A DNA stretch of 64,000 bases from Euryhalocaulis caribicus (GTDB taxonomy: Bacteria; Pseudomonadota; Alphaproteobacteria; Caulobacterales; Maricaulaceae), in the NCBI RefSeq assembly GCF_000412185.1, contig NZ_ASJA01000004.1, positions 1 to 64,000 on the forward strand, in the 5' to 3' direction. Made by a program: the position numbers and the translations under genes. The notes under the pieces are model-generated. The model searched no databases. It saw only the letters and a list, made by a program, of their open reading frames with translations, and had not been told where the DNA came from. Numbering within the stretch: position 1 is the stretch's first letter; each line of letters begins with the position of its first letter. Shown here one piece after another: positions 1 to 64,000 of this stretch.

Positions 1-593
1 CTCTGGAAGTCTTCCAGGGCAACGTCGGTGGTTCCGCCAAACGTGTTGACCTCGATGTCGTCGGACCAGAGGTAACGGTAGTAGACTTCACCGATCAGAC
101 GCTCGGAAAGCGCCCAGCCGATACCGGCCATGCCCTGCAGGGCCATGGAGGAATCCGCGTCATCGATATTTTCGAAGTCGGGGGACACGCCGCGAACATT
201 GTTCAGCATGATGCCCGCGCCGCCGCCGATGAACGGCTGGAAGCGGCCCGCTTCGTTGAAGTCGTAGAAGACGTTCGCCATCACCGGATAGGAGTGAATG
301 TTGCTATCCGTGTTCGGCAGGTTGCCGACGGCGCCGGTGTCGTTCCACTGGTGCTCAAGAGACAGTTCGACACGCCAGCCGGAATCCGGAAGAGCGTAAC
401 CGAGCGCCAGAAGCGGGGCGACGTGGCCCTGGCTCTGGATCTCCAGATCTCTACCGTTTTCGTCGGTGTAGTCGATGTCTCCGGTCGTGCCGAAGCCAAC
501 TGCGGCACGGCCGTACCATTCGTCGCCCGCCAGAGCGGCGCCCGGAAGGACGATCGCCGTGAGAGCAACGGCTGAAAGAAGCCGAGATTTCAT
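1..593 (-). CDS. Outer-membrane beta-barrel protein (C-terminus beyond window)
   Basis: Reading leftward from an ATG at 591-593 the frame stays open for 197 codons to the window edge. The product starts with a signal peptide (MKSRLLSAVALTAIVLPGAALA, cleaved after A-L-A). It continues as an alternating aromatic/polar barrel with glycine-rich turns (FIGGGAGIMLNN, GIGWALSERLIGEVYYRY), the pattern of the OmpW/OmpA-N-type porin-like domain. A clear GGAGGGG ribosome site sits about 7 nt upstream of the ATG. It should be an 8-stranded outer-membrane barrel. Whether an OmpA peptidoglycan-binding domain follows cannot be seen because the gene is cut by the window. Confidence 0.85.
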   Translation of the reverse strand, partial: MKSRLLSAVALTAIVLPGAALAGDEWYGRAAVGFGTTGDIDYTDENGRDLEIQSQGHVAPLLALGYALPDSGWRVELSLEHQWNDTGAVGNLPNTDSNIHSYPVMANVFYDFNEAGRFQPFIGGGAGIMLNNVRGVSPDFENIDDADSSMALQGMAGIGWALSERLIGEVYYRYLWSDDIEVNTFGGTTDVALEDFQ

Positions 594-792
594 ATTTAAT
601 TCCCCTCCGTCATGCGGATCGGATGACCCGCTGCGGCTGCCATAAACGCGGCGTGCACCAAAAGGTTCCCATAAAAGGCACACAAATAATGCGCCGCACG
701 CGGATCATGCGCTCAATGCAATAATCCGCGTATATCGTTCCTTTTGGAGGCGGCAATGTCAAAGGAAATTCAGGCGCTGTGTCCAAATTTCA

Positions 793-1215
793 TCAGCGTG
801 TTGCGGATTTAACAGCCTTTAGCTCGATCGGCTCGTAATTTTCATCATGCTTGGCCAACACGCGTTCCGCGCGCAGTTTGCGCGCCGACTCAATCCGGCC
901 ATCGGCGATCACGCCCTGCCCCTCACGGAACAGGTCCGGAAGCGCGCCGGAATAGATCACGTCCACGGTCTCATCGCCGTCCGTCACCCGGAATGTGACA
1001 TCGGCCCCGTCGCCATAGCGCACGCTGCCTTCCTCCACGAATCCGCCCAGACGCACGCGTTCCCCGGCCTGCCCCTCGGCGGCCAGATCGCTGGGCGTCA
1101 TGAAATAGGAGATGTTCTCCTGGAGCGAGGACAGCGCCAGTGCGGCCGCCCCGCCCACCAGTATGGCGGCGACGGCGAGCGTGATCAGGCGTCGGTTTCT
1201 GTGCGGCGGCGTCAT
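793..1215 (-). CDS. ccmE: Cytochrome c maturation heme chaperone CcmE
   Basis: This 140-aa membrane-anchored protein has one N-terminal membrane segment (about residues 10-31) and an OB-fold periplasmic domain. It receives heme from CcmABCD and carries it to CcmF/H for attachment to apocytochromes c. The family signature is present: H123 is the residue that binds heme covalently and Y127 lies in the following HDENY motif. It is divergent from ccmA across a 66-bp gap, so both probably share a promoter region. ccmF, ccmG and ccmH are not in the window. Length and motif are normal for the family. Confidence 0.95.
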   Translation of the reverse strand: MTPPHRNRRLITLAVAAILVGGAAALALSSLQENISYFMTPSDLAAEGQAGERVRLGGFVEEGSVRYGDGADVTFRVTDGDETVDVIYSGALPDLFREGQGVIADGRIESARKLRAERVLAKHDENYEPIELKAVKSATR

Positions 1216-1281
1216 GGTGCGTACAGTATTCTCGCTAAGGCGCGGTTTTCTCTGCTATAGCGCGCGGATCGTTTCCTCGCC

Positions 1282-1938
1282 ATGCGTCGCGGGCGCCGCA
1301 AGAGCAGTTCCTTGACCGCCTTCCCTGCCTTCACATTGTCCTTTGACGATCTCTGCGCGCGGCGCGGGGGCCGCCGCGTGGTGGAAGGCGCTTCCGCGTC
1401 GCTGTCCAATGGCCGGCGGCTGGACCTGAAAGGCCCCAACGGCTCTGGGAAAACCAGCCTCCTGCGAATCTTCGCCGGCCTGATCCGCCCCGAGGACGGC
1501 CGCCTCTCCCTCGAGATTGGCGGCCGCGCCGTTTCCCCGCGCGAGCCCGGCCATGTCGCCTGGGTCGCCGACCGCGACGCCCTGCGCCCGGAGCTTACGG
1601 TGGCGGAGACCTTGCGCTTCTGGGCCGCCTTCCCCGCCATGACGGGCGGAGACTCCGCCCTCGCCGCACTGGGGCTCGAACCCTACGCCGATACGCCGGT
1701 CCGGCTCCTGTCGCGCGGCTGGCGGCGGCGCACGGCGCTGGCCCGCGCCCTGATGTCGGACGCCCCGATCTGGCTGCTGGACGAACCGTTTGCGGGTCTG
1801 GATGAAGATGGCGCGGACCGTTTCGGCGCCGCGCTGGGCGAACATCTGGCGCGCGGCGGCGGCGCGGTCATCGCCCGCCACGCGGCCAATGCCGGCCCTC
1901 CCGCCCACCTGACGCTGATCCTGGAGCGCCCGGAATGA
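1282..1938 (+). CDS. ccmA: Heme exporter ATPase CcmA
   Basis: This is the ABC ATPase of the CcmABCD complex that loads and releases heme on CcmE. Walker A (GPNGSGKT) is at residues 51-58, an ABC-signature variant (LSRGW) at about 143-147, and Walker B (LLDEPFAGLD) at about 165-174. The start is uncertain: family members usually begin close to the FDDLCARRGG segment, so an in-frame TTG at 1312, ten codons downstream, is an alternative. The stop overlaps the ccmB start by 4 nt, which indicates translational coupling in a ccmABCD operon. Confidence 0.93.
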   Translation: MRRGRRKSSSLTAFPAFTLSFDDLCARRGGRRVVEGASASLSNGRRLDLKGPNGSGKTSLLRIFAGLIRPEDGRLSLEIGGRAVSPREPGHVAWVADRDALRPELTVAETLRFWAAFPAMTGGDSALAALGLEPYADTPVRLLSRGWRRRTALARALMSDAPIWLLDEPFAGLDEDGADRFGAALGEHLARGGGAVIARHAANAGPPAHLTLILERPE

Positions 1939-2588
1939 ACGCCGCGCTCGCCATCTTCCTGCGGGAATTGCGGATCGGGGCGCGCCGTCCGGCCGTCTGG
2001 GCGTTCGGCCTCGCCTTCTTCCTGTTGTTCCTCATGCTTTCCGCGCTGGTGCTGGGGCCAGATCCGGCGCGTCTGCGCGCCGCGGCCCCCGCCATTGTCT
2101 GGCTGGCGGCGGTCTTCTCCATTCTGCTTTCGGTTCAGACCCTGTTCTCCGAACCGATCGAGGATGGCGAACAGGACTGGCTGATGACCCAGCCCGTCTC
2201 CCTGTCGGCCATCATCGCCGCGCGCCTGATCGCGCGCTGGCTGCTGACCGCCGCGCCGCTGGTCGTCCTCGCCCCGGCCGCCGCCATTGCATTCGCGCAT
2301 GATTCCGGCGGCCTGATCGCGCTTTCCCTGCTGCTGGGCAGCCCCGCCGCGCTGGGTTACGCCGCCGCCGGGGCCGCCTCGGGCGCCGGGGCGAAGGGCG
2401 CGGGCGGCATTCTCGGCCCGCTGATCGCCGGGCCGTTGATCGCGCCCGTGCTCATATTCGGCGTAGGCATGGCCCAGTCCGGCGCTATGTTCGGCCCGGA
2501 AGCGCGGGCGCTGCTGGCCGCCAGCCTGTTCGCCGCGGCCATATGCCCCGCCGCCTGCGCCTTGGCGCTGCGCGCGCAGGCCGACTAG
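1935..2588 (+). CDS. ccmB: Heme exporter permease CcmB
   Basis: This 217-aa inner-membrane protein has about six hydrophobic segments and the CcmB hallmark after helix 2 (QTLFSEPIEDGEQDWL). With CcmA and CcmC it forms the transporter-like complex acting on heme-CcmE. It overlaps ccmA by 4 nt and is followed 15 nt later by ccmC. Length is typical. The composition is very rich in Ala, Gly and Leu, as expected in this high-GC genome. Confidence 0.93.
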   Translation: MNAALAIFLRELRIGARRPAVWAFGLAFFLLFLMLSALVLGPDPARLRAAAPAIVWLAAVFSILLSVQTLFSEPIEDGEQDWLMTQPVSLSAIIAARLIARWLLTAAPLVVLAPAAAIAFAHDSGGLIALSLLLGSPAALGYAAAGAASGAGAKGAGGILGPLIAGPLIAPVLIFGVGMAQSGAMFGPEARALLAASLFAAAICPAACALALRAQAD

Positions 2589-2603
2589 GGATAGAAAACG
2601 CCG

Positions 2604-3362
2604 ATGCTCTCCTATTTCTCCAATCCCGCCCGGTTTGAACGCCTCGCCCGCCCCCTGGGCGCGGTCTTCGGGGCGGCCGCCGCGCTCTGTCTGGCCGGCG
2701 CCACGGTCTGGGGCCTGTTCCTGACGCCGCCGGATTCGGAAATGGGTTACGGATTCCGCCTGATCTATGTCCATGTTCCCGCCGCCTGGATGGCGATGTT
2801 CGTCTATGTCTTCATCGCCGGCGCGGCGCTGGCCGGCTTTGTCTGGCGGCATATGCTGGCCGATATCGCCGCCCGCGCCGCCGCCCCGCTGGGCGCGCTG
2901 TTCACCGCGCTGGCGCTGATCACCGGCGCGGTCTGGGGCAAGCCGATGTGGGGCGCGTGGTGGGTGTGGGACGCGCGCCTGACCTCGGTCCTGATCCTGT
3001 TCTTCATGTATCTGGGCCTGATGGCGATCTGGAGCCTGGTCGAGCCGACCCAGCGCGCCGCCCGCATCGCCGGGGCCGTGGCGCTGCTGGGCGTGGTGAA
3101 CATCCCGATCATCAAGTTTTCGGTCGACTGGTGGGCCGGGCTGCACCAGCCCGCGACCGTGATCCGCATGGACGGCCCGCGCATTGACCCCGCCATGTTG
3201 TGGCCGCTCCTCGTCATGGCGCTGGGCTACACCTTCTTCTTCGGCTGGGCGCAGCTGACGCGGATGCGCGCCGCGCTGGCCCGCCGTAGAGCGGAGAATG
3301 CGGCCAAACAGTCCCGCCCCTCGCGCGCGCGGCTGGAAACGCGGGAAGGCGGCGCATCATGA
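2604..3362 (+). CDS. ccmC: Heme lyase CcmC (tryptophan-rich heme handling protein)
   Basis: This six-helix membrane protein of the heme-handling family attaches heme to CcmE. The tryptophan-rich motif (WGAWWVWD) is at residues 116-123. The two conserved periplasmic histidines appear as H57 (YVHVPAAW) and H181 (WAGLHQPATV). At 252 aa it matches the family. Its stop codon overlaps the ccmD start by 4 nt. Confidence 0.95.
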   Translation: MLSYFSNPARFERLARPLGAVFGAAAALCLAGATVWGLFLTPPDSEMGYGFRLIYVHVPAAWMAMFVYVFIAGAALAGFVWRHMLADIAARAAAPLGALFTALALITGAVWGKPMWGAWWVWDARLTSVLILFFMYLGLMAIWSLVEPTQRAARIAGAVALLGVVNIPIIKFSVDWWAGLHQPATVIRMDGPRIDPAMLWPLLVMALGYTFFFGWAQLTRMRAALARRRAENAAKQSRPSRARLETREGGAS

Positions 3363-3514
3363 GCTTTCTGGATTTCGGACCAAACGGGGGTTTCGTCTGG
3401 GCGGGCTGGCTGATTTCGGCCGCGGGACTGCTCGGCGCCGCAGTGCTTGTCCTGCGCGAAGCCCGCGCCGCCAGAAAACTGGAAGAAACGCGCAAGACAA
3501 ACGCGCGCGATTAA
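3359..3514 (+). CDS. ccmD: Heme exporter subunit CcmD
   Basis: This 51-aa gene starts at an ATG overlapping the ccmC stop (ATGA). The product begins MSFLDFGPNGGFVWAGWLIS, has one membrane helix and ends in a charged coiled tail (REARAARKLEET). This is the usual CcmD layout: a single-pass protein that stabilises the CcmABC complex and helps release holo-CcmE. Position, size and composition all support the call, although the sequence family is weakly conserved. Confidence 0.9.
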   Translation: MSFLDFGPNGGFVWAGWLISAAGLLGAAVLVLREARAARKLEETRKTNARD

Positions 3515-3739
3515 CGCCGAACGGCCAGATCGCCCCATTCCAGCCTTGTTTTTGCCGAAACAGCTACGCAATTCCCTTGCATAATTAACCATGATATTCG
3601 CCTGTGAGGCGAAAACGGGGGCTGTGTTCAGCTTGAATTCAGCCGGGAATGGCAAGGATCGCGCCCGATGGAGACCGCTCCGCGGGGCGATCAGGCGCGC
3701 GCCGGCGCGTTAATAATTTAAAGCGAGGCACAGGACATC

Positions 3740-5308
3740 ATGGCTGAACACCGCGAAGAAGCGGTCTATCCCGAAGACCACAGGCCCAGCGCCATGCGCG
3801 GCTTCATCATTTCGCTGATCGTGGTGCTGACCGGCGCCGCGGCGCTGGCCGCCTACTGGACCATGACCAGCCGCCCGCTTCCCGAACAGCTACAGGGCGA
3901 CCTCGCCTCGGCCGACGCGATGGCCGCCTATGGCGTGATCGCGCTGATCCTGCTGGGCGCGCTGGTGTTCGTTTTCCTGGTCGGCCGGGCGCTCAGCCGC
4001 GCCTTCAGCCCGGATTATAGCGGCCCCTACCGGGTCTATCTCCTGTTCACGCTCGTGGCCGCGATGATCTCCGGCTACACCACGACTTATGGCGTGACCA
4101 TCGAATTTCTTGATCCCGCTCAAGGGTTTATCCGCTATCGCCTGTTCCCGGTCGTGGTCTTCCTCTACGCCTTCCTGTTCGTCTATCTGACATGGACCTG
4201 GACGTTCGATCTCGTCATCCGTCAGGACCATGAAGAAGGCGGCGCACGGCGCAACCGCTTCGCCGCGGCCTTCCTGATTCCGCTTCTGGCCGCCGTTCCC
4301 ATCTTCGCCGTTTCCACCACCACCAGCGCGCTGGGCCTGGCCGGTCCGCGTATTCTGGAACGTTCGGTGCTGGGCTGGATGGACGATTACACGCGCTCCA
4401 CGCGCAGTCTCGAAGGCTATATTCAGGACGCCGACTCCGTCGCGCTCAGCCTGGAGTCGCTCTCCACCCGCATGGAAACCCTCGCCGGGCAGGAGGCCGC
4501 CACGGGCGCGATTTCCGGCTATGCCGGCGCCGGCTCTGTGGTGAACCAGCTCAACAACGCCTCCGGCGACCTGCAACAGACCGCCGGTCTGGTGATGCGC
4601 GAACAACAGGCGCGTCTGGAGACCGTCGATGTCCTGGCCAACCGCCTCGACGGCGCCCGCGCCCGGGTTCTTGAGGGCGATTTCTTCCAGAATGCTCAAG
4701 GCGAGGCCCTGCCCGTGCGCGACTGGCAGGACCGCGTGCGCGGGCTGGAGCGGGAGATTGGCGGCGCCTGGGAAAGCGCCTCTTCGCGCTCCCATATCCG
4801 CGCCGCGTCAGGCCAGCTGGACCTCCTCGACGGCATCATTTTCGGCGGCGCGATGAGCGCGTCTTCCACCGTCGCCGATGCCCAGCGCGACGCGCGCGGC
4901 CAGATCTCGTCCTATCTCGGCAATGCCCGCGGCACCGTGAAGAACGAGATGAACCGCGCCCTGGCGGACACTCCGCCGGAGCCGCCGGAATTCACCTACA
5001 CCTCGCCGCTTCTGGTGCTGTTCAATAGCTGGGAACAGGCGATCCTGCCCTGGGTCATCGCCATCGCGGTCGATTTCGGCCCGTGGGTGTGGATCATGCT
5101 GGCCCTGATCGCCGGCTTCGACGAACGCTCCCGCAGCCGCGCCCGCTATGCCCACGCCCCTGCCAAGCGCCAGGGCTCCCCCTACCGCTCGGACCGCGAC
5201 GACGGCCCGGAGGGCGATGAGGAGACAAGAAAGCGCCGCAAGGGCGAGCCCCTCTTCGCCCCCGGCGCCAAGCGCAACGGCAATGGCTCAGGGCTGACCC
5301 GGCACTAG
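3740..5308 (+). CDS. Large polytopic membrane protein of unknown function
   Basis: I do not recognise this 522-aa protein. It has about five N-terminal membrane helices (roughly residues 20-42, 62-85, 98-118, 132-155, 172-195). A long soluble region (about 200-435) rich in Ala, Gln and Glu with heptad-like stretches follows, then a last helix or pair near 437-465 and a strongly basic, low-complexity C-terminal tail. No enzyme motif is visible. The layout resembles a sensor or scaffold with an extracytoplasmic coiled-coil domain. It follows ccmD after 225 bp with its own likely promoter, and ends tail to tail with the diheme cytochrome gene (4-nt overlap of the stops). Confidence 0.8.
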   Translation: MAEHREEAVYPEDHRPSAMRGFIISLIVVLTGAAALAAYWTMTSRPLPEQLQGDLASADAMAAYGVIALILLGALVFVFLVGRALSRAFSPDYSGPYRVYLLFTLVAAMISGYTTTYGVTIEFLDPAQGFIRYRLFPVVVFLYAFLFVYLTWTWTFDLVIRQDHEEGGARRNRFAAAFLIPLLAAVPIFAVSTTTSALGLAGPRILERSVLGWMDDYTRSTRSLEGYIQDADSVALSLESLSTRMETLAGQEAATGAISGYAGAGSVVNQLNNASGDLQQTAGLVMREQQARLETVDVLANRLDGARARVLEGDFFQNAQGEALPVRDWQDRVRGLEREIGGAWESASSRSHIRAASGQLDLLDGIIFGGAMSASSTVADAQRDARGQISSYLGNARGTVKNEMNRALADTPPEPPEFTYTSPLLVLFNSWEQAILPWVIAIAVDFGPWVWIMLALIAGFDERSRSRARYAHAPAKRQGSPYRSDRDDGPEGDEETRKRRKGEPLFAPGAKRNGNGSGLTRH

Positions 5309-6429
5309 GACCGGCAGGCCCCGTCCATCCCGGCAATCCACGCCTCCACCAGCGCCGCGCCTTCCTCGTGAACCAGGCTCCGGCCCAGTTCCGGCATCAT
5401 GATGTCGGGGGCGTCGGAGCGCATGCGGAACAGCAGGATGGATTCATCCGGCGCGCCCGGCGTCACGCCATAGGTGTGCCCGCCGGACCCGCGGCCCGCC
5501 GCGATGGGCGGCTTGCAGACGCCCAGATGCGCGTCCTCCTCCGCCTCCACATTAAGGTGCAGGCCTGACGTATCGGCCGGTCCGGCCGGGTTGTGGCAAT
5601 GGGCGCAGTTCACGTCCAGATAGGCGCGCGCACGGGCCGTGACGGGGGCGGATTCATCGTCCCAGACCGCGAGGGCCGGGGCGGTTTCAGCCGCCGGCGC
5701 GCCGACCAGATAGCCGGCTTCCACCAGTTTCGCGATCTGGTTCTGCGCGCCTTCGGCGTAGGCATAGGTCTTGTTCAGATTGCGCGGCTTGGGGCCGATG
5801 GGCCGGATTTCGCGGGTCGTGTTGTTGGTCGCGTGACAGCCTTTGCACTGGTTCGCATCGGGCACGATATAGGCGAAATCCCGCGGCTGGCCCTCATCTT
5901 CCAGCGTCAGGCGCTTCACCGCGCCCCCTCTTTGCAGCGTCGCCTCGCTCTGTTCGGCGTTCCAGACATATGGAAGCGCCCTCCAGCCGCCCTCGTCCCG
6001 GATCAGAAGCCGGGTCTCAATCAGGCGAACCTGGTCCAGTTTCAGCCCGTTTCCGGCCCGTTCCGAGGCCGTTTCGGGGGCTTTTGCGACCCTGCCCGGG
6101 GCGGTTCCGCGCGGATAATAGAAGGTCTTGGTGATCACCGTGCCCACGGGGAAGTCCAGAACATCGCCTTCCCGGTATTGCGCGGACGCGCCTTCGGGCA
6201 TCCAGACCGTGCGTAATTTGTGCGCGTAATCGGTGAAAAGCGGCGTGTTCAGGTCGTAAGGCGTGACGCCCTCGCCCAGTTCCAGCGCGCCATTGGCGGC
6301 CGTCACCAGCCCCCAATCGCTCAAATTTACCGGGTTGTCGTCATGCAATGTGACCGTTTGCGGCGGGCTTTCGCCGCCACAGGCGGCCAGAACCAGCGCG
6401 CAAACGCCCGCCGATAGCGCCCGGATCAA
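5305..6429 (-). CDS. Diheme c-type cytochrome lipoprotein (SO2930/HNE_0200-like)
   Basis: This 374-aa exported lipoprotein has its lipobox cysteine at residue 17 (LVLAAC). Two CxxCH heme sites are visible, CKGCH at 195-199 and CAHCH at 275-279. The second lies in a typical cytochrome c tail ending in a PELGRSLVHEEG segment. This matches the uncharacterised SO2930 (HNE_0200) family, which is known to occur beside a beta-helix lipoprotein, as it does here. It overlaps the upstream beta-helix gene by 4 nt and is the last gene of a four-gene leftward operon. It probably passes electrons in the periplasm or at the outer membrane; the partner is unknown. Confidence 0.88.
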   Translation of the reverse strand: MIRALSAGVCALVLAACGGESPPQTVTLHDDNPVNLSDWGLVTAANGALELGEGVTPYDLNTPLFTDYAHKLRTVWMPEGASAQYREGDVLDFPVGTVITKTFYYPRGTAPGRVAKAPETASERAGNGLKLDQVRLIETRLLIRDEGGWRALPYVWNAEQSEATLQRGGAVKRLTLEDEGQPRDFAYIVPDANQCKGCHATNNTTREIRPIGPKPRNLNKTYAYAEGAQNQIAKLVEAGYLVGAPAAETAPALAVWDDESAPVTARARAYLDVNCAHCHNPAGPADTSGLHLNVEAEEDAHLGVCKPPIAAGRGSGGHTYGVTPGAPDESILLFRMRSDAPDIMMPELGRSLVHEEGAALVEAWIAGMDGACRS

Positions 6430-7658
6430 GGCGCCGGGGCGGCCAGCGAGACCGCCGGCAGGGGTTCAATCGGGCAATCCGCGCCGCCATCGACGATGCG
6501 CGGGTCGGAAAAATCGTTCGGGGCGTCCAGATTCATCACCTCGGCGTCGCCATTATCGACGCAGAGCACCGGATCAGCGCCGCCCTCGCGGGCATAACCG
6601 TCCCACAATACGTCCGGCAGGCGGCCAGTCGGCCCGAATTTCAGCACGCGCAGCGCCTGAAGATCCATATTGTCCGGCGATCCGCCGCCCCCGGCGAAGT
6701 CGTTTCCGTGCACATAGATGCGCTCCGGATACGGATCGAACGCGTCGGCGGTGTCGAATTGCTCGGTATAGCCGCTGGTATAGTAGGAGGAGACGATCAC
6801 GTTCGCCGTCTTGTTGTTGGAAATCTCGTTATCGAAGATCTCCACGGCGTCGTTGGAATTGATAATCACGCCCGTCCCGGCCGGAACGCTGGCCACCGCC
6901 GTGCCTTCCGCGCCGAAATTGCGGGTGTTGTTCTCGAAAATCCGGTTCTCATAGACGCGCGTCGTGTGCCCGGGCTGGGGCAGGTGCGGCATGTTGAAGA
7001 CCAGGATTCCGCCCGTGTTTTCGGTCGCCACATTGCCGTAAACGTCCGCGCCGATGGTGTTTTCGATCTCGATCCCCGCGACATTGTATTCGGCGCGGTT
7101 GTTCCGGACGATCACATTGCGCGACTGGCCGACATAAATGCCGGCGTCGGAGGCGGCGATGGCGACGCTATCCTCGATCAAAACGTTCTCGATCTGCACC
7201 GGATAGATGCCATAGGCGCCGTTTTCGGTGTCCGGCCCGTTCGTCCATTCCGTGCGCAGGCCGCGAATGACGACATTCTTGCCCTCATTCACCTTCAATG
7301 CGTCGCCGATCGTGTCCTCGATGGCGAGGTTTTCGATGGTGAAATCGCTGGCCGTGACCAGCAAACCTTCCGCCCCGGCGATCTGATCGGCGAAGCTGAG
7401 GATGGTTTCGTCCATCCCCTGCCCCCGGATCGTCACCCCGTCCGTGGTCAGGCTGAGCGAGCGGTCGAAGGAGAATTTGCCCGCCGGGATCTCGATCACG
7501 TCGCCGGGCTGCGCGTCCAGCAGGGCGGTGCGCAACGTATCCTGGTAGGAAGCATCCGCTTCCTGCGCCGGTCCGGCGGACTGATCGCCGCCGTCGCCGC
7601 AGGCGGAAAGGCCCAGAGCGCCGGCCAGGCCGGCAAGAATCATCGTCTTTTTCATCAT
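6426..7658 (-). CDS. Parallel beta-helix repeat lipoprotein
   Basis: This 410-aa lipoprotein has its lipobox cysteine at residue 20 (GLSAC). An N-terminal segment has the pectate-lyase-like phrase VIEIPAGKFSF followed by ...VTIRGQG. Successive beta-helix rungs rich in Asn, Val and Ile follow (NVIVRNNRAEYN, GADVYGNVATENTGG). The fold binds or cleaves polysaccharides in related families, but no catalytic set can be named here. The family is known to travel with the diheme cytochrome encoded next to it. It starts directly after the stop of the diiron gene, with no gap, so translation is probably coupled. Confidence 0.88.
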   Translation of the reverse strand: MMKKTMILAGLAGALGLSACGDGGDQSAGPAQEADASYQDTLRTALLDAQPGDVIEIPAGKFSFDRSLSLTTDGVTIRGQGMDETILSFADQIAGAEGLLVTASDFTIENLAIEDTIGDALKVNEGKNVVIRGLRTEWTNGPDTENGAYGIYPVQIENVLIEDSVAIAASDAGIYVGQSRNVIVRNNRAEYNVAGIEIENTIGADVYGNVATENTGGILVFNMPHLPQPGHTTRVYENRIFENNTRNFGAEGTAVASVPAGTGVIINSNDAVEIFDNEISNNKTANVIVSSYYTSGYTEQFDTADAFDPYPERIYVHGNDFAGGGGSPDNMDLQALRVLKFGPTGRLPDVLWDGYAREGGADPVLCVDNGDAEVMNLDAPNDFSDPRIVDGGADCPIEPLPAVSLAAPAP

Positions 7659-8741
7659 CTATTCCGCCGCCGCCCCGGTGCCCGCCACCGCATTCACATA
7701 GGCGCTGCGGGCGTCGAAATCCTTGGCTTTCGCCTCGTCGTCTTTCTGGAGTTCTTCGGGGTCCAGATCCTGGAAATGCAGCACGCCCATATCCTCATAG
7801 GCGTTGCGCACAGGCGCGCCCCACAGGCCGATATCCTTGACGATCGGCACAATGCGCTGAAACAGGAGCTGGCGGTAAAGCTGAACGATTTCAGACTTTT
7901 CCGTCCATTCCTTGCACTCCTTCTGGTTCAGATCGAGCGCCTCGTACATTTCCGAGGCGTCGGTCATCCGGTCGCGCATCAGATAGCAGGCCTCGACCAG
8001 AAATTCCTCGCGTTCGGCGCGCTCGGCGTCGCTCAGCTCCGGGTAATAATCGCGCAGCGTCAGACGGCCGAAGGCGACGTGGCGCGCCTCGTCCTCCATC
8101 ACGAAGGCGTTCACCTGCCGCGCCAGCGGATTCTGGGCGATGTCGCGGATCGTGCCGAAAGCGGCCAGCGCCAGCCCCTCGATCACCACCTGCATGGCCA
8201 GATAGGTCATGTCCCAGCGGGAATCGCGCAGCGCCTGATCCACCAGCTCCTGCAGCGGCCCGGTCATCGGATAGGCGACGCCGAATTTCTCCAGCAGCTT
8301 CTTGTAGGCCTCCACATGCCGCGCCTCGTCCATCACCTGGGTGGAGGCGTAGAACTTGGAATCGAGGTCCGGCACCTGCTGCACGATCTTGGAGGCGCAG
8401 AGCAGCGCGGCCTGCTCGCCCTGCAGGAACTGGGAGATATTCCAGGCCTGCATGTGGCGGCGCACCTCGATGCGCTCCTTCTCGTCCATCTTCTCCCAGA
8501 TGGGTGAGCCGTAAAGGCCGTTGGCCTCGTCCGGCATCTGCATGGGATTCTCGAAATCTATGTCCTGCGACCAGTCGATGCGTTCGACCGCGTCCCACTG
8601 CATGTCCTTGCCCTTCTGGTAGAGGTGCATGAGCGACATGCGCCCCTCGTCGAATTCCCAGTCGAACACGGCGTCGAATTCCTGGGGCACGGTCCAGGCC
8701 GGGTCGATGTCCGGCATCGGATACAAATCACGCAGGGACAT
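7659..8741 (-). CDS. R2-like ferritin-fold diiron protein
   Basis: This 360-aa protein carries a full set of carboxylate-bridged diiron ligands in a four-helix pattern: E109, the E139-x-x-H142 pair (DEARH), E188 and the E218-x-x-H221 pair (EDEARH). That is the ribonucleotide-reductase-R2/oxidase arrangement rather than storage ferritin, so an O2-dependent oxidase or oxygenase is likely. No signal peptide is seen, so it is cytoplasmic. The ATG at 8741 is chosen because GGAGGAG lies 6 nt upstream; an earlier in-frame ATG would add 15 residues. It overlaps the upstream hydroxylase gene by 14 nt. Confidence 0.88.
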   Translation of the reverse strand: MSLRDLYPMPDIDPAWTVPQEFDAVFDWEFDEGRMSLMHLYQKGKDMQWDAVERIDWSQDIDFENPMQMPDEANGLYGSPIWEKMDEKERIEVRRHMQAWNISQFLQGEQAALLCASKIVQQVPDLDSKFYASTQVMDEARHVEAYKKLLEKFGVAYPMTGPLQELVDQALRDSRWDMTYLAMQVVIEGLALAAFGTIRDIAQNPLARQVNAFVMEDEARHVAFGRLTLRDYYPELSDAERAEREEFLVEACYLMRDRMTDASEMYEALDLNQKECKEWTEKSEIVQLYRQLLFQRIVPIVKDIGLWGAPVRNAYEDMGVLHFQDLDPEELQKDDEAKAKDFDARSAYVNAVAGTGAAAE

Positions 8742-9708
8742 TGGTTTCTCCTCCCATGGGTGGGGCTTGCGCGTCGTTGCGCGCATCCTCGTCCCGCGGA
8801 GCCTTTATGTCGCCCTTGCGGGCGAGGCTCTCTTTCCAGCGGGCCTTGATCGTTTCGGACGTGTCCCGGCTGCCGTCCGGCGACCAGCCGGGCGGGCGGA
8901 ACGCATATCCGAAAGCGTGACCGACGGAGCGGGCGGACGCGACGTCCTTCCCGATCCCGTACCATTCATGGAAGGCGACCTTCAGCGGATTGAAGGTGCC
9001 GAGATTTCTGACAATGCCGTAGCGGCAGGGCTCGTCGTCGCGCTCCGGCTCGAACGTGCCGAACATGCGGTCCCAGACAATGAAGACGCCGGCATAGTTG
9101 GAATCCAGGTAGCGCGGATTGGTGGCGTGATGGACCCGGTGATGGGAGGGGGTGTTCATCACCGCCTCGAACCAGGGCGGGAAACGCTTCACCGCCTCTG
9201 TATGGATCCAGAACTGATAGATCAGGTTCAGCCCGCTGACGAAGGCGATGATCACCGGGTGGAAGCCCAGCAGGGCCAGCGGCGTGCCGAATATGATGAA
9301 GGAAAAGGTCAGCTGCCCGGTCCAGGTCTGCCGCAGGGCGGTGCTGAGATTATAATGCTGGCTGGAATGATGGATGACGTGCGCGGCCCAGAACCAGCGA
9401 ACCCGGTGCGAGGCGCGATGCCACCAGTAATAAAGGAAGTCGTCGCCGATGAAGGCGATGGCGAACGCCCACCAGGCAAAACCGATATCGAACAGGGCGA
9501 ACTGGTAGACGAACATCGACCAGCCGAAAGCCAGGAAGCCGAACAGGACGCCGGAAATGGTGTTGCCCAGCCCCATCATCAGGCTGGTCAGCGTGTCGCG
9601 CGGCTCATAGCGGCCGCGGCCCGTGAAGCGGACAAACAGCATTTCCGCGAGGATCAACCCGACAAAGGCGGGTATCGCAAAAGTAACGGGATCCGGCAGT
9701 TCCGGCAT
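8728..9708 (-). CDS. Sterol desaturase / fatty acid hydroxylase family membrane protein
   Basis: This 326-aa membrane protein has about four to five hydrophobic segments and the three histidine clusters of the fatty-acid-hydroxylase superfamily: HRASH at 97-101, HVIHH at 110-114 and HHRVHH at 189-194. These bind a non-heme diiron centre on the cytoplasmic face and support O2-dependent hydroxylation or desaturation of lipids, sterols or carotenoids. The substrate is not identifiable. It is the first of four coupled leftward genes ending at the diheme cytochrome. The hydrophilic C-terminal tail (about 40 residues) overlaps the next gene. Confidence 0.9.
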   Translation of the reverse strand: MPELPDPVTFAIPAFVGLILAEMLFVRFTGRGRYEPRDTLTSLMMGLGNTISGVLFGFLAFGWSMFVYQFALFDIGFAWWAFAIAFIGDDFLYYWWHRASHRVRWFWAAHVIHHSSQHYNLSTALRQTWTGQLTFSFIIFGTPLALLGFHPVIIAFVSGLNLIYQFWIHTEAVKRFPPWFEAVMNTPSHHRVHHATNPRYLDSNYAGVFIVWDRMFGTFEPERDDEPCRYGIVRNLGTFNPLKVAFHEWYGIGKDVASARSVGHAFGYAFRPPGWSPDGSRDTSETIKARWKESLARKGDIKAPRDEDARNDAQAPPMGGETNVPA

Positions 9709-9721
9709 CGTCCATCAGGCG

Positions 9722-10138
9722 CTAGCGCCCTGTCTCCCCAATACGGCGCGCCCATTCGCGCGCTTCTTCTTCGCTTTCCAGCATAAGCGAAACACGGCCC
9801 AAGGTGAAATCGGAAAGCCGCAGCGACAAATTGCCGCTGCCGTCAACGTCAACCACGCGAATATCGGCCGGAGCGAGCAGCCGCGTAACCACGTCCACGC
9901 CCCGCACGACGGCCAGCCCGACCCGGTTGGACGCCTTGTCCGCGACCAGCGCGGCCAGACCGTCCGTGGAGACCACGCCCTCGCCCGCTTCGAACCCCGC
10001 CAGGTCGTTTTCCAGGCGCACGGCCGCGGCCTCGACCGAATCCATCAGGCCCGGCTTGAGGCCGGTGAGCCAGATATTGATGCCGAAGAGGGCGAGAATG
10101 GCGGCGAAGGACGCCGCGATGATCAGGAGCGTCGTCAT
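9722..10138 (-). CDS. Small membrane-anchored hypothetical protein
   Basis: This 138-aa protein has one N-terminal membrane helix (about residues 3-26) followed by a soluble domain of about 110 residues. No known motif is visible. It lies 13 nt upstream of the hydroxylase gene on the same strand and may lead the operon. The C-terminal part (residues about 95-135) alternates short beta strands with an acidic helix ([13 protein letters not shown]). I do not recognise a family. Confidence 0.7.
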
Positions 10139-10170
10139 GGAAACATGGTCCCTGGTCCGTAAACGCAGAA

Positions 10171-10195
10171 GGCGGAGGCGACACGCGCCCCCGCC
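10171..10195 (-). terminator. Possible terminator after TonB receptor gene
   Basis: Ten-base arms (GGCGGAGGCG and CGCCCCCGCC, one mismatch) with a 5-base loop lie 28 nt past the receptor stop. The minus-strand hairpin is followed only by TTCTG, so intrinsic termination would be weak. Confidence 0.4.
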
Positions 10196-10222
10196 CTCTT
10201 TCTTACGTCAACGGCGCGGACG

Positions 10223-12898
10223 CTATTTGCGCAGGCGCAGCGTCACGCCATACGTCGCCGGGTCGCCCGGATAGACGTTGTAGCTGGTGCCGAGGTAACC
10301 GACCGACGGGAAACCGCCTTTGGTGTATTCCTCGTCAAAGATGTTGCGCCCCCAGAGCTGGACCTGCCAGCCGCCATCCGCGCCGCCAAGGCCGACGCTG
10401 GCGTTGAACAGGGCGAAGTCGTCCTGATTGGCGAAGGGACGCGGGTCCAGGCTGGTCGTGTGAGCGAATTCGGAGGTGTAGGTCACCTCGCCGCGCACGA
10501 AGCCTTCCATCGTATTGCCGATCGGCTGGGTATAGGTGCCGGTCAGCGAGCCGACGAAGTCCGAATTGCCGCGGTCAACGCCCGTCAAGTCGTTGAACGA
10601 CGCCGTTACGCCGCCTTCGTTCGTGCGCTCATTGCCCGGCAGGCAAAGCTCGAACATCGGATCGGACGGATCGAAACTGTCCGGGCACGGCGCGAACTGA
10701 TAATCGCCATATTCATTGTGGAACAGCCAGGTGAAGCCGCCCGTGAAGAACAGGCGGTCCGTGGGCGCCCACTGGCTCTCGAACTCAAGGCCCGCGACTT
10801 CGATGGAGCCGGCATTGTCCAGAGCGAAGCCGTTGCCCACGAAATTATTGGACTGGAAGTCCTCGATTTCCTGCGCGAACAGCGCCACCGCGTAGATGAA
10901 GCGGTTATTGCCCAGAGCGCCCTTGGCGCCGATTTCGGCGGACTGCGCCTGTTCGTCCTGGAACTCGAACACGCCGGTCTTGGCCGCGTCCACAGAGACG
11001 TTGAACCCGCCCGGCTTAAAGCCGGTGGCGTAGCTGGCGTAGACATTGAAGGTCGGCGTCACGTCATAGGACGCGATGACATTGTAGGAGAAGTTGGAGT
11101 CCGACCGGCTGTCCGGGAAGGCCGCGGCGTTGACCGGCGGCCAGTTCTGGAACGCGGTGAAGCCCAGCAGCTGGTTGATCGCCGGGTTGCGCGCCTGTTC
11201 GTCGGTCAGCGGCTGCGTCGGGTCGAACGGCAGCCCCGCCCCGGCCAGCAGCGCCGGGATCAGATAGGCGCAGGCGTCGCCGCCGATGATCGGGAACAGC
11301 GTCGGGTCGCAGGTGGTCGGCGACACAAGGCGCAAATCCTGGCCGACATCAACAAAACTGAACGCCGAAATCGGGTCCGGATTGTTGATGTTGGTTTCCA
11401 TGTCCTTGTCTTCTTCGGCGTAACGCGCGCCCACCGTCATGGTCAGCTTGTCGGTGAGGTTGAAGTCCAGCTTGCCGAAGATGGAGACCGCTTCAGTGTC
11501 GTAATTATACGCTTCGCTGATCAGGCCATGCTGGGTGGAAATGAAGCCTTCGGCCGGAACCGTCGGCAGCGAGGCGTTGCCGGAGGGCAGCGGCACGAAA
11601 TTGCCCACGCCCGCGGCATTGTTGTTGTTCAGGAAGAACTCCAGCAGCGACACGCCGCCAAGGCCGGGCGGCAGGCCCAGACCCGCGACGATCGGAGCAA
11701 CCTGCGGCGCGGAGGCAAAATCGAAGAAGGCCCGCGCATCGGCCCCGTAAGGCGTGGCGTTCGTGTATTCCAGCTCGTTCTTGTAGTAGAACGCGCCCGC
11801 CATCCAGTCGATGAAATTACTGCCCGTGGAGGCGAAGCGGAATTCCTGGGTGAAGGAATCGTATTCGTTGGTGATCGCCCGCGTGCTGACCAGGTCGAGG
11901 TCGGAGAAGTCCGCATCGAACAGCTGGTCTTCGTCATAATGACGATAGGCGGTGATCGAGGTGAAGGTGAACGTGTCGAAGTCGTGGTTCAGCTCGCCGG
12001 AGATGCCGGAGGTTTTCAGCTCCGTGCGGACATCGCCGTCAATCGCGATATCGCCGTCGAACGGATCGGCCGGCAGGGCCGTGCCGCCGAGACCGACAAG
12101 CGCGGCCTGGTCGATCGGGTCATAGAAGGCAAACGGCGCCGCGCAGCAATTCTCGTCAATCACGCCATAATCGCCGATGATGCGGATCGAGGTATTCTCG
12201 CCCGGCTCGATCAGCAGCTGGCCGCGATAGGTCTGACGGTCGCGGTTATTGATCTGGCTGCCGTCGGTGACGTCTTCCAGATAGCCGTCATTGGTGTGGT
12301 AGCTGGCGTCGAAGCGGCCGGCCATCAGGCCTTCCACGATCGGCCCGGTGATTGAGCCCTTGGCGATGAACTGGCCGTAATTGCCGGCCGTCAGCTCGCC
12401 TTCCGCCCCGAAATCATATTCCGGCTGCTTGGTGATGATGCTGACAACGCCCGCCGGGGTGTTGCGCCCGAACAGCGTGGATTGCGGACCGCGGATCACT
12501 TCCACGCGCTCCACCGAGATCAGGTCGTTGATCGCAGAGCCCGTGCGCGGACGATAAACGCCATCGACGAACACGCCGACCGAAGGCTCAAGGCCCGGGT
12601 TGAAACTGGATGTTCCGATCCCGCGCAGCGCAAATTCGGTATTGGTGGACGAGGCGAACTCGGCGACCCGCAAGGACGGCACAAGCGTCATCAGGTCGGC
12701 GGCGTCGCGAATCTGGGATTGCTCAATCTGCTCGTCAGTCACGACGGCCACGGAAACCGGAGTTTCCTGTAGCGTCTGTTCGCGCTTTTGCGCGGTGACC
12801 GTGATCTCGTCGATCTGGGCGTGCGCCGCCCCCGTGACGATCAGGCTGGTGACGATGGCCGTGGAGCCAAGCGTGGCGAGTTTCGAAATTCTGGACAT
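10223..12898 (-). CDS. TonB-dependent outer-membrane receptor
   Basis: This 891-aa receptor has a signal peptide (cleaved near AHA-Q at about residue 28). A TonB-box-like segment follows (ITVTAQKREQ), then a plug domain with the usual VERVEVIRGPQSTLFGRNTPAG segment, and a 22-strand barrel with a C-terminal LRLRK. A double cysteine (ENCCAAP) in an early loop may form a disulfide. It imports a large or scarce ligand across the outer membrane. The divergent catabolic genes (13043-18480) suggest an organic substrate such as a terpenoid, sterol or ester rather than iron, but that is inference. A strong GGGGGG ribosome site precedes the start. Confidence 0.93.
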   Translation of the reverse strand: MSRISKLATLGSTAIVTSLIVTGAAHAQIDEITVTAQKREQTLQETPVSVAVVTDEQIEQSQIRDAADLMTLVPSLRVAEFASSTNTEFALRGIGTSSFNPGLEPSVGVFVDGVYRPRTGSAINDLISVERVEVIRGPQSTLFGRNTPAGVVSIITKQPEYDFGAEGELTAGNYGQFIAKGSITGPIVEGLMAGRFDASYHTNDGYLEDVTDGSQINNRDRQTYRGQLLIEPGENTSIRIIGDYGVIDENCCAAPFAFYDPIDQAALVGLGGTALPADPFDGDIAIDGDVRTELKTSGISGELNHDFDTFTFTSITAYRHYDEDQLFDADFSDLDLVSTRAITNEYDSFTQEFRFASTGSNFIDWMAGAFYYKNELEYTNATPYGADARAFFDFASAPQVAPIVAGLGLPPGLGGVSLLEFFLNNNNAAGVGNFVPLPSGNASLPTVPAEGFISTQHGLISEAYNYDTEAVSIFGKLDFNLTDKLTMTVGARYAEEDKDMETNINNPDPISAFSFVDVGQDLRLVSPTTCDPTLFPIIGGDACAYLIPALLAGAGLPFDPTQPLTDEQARNPAINQLLGFTAFQNWPPVNAAAFPDSRSDSNFSYNVIASYDVTPTFNVYASYATGFKPGGFNVSVDAAKTGVFEFQDEQAQSAEIGAKGALGNNRFIYAVALFAQEIEDFQSNNFVGNGFALDNAGSIEVAGLEFESQWAPTDRLFFTGGFTWLFHNEYGDYQFAPCPDSFDPSDPMFELCLPGNERTNEGGVTASFNDLTGVDRGNSDFVGSLTGTYTQPIGNTMEGFVRGEVTYTSEFAHTTSLDPRPFANQDDFALFNASVGLGGADGGWQVQLWGRNIFDEEYTKGGFPSVGYLGTSYNVYPGDPATYGVTLRLRK

Positions 12899-13042
12899 GT
12901 ATCCCCCCTAGGTGCACGGTTCTGCGAACGCTGACGGCCCGCTCAAACGTGGCGTAATAAGATCACCAAAATTGGCGGCTGTCAGCTACAACTTTGTTAA
13001 GATTGTAAAAGACGCGCAGCGTTTTTTGCCGGGGGAGGAAAT

Positions 13043-14281
13043 ATGAAACGCATCGTCTGGGCGGCGGCGGCCGTGGTTGTAATCGTCGTTGTGGCCGCGC
13101 TTGGCTGGTATTTCCGGCCCTGGTCGGATTATGCGCCGGCCAAGATTGCGCGGCTGAACGCGCCGGAAAATTACCCCCAGACCTTCCGCGCCATGGACGA
13201 GATTTTCCCGCACCGGGAAATCGCGGCCAATACGGACGCCGCGCCCCTGCCCCGCAACGAACAATCGCTGGATCTGACCTATGACTGGCAGGGCGAGGAA
13301 AAGAGTCTCGACCAGTTTCTGGAAGAGGCCAGAACGCTGGGCTTGATCGTGCTGAAAGACGGCGCGGTCGTGCATGAAGAATACCGCATGGAGGCAGGCC
13401 CGGACGACCGCTTCACCTCATGGTCTGTCGGGAAAAGCTTCGTGGCGACGCTGGTCGCGATGGCGATGCGCGACGGCCTGATCGACAGCCTGGACGATCC
13501 GGCGGAAAAATACGCCGTACAGTTTGAAGGCTCCGATTATGGCGAGACATCGCTGCGTCACCTTCTGATGATGTCCGCCGGCATGGATTTCAACGAGGAT
13601 TACGGCGCGCCCGATTCGGATATCGACCCGTTCTTCTTCGACGCCTTCATCATGGGCAAGAATGTCGACGAGATGGCCGCCGCCATCGAACGCGACCGCC
13701 CGGCGGGCGAGGACCTTCACTATGTCAGCCCGAACACGCACGTCCTCTCGGCGGTCGTGCGCGCCGTCTATGACAAGCCGCTGGCCGCCATCATGGAAGA
13801 GCAGATCTGGAAACCGCTGGATATGAGCGGCGACGCCTACTGGTCCCAGAACGTGCAGGGCGGGGACGGCATCGCCATCGGCTATTGCTGCCTCAATGCG
13901 AGGCTGGAGGACTATGCCCGCTTCGGACAATTCTATCTTCAGGACGGGGTATGGGACGGCCAACGCCTGCTGCCAGAGGGGTGGGTGACCATGGCGACCA
14001 CCCCGCAGGCCCCGTTTCAGGAGCCGGGCGCGACCTATGACATTGTCGGCTATGGCCTGCATTTCTGGGTTCCGCAGGACGCGGACGGCGAATTCCAGAT
14101 GGCCGGCGTGTTCGGTCAATATATCTGGGTGGACCGGAAGCGCGGCGTGGTGATCGCCCGCAACTCGGCCGACCCGGAATTCGGATCGCGCCTTGGCGAA
14201 GCCATCACCGTCATGCGCGCCATATCCGCGGCTGTATCGCCCGAACCCGAAACGGAAAGCGCCGAGGCGGAGGCCCCGTAA
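13043..14281 (+). CDS. Beta-lactamase-fold serine hydrolase (esterase/amidase)
   Basis: This 412-aa protein has an N-terminal membrane anchor (about residues 4-23) and a class C beta-lactamase/penicillin-binding fold. The catalytic S-x-x-K is S128-V-G-K131, and the second motif appears as Y227-x-S-x-N231. Relatives are esterases or 6-aminohexanoate-oligomer hydrolases, so the call is a hydrolase of unknown substrate acting in the periplasm. A good ribosome site (GGGGAGGAA) precedes the ATG. Its stop overlaps the next start (TAATG), coupling it to the GMC oxidoreductase. Confidence 0.88.
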   Translation: MKRIVWAAAAVVVIVVVAALGWYFRPWSDYAPAKIARLNAPENYPQTFRAMDEIFPHREIAANTDAAPLPRNEQSLDLTYDWQGEEKSLDQFLEEARTLGLIVLKDGAVVHEEYRMEAGPDDRFTSWSVGKSFVATLVAMAMRDGLIDSLDDPAEKYAVQFEGSDYGETSLRHLLMMSAGMDFNEDYGAPDSDIDPFFFDAFIMGKNVDEMAAAIERDRPAGEDLHYVSPNTHVLSAVVRAVYDKPLAAIMEEQIWKPLDMSGDAYWSQNVQGGDGIAIGYCCLNARLEDYARFGQFYLQDGVWDGQRLLPEGWVTMATTPQAPFQEPGATYDIVGYGLHFWVPQDADGEFQMAGVFGQYIWVDRKRGVVIARNSADPEFGSRLGEAITVMRAISAAVSPEPETESAEAEAP

Positions 14282-15891
14282 TGGCCGCGAAACAGGCGCT
14301 GGAATTCGACTATGTGATCGTCGGGGCCGGATCGGCGGGCTGCACGCTGGCCGGGCGTTTGTCGGAAAATCGCGACGTCACGGTCTGCCTGCTGGAGGCG
14401 GGCGGATCGGACGACAAGGCGATCATCCGCACGCCCATGCTGCTGCAGAACGCCATGACCACCCCGGCCATCAACTGGGACTACGAAACGGTCCCGCAGC
14501 AGCATCTGAACGGGCGCACGCTCTACTGGCCGCGCGGCAAGACGCTGGGCGGGTCCAGCTCCATCAACGCCATGCACTATATCCGCGGCGCGCGGGAGAA
14601 TTACGACGAATGGGCGGCGACCTATGGCGCTGAAGGCTGGTCCTGGGAGGACTGTTTCCCGAAATTCCTGGCCCAGCAGGACCAGGAGCGGGGAGAGAGC
14701 GACCATCACGCCACGGGCGGCCCGCTGCGCGTGCAGGATATCCAGCCGATCAACCCGATCAGCGAATTGTTCATTCAGGCGGCGGCGGAGCTTCAATATC
14801 CGCTGAACGCCGACTTCAACGGCGCGCGTCAGGACGGCTTCGGCATCTATCAGGTCACCCAAAAAGGCCCGCGCCGCTGGAGCGCCGCCGACGCCTTCCT
14901 GCGCCCGGCGCTGGAACGGGAGAATCTGACCGTCATCACGGACGCCCTCACCCATCGCGTCCGGCTGGACGGCAAGCGCGCCACCGGCGTGGTCGCGGAG
15001 ATCGAGGGCGCGCCGGCCGAGATCACCGCCCGCAAGGAGGTGATCCTGTCCGGCGGCGCGATCAATTCGCCGCAGCTCCTGCTGCTGTCGGGCATCGGGC
15101 CGGGACAGGAAATTCGCGGCGCCGGCGTGACCCCGGAAATCGACTTGCCGGGCGTGGGCAAAAACCTTCAGGACCATCTGGACGTGACGGGCCAGATCAA
15201 GATGCGCAGCGCGCGCTCTATCGGGCGCAGCTGGCGCGCCGCGCCCAAGCTGATCGGCGACGTGCTGCGCTGGATGATACGGGGCGACGGCGATTTCACG
15301 GTCAACCCGATCCAGGGCGGCGCTTTCGTGAAATCGTCCCAGTCCGACGGTCTGCCGGACCTGCAGCTGGTCTTTATCCCCTCGCTCTCCGCCCCGCACG
15401 GGCGGGAGACGATCTACGGCCACGGGGCGACGCTGCATGTCTGTCACCTCTACCCTCAGAGCCGCGGCGAAATCCGCCTCGCCTCCGACGATCCGCGCAT
15501 GTACCCGCTGATCGACCCGAATTATCTCTCGGCGGAAGAGGATCTGGAGGCGCTCACCGACGGGCTGGAAATTGTCCGCCGCGTCCTGAACGCCCCGGCC
15601 TTCGCGGAGGAGCGCGTGGCGGAACTCCTGCCCGGCGATTTGAAGGTCACGCGGGACGATCTTCGCGACGATATCCGCGCCCGGGCGGAGACGCTCTATC
15701 ACCCGACCAGCACCTGCGCGATGGGCGATGGCGAGATGGCGGTGACCGATCCGCGCTGCCGTGTCCGGGGGGTCGAGGGGCTGCGCGTGGTGGACGCCTC
15801 GGTCATGCCCCGCCTTGTCGGCGGCAACACAAACGCCCCGACGATTATGGTCGCGGGCCGCGCGGCTGATATGATCGCCGCCGACGCCTGA
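14281..15891 (+). CDS. GMC-family FAD alcohol oxidoreductase
   Basis: This 536-aa flavoprotein is of the choline dehydrogenase/alcohol dehydrogenase type. The FAD-binding GAGSAG motif is at residues 15-20, the GMC signature GKTLGGSSSINAM lies near residues 90-105, and the catalytic His/Asn pair maps to H474 (YHPTSTCAMG) and N516 (GGNTN). It oxidises an alcohol to an aldehyde. The next gene encodes an aldehyde dehydrogenase, so together they would take an alcohol to the acid. No export signal is present. Confidence 0.93.
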   Translation: MAAKQALEFDYVIVGAGSAGCTLAGRLSENRDVTVCLLEAGGSDDKAIIRTPMLLQNAMTTPAINWDYETVPQQHLNGRTLYWPRGKTLGGSSSINAMHYIRGARENYDEWAATYGAEGWSWEDCFPKFLAQQDQERGESDHHATGGPLRVQDIQPINPISELFIQAAAELQYPLNADFNGARQDGFGIYQVTQKGPRRWSAADAFLRPALERENLTVITDALTHRVRLDGKRATGVVAEIEGAPAEITARKEVILSGGAINSPQLLLLSGIGPGQEIRGAGVTPEIDLPGVGKNLQDHLDVTGQIKMRSARSIGRSWRAAPKLIGDVLRWMIRGDGDFTVNPIQGGAFVKSSQSDGLPDLQLVFIPSLSAPHGRETIYGHGATLHVCHLYPQSRGEIRLASDDPRMYPLIDPNYLSAEEDLEALTDGLEIVRRVLNAPAFAEERVAELLPGDLKVTRDDLRDDIRARAETLYHPTSTCAMGDGEMAVTDPRCRVRGVEGLRVVDASVMPRLVGGNTNAPTIMVAGRAADMIAADA

Positions 15892-15920
15892 AGCGACCAG
15901 ATGAGAAGGTCAGGAACACC

Positions 15921-17342
15921 ATGAGCGATATCGACGCCCGTCAGATCGAACGGATGAAATCCCTTCTGGCCAGCCAGCAGGACGCTTTTGCGCGTGACCG
16001 CCACCGCCCGCTGAACGAGCGCAAGGCGGACCTTGAGGCCGTCCAGACCCTGACCGCCGCCCATGCCGGCGAAATCGCTGACGCCATAGCCAGCGATTAC
16101 GGCGTCCGCTCGAAAGCGGAGACGCAGCTGGGCGAGATCGGCTTCGTGCTGGCGTCCGCCAAACACGCGCTGAAGAATCTGGATAAATGGGCGAAGCCGC
16201 AAAAGGCCTCCGTCCCGATGACACTGGCCCCCGGCAAGGCCTATGTCCGGCGCGAGCCGAAGGGCGTGGCGGGCATCGTTTCACCCTGGAATTATCCCTA
16301 CCAGCTGGCCATCGCGCCGCTGATCGCCGCGCTGGCCGCCGGGTGCCGCGCCATGATCAAGCCCAGCGAATACACGCCCGCGACGGCGGAGCTGATGCAG
16401 CGCCTGCTGGGCGAGCGATTTTCCGAAGATCAGGTGGCGGTGGTCACCGGCGGGCCGTCCGTGGGGGAGGCCTTCACCGCCCTTCCCTTCGACCACCTCT
16501 TCTATACCGGCTCCACCCATGTCGGCCGCATCGTCGCCAAAGCGGCGGCGGAAAACCTGACGCCGGTGACGCTGGAGCTGGGCGGAAAATCGCCGGCCAT
16601 CGTCACCGAGTCCTATGAGACGAAGGACCTCATGAAGCCGCTGGCCTGGGGCAAATTCTTCAATGCCGGCCAGACCTGCGTGGCGCCGGACTATGTGCTG
16701 GTCCCCAATCGCCGGGTCGAGGAAATCGGCGAGGCGCTGATCGCGACGGTTTCGGACTTCTATCCGGACCTTTCCAGCGATGACGACTACACGGCCATCG
16801 TCTCCCAAAAGCATTATGACCGCCTCAGCGGCATGATTGAGGAAGCGCGGGCCGCCGGCGCCCGCATTCTTCAGCCCGAACATGACGCCGAGGCCGCAAG
16901 GGCGGCGCGCAAGATTCCCCCGACGGTCATCCTGAACCTGCCCGAAGACAGCCCGCTGATGCAGGAGGAAATCTTCGGCCCGGTCCTGCCGGTCCTTGGC
17001 TATGAGCTGCTGTCCGGAGCCATCGATTTCGTGAATGGCCGCGACCGGCCGCTGGCCCTTTATGTCTTCTCGAAAGAAAAGAGCCAGTCCCGCCGCGTGC
17101 TGGAACAGACGATGTCCGGCGGGGCCTCCGTGAACGCCACCATGCTGCACCTGTCAGTCGAGGACATGCCCTTTGGCGGCGTCGGAAAGAGCGGCTATGG
17201 CGCCTATCACGGCGAGCGCGGCTTTCTGGAATTCACGCATGAGCGGTCCGTGTTCGAAGCGCCGGTCTGGCATCCTTCGCGCCTGATCGCGCCGCCTTAC
17301 GGCAAGATGTTCGACTTCATCGCGGGCCTGCAGAAGCGCTGA
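15921..17342 (+). CDS. NAD(P)-dependent aldehyde dehydrogenase (coniferyl-aldehyde type)
   Basis: This 473-aa enzyme has all key residues: N124 (SPWNYP), the general base E219 (ELGGKSP) and the nucleophile C253 (GQTCVAP). The N-terminal SKAETQLGEIGF segment and short overall length match the coniferyl/fatty aldehyde dehydrogenase subgroup. It lies 29 bp after the GMC oxidoreductase in the same direction and probably oxidises its aldehyde product. The real substrate may be an aliphatic, terpenoid or aromatic aldehyde. Confidence 0.93.
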   Translation: MSDIDARQIERMKSLLASQQDAFARDRHRPLNERKADLEAVQTLTAAHAGEIADAIASDYGVRSKAETQLGEIGFVLASAKHALKNLDKWAKPQKASVPMTLAPGKAYVRREPKGVAGIVSPWNYPYQLAIAPLIAALAAGCRAMIKPSEYTPATAELMQRLLGERFSEDQVAVVTGGPSVGEAFTALPFDHLFYTGSTHVGRIVAKAAAENLTPVTLELGGKSPAIVTESYETKDLMKPLAWGKFFNAGQTCVAPDYVLVPNRRVEEIGEALIATVSDFYPDLSSDDDYTAIVSQKHYDRLSGMIEEARAAGARILQPEHDAEAARAARKIPPTVILNLPEDSPLMQEEIFGPVLPVLGYELLSGAIDFVNGRDRPLALYVFSKEKSQSRRVLEQTMSGGASVNATMLHLSVEDMPFGGVGKSGYGAYHGERGFLEFTHERSVFEAPVWHPSRLIAPPYGKMFDFIAGLQKR

Positions 17343-17388
17343 CGCGGCGCTTCCGGCACGCCTGCCCTAACGGTTCGGGGAGGAACCC

Positions 17389-18480
17389 ATGGGACGCGCC
17401 CTGCTCTGGCTTTTCGCGATCCTGATCGTCATTTGCGCGGTCTGGTATCTGTGGCCCGCAAAGGCCGATCCCGCTTATTGGGACGAGCCGGAACCGCCGG
17501 AAATGACCGGCGTGCTGGAGCCGCGCGGCCGTCTTGCCCAGGCCGAACAGATCGGCGCGGGCGCGGTGATGAGTTCAGAGGATATCGCTATCGGTCCCGA
17601 CGGCGCGGTCTATGCCGGGCAACCTGACGGACGGCTGGTGCGCCTGCGTCCGGGTTCCGACACGGTGGAAACCGTCGCCGATGTCTCCAACTATCCGGTT
17701 CTGGGCCTGCAATGGACGCCGGAGGGCGATCTGGCCGCCATGGCGCCTGACGGGCTTTACCGCGTGAATGTGGGAACCGGCGAGAGCGAACTTCTGACCA
17801 ACGCCTATGACGGCGAACCCTTCGGCTTCGGCGACGATCTGGATGTGGCGGACGACGGGACAATCTATTTCACCGACGCCACATCGAAATGGGGCGCGGG
17901 ATCGGAAAGCGGCCCCGACTACGTGATGGACATGGTGGAGAACCGGCCCTGGGGCGCGCTTTACGCCTATCATCCGGACACCGGCGAGACGGCGCTGTTG
18001 CTGGATAATCTCTATTTCGCCAATGGCGTCGCCATGGCGGCGGACGGACGCTCCGTCTTCGTGGCGGAAACATTCCGCTACCGCATCCAGCGATACTGGC
18101 TGGACGGCCCGAACGCCGGCGCGGCGGAGATAATCGCCGAAAACCTGCCTGGTATTCCCGACGGCGTGATGAGCGACCGGCAAGGCAAGCTCTATGTCGC
18201 CATGGACACCCAGCGCTCGCCCGTCCTCGCCTTCCTGCACGAAAACCCGTTTCTCACGAAGATGATCACCAAGCTGCCGCGCGGCCTGTGGCTGCGCGCG
18301 GGACCGTCCAGCGGATTCGTGCTGGTGATGAACGAAGAGGGAGACTACCTGGATTCCTATCATGATCCGGACGGCCGCTTCGGCATGATCGCCAACGCGG
18401 TGCCTGAAGGCGAATATGTCTGGATCGGCTCGCTTACCGCCCCGGTCATAGGAAGATACCGCGCCCCCGACCGCCAGTAA
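17389..18480 (+). CDS. SMP-30 / strictosidine synthase-like beta-propeller protein
   Basis: This 363-aa protein has an N-terminal membrane anchor or uncleaved signal (about residues 3-20) and a six-bladed propeller. The strictosidine-synthase-family phrase GDDLDVADDGTIYFTDA is at about residues 145-161, and NGVAMAADG lies further on. Relatives are lactonases or arylesterase-like hydrolases facing the periplasm. It is the fourth gene of the run, 46 bp after the aldehyde dehydrogenase, with a good GGGGAGGAA ribosome site. Lactone or ester hydrolysis in the same pathway is a reasonable guess. Confidence 0.85.
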   Translation: MGRALLWLFAILIVICAVWYLWPAKADPAYWDEPEPPEMTGVLEPRGRLAQAEQIGAGAVMSSEDIAIGPDGAVYAGQPDGRLVRLRPGSDTVETVADVSNYPVLGLQWTPEGDLAAMAPDGLYRVNVGTGESELLTNAYDGEPFGFGDDLDVADDGTIYFTDATSKWGAGSESGPDYVMDMVENRPWGALYAYHPDTGETALLLDNLYFANGVAMAADGRSVFVAETFRYRIQRYWLDGPNAGAAEIIAENLPGIPDGVMSDRQGKLYVAMDTQRSPVLAFLHENPFLTKMITKLPRGLWLRAGPSSGFVLVMNEEGDYLDSYHDPDGRFGMIANAVPEGEYVWIGSLTAPVIGRYRAPDRQ

Positions 18481-18599
18481 CGCGGGCGCAGGCTGAAGAA
18501 CGCTCCAGTCCCGCAAGGCGAGTTTTGCGAATATACAACCTGTATATTTAACCGCTTTAAAACACGTCTCCCTTATAGATCCGCGCTATTCAGGCCCGG

Positions 18600-20390
18600 T
18601 TGGATACGATGATGCTGGCGCGGTTTTTCAATGATCCGGCGATTGCCGATGCGGCCACGGGGTCCAATTCCCTTTGGATAAGCCGGCTATTGCTGGTGGC
18701 GATCCTGGCGCCGCTGGTTGGCCTTTCATTGGGCTGGCAATCCATGGCCATCTGGCTTGCCCTGATCATACCCATCGAAATCTATTCCAAATGGGCCTCC
18801 GACACGCTGCTGAAGGCCTCCCCCGCCACGTTCAGAACGCGCATGTTTTTTCTGGCCGCGGCGGTGGCGGCGGTTTCCGCCTGGCTGACCCTCAGCCTCA
18901 TGCTGTGGTTTACCGATACGCCCGCCTACCAGATGGCGGCGGTCTGCCTGTGGGCGGGCACCCTGATCTATGTGCAGGGCTTCATGCACGGCTCGCATGT
19001 CACGCTGCTGGCCGGGGGCGGGCCGACGACTCTTGTCCTCATCGGCGCGCCGCTTGTGGATCCGCCCTTTTCCGGCGTCGAACAGGTCATGCTGATGAGC
19101 ATGCTGATCCTGATGACCGGCTTCGCATGGCGGGCCTCTCAGGTTTATTACCGGACGCGCCAGGACTTGCGCGAAACCACCCACTCTCTGGAAGACCAGA
19201 AGCGCGCCGCCGAACAGGCGAGCGACGCAAAATCCGCCTTCCTCGCCACGATGAGCCATGAAGTCCGCACGCCCTTGAACGGCATTCTCGGCATGGCGCG
19301 CCTGCTGGAGCGCGGCGCGGAAGACCCGGCGCAACAAAAACAGATCAGCACCATCATAGCGTCCGGCAATCTCCTTACCGCTGTCCTCAATGACGTGCTG
19401 GACCTGTCGCGGATCGAGGCCGGACGGATGGAAATTTCACCGGTCGAGGCCGACCTCGAAGCCACGCTCGCCCAGGCGGTTTCCCTTTTCGAAGGCGCGG
19501 CGCGCGAAAACGGGGTGACGCTTTCGCTGGAGGTCGACGAAACCTTGCCCCAGCAAATCGTCTTCGATCCACTGCGCGTGGGGCAGTGTGTTTCCAATCT
19601 TTTGTCGAACGCGGTGAAATTCACCGAGAGCGGCTCGATCACGGTCAGCGCCAGATCCCAGCCCGCCGAAGCGGGGGAAGACGGCGATTTGCGGGTATTT
19701 GTCGCGGTCACTGACACGGGCATCGGCATCAGCCCGGAAATGGCCGAGCGGCTTTTCACGCCCTTCACCCAGGTCGACAGCTCCATATCCCGGCGTTTTC
19801 AGGGGTCCGGACTGGGGCTCTCCATTGTCCGGCGGCTGGCGAACCTGATGGGCGGCGATGCGAGCGTTGAAAGCGCAGCCGGTCAGGGCTCCAGTTTCTG
19901 CATCGATTTCCTCGCCCGTCACGGCGCAGCCCTGCATGAGGCCGCCAATGACGAGGCGGAGCTGTCGCAATACAGATCGCGCGTGCGCGAGAAGCGCGTT
20001 CTGGTGGTGGACGACAACGCCGTGAACCGTCAGGTCGCCTCGATATTCCTGGCCGATTTCGATTGCGAGATCATGGAGGCGGAGAACGGACAGGACGCGC
20101 TGGACCTGCTGGCGGACGGTCCGTTCGATCTTGTGCTTCTGGATGTCCACATGCCGGTCATGGACGGTTTCAAGACGGCCTCCGCCATTCGCGAATCGCA
20201 AGAGGCCTGGTCGCAAATTCCCATCGTCGCTCTGACCGCGGACGCGATGACCGGCGACCGGGACAAATGCCTGCAGAACGGCATGGATGCCTATGCCAGC
20301 AAGCCGCTGGACCCGCGCCAGATGCTGGGCGCGATGGTTTCCGCCATGGAAAGCCGCCGCCATGACGGCGACGCTCCGCGGCCCGCCTGA
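18600..20390 (+). CDS. Membrane hybrid histidine kinase with receiver domain
   Basis: Up to 596 aa: an N-terminal membrane sensor with about six helices (residues 28-182) and no obvious PAS or HAMP domain. A HisKA domain follows with H220 (MSHEVRTPLNG). The HATPase domain shows the N box (NLLSNAVKFT), G1 (DTGIGIS) and G2 (GSGLGLS). The C-terminal receiver has D515 (LLDVHMPVMDG). Phosphate therefore passes from H220 to D515 and on to an unknown phosphotransfer protein; no partner is encoded nearby. The frame opens at a TTG; ATG codons at 18609 and 18612 are likelier starts. TTTAACCGCTTTAA lies about 60 bp upstream. Confidence 0.92.
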   Translation: MDTMMLARFFNDPAIADAATGSNSLWISRLLLVAILAPLVGLSLGWQSMAIWLALIIPIEIYSKWASDTLLKASPATFRTRMFFLAAAVAAVSAWLTLSLMLWFTDTPAYQMAAVCLWAGTLIYVQGFMHGSHVTLLAGGGPTTLVLIGAPLVDPPFSGVEQVMLMSMLILMTGFAWRASQVYYRTRQDLRETTHSLEDQKRAAEQASDAKSAFLATMSHEVRTPLNGILGMARLLERGAEDPAQQKQISTIIASGNLLTAVLNDVLDLSRIEAGRMEISPVEADLEATLAQAVSLFEGAARENGVTLSLEVDETLPQQIVFDPLRVGQCVSNLLSNAVKFTESGSITVSARSQPAEAGEDGDLRVFVAVTDTGIGISPEMAERLFTPFTQVDSSISRRFQGSGLGLSIVRRLANLMGGDASVESAAGQGSSFCIDFLARHGAALHEAANDEAELSQYRSRVREKRVLVVDDNAVNRQVASIFLADFDCEIMEAENGQDALDLLADGPFDLVLLDVHMPVMDGFKTASAIRESQEAWSQIPIVALTADAMTGDRDKCLQNGMDAYASKPLDPRQMLGAMVSAMESRRHDGDAPRPA

Positions 20391-20504
20391 GCCAGACGCT
20401 TCCCGGCTGATGTATGCAGGATGAACCGGGGTTTCAGGGCCGGCTCACGCCCGCCCCTCTAAAACGCCTCCATGGTCACTGAACAGGACAATGGAGCGGC
20501 CCCG

Positions 20505-20942
20505 ATGAAACACGGACTTCTGATTGCCGGCGCAGCGGCGCTGACGGCCCTGGCGGGCGCTGCGGGCGCGGCCCCGGCCAATCTCGCCTCCGCCCCCGAT
20601 GGCTGCGCGATTCAGGTGGAACGCAACGCAAAGGGCGTTTCCCTGCGCGCCTCCGCCGATCGCGGCGTCACCGGCGAATATGAGATGATCGCCGACATCT
20701 ATACGCCCACCGGCTCGACCTCCGCCCGTCTGACCGGCGATTTCGGCGGCTATGGCTGGCGCCGCGGCGGGCTCAGCCGCATCGATGTGGAGCGCGAGAA
20801 CAGCTTCCGCGCGACGCTGCGCGTCTATGCCCCTGATGGCGGCCTGATCTGTCAGGACGTCATGCGCGGCAACGCGGCGCGCGTTGTGCGGTCCGATCTG
20901 CGCTCGCGCAGCGGCTTTCCCGGCGAGGGCCGCCGCTTCTAG
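20505..20942 (+). CDS. Exported CsgH-like small protein
   Basis: This 145-aa exported protein has a signal peptide ending near AGA-AP. The remaining domain (GCAIQVERNAKG..., ..GEYEMIADIYTPTG.., ..LSRIDVERENSFRATL..) has the beta-sandwich rhythm and LSRI signature I associate with the alphaproteobacterial curli chaperone-like protein CsgH. The ATG at 20505 is preferred over 20472 because GGAG precedes it and it begins the signal peptide. No csgA, csgB, csgE or csgG is in the window, so a curli role cannot be supported here. One cysteine pair could form a disulfide. Confidence 0.65.
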   Translation: MKHGLLIAGAAALTALAGAAGAAPANLASAPDGCAIQVERNAKGVSLRASADRGVTGEYEMIADIYTPTGSTSARLTGDFGGYGWRRGGLSRIDVERENSFRATLRVYAPDGGLICQDVMRGNAARVVRSDLRSRSGFPGEGRRF

Positions 20943-20978
20943 TTTCCACGGATCAAAATAGCCGTTTTCGGGTTTTAC

Positions 20979-21007
20979 CTGCGGGGGAGGCGCAATCGCC
21001 CCCGCAG
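20979..21007. terminator. GC hairpin between two exported-protein genes
   Basis: Perfect 9-base arms (CTGCGGGGG and CCCCCGCAG) with an 11-base loop lie 37 nt past the CsgH-like stop and 20 nt before the next ATG. There is no U-run, so it may be a weak terminator or an mRNA-stabilising hairpin. Confidence 0.35.
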
Positions 21008-21026
21008 CAAGCCGCCGGAGAATGAT

Positions 21027-21860
21027 ATGACCAGCCCGCTATCCGCCCAGCCGCTCCTCTGCCTTCTCGCCTTTGGCGTTATCGGCGCCACGGGCTGCGA
21101 TCCCGACCGCGCCGCCCCCGCGGCAGAGACGGAGACGGCCATGACCCAGGACAATTCCGACCGCCCCACGACGACGGCCGGCGAAGGCATTCGGCAGAAT
21201 GAAGACTCCGCCGGGACCGCAGCGCCGGACACCGACGAAATCGCCGGGACGCCGCAACTGACCGCGATCGGGCAGGAGCCGGGCTGGTCGCTCACCATCG
21301 GCGCTGAAGAGGCGGAATTGCTGACCGATTACGGCCAGAACCGCGCCACTTTCAAAGCGCCGGCGCCAGAGCCCGTCAATAGCGGCGTCCGCTATGCGCT
21401 TTCCGATAACGTCGTGGCCACGGTCCGGGACACGCTCTGCCAGGATCCGATGAGCGGCATGAACTATCCAAAATCGGTCACGGTGGAGACGCCGGACCAG
21501 ACGCTTGAGGGTTGCGGCGGCGCGCCGGAAGACCTGCTGACCGGCCCGGAATGGGTGGTCGAGGATATCGCGCAGGGCGGCATCATCGACTCCTCCCGCG
21601 TCACGCTGAATTTTCAGGAAGAAGGCCGGGTCAGCGGCATGGCCTCCTGCAACACCTATAACGCCTCATATTCGATCACCGGCGAAGGGCTGAGTTTCGA
21701 GCGCGCCATGTCGACCAAGAAGGCCTGCGCCCCGGCTCTGATGAATCAGGAAAACCGCTTCCTGACCGCGCTATCCGGCATCGACCGTTTCGGGATTTCG
21801 GACACCGGCGCGCTGGTGCTCTATTCCCGCGACACGCCGGCGATCACCGCCCGCCGCTAG
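21027..21860 (+). CDS. META/HslJ-domain lipoprotein with COG3650-like N-terminus
   Basis: This 277-aa protein is a predicted lipoprotein (IGATGC lipobox near residue 28). After a Thr/Ala/Glu-rich linker, residues about 88-165 match the GQEPGW-type domain of uncharacterised COG3650 proteins. Residues about 175-275 form a META domain (GPEWVVEDI..., VSGMASCNTYNASY, ...RFLTAL). META domains occur in HslJ and in stress-linked envelope proteins; no enzymatic activity is known. The gene ends tail to tail with the hydrolase operon, 4-nt overlap. Confidence 0.82.
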   Translation: MTSPLSAQPLLCLLAFGVIGATGCDPDRAAPAAETETAMTQDNSDRPTTTAGEGIRQNEDSAGTAAPDTDEIAGTPQLTAIGQEPGWSLTIGAEEAELLTDYGQNRATFKAPAPEPVNSGVRYALSDNVVATVRDTLCQDPMSGMNYPKSVTVETPDQTLEGCGGAPEDLLTGPEWVVEDIAQGGIIDSSRVTLNFQEEGRVSGMASCNTYNASYSITGEGLSFERAMSTKKACAPALMNQENRFLTALSGIDRFGISDTGALVLYSRDTPAITARR

Positions 21861-22816
21861 GCGAATGTCCTGTCCGCCATGCGCCGGATGAAGCTTTCCG
21901 TCTCTTCCGGGGCGGCGGCCAGCGGCATATGGCCGGTTTCCGGCAGGGTCACGATTTCGATTTCCGGCAGCGCCGCGCGCAACGCGTCCAGATGGGTTTG
22001 CGCATCCAGAACGCGGTCTTGCGCCCCATAGAGAACCCCGGCGGGAACCGATATCTCGCCATAGCGCGGCGCGATCCCCGGCAAGTCCATCGGCACGGCG
22101 TGCAGATCGGTGGAGGTGGCGTAGAACGCGTCCGGCCGCAGCGACAACAGCCCCCCGCCCTTCACCCCGAAATCCGCAGGCGGCCTGTCCGGCGCGAACA
22201 CCAGCGCCAGCGTCTTCGCGCCGCGCCGTATCGCCATCGGAACGGCGATGGTCTCCGCGATCAGGCGGCGGATAAGCGGGCTGGAAATATCGATGCTCCT
22301 GAACATCGGCGGCGCTTCGTCCTGCGGCTCGACCAGGGGCGAGACCAGCGCCAGTCCGCCAACCCGTTCGGGATGATTGACCGCCAGGGTCAGCGCCACG
22401 GCGCCGCCCAGCGAATGCCCGACGATCAGCGGCTTCTCGATGCCTTCCTTTTCAAGAAACTCGGCGATCATGCGCGCCTGTTCGGGAATCCGCGCCAGAT
22501 CGTCCCGGTCCCGCGCGGAATAGCCGCAACCGGGCCGGTCAACCGCGATGACGCGGTAATCGGCCGCGAGAGGCTTGGCGGTAGCGTAAGTGAAGTTATG
22601 CAGATTGCCCGACAGGCCGTGAATCATCACGACGGGCCGTCCCTTGCCCTTTGACAGCCAGTGAATGCGTCCGCCTTCAACATCGGTGAACCGCCCCGGC
22701 GGCGGCATTCCGGCCTCCACCTTGGCCGCCATGCGCCGGGAAAACAGGAACAGCCCCAGCAGCGGCAGGGCGATTATCGCAATCAGTATCGCCAGAACGA
22801 TCAGAAAGGCGGTCAT
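21857..22816 (-). CDS. Membrane-anchored alpha/beta hydrolase
   Basis: This 319-aa hydrolase has an N-terminal membrane helix (about 2-27), the oxyanion segment HGLSGN, the nucleophile elbow GHSLGG, an acid residue in GAQDRVLD and a catalytic histidine in TGHMPLA. The full Ser-Asp-His set supports an esterase/lipase-like activity. It is the last gene of a leftward run behind an SDR and a Baeyer-Villiger monooxygenase. A monooxygenase product ester or lactone could be its substrate, which would make the three genes a ketone-to-alcohol-plus-acid pathway. Confidence 0.9.
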   Translation of the reverse strand: MTAFLIVLAILIAIIALPLLGLFLFSRRMAAKVEAGMPPPGRFTDVEGGRIHWLSKGKGRPVVMIHGLSGNLHNFTYATAKPLAADYRVIAVDRPGCGYSARDRDDLARIPEQARMIAEFLEKEGIEKPLIVGHSLGGAVALTLAVNHPERVGGLALVSPLVEPQDEAPPMFRSIDISSPLIRRLIAETIAVPMAIRRGAKTLALVFAPDRPPADFGVKGGGLLSLRPDAFYATSTDLHAVPMDLPGIAPRYGEISVPAGVLYGAQDRVLDAQTHLDALRAALPEIEIVTLPETGHMPLAAAPEETESFIRRMADRTFA

Positions 22817-22828
22817 GGGCTTCTCCGT

Positions 22829-23650
22829 CTATATTCTTTCCGCGCGGCGATTGATCAGGGACCAGTAGCCGCCGGGGCTCAGCCGCTCGAACAGGGCCGC
22901 CAATTTTGCGTCCCGCCCGACCAGCACGCGGGGTTTACGCTTTTCAACAGCCTTCAGGATGATTTCGGCGGCTTGCGGCGACGGCATGGTCAGCAGACGT
23001 TTCGCCTGTTCCCGCCGCGCCGCGATCTCTTTCTCGCTCGCTCCGGCCGGAATGCGGGCGCTATCGGCAATCTGCGTGGCGACGCCGCCCGGATGCACGG
23101 TGGTCACCCCGACCGGCGATCCCGCCAGCTCATGCCGCAGCGCATCCGAAAAGCCGCGCACCCCGAACTTGCTGGCGCTATAGGCGGTCTGGCCGGCCGG
23201 GGCGATGACGCCGAAAATGCTGGAAATATTGGTAATGTGCGCGGCGTCCGCTTCCCGCAGCAGAGGCAGGAAAGCGCGCGTCACGCGCACCACGCCCCAG
23301 AAATTGATGGCGAACAGCCACTCGAAATCCTCCGGCGCAATCTCCTCGAACGTCCCGCCGACAGCGACTCCGGCATTGTTAAACAGCAGATGAGCCCCGC
23401 CATGTTCGTCCCTCACCGCCTTGGCGAACGCCGCGATGGCGTCGGGTTGGGAGACATCGACCGCGTGAAGGGTGGCCCGTCCCTCCCCCGGCAGGGATTT
23501 CCGCACCGCCTCCAGACCGGCCATATTGATATCGGCCAGCGCCAGGTGACAGCCGCGCGCGGACAGCGCCCCGGCCAGCGCCGCGCCAATGCCGTTGGCC
23601 GCCCCCGTGATCACGGCTGTGCGGCCCGCAAAGTCCATGCGGCCGCTCAT
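22829..23650 (-). CDS. Short-chain dehydrogenase/reductase
   Basis: This 273-aa classical SDR has the cofactor motif TGAANGIG near the N-terminus, NNAG in the middle and the YSASK catalytic motif. The C-terminal extension is basic. It interconverts an alcohol and a ketone or aldehyde using NAD(P). It overlaps the upstream monooxygenase gene by 4 nt, so it may supply the ketone substrate or process the product of that enzyme. A 12-nt gap separates it from the hydrolase downstream. Confidence 0.93.
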   Translation of the reverse strand: MSGRMDFAGRTAVITGAANGIGAALAGALSARGCHLALADINMAGLEAVRKSLPGEGRATLHAVDVSQPDAIAAFAKAVRDEHGGAHLLFNNAGVAVGGTFEEIAPEDFEWLFAINFWGVVRVTRAFLPLLREADAAHITNISSIFGVIAPAGQTAYSASKFGVRGFSDALRHELAGSPVGVTTVHPGGVATQIADSARIPAGASEKEIAARREQAKRLLTMPSPQAAEIILKAVEKRKPRVLVGRDAKLAALFERLSPGGYWSLINRRAERI

Positions 23651-25149
23651 TCCGCCGCCTTCGCGGGAGCATTATCCCGGCCCGTCATTGCATCGCCCGC
23701 TTCCCCGAAATGCACTTCCCCGTCTTCCAGCTTGCCATAGCGGATCGCCAGCATGTCCTGGATATAGTTCTGATAGGCCCGCCACGGCGGACGCGCGCCC
23801 TGTTTCGGAAACTCGGCGATGGAGCGCTGTACATAGCCCGACGAGAAATCCAGAAGCGGCTCCGCTTCCAGATCCGGCGGCGCGACGGGCTCTACATAGT
23901 CATAGCCCTTGCGCTTCATGTGATTGAGCAGACGGCAGACCCGCTCGCACGTCAGGTCCACTTTCAGCGTCCATGACGCGTTGGTGTAGCCGAAGGCCAG
24001 CGCCAGGTTCGGCATTCCGCTCAGCATCATGCCGCGATAGGCGAACGAATCCTTCGCCACGAACGGCGCGCCATCGACCCTGAAATCGACGCCGCCCAGC
24101 AGCAGCATCTGCAGGCCGGTGGCGGGGATAATGATGTCCGCTTCCACCACTTCGCCCGATTTCAGCTCAAGCCCGTCCGGTGTGAACCGGTCGATATGGT
24201 CAGTCCTGATGGACGCCTTGCCGTCTTTCAGCGCCTGGAAGAAATCGCCGTCCGGCGCCAGGCAGAAACGCTGGTCCCAGGGATTATAGCTCGGGTTGAA
24301 ATGCGTCCCGACAGCGGCGTCCTCGCCCAGCTTCTTCTCGATCGCCTTCATCACCTGACGTTTCACGAATTCCGGAAAGCGCTGGGAGAGCTGGTAGAAA
24401 TAGATGGTCAGCAGCACGTTCTTGGCCCGGGTCAGGCTATAGGCCAGCCCGCCCGGCAAGACTTTGCGCAATCCGTCGGCGATACGGTCCCGCATCGGCC
24501 GCGCCGCGATATAGCTGGGCGACCGCTGCACCATCGTCACATGCGCCGCCGTTTCCGCCATGGCGGGGACCAGCGTCACCGCCGTCGCGCCGCTGCCGAT
24601 GATCGCCACCCGCTTGCCGGCATAATCCAGATCCTCCGGCCAGTGTTGCGGGTGCACGATGCGGCCGGTGAAATCCTCCATCCCCTCGAACGCGGGAAGA
24701 TAGCCCTTGTCGTAGCGATAATAGCCCGAACACATCATCAGGAAGCCGCAAGTATAGATGGCTCGCGCGCCGTCCTCGCCGCGCTCCACGGTGACGGTCC
24801 AGCGCGCCGACTTGCCGTCCCAGTCGGCGGACACGACGCGATGCCGGTAACGGATATGGCTTTCAATATCGTGGCGCTCCGCCGTGTCCTTCACGTAGTG
24901 GCGGATGGCCGGGCCGTCGGCGAACACCTTGCCGCTGGTCCAGGGGCGAAAAGCGTAGCCGAACGTATACATGTCGGAATCGGAGCGTATGCCCGGATAG
25001 CGGAACAGGTCCCAGGTTCCGCCCATCGCCGCGCGCGCTTCCAGAATGGCGTAGCGACGGTCCGGGCAGCGTTTCTGCAGGTGATACCCCGCCGCAATGC
25101 CCGAGACTCCGGCCCCCACGACCAGCACGTCGAAATGCTCTTCGGCCAT
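23647..25149 (-). CDS. Baeyer-Villiger-type flavin monooxygenase
   Basis: This 500-aa FAD/NADPH enzyme has GAGVSG at residues 12-17 for FAD. The exact Baeyer-Villiger fingerprint F-x-G-x-x-x-H-x-x-x-W-P lies at 160-171, and a second Rossmann motif (GSGATA) at 185-190. The fingerprint separates it from simple N-oxidising flavin monooxygenases. It should insert oxygen next to a ketone to give an ester or lactone. The ATG at 25149 is chosen because AAAGGGGAG lies just upstream; a 14-residue longer frame lacks such a site. It leads a three-gene run with the SDR and hydrolase. Confidence 0.93.
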   Translation of the reverse strand: MAEEHFDVLVVGAGVSGIAAGYHLQKRCPDRRYAILEARAAMGGTWDLFRYPGIRSDSDMYTFGYAFRPWTSGKVFADGPAIRHYVKDTAERHDIESHIRYRHRVVSADWDGKSARWTVTVERGEDGARAIYTCGFLMMCSGYYRYDKGYLPAFEGMEDFTGRIVHPQHWPEDLDYAGKRVAIIGSGATAVTLVPAMAETAAHVTMVQRSPSYIAARPMRDRIADGLRKVLPGGLAYSLTRAKNVLLTIYFYQLSQRFPEFVKRQVMKAIEKKLGEDAAVGTHFNPSYNPWDQRFCLAPDGDFFQALKDGKASIRTDHIDRFTPDGLELKSGEVVEADIIIPATGLQMLLLGGVDFRVDGAPFVAKDSFAYRGMMLSGMPNLALAFGYTNASWTLKVDLTCERVCRLLNHMKRKGYDYVEPVAPPDLEAEPLLDFSSGYVQRSIAEFPKQGARPPWRAYQNYIQDMLAIRYGKLEDGEVHFGEAGDAMTGRDNAPAKAAE

Positions 25150-25289
25150 AATCTCCCCTTTAAAGGCGATCTGACGCCGCCTCTCCCTCACGTCAGCGTA
25201 AGCATGCGCCCGCCGAATGCGAGGGGCAAAACCGCGCGGCCCGCGTTTTCTTTTGGTTCAGCTGTGCACGCCTTTGCGCTACAAGCGTA

Positions 25290-27437
25290 TTGAGCGCCGC
25301 CATCGCCATTCCCGGGTCATCATTCTTGGTCGTCTCCGCAATCATTTCCGCGCTTGTCGTGCTGGGCGCCCTTGGCGCGGCGGCCCTGGCGCTGACACGG
25401 CTGGCCGGGCCGCGTAACGGCGCGGCCTTCGTGGCCGGTTATCTGATTGCGTTTCTCGCCATCACCGCCGCCTTCACGGAGGCCGTGGGCCGGATTTCCT
25501 TTACCCGGCCCGCCTATGTCGCCGCTGCGCTGGCGCTGCTGGCCGCCGGTCTCGCCACACTCTATTTTTTGTGGGGGCAGGCGCGCTTACCCAGGCGCAG
25601 CCTTCCCTCCCCCGGCGCCATTCCCGCCATTGTCTGGCCGTTTGCAGCGGCATGGATCCTGTTACTGCTCTATGGCGCTTACGCGCAGATCGTGACGCCC
25701 GCGAGCATCGGGGATGCGTTGCGCTATCATTTCGCCGCCCCCGTCAGCTGGGCGGCGATGGACCAGATCGCCTACGCCCCGGAAGCCGATTTCAGGATCA
25801 ACCACTTCCCCCACGTCACGGGATTGCTCTGGGGCTTGCCGCTGGTCCTGATCGGCAGCGACATTCTCTCCGGCCTGTTTCCATTGCTATGCGTTTTCGC
25901 GCTCTGGCCCGCTGTGACCTATTTCATCGCGCGCAGTTTCGGCGCGGACGCCGCGCCGGCTTTCATTCTGTCCGTCACGGCCTCATCCGCGCCGCTGGTC
26001 CTGTTGCAGGGCATGAATCACGGGGCCGATATTCTGTTCTGGGCGGCGTCCCTGACGGCCATTTTCACCGCTCTCCGTCAGGATCAGTTCAGACTGAACT
26101 GGATCATCTTCGCCGCCGCCGCGGGGCTTGCGCTGGGAACCAAGAGTTTTGGCGTCGTGACCGTCGCCTTCGCCGCCCTCATATGGTTCGTCCAGCGCAT
26201 CCGGCTTAGCGATCAGACCGGCCGCTTTGCCGTGGTCGGCTCCGAAACGCTCGCCGCGGGCGCTGTCATCCTTGCGATTGGCGGCGCGGTCTATCTGGCG
26301 AACCTGACAGGCTTCGGAAACCCGCTCTATCCTTATGACTTTCCCGTAACGTTCGGGGCGGCCCCGCTGCCGGAACAATTCTATGACAAGGGGGTCATCA
26401 GCACAGAGGCGTCTCATTGGGACGCGTTTCTGGCGATCGTGAAACTGGCCCCGCACCTGCTGCTGTCGCTTCCGCCCCTGGACCGCGATTTCATGGCGAA
26501 TTCGGGCGGTTTTGGCATCCTTGCGCCGGTGCTGACGCTGTCCTTCGCGGCGGCCGCCGCCGTGTTTCACGCAAGAACCGGCTTCCGGGACCAGCCGGAA
26601 GCCGGGCGTTTTTATATTTTCGCCGCCGCCATCCTGGCGGCCAACGCCATCCTGATCACGCAATGGGGCTTTCAGGTCGCCCAGGAAGGCGCCGACAATT
26701 ACTCGTCCGTGGGCCGCTATCAGGTGTTCTGGCTGGCGCTGCTGGCGGCGGGGCTGGCGCTGATGGTCACCAGGCTGCCGCGGGCGCGCCCCGGACTCTA
26801 TGTGCTTCTGGGACTTTGCATTCTGTATAACGCCCAGATCGTGACCCGCGGCCACGCGGTCTCTCTCGACTTTATAGACCGCCGTCTGGACGCATTTCCG
26901 GACCGCACCGCGCAGGGCCTGCAGAACGAATATATGTCAGCCATGGTCATCCAGCTGCTGAAGCAGTTTCCGGAGGCCAATCTGCTTCTGATCAATTCCG
27001 GGGAGCACACTTACAGCTTTCATTTTCCGTCCTTCGAGCGGCGGGTCTTCGTGTCTCCTCTCAACAGCCCCAGCAAGAACATCCTGCGCCCCCGGTCCGG
27101 CGATCGCCGTATCTATGATGCTATTCTCGGCCGGGCGGAAATACCGGAGCAATGTGTCGGCATCGTCGCCCGGGCGCATCACATCGCCGGCCGCAACCCG
27201 TACCGGGCCGCCAATTACGCGCTGATCGACCAGACGGTCTTTGAAAACCGGGTCCGGTTCATTTTTGAATATCGCGGGGCGGCTTTCCTCGGCCAGGACG
27301 CGCGTTTCCGGCTCATCCACACAACAACGCACCGCCGTCACCCGGCCAATGTCTACGAAGTCAGGGAAGACGCCGCGCCGCTCTGGCGCAGATTCGCCGA
27401 TTGTCTTGAGAGCGGACCAGACGCTGATCTTCAGTGA
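25290..27437 (+). CDS. Polytopic membrane protein, GT-C glycosyltransferase-like
   Basis: This 715-aa integral membrane protein has about 12-13 helices and a C-terminal soluble region of about 200 residues. The first large loop carries a DALRYHF sequence, and an early loop has acidic residues as in lipid-linked-sugar GT-C transferases (ArnT/GT39/GT83-like). The family assignment is not certain. It appears to start at a TTG (25290) because no in-frame ATG precedes the first helix. It stands alone between the monooxygenase operon, which is divergent, and the tRNA. A role in envelope glycan or lipid modification is only inferred. Confidence 0.75.
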   Translation: MSAAIAIPGSSFLVVSAIISALVVLGALGAAALALTRLAGPRNGAAFVAGYLIAFLAITAAFTEAVGRISFTRPAYVAAALALLAAGLATLYFLWGQARLPRRSLPSPGAIPAIVWPFAAAWILLLLYGAYAQIVTPASIGDALRYHFAAPVSWAAMDQIAYAPEADFRINHFPHVTGLLWGLPLVLIGSDILSGLFPLLCVFALWPAVTYFIARSFGADAAPAFILSVTASSAPLVLLQGMNHGADILFWAASLTAIFTALRQDQFRLNWIIFAAAAGLALGTKSFGVVTVAFAALIWFVQRIRLSDQTGRFAVVGSETLAAGAVILAIGGAVYLANLTGFGNPLYPYDFPVTFGAAPLPEQFYDKGVISTEASHWDAFLAIVKLAPHLLLSLPPLDRDFMANSGGFGILAPVLTLSFAAAAAVFHARTGFRDQPEAGRFYIFAAAILAANAILITQWGFQVAQEGADNYSSVGRYQVFWLALLAAGLALMVTRLPRARPGLYVLLGLCILYNAQIVTRGHAVSLDFIDRRLDAFPDRTAQGLQNEYMSAMVIQLLKQFPEANLLLINSGEHTYSFHFPSFERRVFVSPLNSPSKNILRPRSGDRRIYDAILGRAEIPEQCVGIVARAHHIAGRNPYRAANYALIDQTVFENRVRFIFEYRGAAFLGQDARFRLIHTTTHRRHPANVYEVREDAAPLWRRFADCLESGPDADLQ

Positions 27438-27443
27438 GGAAAA

Positions 27444-27519
27444 TGGTGCCCGGGGACAGAATTGAACTGCCGACACGCGGATTTTCAATCCGCTGCTCTA
27501 CCAACTGAGCTACCCGGGC
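27444..27519 (-). tRNA. tRNA-Phe (GAA)
   Basis: The complement folds as a complete 76-nt cloverleaf: acceptor GCCCGGG with CCCGGGC, D arm GCTC...GAGC, anticodon stem GCGGA/TCCGC around TTGAAAA (anticodon GAA), T arm GGCAG-TTCAATT-CTGTC, and an encoded CCA. It lies 6 bp after the membrane protein stop, on the other strand. No attachment-site duplication or integrase is seen beside it. Confidence 0.97.
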
Positions 27520-27612
27520 CCCGTCGCGAATCCCGTTTGAGGGACAGCGTTCGCATGGGCGAGAGGCGCGCTTATAGGCGAGGCGAAAAGCCAAGCCAAG
27601 ACCGCGCGGCGC

Positions 27613-27801
27613 CTAATTTCCATCCTCTTCCGTTTCGAGGCGGCTGCGCGGGTCCACAGGCTCCCCCGGTATGGCGTATTTGCCCTTCAGCCAGCGGCCA
27701 AGGTCGACGTCCGCGCAGCGGCGCGAACAGAACGGCTTGTAGCTCTTGTCCGCGGGATCGCCGCAGATCGGACAGGCGGGACTGGCTGTTTTACGGGGCA
27801 T
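27613..27801 (-). CDS. yacG: Zinc-finger DNA gyrase inhibitor YacG
   Basis: This 62-aa protein has the YacG zinc site: CPIC near residues 10-13 and C-x-x-x-C ([14 protein letters not shown]) near 25-29. It continues into the usual acidic tail. Family members bind the GyrB C-terminal region and inhibit gyrase DNA binding. In many alphaproteobacteria yacG closes the infA-maf-RNase operon; here a PhyH dioxygenase gene lies between it and the RNase gene, 12 nt upstream. Confidence 0.93.
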
Positions 27802-27813
27802 GCGGACCTTTTC

Positions 27814-28698
27814 TTATCGTTGCGGCAGGCTGACATCATTCTCGAAGCTGGAGGCGCTGTGCGTCCTGAACGCCAGGCTCGCCTCCGCCGGCGGCTGGAT
27901 GCCGCCCTCATGCAGCTCCCCGCGCACCAGGCGCATCCCGAATTCGCCGATATCGGCGTCGCGCGTCGGCGCGCATTCGGCGCTGGCGGCGTGCATGGTG
28001 ATCACCCGCCGGCGCCGCTCTGACCGGTTGCCAAGGCTCTTGTGCCAGGTGCGGGAATTGAACAGCACCGCATCCCCGGCCTTCACTTCCAGCACTTTCG
28101 CGCCTTCGGCCTCGTCCGCGCCCGGAATATGGAAGCTGCCCATATTCACCAGCCCGTCGGGATATTCGTGCGCCGCCACCCCGTTCTTGTGAGACCCCGG
28201 CACCACGACCAGCGTGCCGTTCGACTCATCGGCGTCATCCAGCGGGATCCAGCAGCCCAGCACTTTTTCGTGCGGGCCGAACGGAAAATAAAAGGCGTCC
28301 TGATGGAAAGGGTGCACCGCGTCGGCCACCTTGGGCGGCTTGTAGATCATCATCATCAGGAAGGCGATCAGGTCCGGCCCCAGCAAGTCCTCCACCGGGT
28401 CCAGAAGCTTCGGCGTATAGGTGAAATCGCGGAAGGTCTGGTCGAACCGGTCCGGGTTCATCAGCTTCCACAGCCCGTCTTCGGGATCTTCCGGCGCCGG
28501 AACAACCCCCTTGGCGATACGCACGTCGCGCATGATGCGGGACTTGGCCTCCGGCGGATACTCGCCGTGCGCCACCGCGCGGGCGCGCGCCTTGTAGGTC
28601 TCGATCTCGTCCGCCGAAAGCACGCCGGGGATGACGATATAGCCATCCTCCCAATAACCGGCGATCTGTTCAGCGCTCAGCACCTTGCCGTCTTCCAT
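27814..28698 (-). CDS. Phytanoyl-CoA dioxygenase (PhyH) family protein
   Basis: This 294-aa Fe(II)/2-oxoglutarate oxygenase has metal ligands H132 and D134 (HQDAF) and the distal H219 (TWHKSLG). R225-R230 supply the likely 2-oxoglutarate-binding arginine. It hydroxylates an unknown, probably lipid-like or small organic substrate. The product ends in a variable tail. It sits inside the yacG/RNase/maf/infA run with gaps of 12 and 14 nt, suggesting it was inserted into that operon and is transcribed with it. Confidence 0.9.
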   Translation of the reverse strand: MEDGKVLSAEQIAGYWEDGYIVIPGVLSADEIETYKARARAVAHGEYPPEAKSRIMRDVRIAKGVVPAPEDPEDGLWKLMNPDRFDQTFRDFTYTPKLLDPVEDLLGPDLIAFLMMMIYKPPKVADAVHPFHQDAFYFPFGPHEKVLGCWIPLDDADESNGTLVVVPGSHKNGVAAHEYPDGLVNMGSFHIPGADEAEGAKVLEVKAGDAVLFNSRTWHKSLGNRSERRRRVITMHAASAECAPTRDADIGEFGMRLVRGELHEGGIQPPAEASLAFRTHSASSFENDVSLPQR

Positions 28699-28712
28699 GA
28701 TGTCCTCCCTCC

Positions 28713-29777
28713 CTAGCGGAGTTTCACGTCCGCCCTGTCGCGCGCGGCCTCCGGATCGTTCTCGATCTCGAAGCGCGGGCCGAGTCTCTCGGTCATCGCG
28801 GCGCGCCAGCCGATTGTATCGCGCTTCAGCCAGCCAATCACCTCCGGCGCTGCGCGTAGCGTCAGTTGCGCGCCGCGATTGGCCGCCCCTTCCCGCTCCA
28901 GCGCCCGCAGCGCGGCCAGCGCCGCGCTCTCCACGCTCAAGGCCCCGTCCTCGTTCAGCATGATCTCCGCCAGCGGCCGTTCGGCCCGCTCGCGCGCGAT
29001 TTCCATGATCCCGAAGCGCGACAGCCCGGCGAACTCCACCCGGCGCGGATCGTTCGCGAACGCCTTGCGCATGGCCGCGTCCGCCTCCTTGCGGGCCGGG
29101 CGCGGCAAATGCGGCAGGTCCACGGCCAACAGGCCGCCCAGCCCGCGCAACCGCGTCTGGAAAGCGATTTCCGCGGCGGCGTCGACAATCAGCGATTTGG
29201 TCGCGCGCGCCTTGCCGCCCTTCATTTCGCGTCCGCCGGAATCCACATCAATGGCGGTCAGCGCCCGCGTCGGCTCGATCCAGAGCGTCCCCCCGCCGGG
29301 GATCGCCGCCCGCGCGCCCAGGGCCGCATGGATCGTGTCGTCAATATCCGTCCGGTCCACGATTTCCGCCTGCCGGACGACAATCTCGTCCTCCGGAAAA
29401 CGCGCGCCCCAGCTCGCCTCGCCGGACAACAGCTCCGGGGCGTTCGCGCCCGGCTCCGCCAGCGCCTCGAACACCATCAGCGGGCCTTTATCCGCGTGCG
29501 CCTCGGCCCGTACGCGCGCCTCCACGGCAGCGCCCTCGGTCACGTCTTTTCGGTCTTTCGAGAGCGGCATCCAGCCCGCAGGCCCCACGCCCAGTTCCAC
29601 GAAGGCCCCGCCCCGCGCCCGGTCGATGCTGGCGACGCGGACGCGATAGCGAACCCCGGCGGCGGCGAAGCGGCCCGCCTCGCTCCAGCGGTCAACATGA
29701 ATCTCGGCAATGCGGCCGCCTTCGATCAGGGCGGTGCGGGTCTCGCCCACCGCCGCGTCGATCAGCAACTCACGCAT
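28713..29777 (-). CDS. Short ribonuclease E/G family protein
   Basis: About 354 aa, carrying an S1-like region near residues 15-85 (RYRVRVASIDRARGGAFVEL) and the RNase E/G catalytic core. One catalytic aspartate lies in AIDVDSGG, the counterpart of the RNase E DVNSG loop, and a second in LLAVDLPHL. It lacks the zinc link and long C-terminal scaffold of full RNase E, giving the short form common beside maf in alphaproteobacteria. It probably cleaves single-stranded RNA. The ATG at 29777 is preferred over 29795 because it gives the usual RELLIDAA start; it overlaps maf by 8 nt. Confidence 0.88.
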   Translation of the reverse strand: MRELLIDAAVGETRTALIEGGRIAEIHVDRWSEAGRFAAAGVRYRVRVASIDRARGGAFVELGVGPAGWMPLSKDRKDVTEGAAVEARVRAEAHADKGPLMVFEALAEPGANAPELLSGEASWGARFPEDEIVVRQAEIVDRTDIDDTIHAALGARAAIPGGGTLWIEPTRALTAIDVDSGGREMKGGKARATKSLIVDAAAEIAFQTRLRGLGGLLAVDLPHLPRPARKEADAAMRKAFANDPRRVEFAGLSRFGIMEIARERAERPLAEIMLNEDGALSVESAALAALRALEREGAANRGAQLTLRAAPEVIGWLKRDTIGWRAAMTERLGPRFEIENDPEAARDRADVKLR

Positions 29778-30369
29778 CGCCGTCATCGCCGGCAAGAATC
29801 GGATAGCCCCGCCCGCTCAACAGGCTGGCGGTCTCGTATAGCGGCAGGCCCACCACCGCCGAATGAGATCCATTGATATGGGTGACGAACATTTCGGCCA
29901 TGCCCTGCACGCCATAGCCGCCCGCCTTGCCCCGCCATTCCCCGCTTTTCAGATAGGCGGCGATTTCGGCCTCGGTCAGGCGCTTGAACTTCACCTGCGT
30001 CTCGACACAGCGTTCAGACGCCGCGCCATCGGGCGCGATCAGGCAGATGGCCGTGATCACCGTGTGGCGGCGGCCCGACATCAGGGTCAGGAAGCGGCGC
30101 GCCTGCGCCTCATCTTCCGGCTTTTCCAGAATCCGCCGTCCCACCGCCACGACCGTATCCCCGGCCAGAGTGAAAGCGCCCTCTTCCGCCACGGCCCGCG
30201 CTTTCTCGCGCGCAAGCCGCTGCGCGTAGGGGCGCGGCAGCTCGGCCCTGGCGGGCGTTTCATCAATGTCGGCTGGGCTGATCCGGTCCGGCGTGACGCC
30301 GATGCGGGCCAGCAGCTCCGCGCGTCGCGGGCTGGCGCTGGCCAGGATCAGGGGCGCGTCCGCACGCAT
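29770..30369 (-). CDS. maf: Maf-type nucleoside triphosphate pyrophosphatase
   Basis: This 199-aa Maf protein has the N-terminal ILASASPRRAELL signature, the DIDE motif, the catalytic aspartate in LAGDTVVAVG, and the C-terminal YGVQGMAEMFV segment. The family hydrolyses modified or non-canonical dNTP/NTP (dTTP/UTP or m7GTP subclasses) to monophosphates. It lies 13 nt after infA and overlaps the RNase gene, as in many related genomes. Confidence 0.95.
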   Translation of the reverse strand: MRADAPLILASASPRRAELLARIGVTPDRISPADIDETPARAELPRPYAQRLAREKARAVAEEGAFTLAGDTVVAVGRRILEKPEDEAQARRFLTLMSGRRHTVITAICLIAPDGAASERCVETQVKFKRLTEAEIAAYLKSGEWRGKAGGYGVQGMAEMFVTHINGSHSAVVGLPLYETASLLSGRGYPILAGDDGDA

Positions 30370-30382
30370 GCCGGCGCGCGGC

Positions 30383-30601
30383 TTACTTGAAGCGATAGGT
30401 GATGCGCCCCTTGGTCAGGTCATAAGGCGTCATCTCGACCAGCACCTTGTCGCCGGCCAGCACGCGGATGCGGTTCTTGCGCATCTTGCCCGCCGTGTGG
30501 GCGATGATCTCATGGTCGTTTTCCAGTTTCACCCGGAAGGTCGCGTTGGGCAGAAGTTCGACAACCTCGCCCGGAAATTCCAGCAATTCTTCTTTCGCCA
30601 T
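30383..30601 (-). CDS. infA: Translation initiation factor IF-1
   Basis: This 72-aa OB-fold protein is full length and typical: [20 protein letters not shown] at the N-terminus, [12 protein letters not shown] in the middle and the conserved [14 protein letters not shown] end. It binds the ribosomal A site during initiation. It leads the infA-maf-RNase group and follows the phosphatase gene after a 51-bp gap that may hold a promoter. Confidence 0.98.
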
Positions 30602-30652
30602 GCGGCTCCTCTAACTCGGTAATTTTGCGTATTTGCGCCTGTATATGGCGCC

Positions 30653-31099
30653 TCAAAGCGGATTCGTCGATAGATCGGCGAAGCGCGCTGCAATCCGGCG
30701 GTCCAGATCGTCCCGCAGGGCGCGGAACGCCTCCAGCCGCCGCTCGCGCGATCCGGCCTCCATCGTGGGGTCGGGAATGGGCCAGAATTCAGTCTCGACC
30801 GACAGCCCCTTGGTGATTTCCTTCGCCCGCAGGTCGGCTTCCTGCGTCAGGCTGATAATCAGGTCGAAATTATTCTCTTCCAGGTCCTCGAACGCCTTGG
30901 CCTCGTGCCCGCTCATATCCACGCCCAGCTCGTCCATAACGAATTCGGCAAAGGGGTCGGCCATGCCCGCCATGACGCCGCAGGATTCCACGTGCAGCCA
31001 TTTGCCAAACCGCCGCCGCGCCAGCGCGGCCGCCATCGGCGAGCGGATGGAGTTCATGTTGCAGGCGAACAGCACGGCGGCGGGTCTGGAAGCGCTCAT
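30653..31099 (-). CDS. Low-molecular-weight protein tyrosine phosphatase-like protein
   Basis: This 148-aa protein has the CX5R(S) active-site loop C13-NMNSI-R19-S20 and the acid residue in PDPT near the C-terminus. It could be a protein phosphatase or an arsenate reductase relative. The housekeeping context (UPF0262, infA) is the usual one for this gene in alphaproteobacteria and does not suggest arsenic resistance. Its start overlaps the UPF0262 stop by 4 nt. Confidence 0.92.
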
Positions 31100-31584
31100 G
31101 TCACCACGCCCCGGCGCGACAGCGCGCAGATCAGCGTGAACAGCCGCCGCGCGGTGTCGAAATCCACCTCGACCTTGCCCGACAACCGCTCCTGCAACAG
31201 CTCCGATCCCTCATTATGCAAACCCCGGCGGCCCATATCGATCGCCTCGATCCGGGAGGGGGCGGCGGTGCGGATCGCCTCGTAATAGCTTTCGCAGATC
31301 ATGAAATAGTCCTTGATGACGCCGCGAAAGGGCGACAGCGAAAGAACAAAGGTATGGACCGCCTCGCCTTCGGGCCGGCTGACCGCCATGACCAGCCGCT
31401 GGTCGGCCAGCGACAGATCCAGCTCGTAAGGGCCGGTCTCGCTGTCTTTGGGCTTGAAGCTGTTTTCTTCCAGCAAGTCATAGATCGCCACGCGCCGCTC
31501 ATGCTCCGCGTCGGCGCTGGAGGCGGCCAGCGACGCCTTGTCCAGCCGCACCGCGACCAGCTTGTGCTCCGCGCTATCGCTCAT
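31096..31584 (-). CDS. UPF0262 family protein
   Basis: This 162-aa protein carries UPF0262 features: [16 protein letters not shown] near residue 28, [26 protein letters not shown] in the middle, and the [16 protein letters not shown] segment. The family is almost limited to alphaproteobacteria and its function is unknown. It is in a conserved group with the phosphatase downstream (4-nt overlap) and a DUF2948 gene upstream. Confidence 0.93.
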
Positions 31585-31590
31585 GAACGC

Positions 31591-32028
31591 CTAGTCATCG
31601 GCGTGTTCGGGCGCGCGCCGCGTCGGCCAGGGCGCTGAGACATCGGCCAGCAGCGCATCGATACATTCGACCTCCAGCCGCATTTCACCGCCGCCGGAGA
31701 AGATCAGGCGCAAGGCCCCGCCCGGCGCTTCGCCCGGCTCGAACTCGATGGCCAGCAGCTCGACCACCGCCTCGGCGGCGTCGCGTTTCAGGTTTCTGGC
31801 CTTTGTATCCATCACGTCGTGGAAGCGCACGGCGCTGCGGACGCGCTGCTTGCGCCCCTGCTCCGCCGCTTCCCACTGGAAACGGTTGAACTCGGCGGTG
31901 AAATGACGCTCGGTCCGGTCATAGCGAAAATCGCCCAGCCGTCCGATCGCATCCTGAAGCGCGGCGGAGATGATCTTCAGATCCTCCGCATCCTCGGCCT
32001 TCAGCTTCAGCGGCTTGGGTTTCGCCAT
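31591..32028 (-). CDS. DUF2948 family protein
   Basis: This 145-aa protein begins LKLKAEDAEDLKIISAALQD and continues with FRWE-like (FNRFQWE) and RVRSAVRFHDV segments, which are typical of alphaproteobacterial DUF2948. No enzyme motif is visible. It lies between murA (14 nt upstream) and UPF0262, the usual order, so it is probably part of one murA-to-infA transcription unit. Confidence 0.9.
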   Translation of the reverse strand: MAKPKPLKLKAEDAEDLKIISAALQDAIGRLGDFRYDRTERHFTAEFNRFQWEAAEQGRKQRVRSAVRFHDVMDTKARNLKRDAAEAVVELLAIEFEPGEAPGGALRLIFSGGGEMRLEVECIDALLADVSAPWPTRRAPEHADD

Positions 32029-32042
32029 GGAATATCCTGTCC

Positions 32043-33311
32043 CTATTCGCCCGGGGCGCGCCGCACCTCGGCGCCTACCCGGCCCAGCTTTTCTTCCAGC
32101 CGCTCAAAGCCGCGGTCAAGATGATAGACGCGATTCACCTGCGTCTGCCCCTCGGCGACCAGCCCCGCAATCACCAGCGAAACCGAGGCCCGCAAATCCG
32201 TCGCCATGACCGGCGCGCCGACCAGGCTTTCCACGCCGCGCACCACCGCTTCATTGCCATCGACGCGGATATTGGCGCCCATGCGGTTCAGCTCCGGCGC
32301 ATGCATGAAGCGATTCTCAAAGATATTTTCGCGGATGACCGAAGCCCCGTCGGCAATCGTCATCAAGGCCATGAACTGCGCCTGCAGATCGGTCGGAAAC
32401 CCCGGATAGGGCTGGGTCGCCATATCGACCGAGTGCGGCCGAGAGGACGGATCGCGAGAGATCGTCACGCTGTCCCCGTTCAGCCCGATTTCCGCCCCCG
32501 CCGCTTCCAGCAGCGGCCACAGGGCGTGCAGATGTTCTTCGCGCACGCCGGTCAGGCGCACCTTGCCGCCGGCCGCCGTGGCGGCGATGGCGAACGTGCC
32601 CGTTTCGATCCGGTCAGGCACCACGGAGTAGGTCCCGCCCGACAGGCGCTCGACGCCCTCGATCCGGATCGTGGACGTGCCCGCGCCTTCGATCTTCGCG
32701 CCGAAACTGTTCAGGAAATCGGCCAGGTCGACGATTTCCGGCTCCCGCGCCGCGTTCTCCAGAACGCTCTCGCCCTTGGCCAGCGCGGCGGTCATCATGG
32801 CGTGCTCGGTCGCGCCGACCGAAACGAAAGGGAAGTTCACATGGCCGCCGCGCAGCCCGTCCGGCGCGAAGGCGTGGACATAGCCGGCCGACAGCTCGAT
32901 GGCCGCGCCAAAGCGGCTGATCGCCTGCAGGTGCAGGTCCACCGGCCGCGCGCCGATGGCGCATCCGCCGGGCAGGGAGACTTCCGCCTTCCCCGCGCGC
33001 GCCAGAAGCGGGCCCAGCACGTTGAAGCTGGCGCGCATCTTCCGCACCCGGTCATAGGGCGCCACGGTCGAGGTAATATGCGGCGCGTGAAGATGGGTGA
33101 CATTGTCGCCCTCTTCATCCACCGCCATTCCCAGATCGCCCAGCAGATCGGCCAGAAAGCGCGTGTCGCGCAGCCGCGGCATGTTGGTCAGCGTGATTTT
33201 TTCGTCGGTCAGCAGCGCCGCCGCCATCAGCTTCAGCGCCGAGTTCTTGGCGCCGGAAATCGGAATGTCGCCGTTCAGCGGCTTGCCGCCGCCAATGATA
33301 ATGGAATCCAT
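32043..33311 (-). CDS. murA: UDP-N-acetylglucosamine 1-carboxyvinyltransferase MurA
   Basis: This 422-aa enzyme carries out the first committed step of peptidoglycan synthesis, transferring enolpyruvate from PEP to UDP-GlcNAc. The start ([20 protein letters not shown]), the [10 protein letters not shown] segment and the catalytic loop with C117 (LPGGCAIG) are intact, so it should be fosfomycin-sensitive. Length and C-terminus ([13 protein letters not shown]) are normal. A good upstream gap of 85 bp separates it from a small basic protein gene. Confidence 0.97.
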
Positions 33312-33396
33312 GATGCTCCGCGGGCGTTACGGGTTGAGAGTTTCGGGCCTTATGGCGTGATGAGGCGAAAACACAACGGCCAAGTGAAGGCGCGGT

Positions 33397-33525
33397 TCAG
33401 GCGTCTTTGCGGTTTTTCTCCTTTACCGCCTTGGACGCCTGCTTCCGGCGGCGGAGGTTTTTGCGCAATTCCTCCGCCAGCCGCGCCTCGCGCTCTTCCT
33501 TTTCCGTTTTTCCGTCTCCGGCCAT
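33397..33525 (-). CDS. Small basic conserved protein upstream of murA (42 aa)
   Basis: The frame from an ATG at 33525 encodes 42 aa of highly charged helix: MAGDGKTEKEEREARLAEEL, then RKNLRRRKQASKAVKEKNRK. Small Arg/Lys-rich proteins with an LRKNLRRRK-like core are common upstream of murA in alphaproteobacteria. That supports a real gene, but the function is unknown and nucleic-acid or ribosome contact is only a guess. Codon use is like the neighbours. Confidence 0.65.
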   Translation of the reverse strand: MAGDGKTEKEEREARLAEELRKNLRRRKQASKAVKEKNRKDA

Positions 33526-33544
33526 GGTTCGACCCTGCGCCTTG

Positions 33545-34969
33545 CTATTTGCGGTAATCAAGCGGCGGCTCGCGGTCGCCCAGCAGCGCGTAATATTCGA
33601 AGTCCGGCCCGATCAGGGACTGGTACTCGTCCTTGGCGGACTGCAGCAGCGCCTCGTCCGTGTAGAGATCGGTCGCGGTCATCGCCAGCACCTTGGCGGC
33701 GTTGATCATGCCCTTGTGGCCGATGCTCATGCCGCCCGCCGCAATCGCCTGCCAGCTATGGGCCGACGTGCCGGGCACCCAGGTCGCCGTGCGCAGGCCC
33801 GCCGTCGGCGCGACCCAGCTGACATCGCCCACATCGGTGGAGCCATAGCTCTGCTCCATCTCGTAGGGATAGACCTCTTCCTGAGAGCCCAGCTCGATTT
33901 CCGGGCTGTCCAGGGATTCGCGAATTTTTTCGGCGAAGGCCAGTTCCTCGGCGTCATATTCCACGCCGCCGACTTCCTGCAGGTTTTCATGCATGCGCTT
34001 TTGCAGCGATTCATTAGCCAGCAGCGGACGGTTGCCGTGCATCACTTCCACGTCCACCTCGGTTCCCGTGCCGGTCGCGGCCCCTTCGGCGGCCTTCAGA
34101 ACGCGCGCCCAGACCGCTTCCAGTCCGTCCACCTCGGGATTGCGGACATAGTAATAAACCTGCGCGGAATCGGGCACCACGTTCGGGGCTTCGCCGCCTT
34201 CGGTGATCACGTAATGAATGCGGGTTTCCTGCGTCACGTGCTCGCGCAGCATGTTCACCATCATGTTCATGGCCTCGACGCCGTCCAGCGCGCTGCGGCC
34301 CTTTTCGGGCGCGGCGGCGGCATGGCTGGAAACGCCCGTGAAGGTGAAACGTCCCGAACGGTTGGACAGGTTCGATCCCGGATTGGCCTTGTTCTGGTCC
34401 GAGGGGTGCCAGTGCAGCACTGTGTCGACATCGCCGAACAGGCCCGCGCGCGCCATATACACCTTGCCCGAACCGCCCTCCTCGGCGGGCGTGCCATAGA
34501 CGCGGATGCGCCCCGGCGTGCCGGTTTCTTCCAGCCAGTCGCGCACGGCCAGCGCCGCGGTGACCGAGGCCGACCCGAACAGGTGGTGGCCGCAGGCCTG
34601 GCCGGCGTGCTTGCCCTCGACAATCTCTCGCGTCGGCGAGGCGGATTGCGAAATCCCCGGCAGGGCGTCCATCTCGGCCAGGATGGCGATGACCGGACCG
34701 CCCTCGCCCCATTCGCCGATGAAGGCGGTCGGGATTCCGGCCACGCCCTCCTCGATCTCGAACCCTTCGCTCTCCAGCCGCGATTGCAGCAGGTCCGTGC
34801 TCTGCGTTTCCTGATAGCCGACTTCGGCCCAGTTCCACAGCTTCTCGGCGGTATCGACCGCCATATCCTCGCGTGCGTCCACGCGCTCGGCGACATAGTC
34901 ATGGGCGTCCTGCGCAAAGGCGGGCGCGGCCAGAAGGGCGACGGAAAGGGCTGTGGTGACAAGGCGCAT
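33545..34969 (-). CDS. Exported M20-family amidohydrolase (AbgB-like)
   Basis: This 474-aa protein has a signal peptide (cleaved near AFA-QDA) and the M20 dipeptidase fold. Metal-site segments are visible: LAEMDALPG, CGHHLFG, TPAEEGGSGK and a C-terminal GTSAHSWQA. The closest named relatives are AbgB-type aminobenzoyl-glutamate amidohydrolases. Export to the periplasm suggests it processes imported N-acyl or peptide-like compounds. It ends 19 nt before the small basic gene in the same direction. Confidence 0.9.
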   Translation of the reverse strand: MRLVTTALSVALLAAPAFAQDAHDYVAERVDAREDMAVDTAEKLWNWAEVGYQETQSTDLLQSRLESEGFEIEEGVAGIPTAFIGEWGEGGPVIAILAEMDALPGISQSASPTREIVEGKHAGQACGHHLFGSASVTAALAVRDWLEETGTPGRIRVYGTPAEEGGSGKVYMARAGLFGDVDTVLHWHPSDQNKANPGSNLSNRSGRFTFTGVSSHAAAAPEKGRSALDGVEAMNMMVNMLREHVTQETRIHYVITEGGEAPNVVPDSAQVYYYVRNPEVDGLEAVWARVLKAAEGAATGTGTEVDVEVMHGNRPLLANESLQKRMHENLQEVGGVEYDAEELAFAEKIRESLDSPEIELGSQEEVYPYEMEQSYGSTDVGDVSWVAPTAGLRTATWVPGTSAHSWQAIAAGGMSIGHKGMINAAKVLAMTATDLYTDEALLQSAKDEYQSLIGPDFEYYALLGDREPPLDYRK

Positions 34970-35064
34970 GCGGTCTAACTCCCCGAAAGATTCATCTCTT
35001 CGATTTCGGGAGTCACGCTAGGGCGGCGCGGCGCGCTTCGCAATGCGGCGGGGACGTTCAGGCG

Positions 35065-35595
35065 CTAGCCGAAATATTCGCGGTCCAGCAGTCCGTAGAA
35101 AAGCGAGTCCGACCAGCGTCCCTCCGACCAGTGGGTCTCGCGGTGCCGCCCTTCCAGTTTGAAGCCGAGGGCGGGCAGGAAATCGCGCTTGGCGGAATCG
35201 AAATCGTAAATCTCCGCCCACACCCTGTGCAGGTTCAGTTCCTCGAACCCGTAGCGCAGCAACAGGCGCGCGGCGTCCGGCGCGAAAGTGTCGTCGATAT
35301 AGAGATCGTCCGCGCCCAGATAGATGGAGAAATCGGCCGAGCGGCGCAGCCAGTCGATATAGCAAAGCCCGCACGCGCCCAGCAGCCGCCCGCTCGCCTT
35401 CTCGGCAATGGCGAACATGCGCACCCGGTCGTCCCTGCAGACCGTGTTCTCGTACCAGCCCTTCTGCATGGAAGGCGTGATGTCGCGATACTCGCGGAAA
35501 TAGCGGCGCTGGTCCGGATTGTTCCGCCAGACGCGCAGCGCTTCCAGATCCTCTTCAAGGATCTCGCGCAGGGCCGTATGGGTCCCGCTCATCAT
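35065..35595 (-). CDS. GNAT acetyltransferase, probable nonulosonate pathway (PseH-like)
   Basis: This 176-aa GNAT has the fold pattern of RimJ/PseH-type enzymes: LREILEEDLEALRVWRNN at the N-terminus, GACGLCYIDW in the core and LLLRYGFEELNLHRVWAEIYD near the acetyl-CoA site. PseH N-acetylates a UDP-linked diamino sugar in pseudaminic acid synthesis. The gene is coupled to the NeuB-family gene (ATGA overlap), which supports that role. Acetylation of a related sugar is possible. Confidence 0.85.
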   Translation of the reverse strand: MMSGTHTALREILEEDLEALRVWRNNPDQRRYFREYRDITPSMQKGWYENTVCRDDRVRMFAIAEKASGRLLGACGLCYIDWLRRSADFSIYLGADDLYIDDTFAPDAARLLLRYGFEELNLHRVWAEIYDFDSAKRDFLPALGFKLEGRHRETHWSEGRWSDSLFYGLLDREYFG

Positions 35596-36668
35596 GCCAG
35601 GTCGTCCCGCAGCAGGGCGGAGCCTTTCAGCTTGTCCGCCGTCAGCGTCGTCCCGACCACGTTGCCCATCTCGAACGGTTCGATGGAGCCCTCGGGGCGG
35701 GGCCGCAAAGCCTCCAGGTCGTCCTCGCCAATCGTCTCCCCGGCTTTCATCGCGCGGGTCAGGCGCAGGCAGCGGCGCTGCACCACCGCGCTGTCATGTT
35801 CGTTCGGCTCAATCCGCTTCACCCCGTCGCCCAGCGCCAGCTCCAGCTCCCGCGTGCGGTCCACCATTTCGCGCCAGCTGTGCGGATTCATGGAGAAGGG
35901 ATGGTCCGGCCCGTCGCGGTCATTGTCGTCCGTGAAATGCTTTTCCACCGCGCACGCGCCCAGCGTGATCGCGCCCAGCACCGCCGCATGGCCCGGCGTG
36001 TGATCCGACAGGCCCAGCGGCAGGCCCGGCCAGCGTTCGGCAAACCCCTTCAGCACGTTCAGATTCACATAGCCGAAATTCTTCGGATCGCCCGTGTAAT
36101 TGGTGTTGCACTGCATCAGGCAGATCTGTCGCGTCTCGGTCAGCGCCGCGTCCATGGCGCGCTCGACATCCGCCATGTCAGCTGCGCCCGTGGCGATGAA
36201 AACCGGCTTTCCGGTGCGCGCCACCGTGCGGATCATCTCCGTCCAGGCGATGTCGCCGGAGCCGATCTTGTAGGCCTCCAGATGCGGCGCCATCAGCTCC
36301 ACCGCCTGCAGGTCGTAGGGCGTCGTCATGTAATCGATGCCGGCCTTGCCGCATTCGGCGACCAGCGTTTCGGTCCAGTCGCGCGGCGTCTGGTATTTCT
36401 CGAAAATCTCGTAGACGGACTGCTTCCACTCGGACTGGTGGGCCATCTGACCGCCCAGCGCCTTGAAGCCTTCGTCGGAGACAATGTCGCGGGCCAGAAA
36501 ATGCTGGAACTTGGCGCAGTCCGCCCCGGCTTCCTTCGCCAGATGGATCAGCGAGACCGCGCGGTCTAGCTGCCCGTCATGCGAAGAGGCAATATCGGCG
36601 ATAAAATAGGCCGGCGCGCCCCGCGCGACCGTCCGGCCATTGATTTCGAATTGTTCGTCCCATTCCAT
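35592..36668 (-). CDS. NeuB-family nonulosonic acid synthase (sialic/pseudaminic/legionaminic type)
   Basis: This 358-aa enzyme condenses PEP with a 6-carbon amino sugar to give a 9-carbon acidic sugar. Recognisable parts are FIADIASSHDG at the start, the barrel segments DCAKFQHF, TTPYDLQAVEL and KIGSGDI, the ALGACAVEKHFTDD metal segment, and a C-terminal SAF/antifreeze-like domain (RSLRLTRAMKAGETI-type). The sequence alone does not tell NeuB, PseI and LegI apart. Nearby pseB suggests pseudaminic acid. The start overlaps the upstream gene by 103 nt. Confidence 0.92.
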   Translation of the reverse strand: MEWDEQFEINGRTVARGAPAYFIADIASSHDGQLDRAVSLIHLAKEAGADCAKFQHFLARDIVSDEGFKALGGQMAHQSEWKQSVYEIFEKYQTPRDWTETLVAECGKAGIDYMTTPYDLQAVELMAPHLEAYKIGSGDIAWTEMIRTVARTGKPVFIATGAADMADVERAMDAALTETRQICLMQCNTNYTGDPKNFGYVNLNVLKGFAERWPGLPLGLSDHTPGHAAVLGAITLGACAVEKHFTDDNDRDGPDHPFSMNPHSWREMVDRTRELELALGDGVKRIEPNEHDSAVVQRRCLRLTRAMKAGETIGEDDLEALRPRPEGSIEPFEMGNVVGTTLTADKLKGSALLRDDLA

Positions 36669-37540
36669 TCGGGCGCATTTCCTTCAATCGTGTCGGCCAG
36701 CGCCGCGCAGACCTCCAGAAGGTCCGGCAGCGGGCGGCCCAGTATGGCTTCGGCGCGGCGCACATCCAGCCCTAGGCTCAAGGCGCGCGGCGGCGTCATC
36801 CCCCGCGCCGTTCCGCGCTCCGCCCAATCAAGAACGATTCCCATCGCTGCGGCGAGGTCGTGAACAAACTCCCATTTGGAGGACACGTCGCTGGACGCCA
36901 CGTTCAGCACGCCCGACGCCCCCGCCGCGTGCAGATCCAGCACGGCCGCGGCCAGCGACTCCGCATCAATGGTGGAGGTGAAGAAATCCTCGAACAGGGT
37001 CAGGCGGCGGCGCTCGCGGATGGAGGCGGCGGCCCAGTCGGCGAAAGTCGGCGTCTCGCGGCCCGGATTATGGCCGGTCACATTGGTCCGCACGACCAGC
37101 GCGCCGGGCGCTTCCAGCGCGTATTCCTCGCCGGCAAACTTCGATCGCGCATACTCGTTCAGCAGCGTGACCGGCGCGTCCTCGTCATGGGCCGCGTCGC
37201 CATCGCCGTCGAAATAATGGTCCGTGGAAATCTGGATCAGCGCCCCGCCGGTCTCCCGGCTCCAGCGGGCCAGATCGCCCACCGGCGCGGCGTTCACCGC
37301 ATGCGCCAGCTCCGGGTCCGCCTCGCAGGCTTTCAGATCCACGATGGCGGCGGAATTGATAATCCCGTCCGGCTTCACCGCTTCCAGCGCGCCGGAAAGC
37401 CAGTTCGCCTGGCGAATATCGACGGGAAGGTCCGCCCCGCGCCGGGCCGCGGTGACCACGGAGTCGCCGCGCTGGCGGATTTCGGCGCTGATGGCCCGGC
37501 CGAGGGTCCCCGACCCTCCAAGGACGAGCCACCGCTTCAC
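36566..37540 (-). CDS. RmlD-like NAD-dependent sugar epimerase/reductase
   Basis: This 324-aa Rossmann protein begins MKRWLVLGGSGTLGRAI. It has the QISTDHYFDG segment (a T-D-x-x-F motif) and an NEYARSKFAGE active site (Y-x-x-x-K), as in dTDP-4-dehydrorhamnose reductases. Its substrate here may be an intermediate of the flagellar sugar. The last 30 or so residues (NSKSMAGRSRGARR...) run through the start of the synthase gene in another frame and look non-native, so the true end or a frameshift is uncertain. Its start overlaps the upstream gene by 4 nt. Confidence 0.85.
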   Translation of the reverse strand: MKRWLVLGGSGTLGRAISAEIRQRGDSVVTAARRGADLPVDIRQANWLSGALEAVKPDGIINSAAIVDLKACEADPELAHAVNAAPVGDLARWSRETGGALIQISTDHYFDGDGDAAHDEDAPVTLLNEYARSKFAGEEYALEAPGALVVRTNVTGHNPGRETPTFADWAAASIRERRRLTLFEDFFTSTIDAESLAAAVLDLHAAGASGVLNVASSDVSSKWEFVHDLAAAMGIVLDWAERGTARGMTPPRALSLGLDVRRAEAILGRPLPDLLEVCAALADTIEGNAPEWNGTNNSKSMAGRSRGARRPILSPILPLRMTGS

Positions 37541-38322
37541 GCCGCCGGCTCCAGCGTCTTGCGCGCCGTGGTCAGGGTCGCCTTTGCGCCGGCTGTCAGC
37601 CGCGCCTCGTCCACCCGGCCTTCATTGGCGTTCAGCAGATGCGCGTTATCCATGCAGAAGCGGATCAGGGCCGGCGCGCTGACCGTCGCCGCGGCCTCCC
37701 CCAGCGCCGCGTAGATATCGCGGCACAATTGCAGGTCTTCCGGGTAATCCAGCGTCCAGCGCAGACGCTCGCCCCCCTCCCCGGGGCCGAGCAGCGCGGC
37801 GCGGACCAGATTGGGATTGGTCCGCAGCCATGGCGTTACGTGTTCGCGGTCATAGGGGTCATGCGCTTTCCGGTCAGCCTCATGCAGAAGCGCGGCCGGA
37901 AAGATGTCGCAGTCCAGCCCGTGCGGAAATCTCGGCGGCATGTTGTTGCAGGCGTAATCGGCGCGGGAACTGGCCAGCAATTGCGCCGTCTCGCCGCAAA
38001 TCTGCGGATCAATGAACGGACAGTCGGAGGTCACGCGCATCACGGTCTCCGCGTCCGCCTCGCGCGCCGCCCTGGCGTAGCGCGACAGCACGTCCTTTTC
38101 GGACCCGCGGGAAACAAAATAACCCTTGTCGGCGGCGAACTCGGCCAGCTCGTCATCGTCTTCGATGTCGGGAATGGCGGCGACCACCAGGTCCGCGCCG
38201 GGAATTTGCCTGCAACGGTCGAGACACCGCTCCAGCGCGGTTTTCGCGCCCAGCATTTCCAGAATCTTGCCCGGAAGCCGGCTGGACCCCGTGCGGGCCT
38301 GAACGATAACGGCGAAGCTCAC
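37537..38322 (-). CDS. SpsF/NeuA-type cytidylyltransferase family protein
   Basis: This 261-aa nucleotidyltransferase begins MSFAVIVQARTGSSRLPGKI, the classic SpsF/NeuA start. It has VMRVTSDCPFIDP with the metal-binding aspartate, and LRWTLDYPEDL near the C-terminus. It probably activates the acidic sugar with CMP (PseF role) so it can be moved to flagellin. SpsF-like members also occur in other surface-sugar pathways. It is the first gene of a leftward four-gene run and is divergent from pseB. Confidence 0.87.
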   Translation of the reverse strand: MSFAVIVQARTGSSRLPGKILEMLGAKTALERCLDRCRQIPGADLVVAAIPDIEDDDELAEFAADKGYFVSRGSEKDVLSRYARAAREADAETVMRVTSDCPFIDPQICGETAQLLASSRADYACNNMPPRFPHGLDCDIFPAALLHEADRKAHDPYDREHVTPWLRTNPNLVRAALLGPGEGGERLRWTLDYPEDLQLCRDIYAALGEAAATVSAPALIRFCMDNAHLLNANEGRVDEARLTAGAKATLTTARKTLEPAA

Positions 38323-38374
38323 GTGTCTCGCCCCCCTTGGTCTGGAGACGAAACAGACATTACAGGCGTGCGGC

Positions 38375-38389
38375 CTAATGAGCCGTTAA
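38375..38389. promoter_or_regulatory. Candidate CtrA site in the pseB divergent region
   Basis: CTAA-TGAGCCG-TTAA fits TTAA-N7-TTAA with one mismatch, and the right half extends to TTAACC. It lies in the 125-bp gap between the cytidylyltransferase gene and pseB. Inference from pattern only. Confidence 0.45.
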
Positions 38390-38447
38390 CCAAAACCGGT
38401 CAGTTTCGACCCTGAAAACGAATCCGTCGAAGGGGACGACCCGATCC

Positions 38448-39530
38448 ATGACCGCCGAAACGGACCAAGCCAGCGCCGAGCGCAAGCTGGAAGCCCTCAT
38501 CTCGCGCCGCGATTTCCGCGCCCCGCGCGCCGACCTCAACGGCAAGACCATTCTTGTCACCGGGGGCACCGGCTCTTTCGGGCACAAATTCGTCGAGACC
38601 GTGGTCTCCGAATACAAGCCCAAGAAACTGATCATCTTCTCCCGGGACGAGCTGAAGCAATACGAGATGGCTCAGCGTTTCCCCGTCGAGACCTATCCCT
38701 TCATGCGCTATTTCATCGGCGACGTGCGGGACGTCTCGCGCCTGACGCAGGCGATGCGCGACGTTGATATCGTCGTCCACGCCGCGGCGCTGAAACACGT
38801 CCCCATCGCCGAGTACAATCCGTTCGAGTGCATCAAGACCAATGTCATGGGAGCCGAGAACGTGGTCCGCGCCGCCATCCAGGCCGGCGTGAAACGCGTC
38901 TGCGCGCTGTCCACGGACAAGGCCGCCAATCCGGTCAATCTCTACGGCGCCTCGAAACTGGCCTCGGACAAGATCTTCACCGCCGCCGAACATATGGGCG
39001 GCGCCGGCGGGCCGGTCTTCTCGGTCGTACGCTACGGCAATGTCATGGGCAGCCGCGGCTCGGTCGTGCCTTTCTTCCGCAAGCTGATCGCGGAGGGCGC
39101 GGACTCCCTGCCCATCACGGACGCGCGCATGACCCGCTTCTGGATCACGCTGGAGCAAGGGGTGAATTTCGTCCTCTCCAGCCTGGAGCACGCCAAGGGC
39201 GGCGAAATCTTCGTGCCGAAAATCCCGTCCATGACCACGGTGGAGCTGGCCAAAATCCTCGCCCCGTCGCTGGAACAGAAAATCATCGGCATCCGGCCGG
39301 GCGAAAAGCTGCACGAGACGATGGTGCCGGAAGACGACGGCCGCTGGACCGTGGAGATCGAAGACCGCTACGTCATCCTGCCGGCCTTCTCGCCGGAGAA
39401 GAAACAGGCATGGCTGGCCGACGGCGCCACGGAAACGCCGGAGGATTTCTCATACTCCTCCGACACCAACCCGGAACGCTTCGACGCCCGCGCCCTGCAA
39501 GCCATGGTCGAGAAAAGCTACGCGGCCTGA
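38448..39530 (+). CDS. pseB: UDP-N-acetylglucosamine 4,6-dehydratase (inverting) PseB
   Basis: This 360-aa SDR starts the pseudaminic acid pathway by converting UDP-GlcNAc to the 4-keto-6-deoxy, C5-inverted sugar. The cofactor motif TGGTGSFG is at 38-45 and the PseB catalytic set S-T-D157-K158 ... Y166-x-x-x-K170 is intact. Compared with usual PseB there is an N-terminal extension of about 28 residues. The typical RPGEKLHETM tail is present. It is transcribed alone, divergent from the other sugar genes. PseC (aminotransferase) and PseG (hydrolase) are not in the window. Confidence 0.95.
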   Translation: MTAETDQASAERKLEALISRRDFRAPRADLNGKTILVTGGTGSFGHKFVETVVSEYKPKKLIIFSRDELKQYEMAQRFPVETYPFMRYFIGDVRDVSRLTQAMRDVDIVVHAAALKHVPIAEYNPFECIKTNVMGAENVVRAAIQAGVKRVCALSTDKAANPVNLYGASKLASDKIFTAAEHMGGAGGPVFSVVRYGNVMGSRGSVVPFFRKLIAEGADSLPITDARMTRFWITLEQGVNFVLSSLEHAKGGEIFVPKIPSMTTVELAKILAPSLEQKIIGIRPGEKLHETMVPEDDGRWTVEIEDRYVILPAFSPEKKQAWLADGATETPEDFSYSSDTNPERFDARALQAMVEKSYAA

Positions 39531-39706
39531 GCGGTCTTCATGCGGGCGGCTACATCCAGCGCCCGCGAGCCGATCCCGATGCTCATAACCACCCGGACGG
39601 GGAAATAGACCAGCGCCGGCAGGCCAAACAGCCGCCGCACGAACCCGTCCGGCATGACCGCGGCCGCGCTCAACCAGCCGAAGATCACCAAAGCCCCGCG
39701 CATCAT
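39518..39706 (-). CDS. Possible small membrane protein (62 aa)
   Basis: This frame of 62 codons gives a hydrophobic protein with two possible membrane stretches (residues about 5-20 and 25-47) and a short charged tail. It overlaps the 3' end of pseB by 13 nt on the opposite strand and shows no homology I recognise. Composition is compatible with a real short membrane protein, but support is limited to an open frame in an otherwise empty gap. Confidence 0.35.
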   Translation of the reverse strand: MMRGALVIFGWLSAAAVMPDGFVRRLFGLPALVYFPVRVVMSIGIGSRALDVAARMKTAQAA

Positions 39707-39765
39707 CCGCCCCCGCCATGCGGCGCAAACCCTATTGCGCCCGGACGCCCGGCCACCTCAATGCG

Positions 39766-39790
39766 AAAAGCCCGCCGTTTCCGGCGGGCC
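39766..39790 (-). terminator. Intrinsic terminator of flagellin gene 1
   Basis: On the minus strand GCCCGCCGGAAACGGCGGGC forms an 8-bp GC stem followed by TTTT, 33 nt past the flagellin stop. This is a standard Rho-independent terminator. Confidence 0.8.
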
Positions 39791-39822
39791 CTTCATCATG
39801 ACTACGCTGTCTGTTGAGCGGG

Positions 39823-40659
39823 CTATCCGCCGCCGAACAGGGACAGGATGATCTGCGGCTGGCTGTTGGCGATGGAGAGCGCCTGAACGCCCAGCTGCTG
39901 CTTCACCTGCAAGGCCTGCAACTTGGCGCTTTCCTTGGCCAGATCCGCGTCGACCAGATTGCCCACGCCCACTTCCAGCGAGCCTTTCAGCTTGTCGACG
40001 AAGGAGTTGTGCGCCTCGATCTTCTTGAGGTCGGAGCCGAGATTGGCCAGCGCCTGGTTCACATTGTCCAGGCTCGCCTTGATCTGGGAGACCGCCTCGG
40101 TCGCCAGCGTCACGGTTCCAAGACTTGCCGAGGAGGACAGGGAAATGATGGAGCCGGAGAAGGTGAAGTCCTGCGTCTTCAGCGTCAGCGTGCGCGCAGC
40201 GTCCGCATCGGCCAGGAATTCAATGCCGCCGGAGATCGACCCGTCCAGAATGTTCGCGCCGTCAAACTCGGCGTTCTGGATGATGACATTGATCTGGTCG
40301 ATCAGCGCCTTGAAGTCGGCGTTATAGGCTTCGCGGCTGAACGTATCCAGGGACGGGTCCATGGCGGCTGTCGCCTTTTCCCGCATTTCCACCAGCAGGT
40401 CGGAGATGCTCTCCCCCGCCGCCAGCGCGATATCGGAAATGGAGTTCGCCCGGTCCAGGCTCGTCGAAACGGCGTTCAGCGCCCCCGTATCGGCGCGCAT
40501 CCCCTGCGCGACGGCGTAAACGGCGGCGTTGTCTTTCGCGCCAGATACTTTGAGGCCCGTATTGATGCGGTTTTGCGCCTGCTCAAGATCAACATTGGTC
40601 TTGTTCAAATTCTGCAGGGCGATCAGCGCCGACTGATTTGTGTGAACGCTAAGTACCAT
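39823..40659 (-). CDS. Flagellin 1 (short, D0/D1 type)
   Basis: This 278-aa flagellin contains only the conserved N- and C-terminal domains, with no variable D2/D3 insert, as in Caulobacter. The N-terminus has the NQSALIALQNLNKTN segment and the C-terminus AKLQALQVKQQLGVQALSIAN. The short serine-rich middle offers possible O-glycosylation sites. The ATG at 40659 follows GGAGCAGGA. It is the most divergent of the three copies and lies 45 nt from a strong sigma-54 promoter. Confidence 0.95.
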   Translation of the reverse strand: MVLSVHTNQSALIALQNLNKTNVDLEQAQNRINTGLKVSGAKDNAAVYAVAQGMRADTGALNAVSTSLDRANSISDIALAAGESISDLLVEMREKATAAMDPSLDTFSREAYNADFKALIDQINVIIQNAEFDGANILDGSISGGIEFLADADAARTLTLKTQDFTFSGSIISLSSSASLGTVTLATEAVSQIKASLDNVNQALANLGSDLKKIEAHNSFVDKLKGSLEVGVGNLVDADLAKESAKLQALQVKQQLGVQALSIANSQPQIILSLFGGG

Positions 40660-40703
40660 GGTCCTGCTCCCACTAAAGGCGAACGTAGTCTTCCCGCCCA
40701 CGG

Positions 40704-40721
40704 AGCAATGGCCGTGCCAAG
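40704..40721 (-). promoter_or_regulatory. Sigma-54 promoter of flagellin 1
   Basis: On the minus strand TTGGCACGGCCATTGCTC matches the -24/-12 consensus (TGGCACG-N4-TTGC) with GG-N10-GC spacing. The predicted leader is about 35 nt. A GGTTAA-N9-TTAACC palindrome lies just upstream. Confidence 0.82.
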
Positions 40722-40860
40722 GTTAATCGATATCCTTAACCTCAATAATTTCAGTAACTTGGATAAAACAACGCCGCGCATTGCCAGAATGCGCGGCGGT
40801 CAGTGCGGCAATAAATGTCTGCTGATCCGGCAGTTTTGACCGACCCGGCGGCCTTGACCG

Positions 40861-41238
40861 TCAGACTTTCCGGTCGACGATCTGCCCGTCCAGCCCGCGG
40901 AAGAATTCCGACAGCTTCAGCATGTCTTCCCGCGGCCACTGGCGAAGCTGCTCGCCCGTCTCGCGGTTTATGATGCGATAGACGAAAGCGCCTGTCGCTT
41001 CGTCTTCGTCGATCATCAGCTGGGCTTCGAGGTTCAGCGCGGCCCGGATTTTCTCCTGGAACTCGCGGTGACGGCGCTCCTGGTCCTGATCGTCCGCCCG
41101 GCGGACAATCTCGACATCAGAGGCGTAACGCGGCGGAACGATCCGCTTGTCGTCGCCCTGGGCCGTCTCTTCACGCTTTTCGGATTTCGCCGAAGGCGCG
41201 GCAATCAACGGCGTAACGGGTGATATTTCGCCATTCAT
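40861..41238 (-). CDS. flaG: FlaG family flagellar protein
   Basis: This 125-aa protein has an unstructured N-terminus and the FlaG C-terminal domain: AQLMIDEDEATGAFVYRIIN, then RETGEQLRQWPREDMLKL. FlaG affects filament length and often sits beside flagellin genes; the mechanism is not fixed. It lies between flagellins 1 and 2 on the same strand. I see no sigma-54 element in front of it, so it may be reached by read-through from flagellin 2. Confidence 0.85.
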   Translation of the reverse strand: MNGEISPVTPLIAAPSAKSEKREETAQGDDKRIVPPRYASDVEIVRRADDQDQERRHREFQEKIRAALNLEAQLMIDEDEATGAFVYRIINRETGEQLRQWPREDMLKLSEFFRGLDGQIVDRKV

Positions 41239-41324
41239 GACACCACACGGCCGGTCCCGGACCGGCTCCTTCCACTTGTCAAAGCGCTAGGGATCACTTC
41301 GTACGCGGCCGGCTTCGGCCCGGA

Positions 41325-41365
41325 AAAATGGAGTCGGCGGGAGCTGGACCCCTCTAGCTCCCGCC
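41325..41365 (-). terminator. Intrinsic terminator of flagellin gene 2
   Basis: Perfect 10-base arms (GGCGGGAGCT and AGCTCCCGCC) with a 10-base loop are followed on the minus strand, six bases later, by TTTTT. It begins 19 nt past the flagellin 2 stop. Confidence 0.78.
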
Positions 41366-41383
41366 TCTCCGTGGAGCTTCCGT

Positions 41384-42211
41384 CTAGCGGAAGAGACCCA
41401 GAAGCGTCGACGGCGCCTGGTTGGCGATCGACAGGGCCTGAATGCCCAGCTGCTGCTTGACCTGCAGCGACTGAAGCTTGGCGCTCTCTTTGGCCAGGTC
41501 GGCGTCCACAAGGTTGCCGATACCGGTTTCCAGAGAGTCGGACAGCTTGGTCACGAAGGTGGAGTGGATCTCCAAAGACTTCGAGCCCGTGCCCAGGCGG
41601 GCCAGGGAGCTGTTGAGGTTATCCAGCGAGGTTTCGATGGCCGTAACCGCCGCGCTCGCGTCAGTTGTCGTGTCGATGGAGTCGGACGCGCCAAGCGTCA
41701 CAACCGAACCCGACAGAGACATGTCTTCGGAGCCAACGGTGATGGTGTTGGAGCCATCAGCGTTCGCAAGAGCGACGAAACCGCCCGTGGCAGAACCGTC
41801 GATCAGATTCGTGCCGTTGAATTCGGCGTTGGAAACGATCGTGCCGATCTGATCACGCAGCGCCTCGAAGTCCTCGTTGAGGGCGTCGCGGCTGGCCGTA
41901 TCCAGAGACTCGTCGGAAGCCGCCAGGGCTTTCTCTTTCATCTGGATCAGCAGATCAGAAATTGCTTCGCCGCCGGCCATGGCGACATCAACGGTCGAAA
42001 CCGCACGGTCCAGCGAGTTTTGAACGGCGCTGAAGCCGGCAACGTCCGAACGCATTTTCTGCGCAATGGCGTACACGCCGCCATTGTCCTTCGCGGACGC
42101 GACCTTCAGGCCGGTATTGATACGGTTCTGGGTCTGAGCCAGCTCCGAATTGGTGTTGTTGAGGTTTTGCAGGGCGATCATCGCGCCCGGATTCGTATTG
42201 ACAGTGACCAT
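41384..42211 (-). CDS. Flagellin 2 (short, D0/D1 type)
   Basis: This 275-aa flagellin is closely similar to flagellin 3: both start ...NTNPGA.ALQNL and end LQVKQQLGIQALSIANQAPS/Q. The central part (NADGSNTITVGSEDMSLSGS) is short and rich in Ser and Thr, giving likely glycosylation targets for FlmG. The ATG at 42211 is preceded by AAGGGAG. Near-identity with flagellin 3 suggests a recent tandem duplication. Confidence 0.95.
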   Translation of the reverse strand: MVTVNTNPGAMIALQNLNNTNSELAQTQNRINTGLKVASAKDNGGVYAIAQKMRSDVAGFSAVQNSLDRAVSTVDVAMAGGEAISDLLIQMKEKALAASDESLDTASRDALNEDFEALRDQIGTIVSNAEFNGTNLIDGSATGGFVALANADGSNTITVGSEDMSLSGSVVTLGASDSIDTTTDASAAVTAIETSLDNLNSSLARLGTGSKSLEIHSTFVTKLSDSLETGIGNLVDADLAKESAKLQSLQVKQQLGIQALSIANQAPSTLLGLFR

Positions 42212-42293
42212 TCTTGGTCTCCCTTCCGTCTTTTTGACAGTTCCCCGCGCTTTTTGCGCAGGGCAAGGGCCTTTTGCCCCCGCATCCTCCGTC

Positions 42294-42309
42294 GCAATGA
42301 CGGCGCCGT
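42294..42309 (-). promoter_or_regulatory. Sigma-54 promoter of flagellin 2
   Basis: On the minus strand AACGGCGCCGTCATTGC carries GG-N10-GC with a TTGC -12 element. It is weaker than the flagellin 1 site at -24. The leader would be about 70 nt. Confidence 0.65.
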
Positions 42310-42479
42310 TTTCTTTTTGCGAAAGGTTCGATTAACCAAGGACTTATAAATAGTTGAGTATATTGCGGTTTATATCGCGCCCTTCTCCGATTTCAGACAT
42401 GCGTCATCGACGGGTCGGTAAATTCGACCCGGCAAAAATTGCCTGCCCGGCAAGATTTTCTTGTTATCGGACCCATTTC

Positions 42480-42512
42480 AAAAAACGGCGGGGCCGCCGC
42501 GGAGGCGGCCCC
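42480..42512 (-). terminator. Intrinsic terminator of flagellin gene 3
   Basis: A 9-bp GC stem (GGGGCCGCC / GGCGGCCCC) with a 5-base loop is followed on the minus strand, within four bases, by TTTTTT. It begins 15 nt past the flagellin 3 stop. Confidence 0.82.
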
Positions 42513-42526
42513 GACGAGGCGCGAAC

Positions 42527-43363
42527 TTACTGGAAGAAGCCCAGGATGGATTGCGGCGCCTGATTGGCGATTGAAAGCGCTTGAATGCCCAGCTGCTGCT
42601 TTACTTGCAGTGCCTGCAACTTCGCGCTCTCCTTGGCCAGGTCGGCGTCGACCAGGTTCCCGATGCCCGTTTCCAGCTCGTCGCTCAGCTTGGTCGCGAA
42701 CGTGGCATGGATTTCCAGAGCCTTCGATTTCGTGCCCAGACGCGCAAGCGACTCGTTCACGTTCTCGAGCGAAGTATCGATCTGCGTCGCTATCGTGCTG
42801 GCGTCAGACGCGGTGCCAAACGAAGCCGTGCTCGAAAGCGTCACGATTGAGCCCGAGAGAGACATGTCCTCGGAACCGACCGTGATCGTGTTCGAACCTT
42901 CAGCGTTCGCCAGCGCCACGAAGCCGCCAGTCGTCGATCCATCGATCAAATTGACGCCGTTGAACTCGGCGTTCTCGACGATGGTCGCGATCTGATCGCG
43001 CAGGGCCTTGAAGTCTTCGTTGAGTGCGTCACGGCTTTGCGTGTCCAGCGACTCATCGGCGGCTCCAAGGGCCTTTTCCTTCATCTGGATGAGCAGATCG
43101 GAAATCGCCTCGCCCGCGGAAAGAGACACGTCGACCGTCGACTGACCACGGTCCAGCGATTGCTGAACCACGCCATAGCCGGCGACTTCGGCGCGCATCT
43201 TCTGGGCAATGGCGTAGATACCGCCATTGTCCTTCGCGGAGGCGACCTTCAGCCCGGTATTGATCCGGTTCTGAGTCTGCTCAAGCTCCATATTCGTCTT
43301 CGACAGATTCTGCAGGGCGACATACGCGCCCGGATTGGTGTTTACAGAATTGCTGATAGCCAT
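42527..43363 (-). CDS. Flagellin 3 (short, D0/D1 type)
   Basis: This 278-aa protein is the near-copy of flagellin 2, starting MAISNSVNTNPGAYVALQNL and ending IANQAPQSILGFFQ. The ATG at 43363 is preferred over an upstream start at 43453 because GGAAGGACC precedes it and it gives the standard flagellin start. A sigma-54 element lies about 80 nt upstream. Three adjacent flagellins, with flaF and flbT beside them, are typical of multi-flagellin alphaproteobacteria. Confidence 0.95.
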   Translation of the reverse strand: MAISNSVNTNPGAYVALQNLSKTNMELEQTQNRINTGLKVASAKDNGGIYAIAQKMRAEVAGYGVVQQSLDRGQSTVDVSLSAGEAISDLLIQMKEKALGAADESLDTQSRDALNEDFKALRDQIATIVENAEFNGVNLIDGSTTGGFVALANAEGSNTITVGSEDMSLSGSIVTLSSTASFGTASDASTIATQIDTSLENVNESLARLGTKSKALEIHATFATKLSDELETGIGNLVDADLAKESAKLQALQVKQQLGIQALSIANQAPQSILGFFQ

Positions 43364-43441
43364 TTTAGGGTCCTTCCATTCTGGAAAACGAGACCGGGAC
43401 GCTTTTGCGGCCGGCAGGGCATTTTGCACCGCCGCAAGGAT

Positions 43442-43459
43442 CGCAAACGTCATGCCGGT
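43442..43459 (-). promoter_or_regulatory. Sigma-54 promoter of flagellin 3
   Basis: On the minus strand ACCGGCATGACGTTTGCGA has GG-N10-GC spacing, GGCA at -24 and TTTGC at -12. The leader would be about 68 nt. Confidence 0.75.
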
Positions 43460-43587
43460 TTCCAGGCGGAAGACCGGCGGCCAAGTCCTTGAATTTCAGG
43501 AATTAATTACAGGCGACGCATACAGCGCGCAGGCGCGCGGCAAGTCTTGCCGGGCATGCGGGCGCTTTTCTGCCGGGCGGTCAGCGC

Positions 43588-43962
43588 CTAGTTGGCGCTG
43601 GAGCCGGGGGCCAGACCCTGCATTATGGTGCGGTTGATGTCGATCAGCGGCTCGAAATCGGCGCCCTGCTGCATCACGTCGCGCGAATATTTCCGCACGA
43701 ACATGGACAGCGAGATGATGCCGGCCCGCAGCTCCTTGGGCAGGCCGTTGGCCTCGTCCGCGCAATCGGTGGCCAGCGCCGACCAGACGCTGCGGTTCCA
43801 GGCCAGCGCCGCGGCGCGTTTCTGCATTTCTTCGCGCGGCGCCTGCGACGCCTCGATCAGCGACCGCGTTACCTGTCCGAACAGCCGGTATTCCGTATCG
43901 CGCGGGTTTTCGCTGCGCGTCGTGCTCGACTGATACGCTTTCTGATAGGCCTGAAGAGTCAT
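43588..43962 (-). CDS. flaF: Flagellin synthesis regulator FlaF
   Basis: This 124-aa helical protein begins [21 protein letters not shown] and has the Fla[17 protein letters not shown] and [16 protein letters not shown] segments. In Caulobacter FlaF works with FlbT to adjust flagellin production and is needed for flagellin secretion. It follows flbT by 3 nt, so the two are one transcription unit just upstream of the flagellins. Confidence 0.93.
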
Positions 43963-43965
43963 TCC

Positions 43966-44358
43966 CTACCCCTTGAGCCGCTCGTCTTCGTAGGTGATCA
44001 GCTTGCGGCAGCGCAGCAGCGCCTTGTACAGCTCGCCCGCCATCACGTCGCGGCTGACAGAAACGCACTCGGCGAGGATCTCCGGATTGCTCAGCGCATT
44101 CATGAACTCGGTCATGCGCAGCACGAAGTCGTCGTAATATTCCCCGCTGTTTGTGCTCTGGTTCAGATACATCATCATCACCGGGAAATAGATGCGCCGC
44201 GCCGGCGAAGTCGCCTCGCCCTGCTGCATGATGTCCTTCTCCCGAAGGACAGACGCCTTGTTCTGCAGAACCAGGTTCGCCCGGCGGTCCCCGTTCTGCA
44301 CGACCGCGCCGTTGAGAACGAACTTCTCGCCGGGTTTCAAAGACAGTTTCAAAGGCAT
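43966..44358 (-). CDS. flbT: Flagellin mRNA regulator FlbT
   Basis: This 130-aa protein matches FlbT: LKLSLKPGEKFVLNGAVVQNGDRR at the N-terminus and KDIMQQGEATSPARRIYFPVMMMY in the middle. FlbT is a post-transcriptional regulator acting on flagellin mRNA and coordinating it with filament assembly. It is divergent from flmG across a 190-bp gap that holds a CtrA box. Confidence 0.94.
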   Translation of the reverse strand: MPLKLSLKPGEKFVLNGAVVQNGDRRANLVLQNKASVLREKDIMQQGEATSPARRIYFPVMMMYLNQSTNSGEYYDDFVLRMTEFMNALSNPEILAECVSVSRDVMAGELYKALLRCRKLITYEDERLKG

Positions 44359-44470
44359 TGGCGGGGTCTCGGGTCTTTCTAGCCCACAGGGGCTTTCTGA
44401 ATTGCAATTTTGATCAAGAGGAATGAATGAAAACTTTAAACGAATTTGGAATTTACACGAACCCTCATGG

Positions 44471-44485
44471 TTAATCGGGCTTTAA
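44471..44485. promoter_or_regulatory. CtrA box between flbT and flmG
   Basis: TTAA-TCGGGCT-TTAA is an exact TTAA-N7-TTAA CtrA site, flanked by CATGG and CC so that both halves read TTAACC on one strand or the other. It is 64 bp from the flmG ATG and 113 bp from the flbT ATG, so it could control either or both. Confidence 0.75.
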
Positions 44486-44548
44486 CCGCCCGCCTCCAAT
44501 CTGCTTCGCGAATCCCTGATTTTCCGCGCCAGACGAGGGCCCTTCCAC

Positions 44549-46288
44549 ATGACGCCACAACAGGACCAGCCGGAGGGCCGCGCCCTCAAGGACGCCGCCG
44601 ACCGCCGCCTGATGCCTAAAGTGGAAGCCGACGATTCCATCCAGCGTAAGACGATCGCCATCCTGAAGCGCGCCCTGAAGGCGGCGGAAACCCATAACGA
44701 AAAAGCGATCGACCTCGCCCAGAAGGCTGTGGCGACGGACCCGTCTAGCGGCCTCGCCCACCATGTCGCGGGCGTGACGCTGGACCGCGCCGGCCGGCTT
44801 TCGCAGGCGTTGCAGCATTACGAAAACGCCTGGCGCCTGACCCCGGAAAACGCCGACATCTACCAGAATCTGGGCCTGGTCGCCTGGAAGCTGGACATGG
44901 TCGACGCGGCGGAGAAATTTTTCCGCCTCTATCGCAAGATGCGCCCGAACTCGACCGACGGCGCGATCAATCTGGCCGGGGCCCTGCGCGACAAGGGCCA
45001 GTTCGACGACGCCGCGCAAATTCTCCAGACCTCGGTTTACGCCAATATGGCGGAGCCGACCCTGTGGAACGCGCTGGGCACCGTGCTGCTGGAATCCGGC
45101 GATCCGGGGCAGGCCGTCACCTTCTATAACGAAGCGATCCGCCTGGACCCCGATTTCGCGCGCGGCTGGCACAACCTCGCTTACGCGCTGGACCTGATTG
45201 GCGATCTTCCCGGCGCCATCTCGGCGTTCGAGAACGCGCTGGAAAGCCCGGGCTCCCCCGGCGACGCGGCGGAGATGCGTCACGGCCTCGCTCATACGCT
45301 GCTGGCCGACGGTCAGGTGGCGCGCGGCTGGGACGAATACGCCGTCCGCCTGACCCGCGACTACAACAAATCCACCGTCTTCCTGATCAAGGCCCCGCGC
45401 TGGGAAGGCGATACGGGAGAGCTGAAAGGCAAGCGCGTGCTGCTGGTGGGCGAGCAGGGCCTGGGCGACGAGATCCTGTTCATGAACGCCGCCCGCGACC
45501 TTCAGGACGTCATTGGCCCGGACGGCGAACTGATGATCGCCTGCACGCGCCGCCTGGTCCCGCTGTTCCAGCGCTCCTTCCCAGACGCTCATGTCGGCCA
45601 GCACGGCACGTTCGAGGCCGAGGGCAAGAAATTCCGCGCCGTCACATGGCTGGAAGAGCAGGGCGGCTGCGATGTCTGGCTGCCCATGGGCGAGCTGGCC
45701 CGCGCTTTCCGCGGCGAAACCGCCGCCTTCCCGGACCGCAGCGGATACATGACGCCGGACCCCGAATGCGTCGCCGCCATCAAGGCGCAGCTGGACGCCA
45801 TCGGCCCGGGGCCGAAAGTCGGCATCGTGTGGAAATCCATGCTGATGACCACCCAGCGCTCGAAATTCTTCTCACCGTTCGAGCAATGGCGCAGCGTTCT
45901 GGAAACGCCCGGCGTCAGTTTCGTCAGCCTGCAATATGGCGACACGGCGGACGAACTGGCCCGCGCCGAAGCCGATTACGGCGTGAAGATCCACCAGCTC
46001 GACGATCTGGACCTCAAGGACGATCTGGACGGCGTCGCCGCCCTCGGCGCGGCGCTGGACCTGTCCATCGGCCCGATGAACGCCTCCACCAACCTCGCCG
46101 CCTCCACCGGCGCCGATGTCTGGTTCATCGCCTACAAGTCGCACTGGCCGCTGCTCGGCGCGGGCCGTCTGCTCTGGTATCCGCAGACGCGCGCCTTCTC
46201 CCCGGAAAACTGGGGCGACTGGAAGTCCACGATGGGCGATATCGCCAGCGCCCTCAAACAGCGCCTTTCAAAAGAAAAGGCGGCCTGA
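44549..46288 (+). CDS. flmG: Bimodular TPR / glycosyltransferase FlmG (flagellin glycosyltransferase)
   Basis: This 579-aa protein has an N-terminal TPR array (about residues 35-265, with LAHHVAGVTLDRAGRLSQAL and DIYQNLGLVAWKLDMVDAAEKFF as clear repeats). A GT-B-like C-terminal half follows (about 285-570, with VLLVGEQGLGDEILFMNAARD and IGPMNASTNLAAS). In Caulobacter FlmG uses the TPR part to bind flagellin and the GT part to add the nonulosonate sugar. The flagellins and sugar genes nearby fit that. It reads rightward, away from flbT. Confidence 0.9.
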   Translation: MTPQQDQPEGRALKDAADRRLMPKVEADDSIQRKTIAILKRALKAAETHNEKAIDLAQKAVATDPSSGLAHHVAGVTLDRAGRLSQALQHYENAWRLTPENADIYQNLGLVAWKLDMVDAAEKFFRLYRKMRPNSTDGAINLAGALRDKGQFDDAAQILQTSVYANMAEPTLWNALGTVLLESGDPGQAVTFYNEAIRLDPDFARGWHNLAYALDLIGDLPGAISAFENALESPGSPGDAAEMRHGLAHTLLADGQVARGWDEYAVRLTRDYNKSTVFLIKAPRWEGDTGELKGKRVLLVGEQGLGDEILFMNAARDLQDVIGPDGELMIACTRRLVPLFQRSFPDAHVGQHGTFEAEGKKFRAVTWLEEQGGCDVWLPMGELARAFRGETAAFPDRSGYMTPDPECVAAIKAQLDAIGPGPKVGIVWKSMLMTTQRSKFFSPFEQWRSVLETPGVSFVSLQYGDTADELARAEADYGVKIHQLDDLDLKDDLDGVAALGAALDLSIGPMNASTNLAASTGADVWFIAYKSHWPLLGAGRLLWYPQTRAFSPENWGDWKSTMGDIASALKQRLSKEKAA

Positions 46289-46300
46289 CGGCCGCCTTTT
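46275..46300. terminator. Bidirectional terminator after flmG
   Basis: AAAAGGCGGCC and GGCCGCCTTTT form an 11-base stem with a 4-base loop. It overlaps the flmG stop codon and lies 10 nt from the convergent metalloprotease stop. A-run and T-run flanks let it serve both strands. Confidence 0.85.
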
Positions 46301-46309
46301 CCTACCCCT

Positions 46310-48706
46310 CTACCGCGTCGAGCCGATCGGGCTGCCCGGCGGCGTTTCCGGGCCTGCCACCTGCGGGTCGGCCGCGCTGGCCGGACGCGCCAGATGCGCC
46401 TCCACCCGGTCAGCCAGCCACGCCGCCGCCTCGCTGTCGGCCACCCGCAAGCGTCCATAGACTCGCTTCAGCCGCGCCCGCGCTTCCGACCGCACGGAAA
46501 GCGACGCCGCGGCGTCCTGGTCCAGCGCGATCAGCGCGGACACATAACGCCCCTGCACCGCATGACGGATCCGGGTCTGCCGCGCCGTTTCCTCTTCCCC
46601 CGGCGTGAACAGCGCCGCGTCCGCGGCGTCCAGCACCGCGCCAAAGTCCGGCGCGCCGCCTTCCGCCTGCGCCAGACGCTCCGCCCGCCGCGAATCCAGC
46701 AGCGATCCCAGCGTGATGTCCGCCGCGCTTTCCGCCGCCGCGATCAGATCGAAGGCCGGGGCGCTGCGATTCTCGAACAGCTCCCCGCCCGCCAGCTCCC
46801 GGTCCGGATTGGCCGGCGCCAGAACGCCCAGCACCGCGTCATCCACGTCCAGCGCCTGCGGCGACAGCGTGTCCAGCACCGCCGAAAGCGCCCGGCGCTG
46901 ATCCGCCGCGCCCACCGGCCGCGGCGGCTCCGCCCCGTCCCCGCGCGCCGCATAGGCGTAATCATAACCGCCGATCATCTTGGCGGCCGCCGCGGTCTGG
47001 AAGCGGTGATAGAGATAGATCGGCACGAACACCTCGCGCAGATCCGCCATCGGGTCGCCGGCCTGGATGCGGTCGGCGGCGAAACTGTCCAGCGCGATGC
47101 GGCGCACCCGCATCACATTGTTCAGCTCCCGCGCCGCGTCCGCGCCATTGTCCCAGACGCTGGTCCTGGCGTGGCCCGTCCCGGGCGCGCGCCCGTCGCC
47201 ATCGGCGATATAGACCAGGCCCTGCTCCCGCGCGTCCTCGACCAGATTGTCCAGAAACGCCCGCTCGCTCTCGCCCTCGGGCGCGTCGTCATAAAGCCAG
47301 GTGATCGCGAACTTGTCCCATTCGCCGATCCCGACGTCATAGGCGTCGGAGAAATCCAGCGTGCCGTCGCCGCGCGCCTTCACCCACGGCGCGGGATAAT
47401 CCATCACCGATTGCCGGTCATAGGCGCTGGCCGCGAAATTGTGATGCACGCCGATCGCGTGCCCGACCTCGTGCGCTGAAAGCTGGCGGATGCGGTCCAG
47501 CGCCAGCTCCACCGGGTCGTCATCCTCGCCGGTGCCAACCTTCGCGGTCCCGGCCAGTCCCTCGAAAATCATCCGGTCCTGCCGCACGCGCTGGGAGCCG
47601 AGGATCACATGACCCTTGATCCGCTCGCCCGTGCGCGGGTCCACCACGCCGCCGCCATAGGACCAGCCGCGCGTCTGGCGATGCACCCACTGAACCACGT
47701 TGTAGCGGGCGTCCAGCGGATGCGCGCCTTCCGGCAATTCCTCCACTTTGAAACCGCCGGGATAGCCCGCCGCCTCGAACGCCTCGCCCCACCAGGACGC
47801 GCCCTCCATCAGCGCGCTCTTCACCGGCTCCGGCGCGCCCGGATCGATATAATAGGTGATCGGCTCGCCCTCGGTCTGGCGGTGCCGCACGGCGTAGCGT
47901 TTCACCACAGCCTCATCCAGCGGCGCGGAATAATCATAGAAAGCCGTGTGGATCGTGCCGACGCGCGGGTCGAATTCCCGCGGCTCGAACCCCTCGCCCG
48001 GCAGCCGCACAAAGGAATGATGCTGGCGCAGCGTCACCGCGTTCGGGTTCGCCGCCGTCGCCCGCACTTCCGGCCCCGGATTGGCGGAGGCGAAGGTCAG
48101 GAAGGAATCCAGCTCCACATTGTCCGGGAAGGTCAGAACCGATCCCGGATCGACCATGGACCGGCCCGCGTCCAGCGCAAACCCGGCCCCGTCCTCGTCC
48201 ATCGCCCCGGCCAGCTGCAGCCCATCCTGGCTCACCATGCCGCTGATATCGGCCAGCACGGCGCCGTCCGGTCCGCGCCCGACAATCTCGCCCGACCACA
48301 GGAAAGAGTCCGCAAAGGACTCATCCACCGCGTCCTGCTCCAGCGGATTATCCGCGGTTGCGCGATAGCGGGTATTCTCGGCGGCCACGACCAGTTTCGG
48401 CCCGACCACGCGGAACGTTACCAACTGCCCGGAATCGCCCCAGCCCCGGTCCAGCCCCAGCGGGTTGGAGCCCAACCCGGCCGACAGCCGCTGCGCATAG
48501 ATGGCCGTCAGGGCCACGCCGTCCTCGCCGGGCGCGGGCAGTTCGGCCAGCACCCGGCCCTCCTCCGCATCCACCCAGACATCGAAGAAGCCATCCTGCT
48601 TCTCCAGCCCCGCAACCGCCTCGTCATAGGCGCTTGCGCTGTCGGCGCCCGTATCGTCACAGGCCGCCGCCAGAACCAGAACCGCGCAAATTACCGCTAT
48701 TCGCAT
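46310..48706 (-). CDS. Zinc metalloprotease lipoprotein (DUF5117/DUF4953 type)
   Basis: This protein of about 798 aa has an N-terminal lipobox (VLAAAC near residue 15). DUF5117-like beta-rich segments (about 30-250) follow. The protease domain has the extended zinc motif HEVGHAIGVHH and a YDRQSVMDYPAPW Met-turn-like segment. The HExxHxxGxxH pattern marks a metzincin-like zinc protease acting in the periplasm or on the outer membrane. The ATG at 48706 is chosen over 48769 because GGGGAG precedes it and it starts the signal peptide. The substrate is unknown. Confidence 0.88.
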   Translation of the reverse strand: MRIAVICAVLVLAAACDDTGADSASAYDEAVAGLEKQDGFFDVWVDAEEGRVLAELPAPGEDGVALTAIYAQRLSAGLGSNPLGLDRGWGDSGQLVTFRVVGPKLVVAAENTRYRATADNPLEQDAVDESFADSFLWSGEIVGRGPDGAVLADISGMVSQDGLQLAGAMDEDGAGFALDAGRSMVDPGSVLTFPDNVELDSFLTFASANPGPEVRATAANPNAVTLRQHHSFVRLPGEGFEPREFDPRVGTIHTAFYDYSAPLDEAVVKRYAVRHRQTEGEPITYYIDPGAPEPVKSALMEGASWWGEAFEAAGYPGGFKVEELPEGAHPLDARYNVVQWVHRQTRGWSYGGGVVDPRTGERIKGHVILGSQRVRQDRMIFEGLAGTAKVGTGEDDDPVELALDRIRQLSAHEVGHAIGVHHNFAASAYDRQSVMDYPAPWVKARGDGTLDFSDAYDVGIGEWDKFAITWLYDDAPEGESERAFLDNLVEDAREQGLVYIADGDGRAPGTGHARTSVWDNGADAARELNNVMRVRRIALDSFAADRIQAGDPMADLREVFVPIYLYHRFQTAAAAKMIGGYDYAYAARGDGAEPPRPVGAADQRRALSAVLDTLSPQALDVDDAVLGVLAPANPDRELAGGELFENRSAPAFDLIAAAESAADITLGSLLDSRRAERLAQAEGGAPDFGAVLDAADAALFTPGEEETARQTRIRHAVQGRYVSALIALDQDAAASLSVRSEARARLKRVYGRLRVADSEAAAWLADRVEAHLARPASAADPQVAGPETPPGSPIGSTR

Positions 48707-48883
48707 GTCGCTCCCCGAAACCGTCAAAACTTCGACGCGCACCTTGGCGCAGCGTTCCGGTCCGCGCAAATCGCATCTGGGCTGACGTTTACGTCACCCG
48801 CTTGCGGCCTTGCCGCGCGCGGTCTCCGCCCCTAGCTTCGCTGCAATTGCGAAGGTTCGGAAACAGGCAAAAGGCAAGGCTAC

Positions 48884-49738
<855 letters not shown>

Positions 49739-49825
49739 TCACGCAATCGCCATTTGACCGCGCCCGGCGCGGCGCCGTCTAATCGGTTCCGGGGCGCGCC
49801 GCCGCGCCCGGACCAGGGGGACTTC

Positions 49826-50005
49826 ATGACCAGACTTTCCAGCCGCATCGGCCTGCTCGCCGGCCTGACCGCCATCCTCGGCCTCTCGGCCTGCGCCATG
49901 ATCGACGAGGATTCGCAACTCGACCCGGAAGTCATGGAAGACCCCTGGATGGACGAAGCCCGCGACAACTCCACGCCGCAAGGCGTGATGGGCGACAACT
50001 ACTAG
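49826..50005 (+). CDS. Small lipoprotein (59 aa)
   Basis: The ATG at 49826 starts a lipoprotein signal (MTRLSSRIGLLAGLTAILGL, then the S-A-C lipobox at about residue 23). The mature part is about 36 residues, acidic, and ends GVMGDNY. GGGGG lies 6 nt upstream. It is 87 bp after the MoxR gene in the same direction. No family is recognised. Confidence 0.72.
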   Translation: MTRLSSRIGLLAGLTAILGLSACAMIDEDSQLDPEVMEDPWMDEARDNSTPQGVMGDNY

Positions 50006-50006
50006 G

Positions 50007-50036
50007 GAATTTCCTCCGGGTTTGCGGAGGAAATTC
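50007..50036 (+). terminator. Strong hairpin after small lipoprotein gene
   Basis: Perfect 12-base arms (GAATTTCCTCCG and CGGAGGAAATTC) with loop GGTTTG begin 2 nt past the lipoprotein stop. There is no T-run, so termination may need Rho or the hairpin may protect the mRNA end. Confidence 0.55.
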
Positions 50037-50053
50037 GCTGTTCCCGGACCCCG

Positions 50054-50175
50054 CCTTCGAGACGCCCTTGCGGGCTCCTCAGGCTAAGGGTCGGGGGTAT
50101 GAAGCTACTGTTTCTCCACCCGCGTCCATCACGCTTCCCCTGAGGAGCCGCGCCAAGGGCGCGGCGTCTCGAAGG
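50054..50175. repeat. Long interrupted inverted repeat (extragenic palindrome)
   Basis: CCTTCGAGACGCC...CTTG.GGGCTCCTCAGG at 50054-50083 is mirrored by CCTGAGGAGCC...CAAGG..GGCGTCTCGAAGG at 50139-50175, with about 55 nt between. It looks like two head-to-head copies of a dispersed alphaproteobacterial extragenic repeat. Copy number elsewhere cannot be judged here. Confidence 0.65.
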
Positions 50176-50224
50176 GCCGGGAAAGCAGGGACAAACACGG
50201 AAATATCAGACCGGGTCTCCACCT

Positions 50225-50370
50225 GCGCCATACTCCCTCCTGTTCGCTGCCGCGAGGGACCATGAGCTCGGGTCGCATGGGGCGGGGAACGGCGCCGGAG
50301 GCGTCTCGGGAGGAGACCTTGCCCGATGACCGCTCCGGCCTGTCGGAAGGGACTGCGAAGGAAAAACGGT
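50225..50370 (+). ncRNA. Candidate 6S RNA
   Basis: The segment CCTGTTCGCTGCCGCGAGGG, then GACCATGAGCTCGGGTCGCA, resembles the conserved 5' half of 6S RNA: a TGTTCGC closing stem, then a TGAGC-C-GGG central-bubble edge. The likely 3' arm CTGCGAAGGA pairs GCGAA with TTCGC, and TCGGG at 50269-50273 can pair with CCCGA at 50322-50326. ACCTGC (50221-50226) can also pair with GCAGGT (50388-50393), so ends are approximate. 6S RNA binds RNA polymerase in place of promoter DNA. The match is from remembered consensus, not a model search. Confidence 0.5.
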
Positions 50371-50604
50371 CGCAAGGCCAACTTCAGGCAGGTTCAAACG
50401 TCAGCGGCGCGCAGCTTCGGTTCGCAAAGCAATCCAATAATAAATACGGCCAGCGTCCGAAACGCGCGCCGCTTCCCTCACTCACCCAACACCTCCGAGG
50501 TCAAAGGACCTGCGGAGCTTTCGGCGCATCCTCTCCCGACAGTCGCCGGAATTGGCCTAGCCAATATCCGGGGACCAGAGACGGCGGACCCGCCGCAAAC
50601 TGGA

Positions 50605-50635
50605 TCCCGGACATCCGCTGACGCGGATTCCGGGA
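50605..50635. repeat. Two-tier palindromic extragenic element
   Basis: TCCCGG-AC-ATCCGC, loop TGAC, GCGGAT-T-CCGGGA forms a GC-rich hairpin typical of dispersed alphaproteobacterial intergenic repeats. It ends 18 bp before the target duplication of the transposon. Confidence 0.55.
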
Positions 50636-50652
50636 GCTAGAAAAGAGAAAAA

Positions 50653-50660
50653 GAAAAGAA
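50653..50660. repeat. Left 8-bp target-site duplication
   Basis: GAAAAGAA directly precedes the left inverted repeat. The same 8 bases follow the right inverted repeat at 53812-53819. Eight bases is the usual duplication length of IS1595-family insertions. Confidence 0.9.
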
Positions 50661-50684
50661 CGGCATTATGTATCAAGCGCACCA
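50661..50684 (+). repeat. Left terminal inverted repeat of the IS1595-family transposon
   Basis: It begins CGGCATTATGTATCAAGCGC and continues ACCA. Twenty-two of 24 bases match the right end in inverted orientation; the two mismatches (GC against AA) follow the sixteenth base. Confidence 0.9.
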
Positions 50685-50719
50685 AGGCCGGGAGACTTTC
50701 AAATGAGTAAGGCTTCCCC

Positions 50720-51259
50720 GTGCACAACTTTTCCGACAACATGCCCCTTATGGGGGAGAGGACTAAGCTCACAATCTTGTTCGGGTTGGAGGCCGTGATG
50801 ATCGGCGCTCCGAACGTATTCCCAACACTGCCTACGTTAGTTGGCGCCCTACTATTTTATACTGGTCTACTGGGGCTGGTTGTCACGGTCTCATGGATCG
50901 TGTTTCAGGCTGTGCGAAATCGAGGCCTAACACCGAAACCCGACTTAGACCTGACCGCTGCTTATAGGGCCGTCAAGAAGCACCTGGGGGACGATGGGCC
51001 AGCGCAGATCAAAGAGCTTGCCGGCAGGGGCAAGATCACCCTTTGGGGGAAGCCTCAGCTAGAATCCGGTGGTCTGAATGAAAAGACACCAACCTTTGGG
51101 CTAGAAGTCGAAATCCCCCAAGATTACTGGATCAGGGGCGATATCAGTTGGATTACCCTTCACGGGACCGAGCGCACTAAGGCGCACGGCGACAGTGAGA
51201 CTTACGGAAAGCTGCGCCTGAACAGTAAGCAGCTAAAGAAAGCCGGACTTCTAGGATAA
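50720..51259 (+). CDS. Transposon passenger: two-helix membrane protein of unknown function
   Basis: This 179-aa frame begins 59 bp inside the left end. It has two membrane helices (about residues 15-40 and 43-65). A cytoplasmic or periplasmic domain of about 110 residues follows, with a KKHLGDDGPAQIKELAGRGKITLWG segment and a Trp/Tyr-rich end (DYWIRGDISWITLHG). I do not recognise it. The soluble part looks like a small ligand-binding or effector domain. Codon use is less GC-biased than the core genes. It ends tail to tail with the DUF6471 gene (9-nt overlap). Confidence 0.65.
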   Translation: MHNFSDNMPLMGERTKLTILFGLEAVMIGAPNVFPTLPTLVGALLFYTGLLGLVVTVSWIVFQAVRNRGLTPKPDLDLTAAYRAVKKHLGDDGPAQIKELAGRGKITLWGKPQLESGGLNEKTPTFGLEVEIPQDYWIRGDISWITLHGTERTKAHGDSETYGKLRLNSKQLKKAGLLG

Positions 51260-51475
51260 CCGCAAATCCGTCACGTTGATTGCGCTTAAACACGCCAGCA
51301 GAAACGCTGCCGTGAATTTTCCCCGGCTGATTTTGTTTCGGATATTGCGTTCGCTGTCGCTGACCCCGACCGTTTCCAGCCGCTCGGCAAGCTGGGCGTA
51401 AGTCAGGCCCTTTCGCTTCAACTCGGCTTTCAGGAGGTTCGCGGCGCGGTCCTCCCATTGATTCCGTTCGGGCAT
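51251..51475 (-). CDS. Transposon passenger: DUF6471 putative DNA-binding protein
   Basis: This 74-aa protein (LLKAELKRKGLTYAQLAERL, then ERNIRNKISRGKFTAAFLLACLSAI) matches DUF6471, a small helix-turn-helix-like domain resembling Cro/C1-type repressors. It is divergent from the transposase across 107 bp containing short palindromes, so it may repress the transposase promoter, its own, or both. That role is inferred from layout. No cytotoxic partner is visible, though the adjacent membrane protein is convergent with it. Confidence 0.78.
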   Translation of the reverse strand: MPERNQWEDRAANLLKAELKRKGLTYAQLAERLETVGVSDSERNIRNKISRGKFTAAFLLACLSAINVTDLRLS

Positions 51476-51487
51476 GATTCGTCTCCT

Positions 51488-51506
51488 ATGATGTTGAAAG
51501 CATCAT
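51488..51506. promoter_or_regulatory. Possible operator palindrome in front of DUF6471
   Basis: ATGATG-TTGAAAG-CATCAT is a perfect 6-base inverted repeat with a 7-base spacer, 13 bp upstream of the DUF6471 ATG. It would suit a small dimeric repressor. Confidence 0.45.
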
Positions 51507-51524
51507 AAATGATGACGTTTGCCC

Positions 51525-51553
51525 TTGCAATGGTGACATATGGTCATTATATC
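51525..51553 (+). promoter_or_regulatory. Candidate sigma-70 promoter of the transposase
   Basis: TTGCAA, 17 bp, TATATC, about 30 bp before the transposase ATG. A second small palindrome, AGTGC-ATAA-GCACT, covers 51555-51568 around the expected start of transcription and could be an operator or leader hairpin. Confidence 0.5.
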
Positions 51554-51582
51554 TAGTGCATAAGCACTGGAAACGATGACAA

Positions 51583-52545
51583 ATGACGCAGCACTTTCTT
51601 CTCTCCGCCCAAGCCCGCTCCCTCTCCCTCAAGGAGATCTACAAGGCGGGCGAGGATGCCGCTTACAAGACGTTCTGTTCGATCCGCTGGGTTGAGACGG
51701 ACGGGGGGCCGGTTTGCCCGCGCTGCGGCTGTCTGGAAGCCTACAGCATCACCACGCGCCGCAAGTTCAAGTGCAAGGCGTGTCACCACCAGTTCAGCGT
51801 GACCAGCGGGACGATCTTCGCCTCCCGCAAGATGGACTTTACCGACCTGCTGGCCGCGATCTGCATCTTCGTGAACGCCGTCAAGGGCATTTCCGCGCTG
51901 CAAATGAGCCGCGATCTGGACTGCCAATACAAGACGGCCTTCGTCCTGTCGCACAAGCTGCGCGAGGCCATGGCGCTTGAAACCAAGGGCATGAAGCTGG
52001 ACGGCGTTGTCGAAATCGACGGTTGCCATGTTGGCGGTCATATCCGCCCGGCGAACTTTGCCGAGGAACGCATTGACCGCCGCCTTGCCCGTCACCAGAC
52101 CGGCAAGCGCCGCGTTGTGGTTGCTCTGCGCCAGCGTCAGGGCCGCACCCTGCCGTTCGTCGCCAAGTTTGAGTCCGATGGCGTCGATATCGCCGCCCGC
52201 GTCCTGAAAGAACAGACCATCATCTTCGCGGACGAAGCCGCCCATTGGGACCGTCTGGCCGTTGCCTATCCCATGGGCCGGATCAATCACCGTGACGCCT
52301 ATAGCGATCAGGGCGCGCATACGAACAATGTGGAGTCCTATTTCTCCCGCCTGCGCCGCATGGTCACGGGCCAGCACCACCACGTCAGCCCCGGCTACCT
52401 GCACCAGTATGCGGGCGAGGCCGCGTGGCGCGAGGATCACCGCCGCGAGGCGAATGGTGAACTGGCGGGCCGTGCTCTGACGCTGGCCATGGCGTCAGGC
52501 GTCAGCCGGAATTGGAAAGGATATTGGCAGCGCGCGGCGGCGTAG
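51583..52545 (+). CDS. IS1595-family DDE transposase
   Basis: This 320-aa transposase has an N-terminal zinc ribbon (C45-x2-C48 and C64-x2-C67) and the IS1595 catalytic domain. D146 (VEIDGCHVGG), D217 (IFADEAAHW) and the N249-V-E251 segment (NNVESYFSRLRR) give the acidic active site. It cuts and joins the element ends. The frame is intact and full length. It sits centrally in the transposon with passengers on both sides. Ribosome-site match is weak (GGAAACGA). Confidence 0.95.
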   Translation: MTQHFLLSAQARSLSLKEIYKAGEDAAYKTFCSIRWVETDGGPVCPRCGCLEAYSITTRRKFKCKACHHQFSVTSGTIFASRKMDFTDLLAAICIFVNAVKGISALQMSRDLDCQYKTAFVLSHKLREAMALETKGMKLDGVVEIDGCHVGGHIRPANFAEERIDRRLARHQTGKRRVVVALRQRQGRTLPFVAKFESDGVDIAARVLKEQTIIFADEAAHWDRLAVAYPMGRINHRDAYSDQGAHTNNVESYFSRLRRMVTGQHHHVSPGYLHQYAGEAAWREDHRREANGELAGRALTLAMASGVSRNWKGYWQRAAA

Positions 52546-52598
52546 AACGTAAGCGGAACGTCTTACTTGGCGCCGAATATTGAATCAGGGTATTAAAA

Positions 52599-52627
52599 AG
52601 CCCGCACGAGTCGCAATCGTGCGGGCT
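52599..52627. terminator. Terminator downstream of the transposase
   Basis: Eleven-base arms (AGCCCGCACGA and TCGTGCGGGCT) with a 7-base loop lie 54 nt past the transposase stop. The minus-strand side is followed by TTTTT; on the plus strand GAAACTTTAATT follows. It isolates the transposase from the next gene. Confidence 0.75.
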
Positions 52628-52743
52628 GAAACTTTAATTGCCAACGGGTGGCAAGCTGTTGTTTTCGAATTTTCTAATTGGCAGATTCCGAGGAATTAGT
52701 CAAGCCGCCCTTTGGCTCCTTGCGCAGAAAAGGAGCCTTATCC

Positions 52744-53193
52744 ATGCGCCAGCAAAACGTTGTAATTCTCCAAGTTTTCTTTAAGTACGACAATGACTTA
52801 TGTGTCCGTGAGCTAATGTCGATACGAACCGCAATCGGCCGCGCCTTCCGGCCCGCCATGCATGACAAACGTCATATGGCGTTTGTCATTCAAACTACCG
52901 AAACACCGGAAGAATTAGTGAACCGTATCCGAAATGTTCTCGAAGCCGATTCGATTGCCAATTACTGGGCCTTGATCCCCTACCAGAACCCCGCGGGAAA
53001 ATTCGGAGGTCTGGATGCCCTCACGACCCGTGTGCGGATGGCATATGCTGATGTTCGGAACAAAGCGAAGGCCAAGGACATGCGCAAGGCTGAGAGGCTC
53101 GTCCGCGAAAGCAGCGATCATGACACACTTGGAAAGGTGCATGTCGAGCGCCGCGGGAAGCGGAAACACACGCAACGCTCGGATCGCGCATAA
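52744..53193 (+). CDS. Transposon passenger: hypothetical protein (149 aa)
   Basis: This frame is taken from an ATG at 52744 with AGGAG 9 nt upstream; a longer frame from 52678 lacks that site. It is a mixed alpha/beta protein beginning MRQQNVVILQVFFKYDNDLC with a strongly basic C-terminus (RRGKRKHTQRSDRA). The beta-alpha-beta start followed by FVIQTTETPEELVNRIRNVL could be a small ferredoxin-like fold. No family is recognised and no enzyme motif is seen. It is separated from the transposase by a terminator. Confidence 0.6.
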   Translation: MRQQNVVILQVFFKYDNDLCVRELMSIRTAIGRAFRPAMHDKRHMAFVIQTTETPEELVNRIRNVLEADSIANYWALIPYQNPAGKFGGLDALTTRVRMAYADVRNKAKAKDMRKAERLVRESSDHDTLGKVHVERRGKRKHTQRSDRA

Positions 53194-53306
53194 TGCAGGG
53201 GAAATAGCCATTGTCTTTTCTTTTGATACGGCGATTTGCGGAAATCAAGGGCAATCAACTTGCTCAGCAGATGGCACACGGCTAGTCTAAGTCTCTGCTA
53301 GTCCAT

Positions 53307-53345
53307 TAAGCTAGCGGCGATCACTACCACGGTGGCCGCTAGTTA
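53307..53345. repeat. Palindromic structured segment inside the transposon
   Basis: TTAAGCTAGCGGC and GCCGCTAG-TTAA form near-perfect 12-13-base arms around a 16-base loop that itself holds CCACGGTGG. It lies in the 228-bp gap between two passenger genes. It may be a strong RNA hairpin, protein-binding site or remnant of an element end. Confidence 0.45.
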
Positions 53346-53378
53346 AGAGCGGGGCGGGCAACCGTCCCTCAACGCCTT

Positions 53379-53410
53379 AGGCCTGCGACGTGTTACCGCC
53401 GCAGGCCTTT
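53379..53410 (+). terminator. Hairpin terminator in the transposon right half
   Basis: AGGCCTGCG and CGCAGGCCT arms with a 12-base loop, followed by TT on the plus strand. It lies just before the 3' end of the convergent 106-aa gene. Confidence 0.55.
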
Positions 53411-53421
53411 GCGTATGTGAG

Positions 53422-53742
53422 TCAGGCCTTCTTGAGCGCCAGCATCTGGCCGCGCAGCGTCTTGGTCACGTCTTTCACGCGCACGGTTATATCTCTGACG
53501 CGTTCGTCTGTGGCCTCCCAGTCCATTTCACGGATGACCACAAGGGCAATGTCCCTGTTGCTCTCCGCGCCTTCGCGCATGGCGTCACAGACTAGGCGTT
53601 TCAACTGGCCGCGCTTGAATATGCGCTGGGGCGAGGTGTCCCCGCCCATGATCCTGATAGCAGCTTCAACGGTTTTGAGATCAGCGCGAAGGGCCTTGAT
53701 CTCCGCGCGCAATTCGTCACGCTTTTTCTCTAGTGCCTTCAT
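53422..53742 (-). CDS. Transposon passenger: coiled-coil protein (106 aa)
   Basis: This protein begins with a long charged helix (MKALEKKRDELRAEIKALRA and on to about residue 35). A domain of about 65 residues follows, with KRGQLKRLVCDAMREGAESN and VRDITVRVKDVTKTL. The arrangement suggests a small DNA-binding or oligomeric accessory protein. Similar short coiled-coil genes are common on mobile elements and prophages, but the family is not recognised. Its start is 69 bp from the right end of the transposon. Confidence 0.62.
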   Translation of the reverse strand: MKALEKKRDELRAEIKALRADLKTVEAAIRIMGGDTSPQRIFKRGQLKRLVCDAMREGAESNRDIALVVIREMDWEATDERVRDITVRVKDVTKTLRGQMLALKKA

Positions 53743-53787
53743 GCCCAGATTCTAGATAATCAAAGGGCTTGAGGGGAGTTCGCTATC

Positions 53788-53811
53788 TGGTGCTTTTGAT
53801 ACATAATGCCG
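53788..53811 (-). repeat. Right terminal inverted repeat of the IS1595-family transposon
   Basis: On the plus strand TGGTGC-TT-TTGATACATAATGCCG, the mirror image of the left end. It is followed directly by the second copy of the 8-bp target duplication. Confidence 0.9.
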
Positions 53812-53819
53812 GAAAAGAA
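53812..53819. repeat. Right 8-bp target-site duplication
   Basis: GAAAAGAA repeats the eight bases at 50653-50660 in the same orientation, showing the boundaries of the insertion. Confidence 0.9.
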
Positions 53820-53820
53820 G

Positions 53821-53985
53821 TCCCCTCGCCCCCGAGAGGGGGAGAGGGCTTGAGCGCCCAATCTTTGATTGGCTACGCGAAAGGGTGAGGGGGCGGCTCT
53901 CAGAACAAAGCGCCTGCCTCCAACGCCTCCCCTCATCCGGCCCTCCGGGCCACCTTCTCCCCTCCACAGGGGAGAAGGGACTGTG
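53821..53985. repeat. Extragenic palindromic repeats between transposon and xerD
   Basis: GC-rich stretches such as CCCCTCGCCC...GAGAGGGGGAGAGG and CTTCTCCCCTCCACAGGGGAGAAGG are self-complementary and resemble the dispersed intergenic repeats common in alphaproteobacterial genomes. No gene is seen in the 257 bp between the transposon gene and xerD. The repeat region on both sides of the transposon suggests the insertion landed within one repeat-rich intergenic zone. Confidence 0.55.
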
Positions 53986-53999
53986 AGATCAGCGAATCG

Positions 54000-54932
54000 C
54001 TAATCCTCCCGCGCCAGCGGGTGCGCGTCTTCGACCAGCCGTCTCAGCCGTTCCTCCAGAACGTGCGTGTAAATCTGCGTCGTGGAGATATCGGCATGGC
54101 CCAGCAGGGTCTGGACGCTGCGCAAATCGGCGCCCCGCGCCAGCAGATGGCTGGCGAAGGCGTGGCGCAAGACGTGGGGCGAGATTTTCGAGGCGTCGAG
54201 GCCGGCTTTCAGCGCCAGCGCCTTGAGAATTTGCGCGAACCGCTCCCGCGTCAGGTGCCCGGCGGCGGCGCGCGAGGGGAAAAGATATTTCTCGGCCTTG
54301 TCGAACTGTTTCGTTCCCTTGGGCGGCAATGTGCGGTCCCGCACCGCGCGCCAGGCGGCGATGGCGTCCAGCGCATCGGGGTTCAGCGGCGCCAGCCGCT
54401 CCTTGCCGCCCTTGCCGCGGATCATCAGGCAACGCTCGCGCCGCGCCACCGCGGAAACCGGCAGCGACACCAGCTCGCTGACCCGCAGGCCGGCGGCGTA
54501 CAGGACCTCGATCAGGCAGCGCGTGCGCAGGCCCGCCGTGCTTTCGTCGGACCGCGCCGCCTCCAGCAGAAGGTCGACATCGCCCTCGCTCATCGTCTTG
54601 GGCAGCGGGCGGCCCCTCCCCGGCGAATCCAGCGTCTCGGTCGGGTCGTCCTTGCGCTGCTTCTCCGCGCGCTGGAAGCGGAAGAATTGCCGCGCGGCGG
54701 AGAGTTTCCGCGCCTGCGTCGTGGCGGCCAGCCCCTCGCCCGCAAAGGCGGACAGGCATTTCGCCACGCCGTCCGCATTGGCCGATTTCAGGCTCTGCCC
54801 GTCCGCGCCCAGCCGGACCGAGAAATCTTCAAGATCGCGGCGATACGCCGAAAGCGTGTTGGCGGAAGCGCCCCGCTCGGCGCTCATCATCTCGAGAAAG
54901 GCTTCGATCGCGGCGGCGTCCGCGCCCCTCAT
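54000..54932 (-). CDS. xerD: Site-specific tyrosine recombinase XerD
   Basis: This 310-aa integrase-family recombinase has the full catalytic set: R150 (AAGLRVSEL), K174 (GKGGKER), H253 and R256 ([10 protein letters not shown]), H279 (LLGHAD) and the nucleophile Y288 (IYTHV). The context near aroK, aroB and a CorC protein is the conserved one for XerD, which resolves chromosome dimers at dif with XerC and FtsK. It is not the integrase of the nearby transposon. Its start overlaps the upstream frame by 4 nt. Confidence 0.93.
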
Positions 54933-55477
54933 CTGCGCCGGGCGAGCACCGCGGCCACCGCGATCTCCGCCGCGCTGTCATTCAGCCCGGCCCGGCGCAA
55001 GGCCGACACCGCGCTGTACAGATCAGCATCGGAGGCCGCCGCCGGGCTGTCGCCCAGCAGCGCCGCGGCCAGCAGCCCGGTCTCGGCCTTCGCGCCCGCT
55101 TCCGCCGCGGCCGCCAGCGTCAGGACCAGCGCCCCGCTCACCGCGCCGCCATCGGCTTCCAGGAACGCCGCGCGCATGTCCGGGGACAGCGGCTCGCCGC
55201 CCATCGCCGAGAGCATCAGCGCCTCGAACCCTGCATTCGCGCCGCCCTCATCCAGCCGCCGCTCGACGGCCAGTTCGCCGCGGGCGGAGGGATAAAGATC
55301 GATCAGCGCGTTCAGCCGCGCCAGATCCGTGTCCGACGGCGGATCGAAACTGGCGCGTTGCGAGGCCGGCGTGGTCAGGGAAACCGGCTCCGGCGCGCCA
55401 TCGCCATCCGCATCCAGCGGCGCGCTCAGCGAGGAGGCCGGCGGCGGCGGCGGCGGGTCGTCGCCCGCTCGCGCCAC
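54929..55477 (-). CDS. C-terminal part of a frameshifted exported protein
   Basis: This 182-aa frame opens at a GTG inside the end of the upstream gene and has no signal or good ribosome site. Its proline run, Ala-rich helical sequence ([20 protein letters not shown]) and 4-nt overlap with xerD suggest that it is the missing C-terminal half of the upstream protein (55426-56637). One base gained in the GGG of GAGCGGGCG joins the two frames as [13 protein letters not shown]. It may be a sequencing or assembly indel, a natural mutation or, less likely, recoding. Function unknown. Confidence 0.7.
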
Positions 55478-56637
55478 AGCTCCGCCAGTTCCGGATCGCC
55501 GCCCGCCGCGGCGGCGCGGGCGAACAGAATGGCGTGATCGCCGGACCGCTCGATATTGGCCATCACCGGGCGATAGAGCCGGGCGGTCAGCATGAAATCC
55601 TCCGCCGTGCGGGCGCCGTCCAGCGCCTCGGCCACCGCGTCCGCTTTCATCGCCGGATCGGTCAGGCTCTCGGCGGCGCGGAACAACAGCGCCTCGCGCG
55701 TCTCGCCCTCGGCGTTCATCGCCGCGGCCATCAGGTCCGCGGCCACGCCCTCGGTCTCGGGCGGCTGCACGCTGCGATAGATTTCAGCCAGCGCCCCGGC
55801 GGAGATCAGGCCCATCCCCGCCGCCTTGCGGGCCAGCACGGGTTTGATCTCTTCCGGCCCCTCGCCCAGCGTCAGGGCAGTCAGGACCGGCGGCGAAAGC
55901 TCGTCCAGCTTCAGGCGGATCGTCGTGTTGCTGTTCAGCGCCATGGCCAGAAGAAGCGGGCTTGCCGGCTCCACTTCCTCAACCTCGTCGCCATAGGCCA
56001 GCGACATGGCGGTGTCGAAATTCTCGTCCGGTCCGGCGGCGCGCGCCAGATCCTCGGTCAGGCGGGCGGCGGAATCATTGGCGCGGGTCAGGCAGACCGC
56101 TCGAAGCTGCAGCCAGTAAGCCTCGTCCCGCCCGTCTTTCAGGCGGTTCGCCGTCTGGCAGGCCTGGTCCAGCTGGCCCAGCGACAGCTCGGCATCGGCT
56201 TTCAGGCGCGACAGATCCGGCGCTTCCTCTATGGCCGGCGTGCGGCGGCCCAGCTCGGCCACGTCCTCGGCGAAACCTATATTCCAGGCGGTCTCCATGC
56301 GCAGCGCGGCCAGCGCCTGATCGCCCGCCGCGCCGTCGGGCGGCGCGCCGCCGGACAGCAGCGCCCGCGCGGTCAGCCGGTTCACGGCCGCCGATTGCGA
56401 CGGCGCCGGGGCGCGTTCGATCGCGGCGCGCGCCGTGGCGGCGTTGGAGCCGCGCCACAGTGTCTCGGGCAGCGCCCCTTCGCTGCGGTCCAGCGCGCTG
56501 ACATCGAACGGATCGACCGGGCGCAGCGGCTCGGACGTGATGGACTGGGCCAGCGCCGCGCCGGCGCAGGCGGCCAGCGTCACGCCAAGCGCGCTATTCT
56601 TCAGCAGGGACTTCAATTTCAACGCGAACCTCCTCAT
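55426..56637 (-). CDS. Exported Ala/Leu-rich protein, N-terminal part, interrupted by frameshift
   Basis: This 403-aa frame has a signal peptide (cleaved near ALA-QS, residue 31) and repeated helical hairpins resembling TPR/SEL1-like alpha-solenoid sequence. It ends in an unnatural RRRRRRPPR run where the (CCG)n tract is read out of frame. The downstream frame continues the same kind of sequence. Together they would give about 580 aa, the sort of uncharacterised exported protein seen upstream of xerD in related genera. The operon order is small membrane protein, this gene, xerD. Confidence 0.75.
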   Translation of the reverse strand: MRRFALKLKSLLKNSALGVTLAACAGAALAQSITSEPLRPVDPFDVSALDRSEGALPETLWRGSNAATARAAIERAPAPSQSAAVNRLTARALLSGGAPPDGAAGDQALAALRMETAWNIGFAEDVAELGRRTPAIEEAPDLSRLKADAELSLGQLDQACQTANRLKDGRDEAYWLQLRAVCLTRANDSAARLTEDLARAAGPDENFDTAMSLAYGDEVEEVEPASPLLLAMALNSNTTIRLKLDELSPPVLTALTLGEGPEEIKPVLARKAAGMGLISAGALAEIYRSVQPPETEGVAADLMAAAMNAEGETREALLFRAAESLTDPAMKADAVAEALDGARTAEDFMLTARLYRPVMANIERSGDHAILFARAAAAGGDPELAELWRERATTRRRRRRPPR

Positions 56638-56734
56638 CGCCCGGATCCATGCCGTTCGCCACCGCCAGCAGCCATGCGAAGCCGCCGATGAAGATCACCA
56701 GGATTGCGATGATGGCGAACAGGGTCAGACGCAT
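56594..56734 (-). CDS. Small single-pass membrane protein (46 aa)
   Basis: From ATG at 56734 the frame reads MRLTLFAIIAILVIFIGGFA, then WLLAVANGMDPGDEEVRVEI and a short acidic end. It is one membrane helix with a short negatively charged tail. It overlaps the start of the downstream exported-protein gene by 44 nt, which supports translational coupling. GGAGAC lies upstream. Function unknown; such proteins often sit at the head of envelope operons. Confidence 0.7.
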   Translation of the reverse strand: MRLTLFAIIAILVIFIGGFAWLLAVANGMDPGDEEVRVEIEVPAEE

Positions 56735-56852
56735 CTTTGTCTCCAGAACTTATCTCAAGGCGTGCGCCAGCAAACAGCGGCGCCGCGAAAATATCCACCC
56801 CGCCTTTCTGCGCCTTGCGGCGGGCGCGGGCTATCCCTAAAGCTCGACATAC

Positions 56853-57419
56853 ATGACTCATCAAACTGGCGGAAGTTCGGCGGACAAGCCCCGCCGCGAA
56901 AAGACAATCGCTCTGGTCGGATTAATGGGCGCGGGCAAGACCACGGTCGGCCGGCGTCTGGCGAAACGGCTGCGTATACCGTTCTATGACGCGGACGAGG
57001 AAATAGAGAAGGCGGCGGGCCGCACGGTGAGCGAGATTTTCGACGAATTCGGAGAGGCGCATTTCCGCGACGGCGAACGCAAGGTCATTGCCCGCCTGGT
57101 CGATGACGGCCCCTGTGTTCTGGCCACCGGCGGCGGCGCGTTCATGAACGACCAGACGCGCGGCCTGATCAAGGATCGCGCCGTGTCCGTCTGGCTGCGC
57201 GTTGATCTGGATATCCTGGCCGAACGCGTCTCCCGCCGGAACACGCGGCCCCTGCTGCGCGGCAAGAATCCGCGGGACGTTCTGGAAAAACTGGCGGAAA
57301 CCCGCGACCCGGCCTACGGACAGGCCGATATCGTGGTCGATTGCGGCCCCGGCCCGCATGACACGGCCGTGCGCGCCATCCTGCAATCGCTGGAACAGCA
57401 CGGATACGCGCGGACATGA
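56853..57419 (+). CDS. aroK: Shikimate kinase
   Basis: This 188-aa kinase phosphorylates shikimate at the 3-hydroxyl in aromatic amino acid synthesis. Walker A GLMGAGKT is at 23-30, the shikimate-binding DADEEIE and FRDGERK segments are present, and ATGGGAF provides the glycine triad. A hydrophilic N-terminal extension of about 15 residues is present. Its stop overlaps the aroB start by 4 nt. Confidence 0.96.
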   Translation: MTHQTGGSSADKPRREKTIALVGLMGAGKTTVGRRLAKRLRIPFYDADEEIEKAAGRTVSEIFDEFGEAHFRDGERKVIARLVDDGPCVLATGGGAFMNDQTRGLIKDRAVSVWLRVDLDILAERVSRRNTRPLLRGKNPRDVLEKLAETRDPAYGQADIVVDCGPGPHDTAVRAILQSLEQHGYART

Positions 57420-58528
57420 GCGGACATGACCTGACCGTCGATCTGGGCGACCGGTCCTACCCCATCCTGATCGGCCCCGACGCGCTGGAGCGATTTGGCA
57501 ATAGCGCCGGGGAATATTTCCCGCGCGGAACCGCCAGCGTGATCAGCGACCGCACGGTCTGGGGACTGCACGGCAAGGCGCTGACCGATACGCTGGCGGC
57601 GGCGAATGTCGCCGTGGAGCCAATCCTCATCGAACCGGGCGAAGCGCAGAAATCCTTTTCGGAGCTGGAACGCGTGCTGGACGCGCTGCTGGAGCGCCGG
57701 ACCGAACGCGGCGACGCGGTGATCGCGTTCGGCGGCGGCGTGGCCGGCGATCTGGCCGGGTTCGCCTCGGCCATACTCAAGCGCGGAACGTCCTTCATCC
57801 AGATCCCGACAACGCTGCTGGCGCAGGTCGACTCCTCGGTCGGCGGCAAGACGGGGATCAATACGGCGCGCGGCAAGAATCTGGTCGGCGCATTCCACCA
57901 GCCCAAACTGGTGGTCGCCGATACCCGCTTCATCGCCACCCTGCCCGGCCGCGAGCGCCGCGGCGGTTATGCGGAAGTGCTGAAATACGCGCTGATCCGC
58001 GACGCCGGGTTTTTCGACTGGCTGGAGGCGAAGGGACAGGACGTCCTCGCCGCCGAGCCGGAGGCCGTGGCCGAAGCCGTGCACCGCTCCGCGGCCTGGA
58101 AAGCCCGCATCGTGGCAGAGGACGAACGGGAAACCGGCGTCCGCGCCCTCTTGAATTTCGGCCACACATTCGGCCACGCGGCGGAGGCCGAAGCCGGCTA
58201 TGACGGCGGCGTCATTCATGGCGAGGCCGTCGCCTGGGGCATGGCGGCGGCGACGCGCTATTCCGCGCGGCTGGGATTGTGCGCAGAAGACGCGGCGGAC
58301 CGCCTTGCCGCGCATCTTTCCGCACACGGGCTTCCGCACAGTCTTCAAACGCTGGGCGGCGGGCCCTATGTTGCTGAACGGCTTATGCAGCGCATGGCGG
58401 ACGACAAGAAAGTGTCGGGCGGACGCATCACCCTGATCCTGACCAAGGGGCTGGGCGAGGCGTTCATAGAGCCCGACGCCGACCCCGGCGCGCTGGCGAC
58501 TTTTCTGGAGGATGAAACCAAGCCCTGA
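57416..58528 (+). CDS. aroB: 3-dehydroquinate synthase
   Basis: This 370-aa NAD- and metal-dependent enzyme makes 3-dehydroquinate from DAHP. Its NAD segment GGGVAGDLAGF, the PTTLLAQVDSSVGGKTGIN signature, and zinc ligands in HTFGHAAE and HGEAVAWGM are visible. It is coupled to aroK and its stop overlaps the CorC start by one base. Full length and standard. Confidence 0.97.
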   Translation: MSGHDLTVDLGDRSYPILIGPDALERFGNSAGEYFPRGTASVISDRTVWGLHGKALTDTLAAANVAVEPILIEPGEAQKSFSELERVLDALLERRTERGDAVIAFGGGVAGDLAGFASAILKRGTSFIQIPTTLLAQVDSSVGGKTGINTARGKNLVGAFHQPKLVVADTRFIATLPGRERRGGYAEVLKYALIRDAGFFDWLEAKGQDVLAAEPEAVAEAVHRSAAWKARIVAEDERETGVRALLNFGHTFGHAAEAEAGYDGGVIHGEAVAWGMAAATRYSARLGLCAEDAADRLAAHLSAHGLPHSLQTLGGGPYVAERLMQRMADDKKVSGGRITLILTKGLGEAFIEPDADPGALATFLEDETKP

Positions 58529-59817
58529 TGATTTTCGGCCTGACTGCCACCCTGATCGCCATCGCCTTCCTGCTGATGCTGTCCGGATTCTTTTCCGGCT
58601 CCGAAACCGCCCTGACGGCCGCGTCCCGCGCCCGCCTGCACGGCTGGGAAAAGCAGGGAGACGGCGGCGCGCGCATCGCCAATGTCCTGATTGCAGACAG
58701 GGAGCGCCTGATCGGCGCGATCCTGCTGGGCAATAATCTGGTCAATATCCTCGCCTCTGCGCTGGCCACGGTTGCCTTCGTGCAGATGTTCGGCGAGGCG
58801 GGCGTTGCCTACGCCACAGCGGCGATGACCGCTCTTGTCGTGATCTTTTCGGAGGTCCTGCCCAAGAGCTATGCCCTGTCCAACGCCGACCGGTTCGCCA
58901 CCACGGTCGCGCGGCCCATCCAGATCATCGTTTTCCTGTTTGCCCCGATTGTCGCCGCGGTGCGTTTCATCGTGCGCCTGACGCTGGGCATTTTCGGGAT
59001 CAAGGTGGAAGGCGACGCGCTGGACGCGCATGAGGAAATCCGCGGCGCGGTCGACCTGCACCACCATGAAGGCGGCGTGGTCAAACATGACCGCGACATG
59101 CTGGGCGGCGTTCTGGATTTGCGCGACCTGACGGTCGAGGACGTGATGGTCCACCGCAAGAACATGAACATGCTGGACCTGGCCAAGACCGCCGAGGAGC
59201 TGGTCGACGAGGCGCTGGACAGCGCCCATACCCGCCTGCCCGCCTATGAGGACGACGCCGAGAACATTGTGGGCGTGCTGCACGCCAAGGACCTGTCGCG
59301 GGCGCTTCGCGCGGTCGGCGGCGACCTTTCGCAGATCGAGGTTCGGGATGTAACGCGCGAGCCGTGGTTTGTGCCGGAGACGACGTCCCTGCTGGAGCAA
59401 TTGAACGCCTTCCGCCGCAAGCGCGAGCATTTCGCGCTGGTGGTCGACGAATATGGCGCGCTGATGGGCCTGATCACGCTGGAGGATATTCTCGAAGAGA
59501 TCGTCGGCGAGATCGAGGACGAGCATGACGAGCGCGTGCAGGGCCTGAAAACGCAGGGCGACGGCTCTGTCATCGCGGAGGGGTCCGTCCCGATCCGCGA
59601 CCTCAACCGCGCCATGGACTGGAACCTGCCGGACGAGGAAGCAGTCACCATTGCCGGTCTGGTGATTCACGAGGCGCAGACGATCCCGGAAACCGGCCAG
59701 ATCTTCGCCTTCCACGATCACCGTTTCGAAGTGCTGAAGCGCCAGCGCAACCAGATCACGCTGTTGCGAATCTCGCCCGCCCCGGAACCCGATTTCGCCG
59801 TTCCGGAAGGCGTTTAA
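58528..59817 (+). CDS. CNNM/CorC-HlyC family membrane transporter-like protein
   Basis: This 429-aa protein has an N-terminal CNNM/DUF21 membrane domain (about residues 1-190, start LLMLSGFFSGSETALTAASR). A CBS-domain pair follows (about 200-330, with FALVVDEYGALMGLITLEDIL), and then a C-terminal CorC_HlyC domain (about 345-425). Members are linked to magnesium or cobalt efflux and divalent-cation balance. It follows aroB in the conserved xerD-aroK-aroB-CorC neighbourhood. Confidence 0.93.
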   Translation: MIFGLTATLIAIAFLLMLSGFFSGSETALTAASRARLHGWEKQGDGGARIANVLIADRERLIGAILLGNNLVNILASALATVAFVQMFGEAGVAYATAAMTALVVIFSEVLPKSYALSNADRFATTVARPIQIIVFLFAPIVAAVRFIVRLTLGIFGIKVEGDALDAHEEIRGAVDLHHHEGGVVKHDRDMLGGVLDLRDLTVEDVMVHRKNMNMLDLAKTAEELVDEALDSAHTRLPAYEDDAENIVGVLHAKDLSRALRAVGGDLSQIEVRDVTREPWFVPETTSLLEQLNAFRRKREHFALVVDEYGALMGLITLEDILEEIVGEIEDEHDERVQGLKTQGDGSVIAEGSVPIRDLNRAMDWNLPDEEAVTIAGLVIHEAQTIPETGQIFAFHDHRFEVLKRQRNQITLLRISPAPEPDFAVPEGV

Positions 59818-59821
59818 GGCG

Positions 59822-60097
59822 CTATTCCGCCTCTTCCGGCGTCAGGGCTCGAATGCGCAGCGCGTGCAGCCGGCCGGAAAATTCAGCGTCCACCGCCGCG
59901 TTCACCGCGCGGTGACGGGCAACGCGATTCATGCCCTCGAAGCCGTTCCAGACGACGGCGACGGCGAAATGGCTCTCGCCGCCATCGGGCGCGCCGGCAT
60001 GGCCCTCATGCAGGGCGGATTCGTCCTGCAGCGCGATATAAGCGCCCGGAAATGCGGTCTCCAGCGCCGATTGAATCCGTTTCGCTGTCTCGCCCAT
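59822..60097 (-). CDS. bolA: BolA family protein
   Basis: This 91-aa BolA protein has the HEGHAGAPDGGESHFAV core, with the invariant His in ESHF, and the C-terminal MNRVARHRAVNAAVDAEF segment with HALRI. BolA proteins work with monothiol glutaredoxins on Fe-S trafficking or act as regulators. It is divergent from the DnaJ-domain gene, a common pairing in alphaproteobacteria. Convergent with the CorC gene (4-bp gap). Confidence 0.94.
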   Translation of the reverse strand: MGETAKRIQSALETAFPGAYIALQDESALHEGHAGAPDGGESHFAVAVVWNGFEGMNRVARHRAVNAAVDAEFSGRLHALRIRALTPEEAE

Positions 60098-60167
60098 AGC
60101 CCTATCTGCCTTTCACGCTTGTCAAGTCGTTGCCCGGGGGGCGGTCGCTGCCCATAATCTCTGCGTT

Positions 60168-60782
60168 ATGTCAGGCGCGTTCCAATATCGCCCCAAGTTT
60201 CGGGACATACGGGTCAAACCGCCCGGAAAGGAAGAGGCGCGTACAGGCGAGCAGACCTGCGAGTGGGCCGGGTGTGTGCGCAAAGGCGAATGCCGCGCGC
60301 CGAAATCGCCCGAGGACCTGAAGCATTTCTACTGGTTCTGCGCCGAACACGCGGCGAAATACAATCGCTCCTGGGACTTCTTCGACGGCATGAGCGAGGG
60401 CGAGATCAAGGCGTTCCAGGAAAGCGGCTATTACGGCCACCGCCCGACCTGGGATTTCAAGAACGGCTCCCGCCGCGGCGATGCGGCCTCCCGCGCCAAC
60501 CGCGACTGGACGACGATCTTTTCCGATCCGCACGGCCTGTTCGGCGGCGCCAAGCCGGGACAGCCGCAGCCCCAGACCCGCCGTCTGACCAAGCTGCAGA
60601 AAAAAGCGCTTGAGGAAATGAATCTGAGCGAGGCGGCCTCAGCCGGCGATATCCGCCAGCGCTACCGCGAACTGGTCAAACGCCTGCACCCGGACGCCAA
60701 TGGCGGCGACCGGTCTCTGGAAGACCGCCTGCAGGCGGTTATTCGGGCTTATGAGACTCTGAAGACGACGGGTCTGACCTAG
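60168..60782 (+). CDS. J-domain protein with cysteine-containing N-terminus
   Basis: This 204-aa protein has a C-terminal J domain (about residues 150-203) with the HPD motif (KRLHPDANGG). The N-terminal region has C-E-W-x-G-C, C-R-A-P and FYWFCAEHAAKYN, which could bind zinc. It is the alphaproteobacterial DnaJ-like protein usually found beside bolA. It would stimulate a DnaK/Hsp70 ATPase through the HPD; the client is unknown. Confidence 0.92.
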   Translation: MSGAFQYRPKFRDIRVKPPGKEEARTGEQTCEWAGCVRKGECRAPKSPEDLKHFYWFCAEHAAKYNRSWDFFDGMSEGEIKAFQESGYYGHRPTWDFKNGSRRGDAASRANRDWTTIFSDPHGLFGGAKPGQPQPQTRRLTKLQKKALEEMNLSEAASAGDIRQRYRELVKRLHPDANGGDRSLEDRLQAVIRAYETLKTTGLT

Positions 60783-60927
60783 ACTCCCCGTTCATGCGGT
60801 CGCGGACCGCCTTTTCGGCCGCGTCGGCGGCGCGGTTACGGCGATCCCGCGTTTTCCTGCCGCCCCAGAAGAAGAACGCCGCCACGGCGGCGCCGACCAG
60901 GATCAGGGTAATCAGGCCGGTTCCCAT
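60739..60927 (-). CDS. Small membrane protein (62 aa)
   Basis: This frame gives one N-terminal membrane helix (about residues 4-22, GLITLILVGAAVAAFFFW) followed by a charged helix and a Ser-rich tail. It overlaps the 3' end of the J-domain gene by 44 nt on the other strand and lies 3 nt upstream of the S49 peptidase stop side in the same direction. Probably real by composition; no family recognised. Confidence 0.55.
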   Translation of the reverse strand: MGTGLITLILVGAAVAAFFFWGGRKTRDRRNRAADAAEKAVRDRMNGESRSDPSSSESHKPE

Positions 60928-60930
60928 GCC

Positions 60931-61755
60931 CTAAAGCCCGAAACGGGAATAGGCGGCGCGGTGTTCGACCTCGGCGGCGAACGCGCTGGCGCCGCCGGAG
61001 AGCAGCTTGCCGACCAGGGATTTCTTCGGCCCGCCGAACGGCTTGACCCGGACGTCATCGCCGAACTTTTCCCGTAGGATGGCGCGCACCGAACCGGTGG
61101 CGTCGATCAGGCCCAGTTTTGCCGCTTCCTCGCCAAGCCAGACATCGCCATTGAACAGCGTCTCGTCATCGGCGGTTAGCTTGCCCTCGCGCCGGGATTT
61201 CACCAGCGCCTTGAACTGGGCGTGCATGCCTTTCTGGATGGTCTTCAGCCGCTCGATATCCTCCGGGTTTTCCGGGGAGAACGGGTCCAGCATCGATTTG
61301 TTTTTGCCAGCGGTATAGAGCCGCCGCTCCACGCCCGCCTTCTCCATCAGACCGGTGAAACCGAAACTGGCTGAAATCACGCCGATGGAGCCGACGATGG
61401 AGCCGGCGTCGGCATATAGCTCGTCCCCCGCCAGCGCGATCCAGTAACCGCCGGAGGCGGCCAGATCCTCGCAGAAGACCAGCACCTGCTTGTCATGCTT
61501 GTCCGCCAGCTCGCGGATGCGGCGATGAATCAGGTTGGACTGCACCGGCGCGCCGCCCGGCGAATTGATGACCAGCGCCACGGCTTTCGCCTTCTTCACC
61601 GTGAACGCCTTGTCCAGCGCATCCCCGACCCCGGCGAGATTCAGCGCGCGGTCGAAGCGTGAGGGCGTGGCGGAAATCGCCCCTTCCAGCCGCACCAGCG
61701 GCACGACGGGCGAAGATTTCAGGAACGGAAGGCGGAAACGGGACTTATCTGACAT
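60931..61755 (-). CDS. S49-family serine peptidase (SppA/SohB-like)
   Basis: This 274-aa protein has the serine/lysine dyad of S49 peptidases: S101 (LAASGGYW) and K151 (TAGKNKSM). The first motif INSPGGAP is present. It is short, with only one catalytic half, as in SohB or the small SppA form, and has little hydrophobic sequence at the N-terminus. It degrades membrane-associated peptides or signal-peptide remnants. ATG at 61755 replaces a longer frame from 61866 whose first 37 residues do not resemble the family. Confidence 0.92.
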   Translation of the reverse strand: MSDKSRFRLPFLKSSPVVPLVRLEGAISATPSRFDRALNLAGVGDALDKAFTVKKAKAVALVINSPGGAPVQSNLIHRRIRELADKHDKQVLVFCEDLAASGGYWIALAGDELYADAGSIVGSIGVISASFGFTGLMEKAGVERRLYTAGKNKSMLDPFSPENPEDIERLKTIQKGMHAQFKALVKSRREGKLTADDETLFNGDVWLGEEAAKLGLIDATGSVRAILREKFGDDVRVKPFGGPKKSLVGKLLSGGASAFAAEVEHRAAYSRFGL

Positions 61756-61826
61756 GGGCAAACACCTAAGCCCTTGGCGCGGAACTGCAAGCGCCGGAAT
61801 GACGGGCGATATAGGGGAGGCTGGAA

Positions 61827-62372
61827 ATGATTGAATGGTTTGCGCCGTCAGACTGGACGGCGGCATGGCGGGTGGCGCTGGGCGCGCTGACCGGTTTTGC
61901 GGGACTAATCCTGCTGGCGCGCATCGCCGGGCTTCGCAGTTTTTCGCAAATGTCGGCGTTCGACTTTGTCACCACCGTCGCCGTCGGCTCCATGCTCGGC
62001 ACGATCATCCTGACGCCCAGCCTGCCCATCGCGCTGGGCCTGATCGGGCTGGCGGCGCTGTTTGCAATTCAGGAAATTTCGGCGATGGCGCGCAAACGCT
62101 GGCGCGGCGAGGTGGTGATGGACAACAAGCCGCTGCTGTTGATGGAGCGCGGTGAAATCCTGTTCGACAACCTGAAGGCCGCCAAAGTTACCGAGCACGA
62201 CCTCTACGCCAAGCTGCGGTCGGAAAACATCCACCGCCTGGAAGAGGTCCAGGCGGTGGTGTTCGAGACAACCGGCGACGTGTCGGTGCTGCACGGCAAG
62301 GATATGGAGATCGAACCGGCGCTGCTGGACAATGTCCGGCGAAGCGGCAGCGCGATCCCGACGTCCGGCTAG
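61827..62372 (+). CDS. DUF421 (YetF-like) membrane protein
   Basis: This 181-aa protein has three membrane helices (about 15-35, 45-62, 68-85) with the DUF421 signature LARIAGLRSFSQMSAFDFVTTV. The C-terminal soluble domain has NKPLLLMERGEILFDNLKAAKV and DLYAKLRSENI. The function is unknown; members are linked to the envelope or spore coat in other phyla. It is convergent with the fliJ-like gene (4-nt overlap). Confidence 0.93.
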   Translation: MIEWFAPSDWTAAWRVALGALTGFAGLILLARIAGLRSFSQMSAFDFVTTVAVGSMLGTIILTPSLPIALGLIGLAALFAIQEISAMARKRWRGEVVMDNKPLLLMERGEILFDNLKAAKVTEHDLYAKLRSENIHRLEEVQAVVFETTGDVSVLHGKDMEIEPALLDNVRRSGSAIPTSG

Positions 62373-62776
62373 CCCGCCATGCGGGATCCGGCCTCGTCCA
62401 GCTCGTCGTTTTCGGATTTCTGGGCGGCGGCGCGATCCCGCGCCTTACGCCTTTCCTCCAGAAGTTCGTATTTCTTCAGTTCCTCGAAGGCGGCGCGCAG
62501 GTCGGCGCGCATCGCCTCGGCCTGCTCGTCGACTTCGTTGAGGGAGCGCTTGATGTTCTCGCGGCGCTCGATCACCGCCTTGGCGTAGGCGCCATAGGCC
62601 GCGCCCGATTGCGGGTCGGCGGCGGCGGCTTCCTGCTCGCGCTGGACGTCCTGTTCCAGCTCGTCCGCCTTGCGGCCGAGCGAACCGCGCGCGCGGTCCA
62701 GTTCGGCCATCTGCTTTTGCAGACCCTCAACCTTGAACCGCGCCAGACGGATCAGGGATTCATGAGATCTATTCAT
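62369..62776 (-). CDS. fliJ: FliJ-like flagellar export chaperone
   Basis: This 135-aa coiled-coil protein has an N-terminal [19 protein letters not shown] segment and a long heptad-rich body. It directly follows fliI with an 8-nt overlap, the normal position of FliJ. FliJ stimulates the export ATPase and escorts chaperones at the flagellar export gate. Low sequence conservation is normal for FliJ. Confidence 0.88.
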
Positions 62777-64000
62777 TGTTATCCTCTTGGTTCATACCCC
62801 TGCCACTCAAAATTCCCTGCAGGCGCGTGAAGCTTTCCTCCATCGAGGTCGCCTCATTCTTGTCCTGCGCCAGGAACGCTTCCAGCTCCGGATTGAGCGC
62901 GATGGCCTGATCCAGTTCCGGGTCGGATCCGCGCTGATAGGCGCCGATCCGGATAAGTTCTTCCATGTCCGCGTATGAAGAGAGCATGCGGCGGGCCTGC
63001 CGCGTGATCTGCTGCTCCTCCGGGGTCTGACAGTCCGGCATGGCGCGCGAGACCGTCTTCAAGACATCGATCGCCGGGAAACGGCCGCGTTCGGCGATGT
63101 CCCGGCTCATGACCACGTGGCCGTCCAGCACGCCGCGCACGGCGTCGGCGACCGGCTCGTTCATGTCGTCGCCCTCGACCAGGACGGAGAACAGGCCGGT
63201 GATCGTGCCGGTCTTGCCGCCATTGTCGTAACCGGGGCCGGCGCGCTCCAGCAGGCGCGGAAGCTCGGCGAAGACGGACGGCGTGTAGCCGCGGGTCGTG
63301 GGCGGCTCGCCCGCGGCGAGGCCGATTTCGCGCTGCGCCATGGCGAAACGGGTCACGGAATCCATCAGGCAGAGCACGTCCTGCCCCTGATCCCGGAAAT
63401 ATTCGGCGACCGCCAGCGTGGTCCAGGCCGCCTGACGGCGGGCCAGCGCGCTTTCATCGGAGGTCGCCAGCACGACAACGGAGCGGGCCAGCCCCTCCTC
63501 GCCCAGCACGTCCTCGACAAACTCGCGCGCTTCGCGGCCGCGTTCGCCGATGAGGCCGATCACGGCCACCTGGCTTTCGGCGCGGCGCGCCAGCATGGAC
63601 ATCAGAACCGATTTGCCGACGCCCGAACCGGCAAAAATGCCAAGACGCTGGCCGCGGCGGACCTGCGCGAACGTATCCAGCGCGCGAACCCCAGTCGTCA
63701 TGCGTTCGCCCAGCCGCGCGCGCTCGCAAGCCCGCGGCGGCGTAGCGCGCAGACGCACCGGCAGGTCGCCTTCGTCCAGCGAGCCCTTGCCGTCGGCGGG
63801 ACGGCCGAACGCATCCACGACCCGCCCCAGCCATGCGGCGTTGGGACGGACAGAGGGAGACGCCTCGGCCAGGCGCACATCGGCGCCGGCGCGCGCGCCC
63901 TCCAGTGAACCGTAAGCCATCAGCAGCGCCTTGCCGTCGCGCACGCCGACGACTTCGCATTCCAGATCGCCCTCGCGCGCGCCGGTGAGCGCACGCGCGC
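62769..64000 (-). CDS. fliI: Flagellar type III export ATPase FliI (N-terminus beyond window)
   Basis: The frame remains open to the right edge; an internal GTG at 63944 is not the true start. The visible 410 residues contain Walker A (FAGSGVGKS), the Walker B region ([16 protein letters not shown]) and the FliI/ATPase-beta signature ([20 protein letters not shown]). FliI powers or regulates export of flagellar proteins, including the flagellins at 39.8-43.4 kb. The stop overlaps fliJ by 8 nt. About 30-60 N-terminal residues should lie outside the window. Confidence 0.95.

Follow-up and report, generated by a model that had tools for sequence, protein, structure and literature searches.

This locus of Euryhalocaulis caribicus raises the question of whether four tightly packed genes, encoding two diiron-type proteins and two predicted lipoproteins, form a functional unit. 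The window, the whole stretch of DNA that we analysed, spans 64,000 nucleotides (positions 1 to 64,000 of contig NZ_ASJA01000004.1, assembly GCF_000412185.1). According to the ORF coordinates, the minus-strand genes follow one another in the order FAH, AurF-like diiron gene, BH and CYT with overlaps of 14, 0 and 4 nt, in agreement with the initial annotation, and the same four genes were picked by a codon-usage gene caller. An ATG at 8741 is taken as the start of the diiron gene; in frame, the longest ORF begins at 8786. A promoter scan detected none, and terminator-like sites numbered 10 versus 7.0 in shuffled sequences. All four family assignments exceeded their cut-offs: FAH matched FA_hydroxylase PF04116 at 106.9 bits (cut-off 31), the diiron protein AurF PF11583 at 84.4 bits (29.6), BH TIGR03805 at 437.9 bits (curated cut-off 141.5) and CYT TIGR03806 at 402.9 bits (313.3). 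These matches bear out the annotated pair of diiron-type proteins and the two lipoproteins of a known but functionally unnamed pair. Judged by eye, both lipoproteins carry a lipobox-like sequence (LSAC / LAAC) after a short N-terminal stretch.

Table. Genes of the four-gene run and of the adjoining arms.
Feature	Position	Strand	Basis
CYT, SO2930-family diheme c-type cytochrome lipoprotein (TIGR03806); TTG start	5305..6429	minus	
CYT domains: N-terminal, cytochrome P460/c'-beta-like; C-terminal, c-type heme	5305..6429	minus	fold ranking, profile comparison
BH, right-handed parallel beta-helix lipoprotein (TIGR03805)	6426..7658	minus	
AurF-like soluble diiron protein	7659..8741	minus	
FAH, membrane fatty-acid-hydroxylase family protein, eight-histidine motif	8728..9708	minus	
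D138, small protein, a single hydrophobic segment at the N-terminus; kept just upstream of FAH in relatives	9722..10138	minus	
TBDR, TonB-dependent receptor; first gene of the oxygenase arm	10223..12898	minus	
BLA, serine hydrolase of beta-lactamase fold, hydrophobic segment at the N-terminus; divergent arm	13043..14281	plus	
GMC, GMC-family FAD oxidoreductase, choline-dehydrogenase-like	14281..15891	plus	
ALDH, aldehyde dehydrogenase; nearest NCBIfam model is MdlD (benzaldehyde dehydrogenase), score under the cut-off	15921..17342	plus	

To investigate whether the run is conserved, we surveyed the neighbourhoods of its genes in other genomes. The layout ALDH-GMC-BLA / TBDR-D138-FAH-AurF, with divergent arms, recurs in this family. 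Among 80 diiron-gene loci, many of which end at contig ends, FAH and D138 were each present in 33, TBDR in 28, BLA in 27, GMC in 25 and ALDH in 16; no FAH was seen near the diiron gene in the other 47, some of them cut by contig ends. FAH-like proteins were present in 57 of 61 relatives and FAH alone therefore marks no special pathway. The exact AurF-BH join occurred in none of the 80 diiron-gene loci, the 36 pair loci of relatives or the 20 wider pair loci. Neither the 33 loci that carry FAH as well as the diiron gene nor the full 80 had a lipoprotein gene within 10 kb, many being cut by contig ends, and neither FAH nor AurF was found in the stretch around the pair in 36/36 relatives' loci and 20/20 wider loci. 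That the pair usually occurs without the oxygenase genes had been named beforehand, along with lack of a shared transcript, as what would speak against the four genes as a unit, and this first part is largely what was found; we therefore rejected the four-gene operon as a conserved unit. Overall, the run consists of two separately conserved modules that have been joined: a divergent oxidation island and the TIGR03805/TIGR03806 pair. What had been read as a four-gene unit is larger, a two-armed island plus a lipoprotein pair, with the four genes possibly forming the tail of one arm, a view that we hold at somewhat below even confidence together with the functional route set out below.

The pair itself recurs as a unit. 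CYT adjoins BH in 35 of 36 relatives' loci and in all 20 wider loci, in three of which the two are fused as one ORF. Of 299 genomes sampled across Pseudomonadota, 29 have a BH above the cut-off; the wider set comprises 20 of 24 further genomes above the cut-off, G298, G249, G183 and G289 being left out. Two CxxCH motifs were present in 53 of 55 CYT ORFs, the exceptions being truncated by a contig end (L065) or a wrongly picked ORF (L053). The pattern R..P.G....K.F was present in 52/55; in two further ORFs (L052, L224) P.G....K is present but spaced differently, and the last is again the wrong ORF of L053. A strict lipobox pattern was matched by 39/55 CYT and 36/56 BH ORFs, whose starts were unrefined. 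A sequence search of the PDB with BH returned only short matches to emerin (0.007-0.01). SO2930-family diheme cytochromes are spread over Pseudomonadota and their function is unnamed; Shewanella SO_2930 has been recorded as outer-membrane/extracellular (PMC4837345).

Although the exact join was seen in this genome only, a looser nearness of pair and island was detected, so that the annotated link between lipoproteins and oxygenases is partly supported. Of the 50 family genomes possessing both, nine have the pair no more than 16 kb from some part of the island, and in six of these nine the oxygenase arm itself is within 20 kb. Counting BH alone, the number rises to 10 of 50, in four genera, since the near BH copy of one genome (G025) lacks CYT. 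G033 and G408 have the pair next to the BLA arm, with the diiron gene on another contig or ∼229 kb away. BH and an island gene share a contig in 23 genomes and are more than 80 kb apart in 13 of them. A probability of 5e-08 for the ten near genomes rests on an assumed rate of 2 percent for each genome and takes no account of relatedness. BH was found in 60 of 66 genomes with the diiron gene versus 33 of 71 without it (Fisher 1.5e-08, uncorrected for relatedness).

Two explanations that require no functional link bear on these numbers, and we consider each possible but rather improbable. In the first, the lipoproteins would form a general module that has nothing to do with the oxygenases, and a neutral rearrangement would have produced the join. 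The 36 and 20 pair loci without FAH or AurF and the 33 family genomes with BH but no diiron gene are consistent with such chance neighbours. So is the position of the join at a rearranged spot: the same-genus genome G001, which yielded zero matches to FAH, AurF, BH or CYT, is syntenic with the window only as far as the gene that follows CYT. The ten near genomes, the co-occurrence across genomes and two loci (L049 and L241) in which the pair stands directly behind ALDH on the same strand argue against chance. In the second explanation, the pair would have been downstream of ALDH in an ancestor of part of the family, synteny having been kept in the near cases and lost elsewhere. In keeping with this, each of the nine other near cases has BH downstream of BLA, both on one strand. 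Just upstream of BH, loci of the Maricaulis type and those of g7 carry the same amidohydrolase-like and transporter-like genes, which also adjoin BH in L037 and L039, whose island lies elsewhere. By contrast, the joins behind AurF here and behind ALDH in L049/L241 differ from the Maricaulis/g7 layout, indicating that closeness was either kept through rearrangements or re-formed. Much of the nearness could be inherited synteny, and the position of BH downstream of BLA fits synteny as well as function.

We then asked what CYT might contribute. As annotated, it has two heme-binding motifs; both CxxCH motifs are invariant in 19/19 aligned homologues. When CYT was ranked by VIA structure comparison, the best 12 matches were all cytochromes P460 or c'-beta (Z 5.2-7.2, all <8) and the next scored 3.6; Foldseek with the CYT model gave no significant match. 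The Pfam P460 model PF16694 scored 20.2 bits on CYT, below its cut-off of 27, and matched 9 of the 19 homologues with E values no higher than 0.1, the lowest being 6.4e-05. In hhalign against 22 P460-family sequences, taken from 22 of 23 loci, CYT yielded E 3.5e-06, versus 1.6e-04 with the heme motifs masked and 0.068 for a reversed control; the C-terminal half gave 0.0031, or 0.1 when masked. A PDB search with the CYT sequence returned two chance-like matches, and one with CYT profiles returned small c cytochromes and other weak matches, with zero P460. Together, these data suggest that the N-terminal half of CYT looks like cytochrome P460/c'-beta in its modelled fold, which we put forward as new: the literature searched, mostly without subscription papers, contained neither an earlier P460-like reading of this cytochrome family nor a functional study of the TIGR03805/TIGR03806 pair.

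Residue patterns were compared as well. By alignment alone, the invariant K101 of CYT (19/19) falls at the position of the P460 heme cross-link, seven residues after a proline as in Pro71/Lys78 of McP460; Lys occupies this column in just 10 of the 22 P460-family sequences used. One study gives five residues, Arg50, Asn55, Ala58, Pro71 and Met104, as conserved across the McP460 group (PMC6427953). Arg50 and Pro71 correspond to invariant R73 and P94 of CYT, Asn55 to P78 and Ala58 to a variable site (A in 4/19); no counterpart of Met104 was placed in the alignment. The P460 distal carboxylate was not located in CYT, E138 being a candidate. The P460-like reading would give the pair a concrete, spectroscopically testable hypothesis. 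A bolder extension, which we think unlikely, is that the SO2930-family diheme cytochromes are an unrecognised P460 branch in which a Lys-cross-linked heme is combined with a c-type domain that relays electrons. Such a surface oxidase, anchored outside the inner membrane and partnered by the beta-helix protein, would in this bacterial family serve an O2-dependent lipid or ether-lipid oxidation island.

We also examined the two oxygenase-type proteins. The motif histidines of FAH are residues 97, 101, 110, 113, 114, 190, 193 and 194, and Q127, D202, N204 and Y205 match Q162, D233, N235 and Y236 of alkylglycerol monooxygenase (AGMO) in order and local spacing. D202, N204 and Y205 sit behind a loop four residues longer than that of AGMO and are aligned by a D-x-N-Y-x6-W-D pattern. 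In 15 island copies of FAH, Q, D and N are kept throughout and Y in 13 (F in two). The tetrahydrobiopterin glutamate of AGMO, after the second motif His, is R102 in FAH and T in 14 of the 15 copies. FAH had zero matches in a PDB sequence search. In the diiron protein, E109, E139, H142, E188, E218 and H221 are invariant in 10/10 aligned sequences. Its best fold matches were aldehyde-deformylating oxygenase (Z 21.0, rmsd 2.7, 207 aligned residues) and, tied with it, AurF (Z 20.4, rmsd 4.1, 284 aligned). The 'R2-like' label of the initial annotation was loose: AurF is the sole Pfam family above its cut-off, and the protein fell below those of R2-like ligand-binding oxidase NF006200 (35.6 bits vs 194) and aldehyde-deformylating oxygenase TIGR04059 (22.3 vs 222.65). 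The seventh His ligand of AurF, four residues before the last ExxH, corresponds here to V214, which is invariant in 10/10.

From these features we infer, as a tentative reading somewhat short of an even chance, an import-and-oxidise route together with an exported P460-like redox module; the compound handled would be hydrophobic and possibly of ether type. It would enter via the TonB receptor and be hydroxylated with O2 by FAH, AGMO-like but without the pterin glutamate, to an alcohol, or to an aldehyde if the target carbon adjoins an ether oxygen. Oxidation of the product to an acid would fall to the GMC and aldehyde dehydrogenases, the beta-lactamase-fold hydrolase would release ester-linked parts, and the AurF/ADO-like protein may perform a second oxygenation on an intermediate. 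Outside the inner membrane, the lipoprotein pair would act as a redox module: the P460-like heme of CYT may bind or oxidise a small substrate, the second heme would hand electrons on and the beta-helix protein would be the partner. A rearrangement in this lineage would have placed the pair behind the diiron gene, where it is probably translated with the oxygenases. The compartments speak against this reading, as the oxygenases are cytoplasmic or membrane proteins and the pair is exported; any contact between them would be hypothetical. Nothing that came up in these analyses pointed to hopanoids.

A very improbable alternative is N-O chemistry, in which the AurF-like protein makes an N-hydroxy compound that CYT oxidises, directly or as a breakdown product. 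Membership of the diiron protein in PF11583 and a P460-like domain with Lys at the cross-link position would suit it, as would hydroxylamine oxidation by two of the three P460s tabulated in a review (PMC11928373). However, the two proteins are in different compartments, the pair occurs elsewhere without AurF, the best folds include aldehyde-deformylating oxygenases tied with AurF, and V214 stands in place of the seventh His ligand of AurF.

Comparison with known systems places the import-and-oxidise route in context. As in other TIGR03805/TIGR03806 pairs, both members are adjacent and above curated cut-offs; unlike them, the pair here is directly behind a diiron oxygenase gene. The N-terminal domain of CYT ranked nearest to cytochrome P460/c'-beta in fold comparison, at Z <8, and shares with it CxxCH and the Arg/Pro/Lys pattern, but CYT adds a second c-type heme domain and longer loops, and its Pfam score is below the cut-off. 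The diiron protein has the ferritin-like fold and E/ExxH/E/ExxH ligands of AurF-type N-oxygenases and cyanobacterial aldehyde-deformylating oxygenase, and differs from the former in lacking the seventh His ligand. FAH retains the eight histidines and the Q, D, N and Y essential in AGMO (TMEM195), whereas it lacks the glutamate at the tetrahydrobiopterin position and is shorter (326 versus 445 aa); the animal pathway continues with an aldehyde dehydrogenase, and the island encodes such an enzyme too. The Pseudomonas alk operon encodes AlkB, AlkJ, AlkH and AlkL. Unlike that operon, the island uses another hydroxylase family and has a TonB receptor in place of AlkL, and a scan of nine of its proteins revealed no rubredoxin. 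The two nevertheless have in common a membrane diiron hydroxylase, a GMC alcohol dehydrogenase, an aldehyde dehydrogenase and outer-membrane uptake, and the island would represent an oxidation route of AlkB-like kind in which the hydroxylase is AGMO-like and a TonB receptor takes part.

The initial annotation described a run of four coupled ORFs; these were confirmed on the minus strand, with the coordinates, overlaps and contact given there. These encode a membrane protein of the fatty-acid-hydroxylase family (FAH), an AurF-like soluble diiron protein (AurF), a beta-helix lipoprotein (BH) and an SO2930-family diheme cytochrome lipoprotein (CYT). The FAH and diiron genes overlap by 14 nt, the diiron gene abuts BH (0 nt), and BH overlaps CYT by 4 nt. 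Upstream of FAH on the minus strand are genes for D138, a protein of 138 aa whose stop codon lies 13 nt from the FAH start, and a TonB-dependent receptor (TBDR). Divergent from this arm are genes for a beta-lactamase-fold serine hydrolase (BLA), a GMC FAD oxidoreductase (GMC) and an aldehyde dehydrogenase (ALDH). A gene for a 522-aa membrane protein, convergent with CYT, separates the latter from cytochrome c maturation genes.

Features of the window
Feature	Position	Strand	Basis or remark
FAH	8728-9708	minus	FA_hydroxylase, Pfam score above cut-off
AurF-like diiron gene	ATG at 8741	minus	AurF, Pfam score above cut-off
BH	6426-7658	minus	TIGR03805, NCBIfam score above cut-off
CYT	5305-6429, TTG start	minus	TIGR03806, NCBIfam score above cut-off
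Cytochrome c maturation genes	793-3362	CcmE minus; CcmA, CcmC plus	near CYT
ORF, candidate CcmB	1935-2588		by position alone
Strictosidine-synthase/SMP-30-like protein	17389-18480		oxidation-type, close to island
FMO-like monooxygenase, SDR, alpha/beta hydrolase cluster	21860-25191		oxidation-type, close to island
Three consecutive flagellin-like genes	39826-43363		judged by eye
Transposase-like ORF	51583-52542		judged by eye

The four-gene unit proposed in that annotation is real in the window genome but is not conserved as such. A first survey of 61 genomes, the window's own and 60 relatives, yielded 36 further BH loci spanning up to 8 kb per side, less at contig ends. CYT adjoined BH in 35 of these relatives' loci; within the same span, neither FAH nor AurF occurred near BH in any of the 36. 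In a sample of the phylum, BH exceeded the cut-off in 29 of 299 genomes. In 20 loci taken from the 24 of these genomes that were new to the survey, CYT invariably adjoined BH, FAH and AurF were never nearby, and five loci contained a TonB receptor. BH and CYT form a single ORF of 880 to 1019 aa in three loci (L206, L211 and L224), and such natural fusion favours a shared function for the two proteins.

Diiron-gene loci from the best 80 of 137 relatives, many truncated by contig ends, presented a different recurring block: ALDH-GMC-BLA divergent from TBDR-D138-FAH-AurF, hereafter the island. The genera represented include Maricaulis, Oceanicaulis, Robiginitomaculum, Marinicaulis and Parvularcula. 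Near the diiron gene in these 80 loci were FAH (33), D138 (33), TBDR (28), BLA (27), GMC (25) and ALDH (16); within 10 kb, neither BH nor CYT was found in any. One genome, G010, carries FAH, D138, TBDR, BLA and GMC and lacks both the diiron gene and BH.

The pair and the island are nevertheless loosely linked. Among 137 genomes of the window's family, BH occurs in 93, the diiron gene in 66 and the BLA gene in 52. Of the 66 genomes that have the diiron gene, 60 also have BH, versus 33 of the 71 that lack it (Fisher 1.5e-08); for BLA the corresponding counts are 50 of 52 versus 43 of 85 (Fisher 3.9e-09), relatedness being ignored in both values. Counted by genus in a smaller genome set, the co-occurrence was 9/9 versus 4/10 (p 0.011). 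In 23 of the 50 genomes holding BH and BLA, a single contig carries BH together with BLA or the diiron gene: BH lies within 16 kb of one of them in 10, from four genera, and over 80 kb away in 13. CYT adjoins BH in nine of the 10 near genomes, the exception being G025, where the near BH is a lone second copy (L060, 7557-9143), ∼11 kb from the island's BLA gene and with no CYT match in the stretch examined. A second BH copy in G393 (L242) likewise had no CYT match in the stretch examined. In six genomes (G000, G009, G362, G364, G392 and G400), less than 20 kb separates the diiron gene from the pair, and the BLA arm alone is near the pair in G033, G408 and G396.

Among the genomes compared, BH follows AurF in the window only; in all nine other near genomes, it is on the strand of BLA and downstream of it. 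In L049 and L241, BH comes immediately after ALDH; in the Maricaulis-type loci and those of genus g7, ∼6.5 to 10.6 kb separates ALDH from the BH gene downstream of it. The latter two types have common genes just upstream of BH, which favours inherited synteny. A genome of the window's own genus, G001, had no match to BH, AurF, FAH or CYT, and its synteny with the window stops at the gene after CYT. The AurF/BH join could reflect import of one part or rearrangement of one island. Because g7 is among the closest relatives of both parts (AurF 82, BH 68 and CYT 61 percent; Maricaulis-type BH is equally close, at 68 percent), rearrangement is the better fit.

The loci show the gene content and order of the island; its substrate, the electron flow and the role of the pair are inferred. 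The island would import and then oxidize a hydrophobic compound, and the pair would be an exported redox module that stayed near the island, or was brought near it, in several lineages.

FAH contains the eight-histidine motif. According to an AGMO review (PMC3617469), H201, W243 and D244 of this enzyme, alkylglycerol monooxygenase (AGMO), are general to the hydroxylase family, and Q162, D233, N235 and Y236 are also essential. FAH has Q127, D202, N204 and Y205, which follow one another as in AGMO and at matching local distances; all 15 island copies retain Q, D and N, and 13 of the 15 retain Y. Unlike in AGMO, the tetrahydrobiopterin glutamate position is R102 in the window and T in 14/15 island copies. 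On this basis, FAH may work partly as AGMO does and is not classed as AGMO. In the diiron protein, E109, E139, H142, E188, E218 and H221 are invariant in the alignment. Its predicted model (mean pLDDT 76.2) matched aldehyde-deformylating oxygenases at Z 21.0 (rmsd 2.7, 207 aligned); the match to AurF, at Z 20.4 and rmsd 4.1, spans more residues (284 aligned). On this model the two are tied fold matches, a common fold being no proof of function.

The broader island and a P460-like reading of CYT, rather than the four-gene unit, are worth studying. The latter reading concerns a widespread family for which no functional study was found in the literature searched. The predicted CYT model (mean pLDDT 81.8) has a beta-rich N-terminal domain. 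Foldseek returned no significant match to the model; with VIA-align, the top twelve structures were all P460 or c'-beta (Z 5.2-7.2; next 3.6), led by 7s5o_A (Z 7.2, rmsd 3.6, 136 aligned). Pfam P460 was matched by 9 of 19 CYT homologues (best 6.4e-05), and the window CYT scored 20.2 bits, below the cut-off of 27. In single profile comparisons of 19 CYT N-termini with 22 P460-family proteins (of 23 loci), E was 3.5e-06, or 1.6e-04 over 36 columns with heme motifs masked; the reversed control gave 0.068, and the C-terminal half of CYT 0.0031 (masked, 0.1). Term searches of a 2025 P460 review (PMC11928373) for diheme, fusion and lipoprotein gave no hit, and a literature search for diheme or fused P460 cytochromes gave one paper, on anammox enzymes.

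In the profile alignment, R73, P94 and K101 of CYT fall onto the P460 pattern. These residues, both CxxCH motifs and M345 are invariant in 19/19 homologues. Lysine occupies the K101 column in only 10 of 22 P460-family sequences (others L 5, M 4, R 2, G 1), so CYT sorts with the cross-link-type members. The cytochrome P460 McP460 has Arg50, Pro71 and the cross-link Lys78, according to PMC6427953 and PMC11928373. By alignment, K101 is at the position of the heme cross-link and is a candidate for forming one. CYT differs from the McP460 group at the Asn55 position, which is P78, and at that of Ala58, which is variable; it resembles McP460 in that R73, P94 and K101 are spaced identically to Arg50, Pro71 and Lys78.
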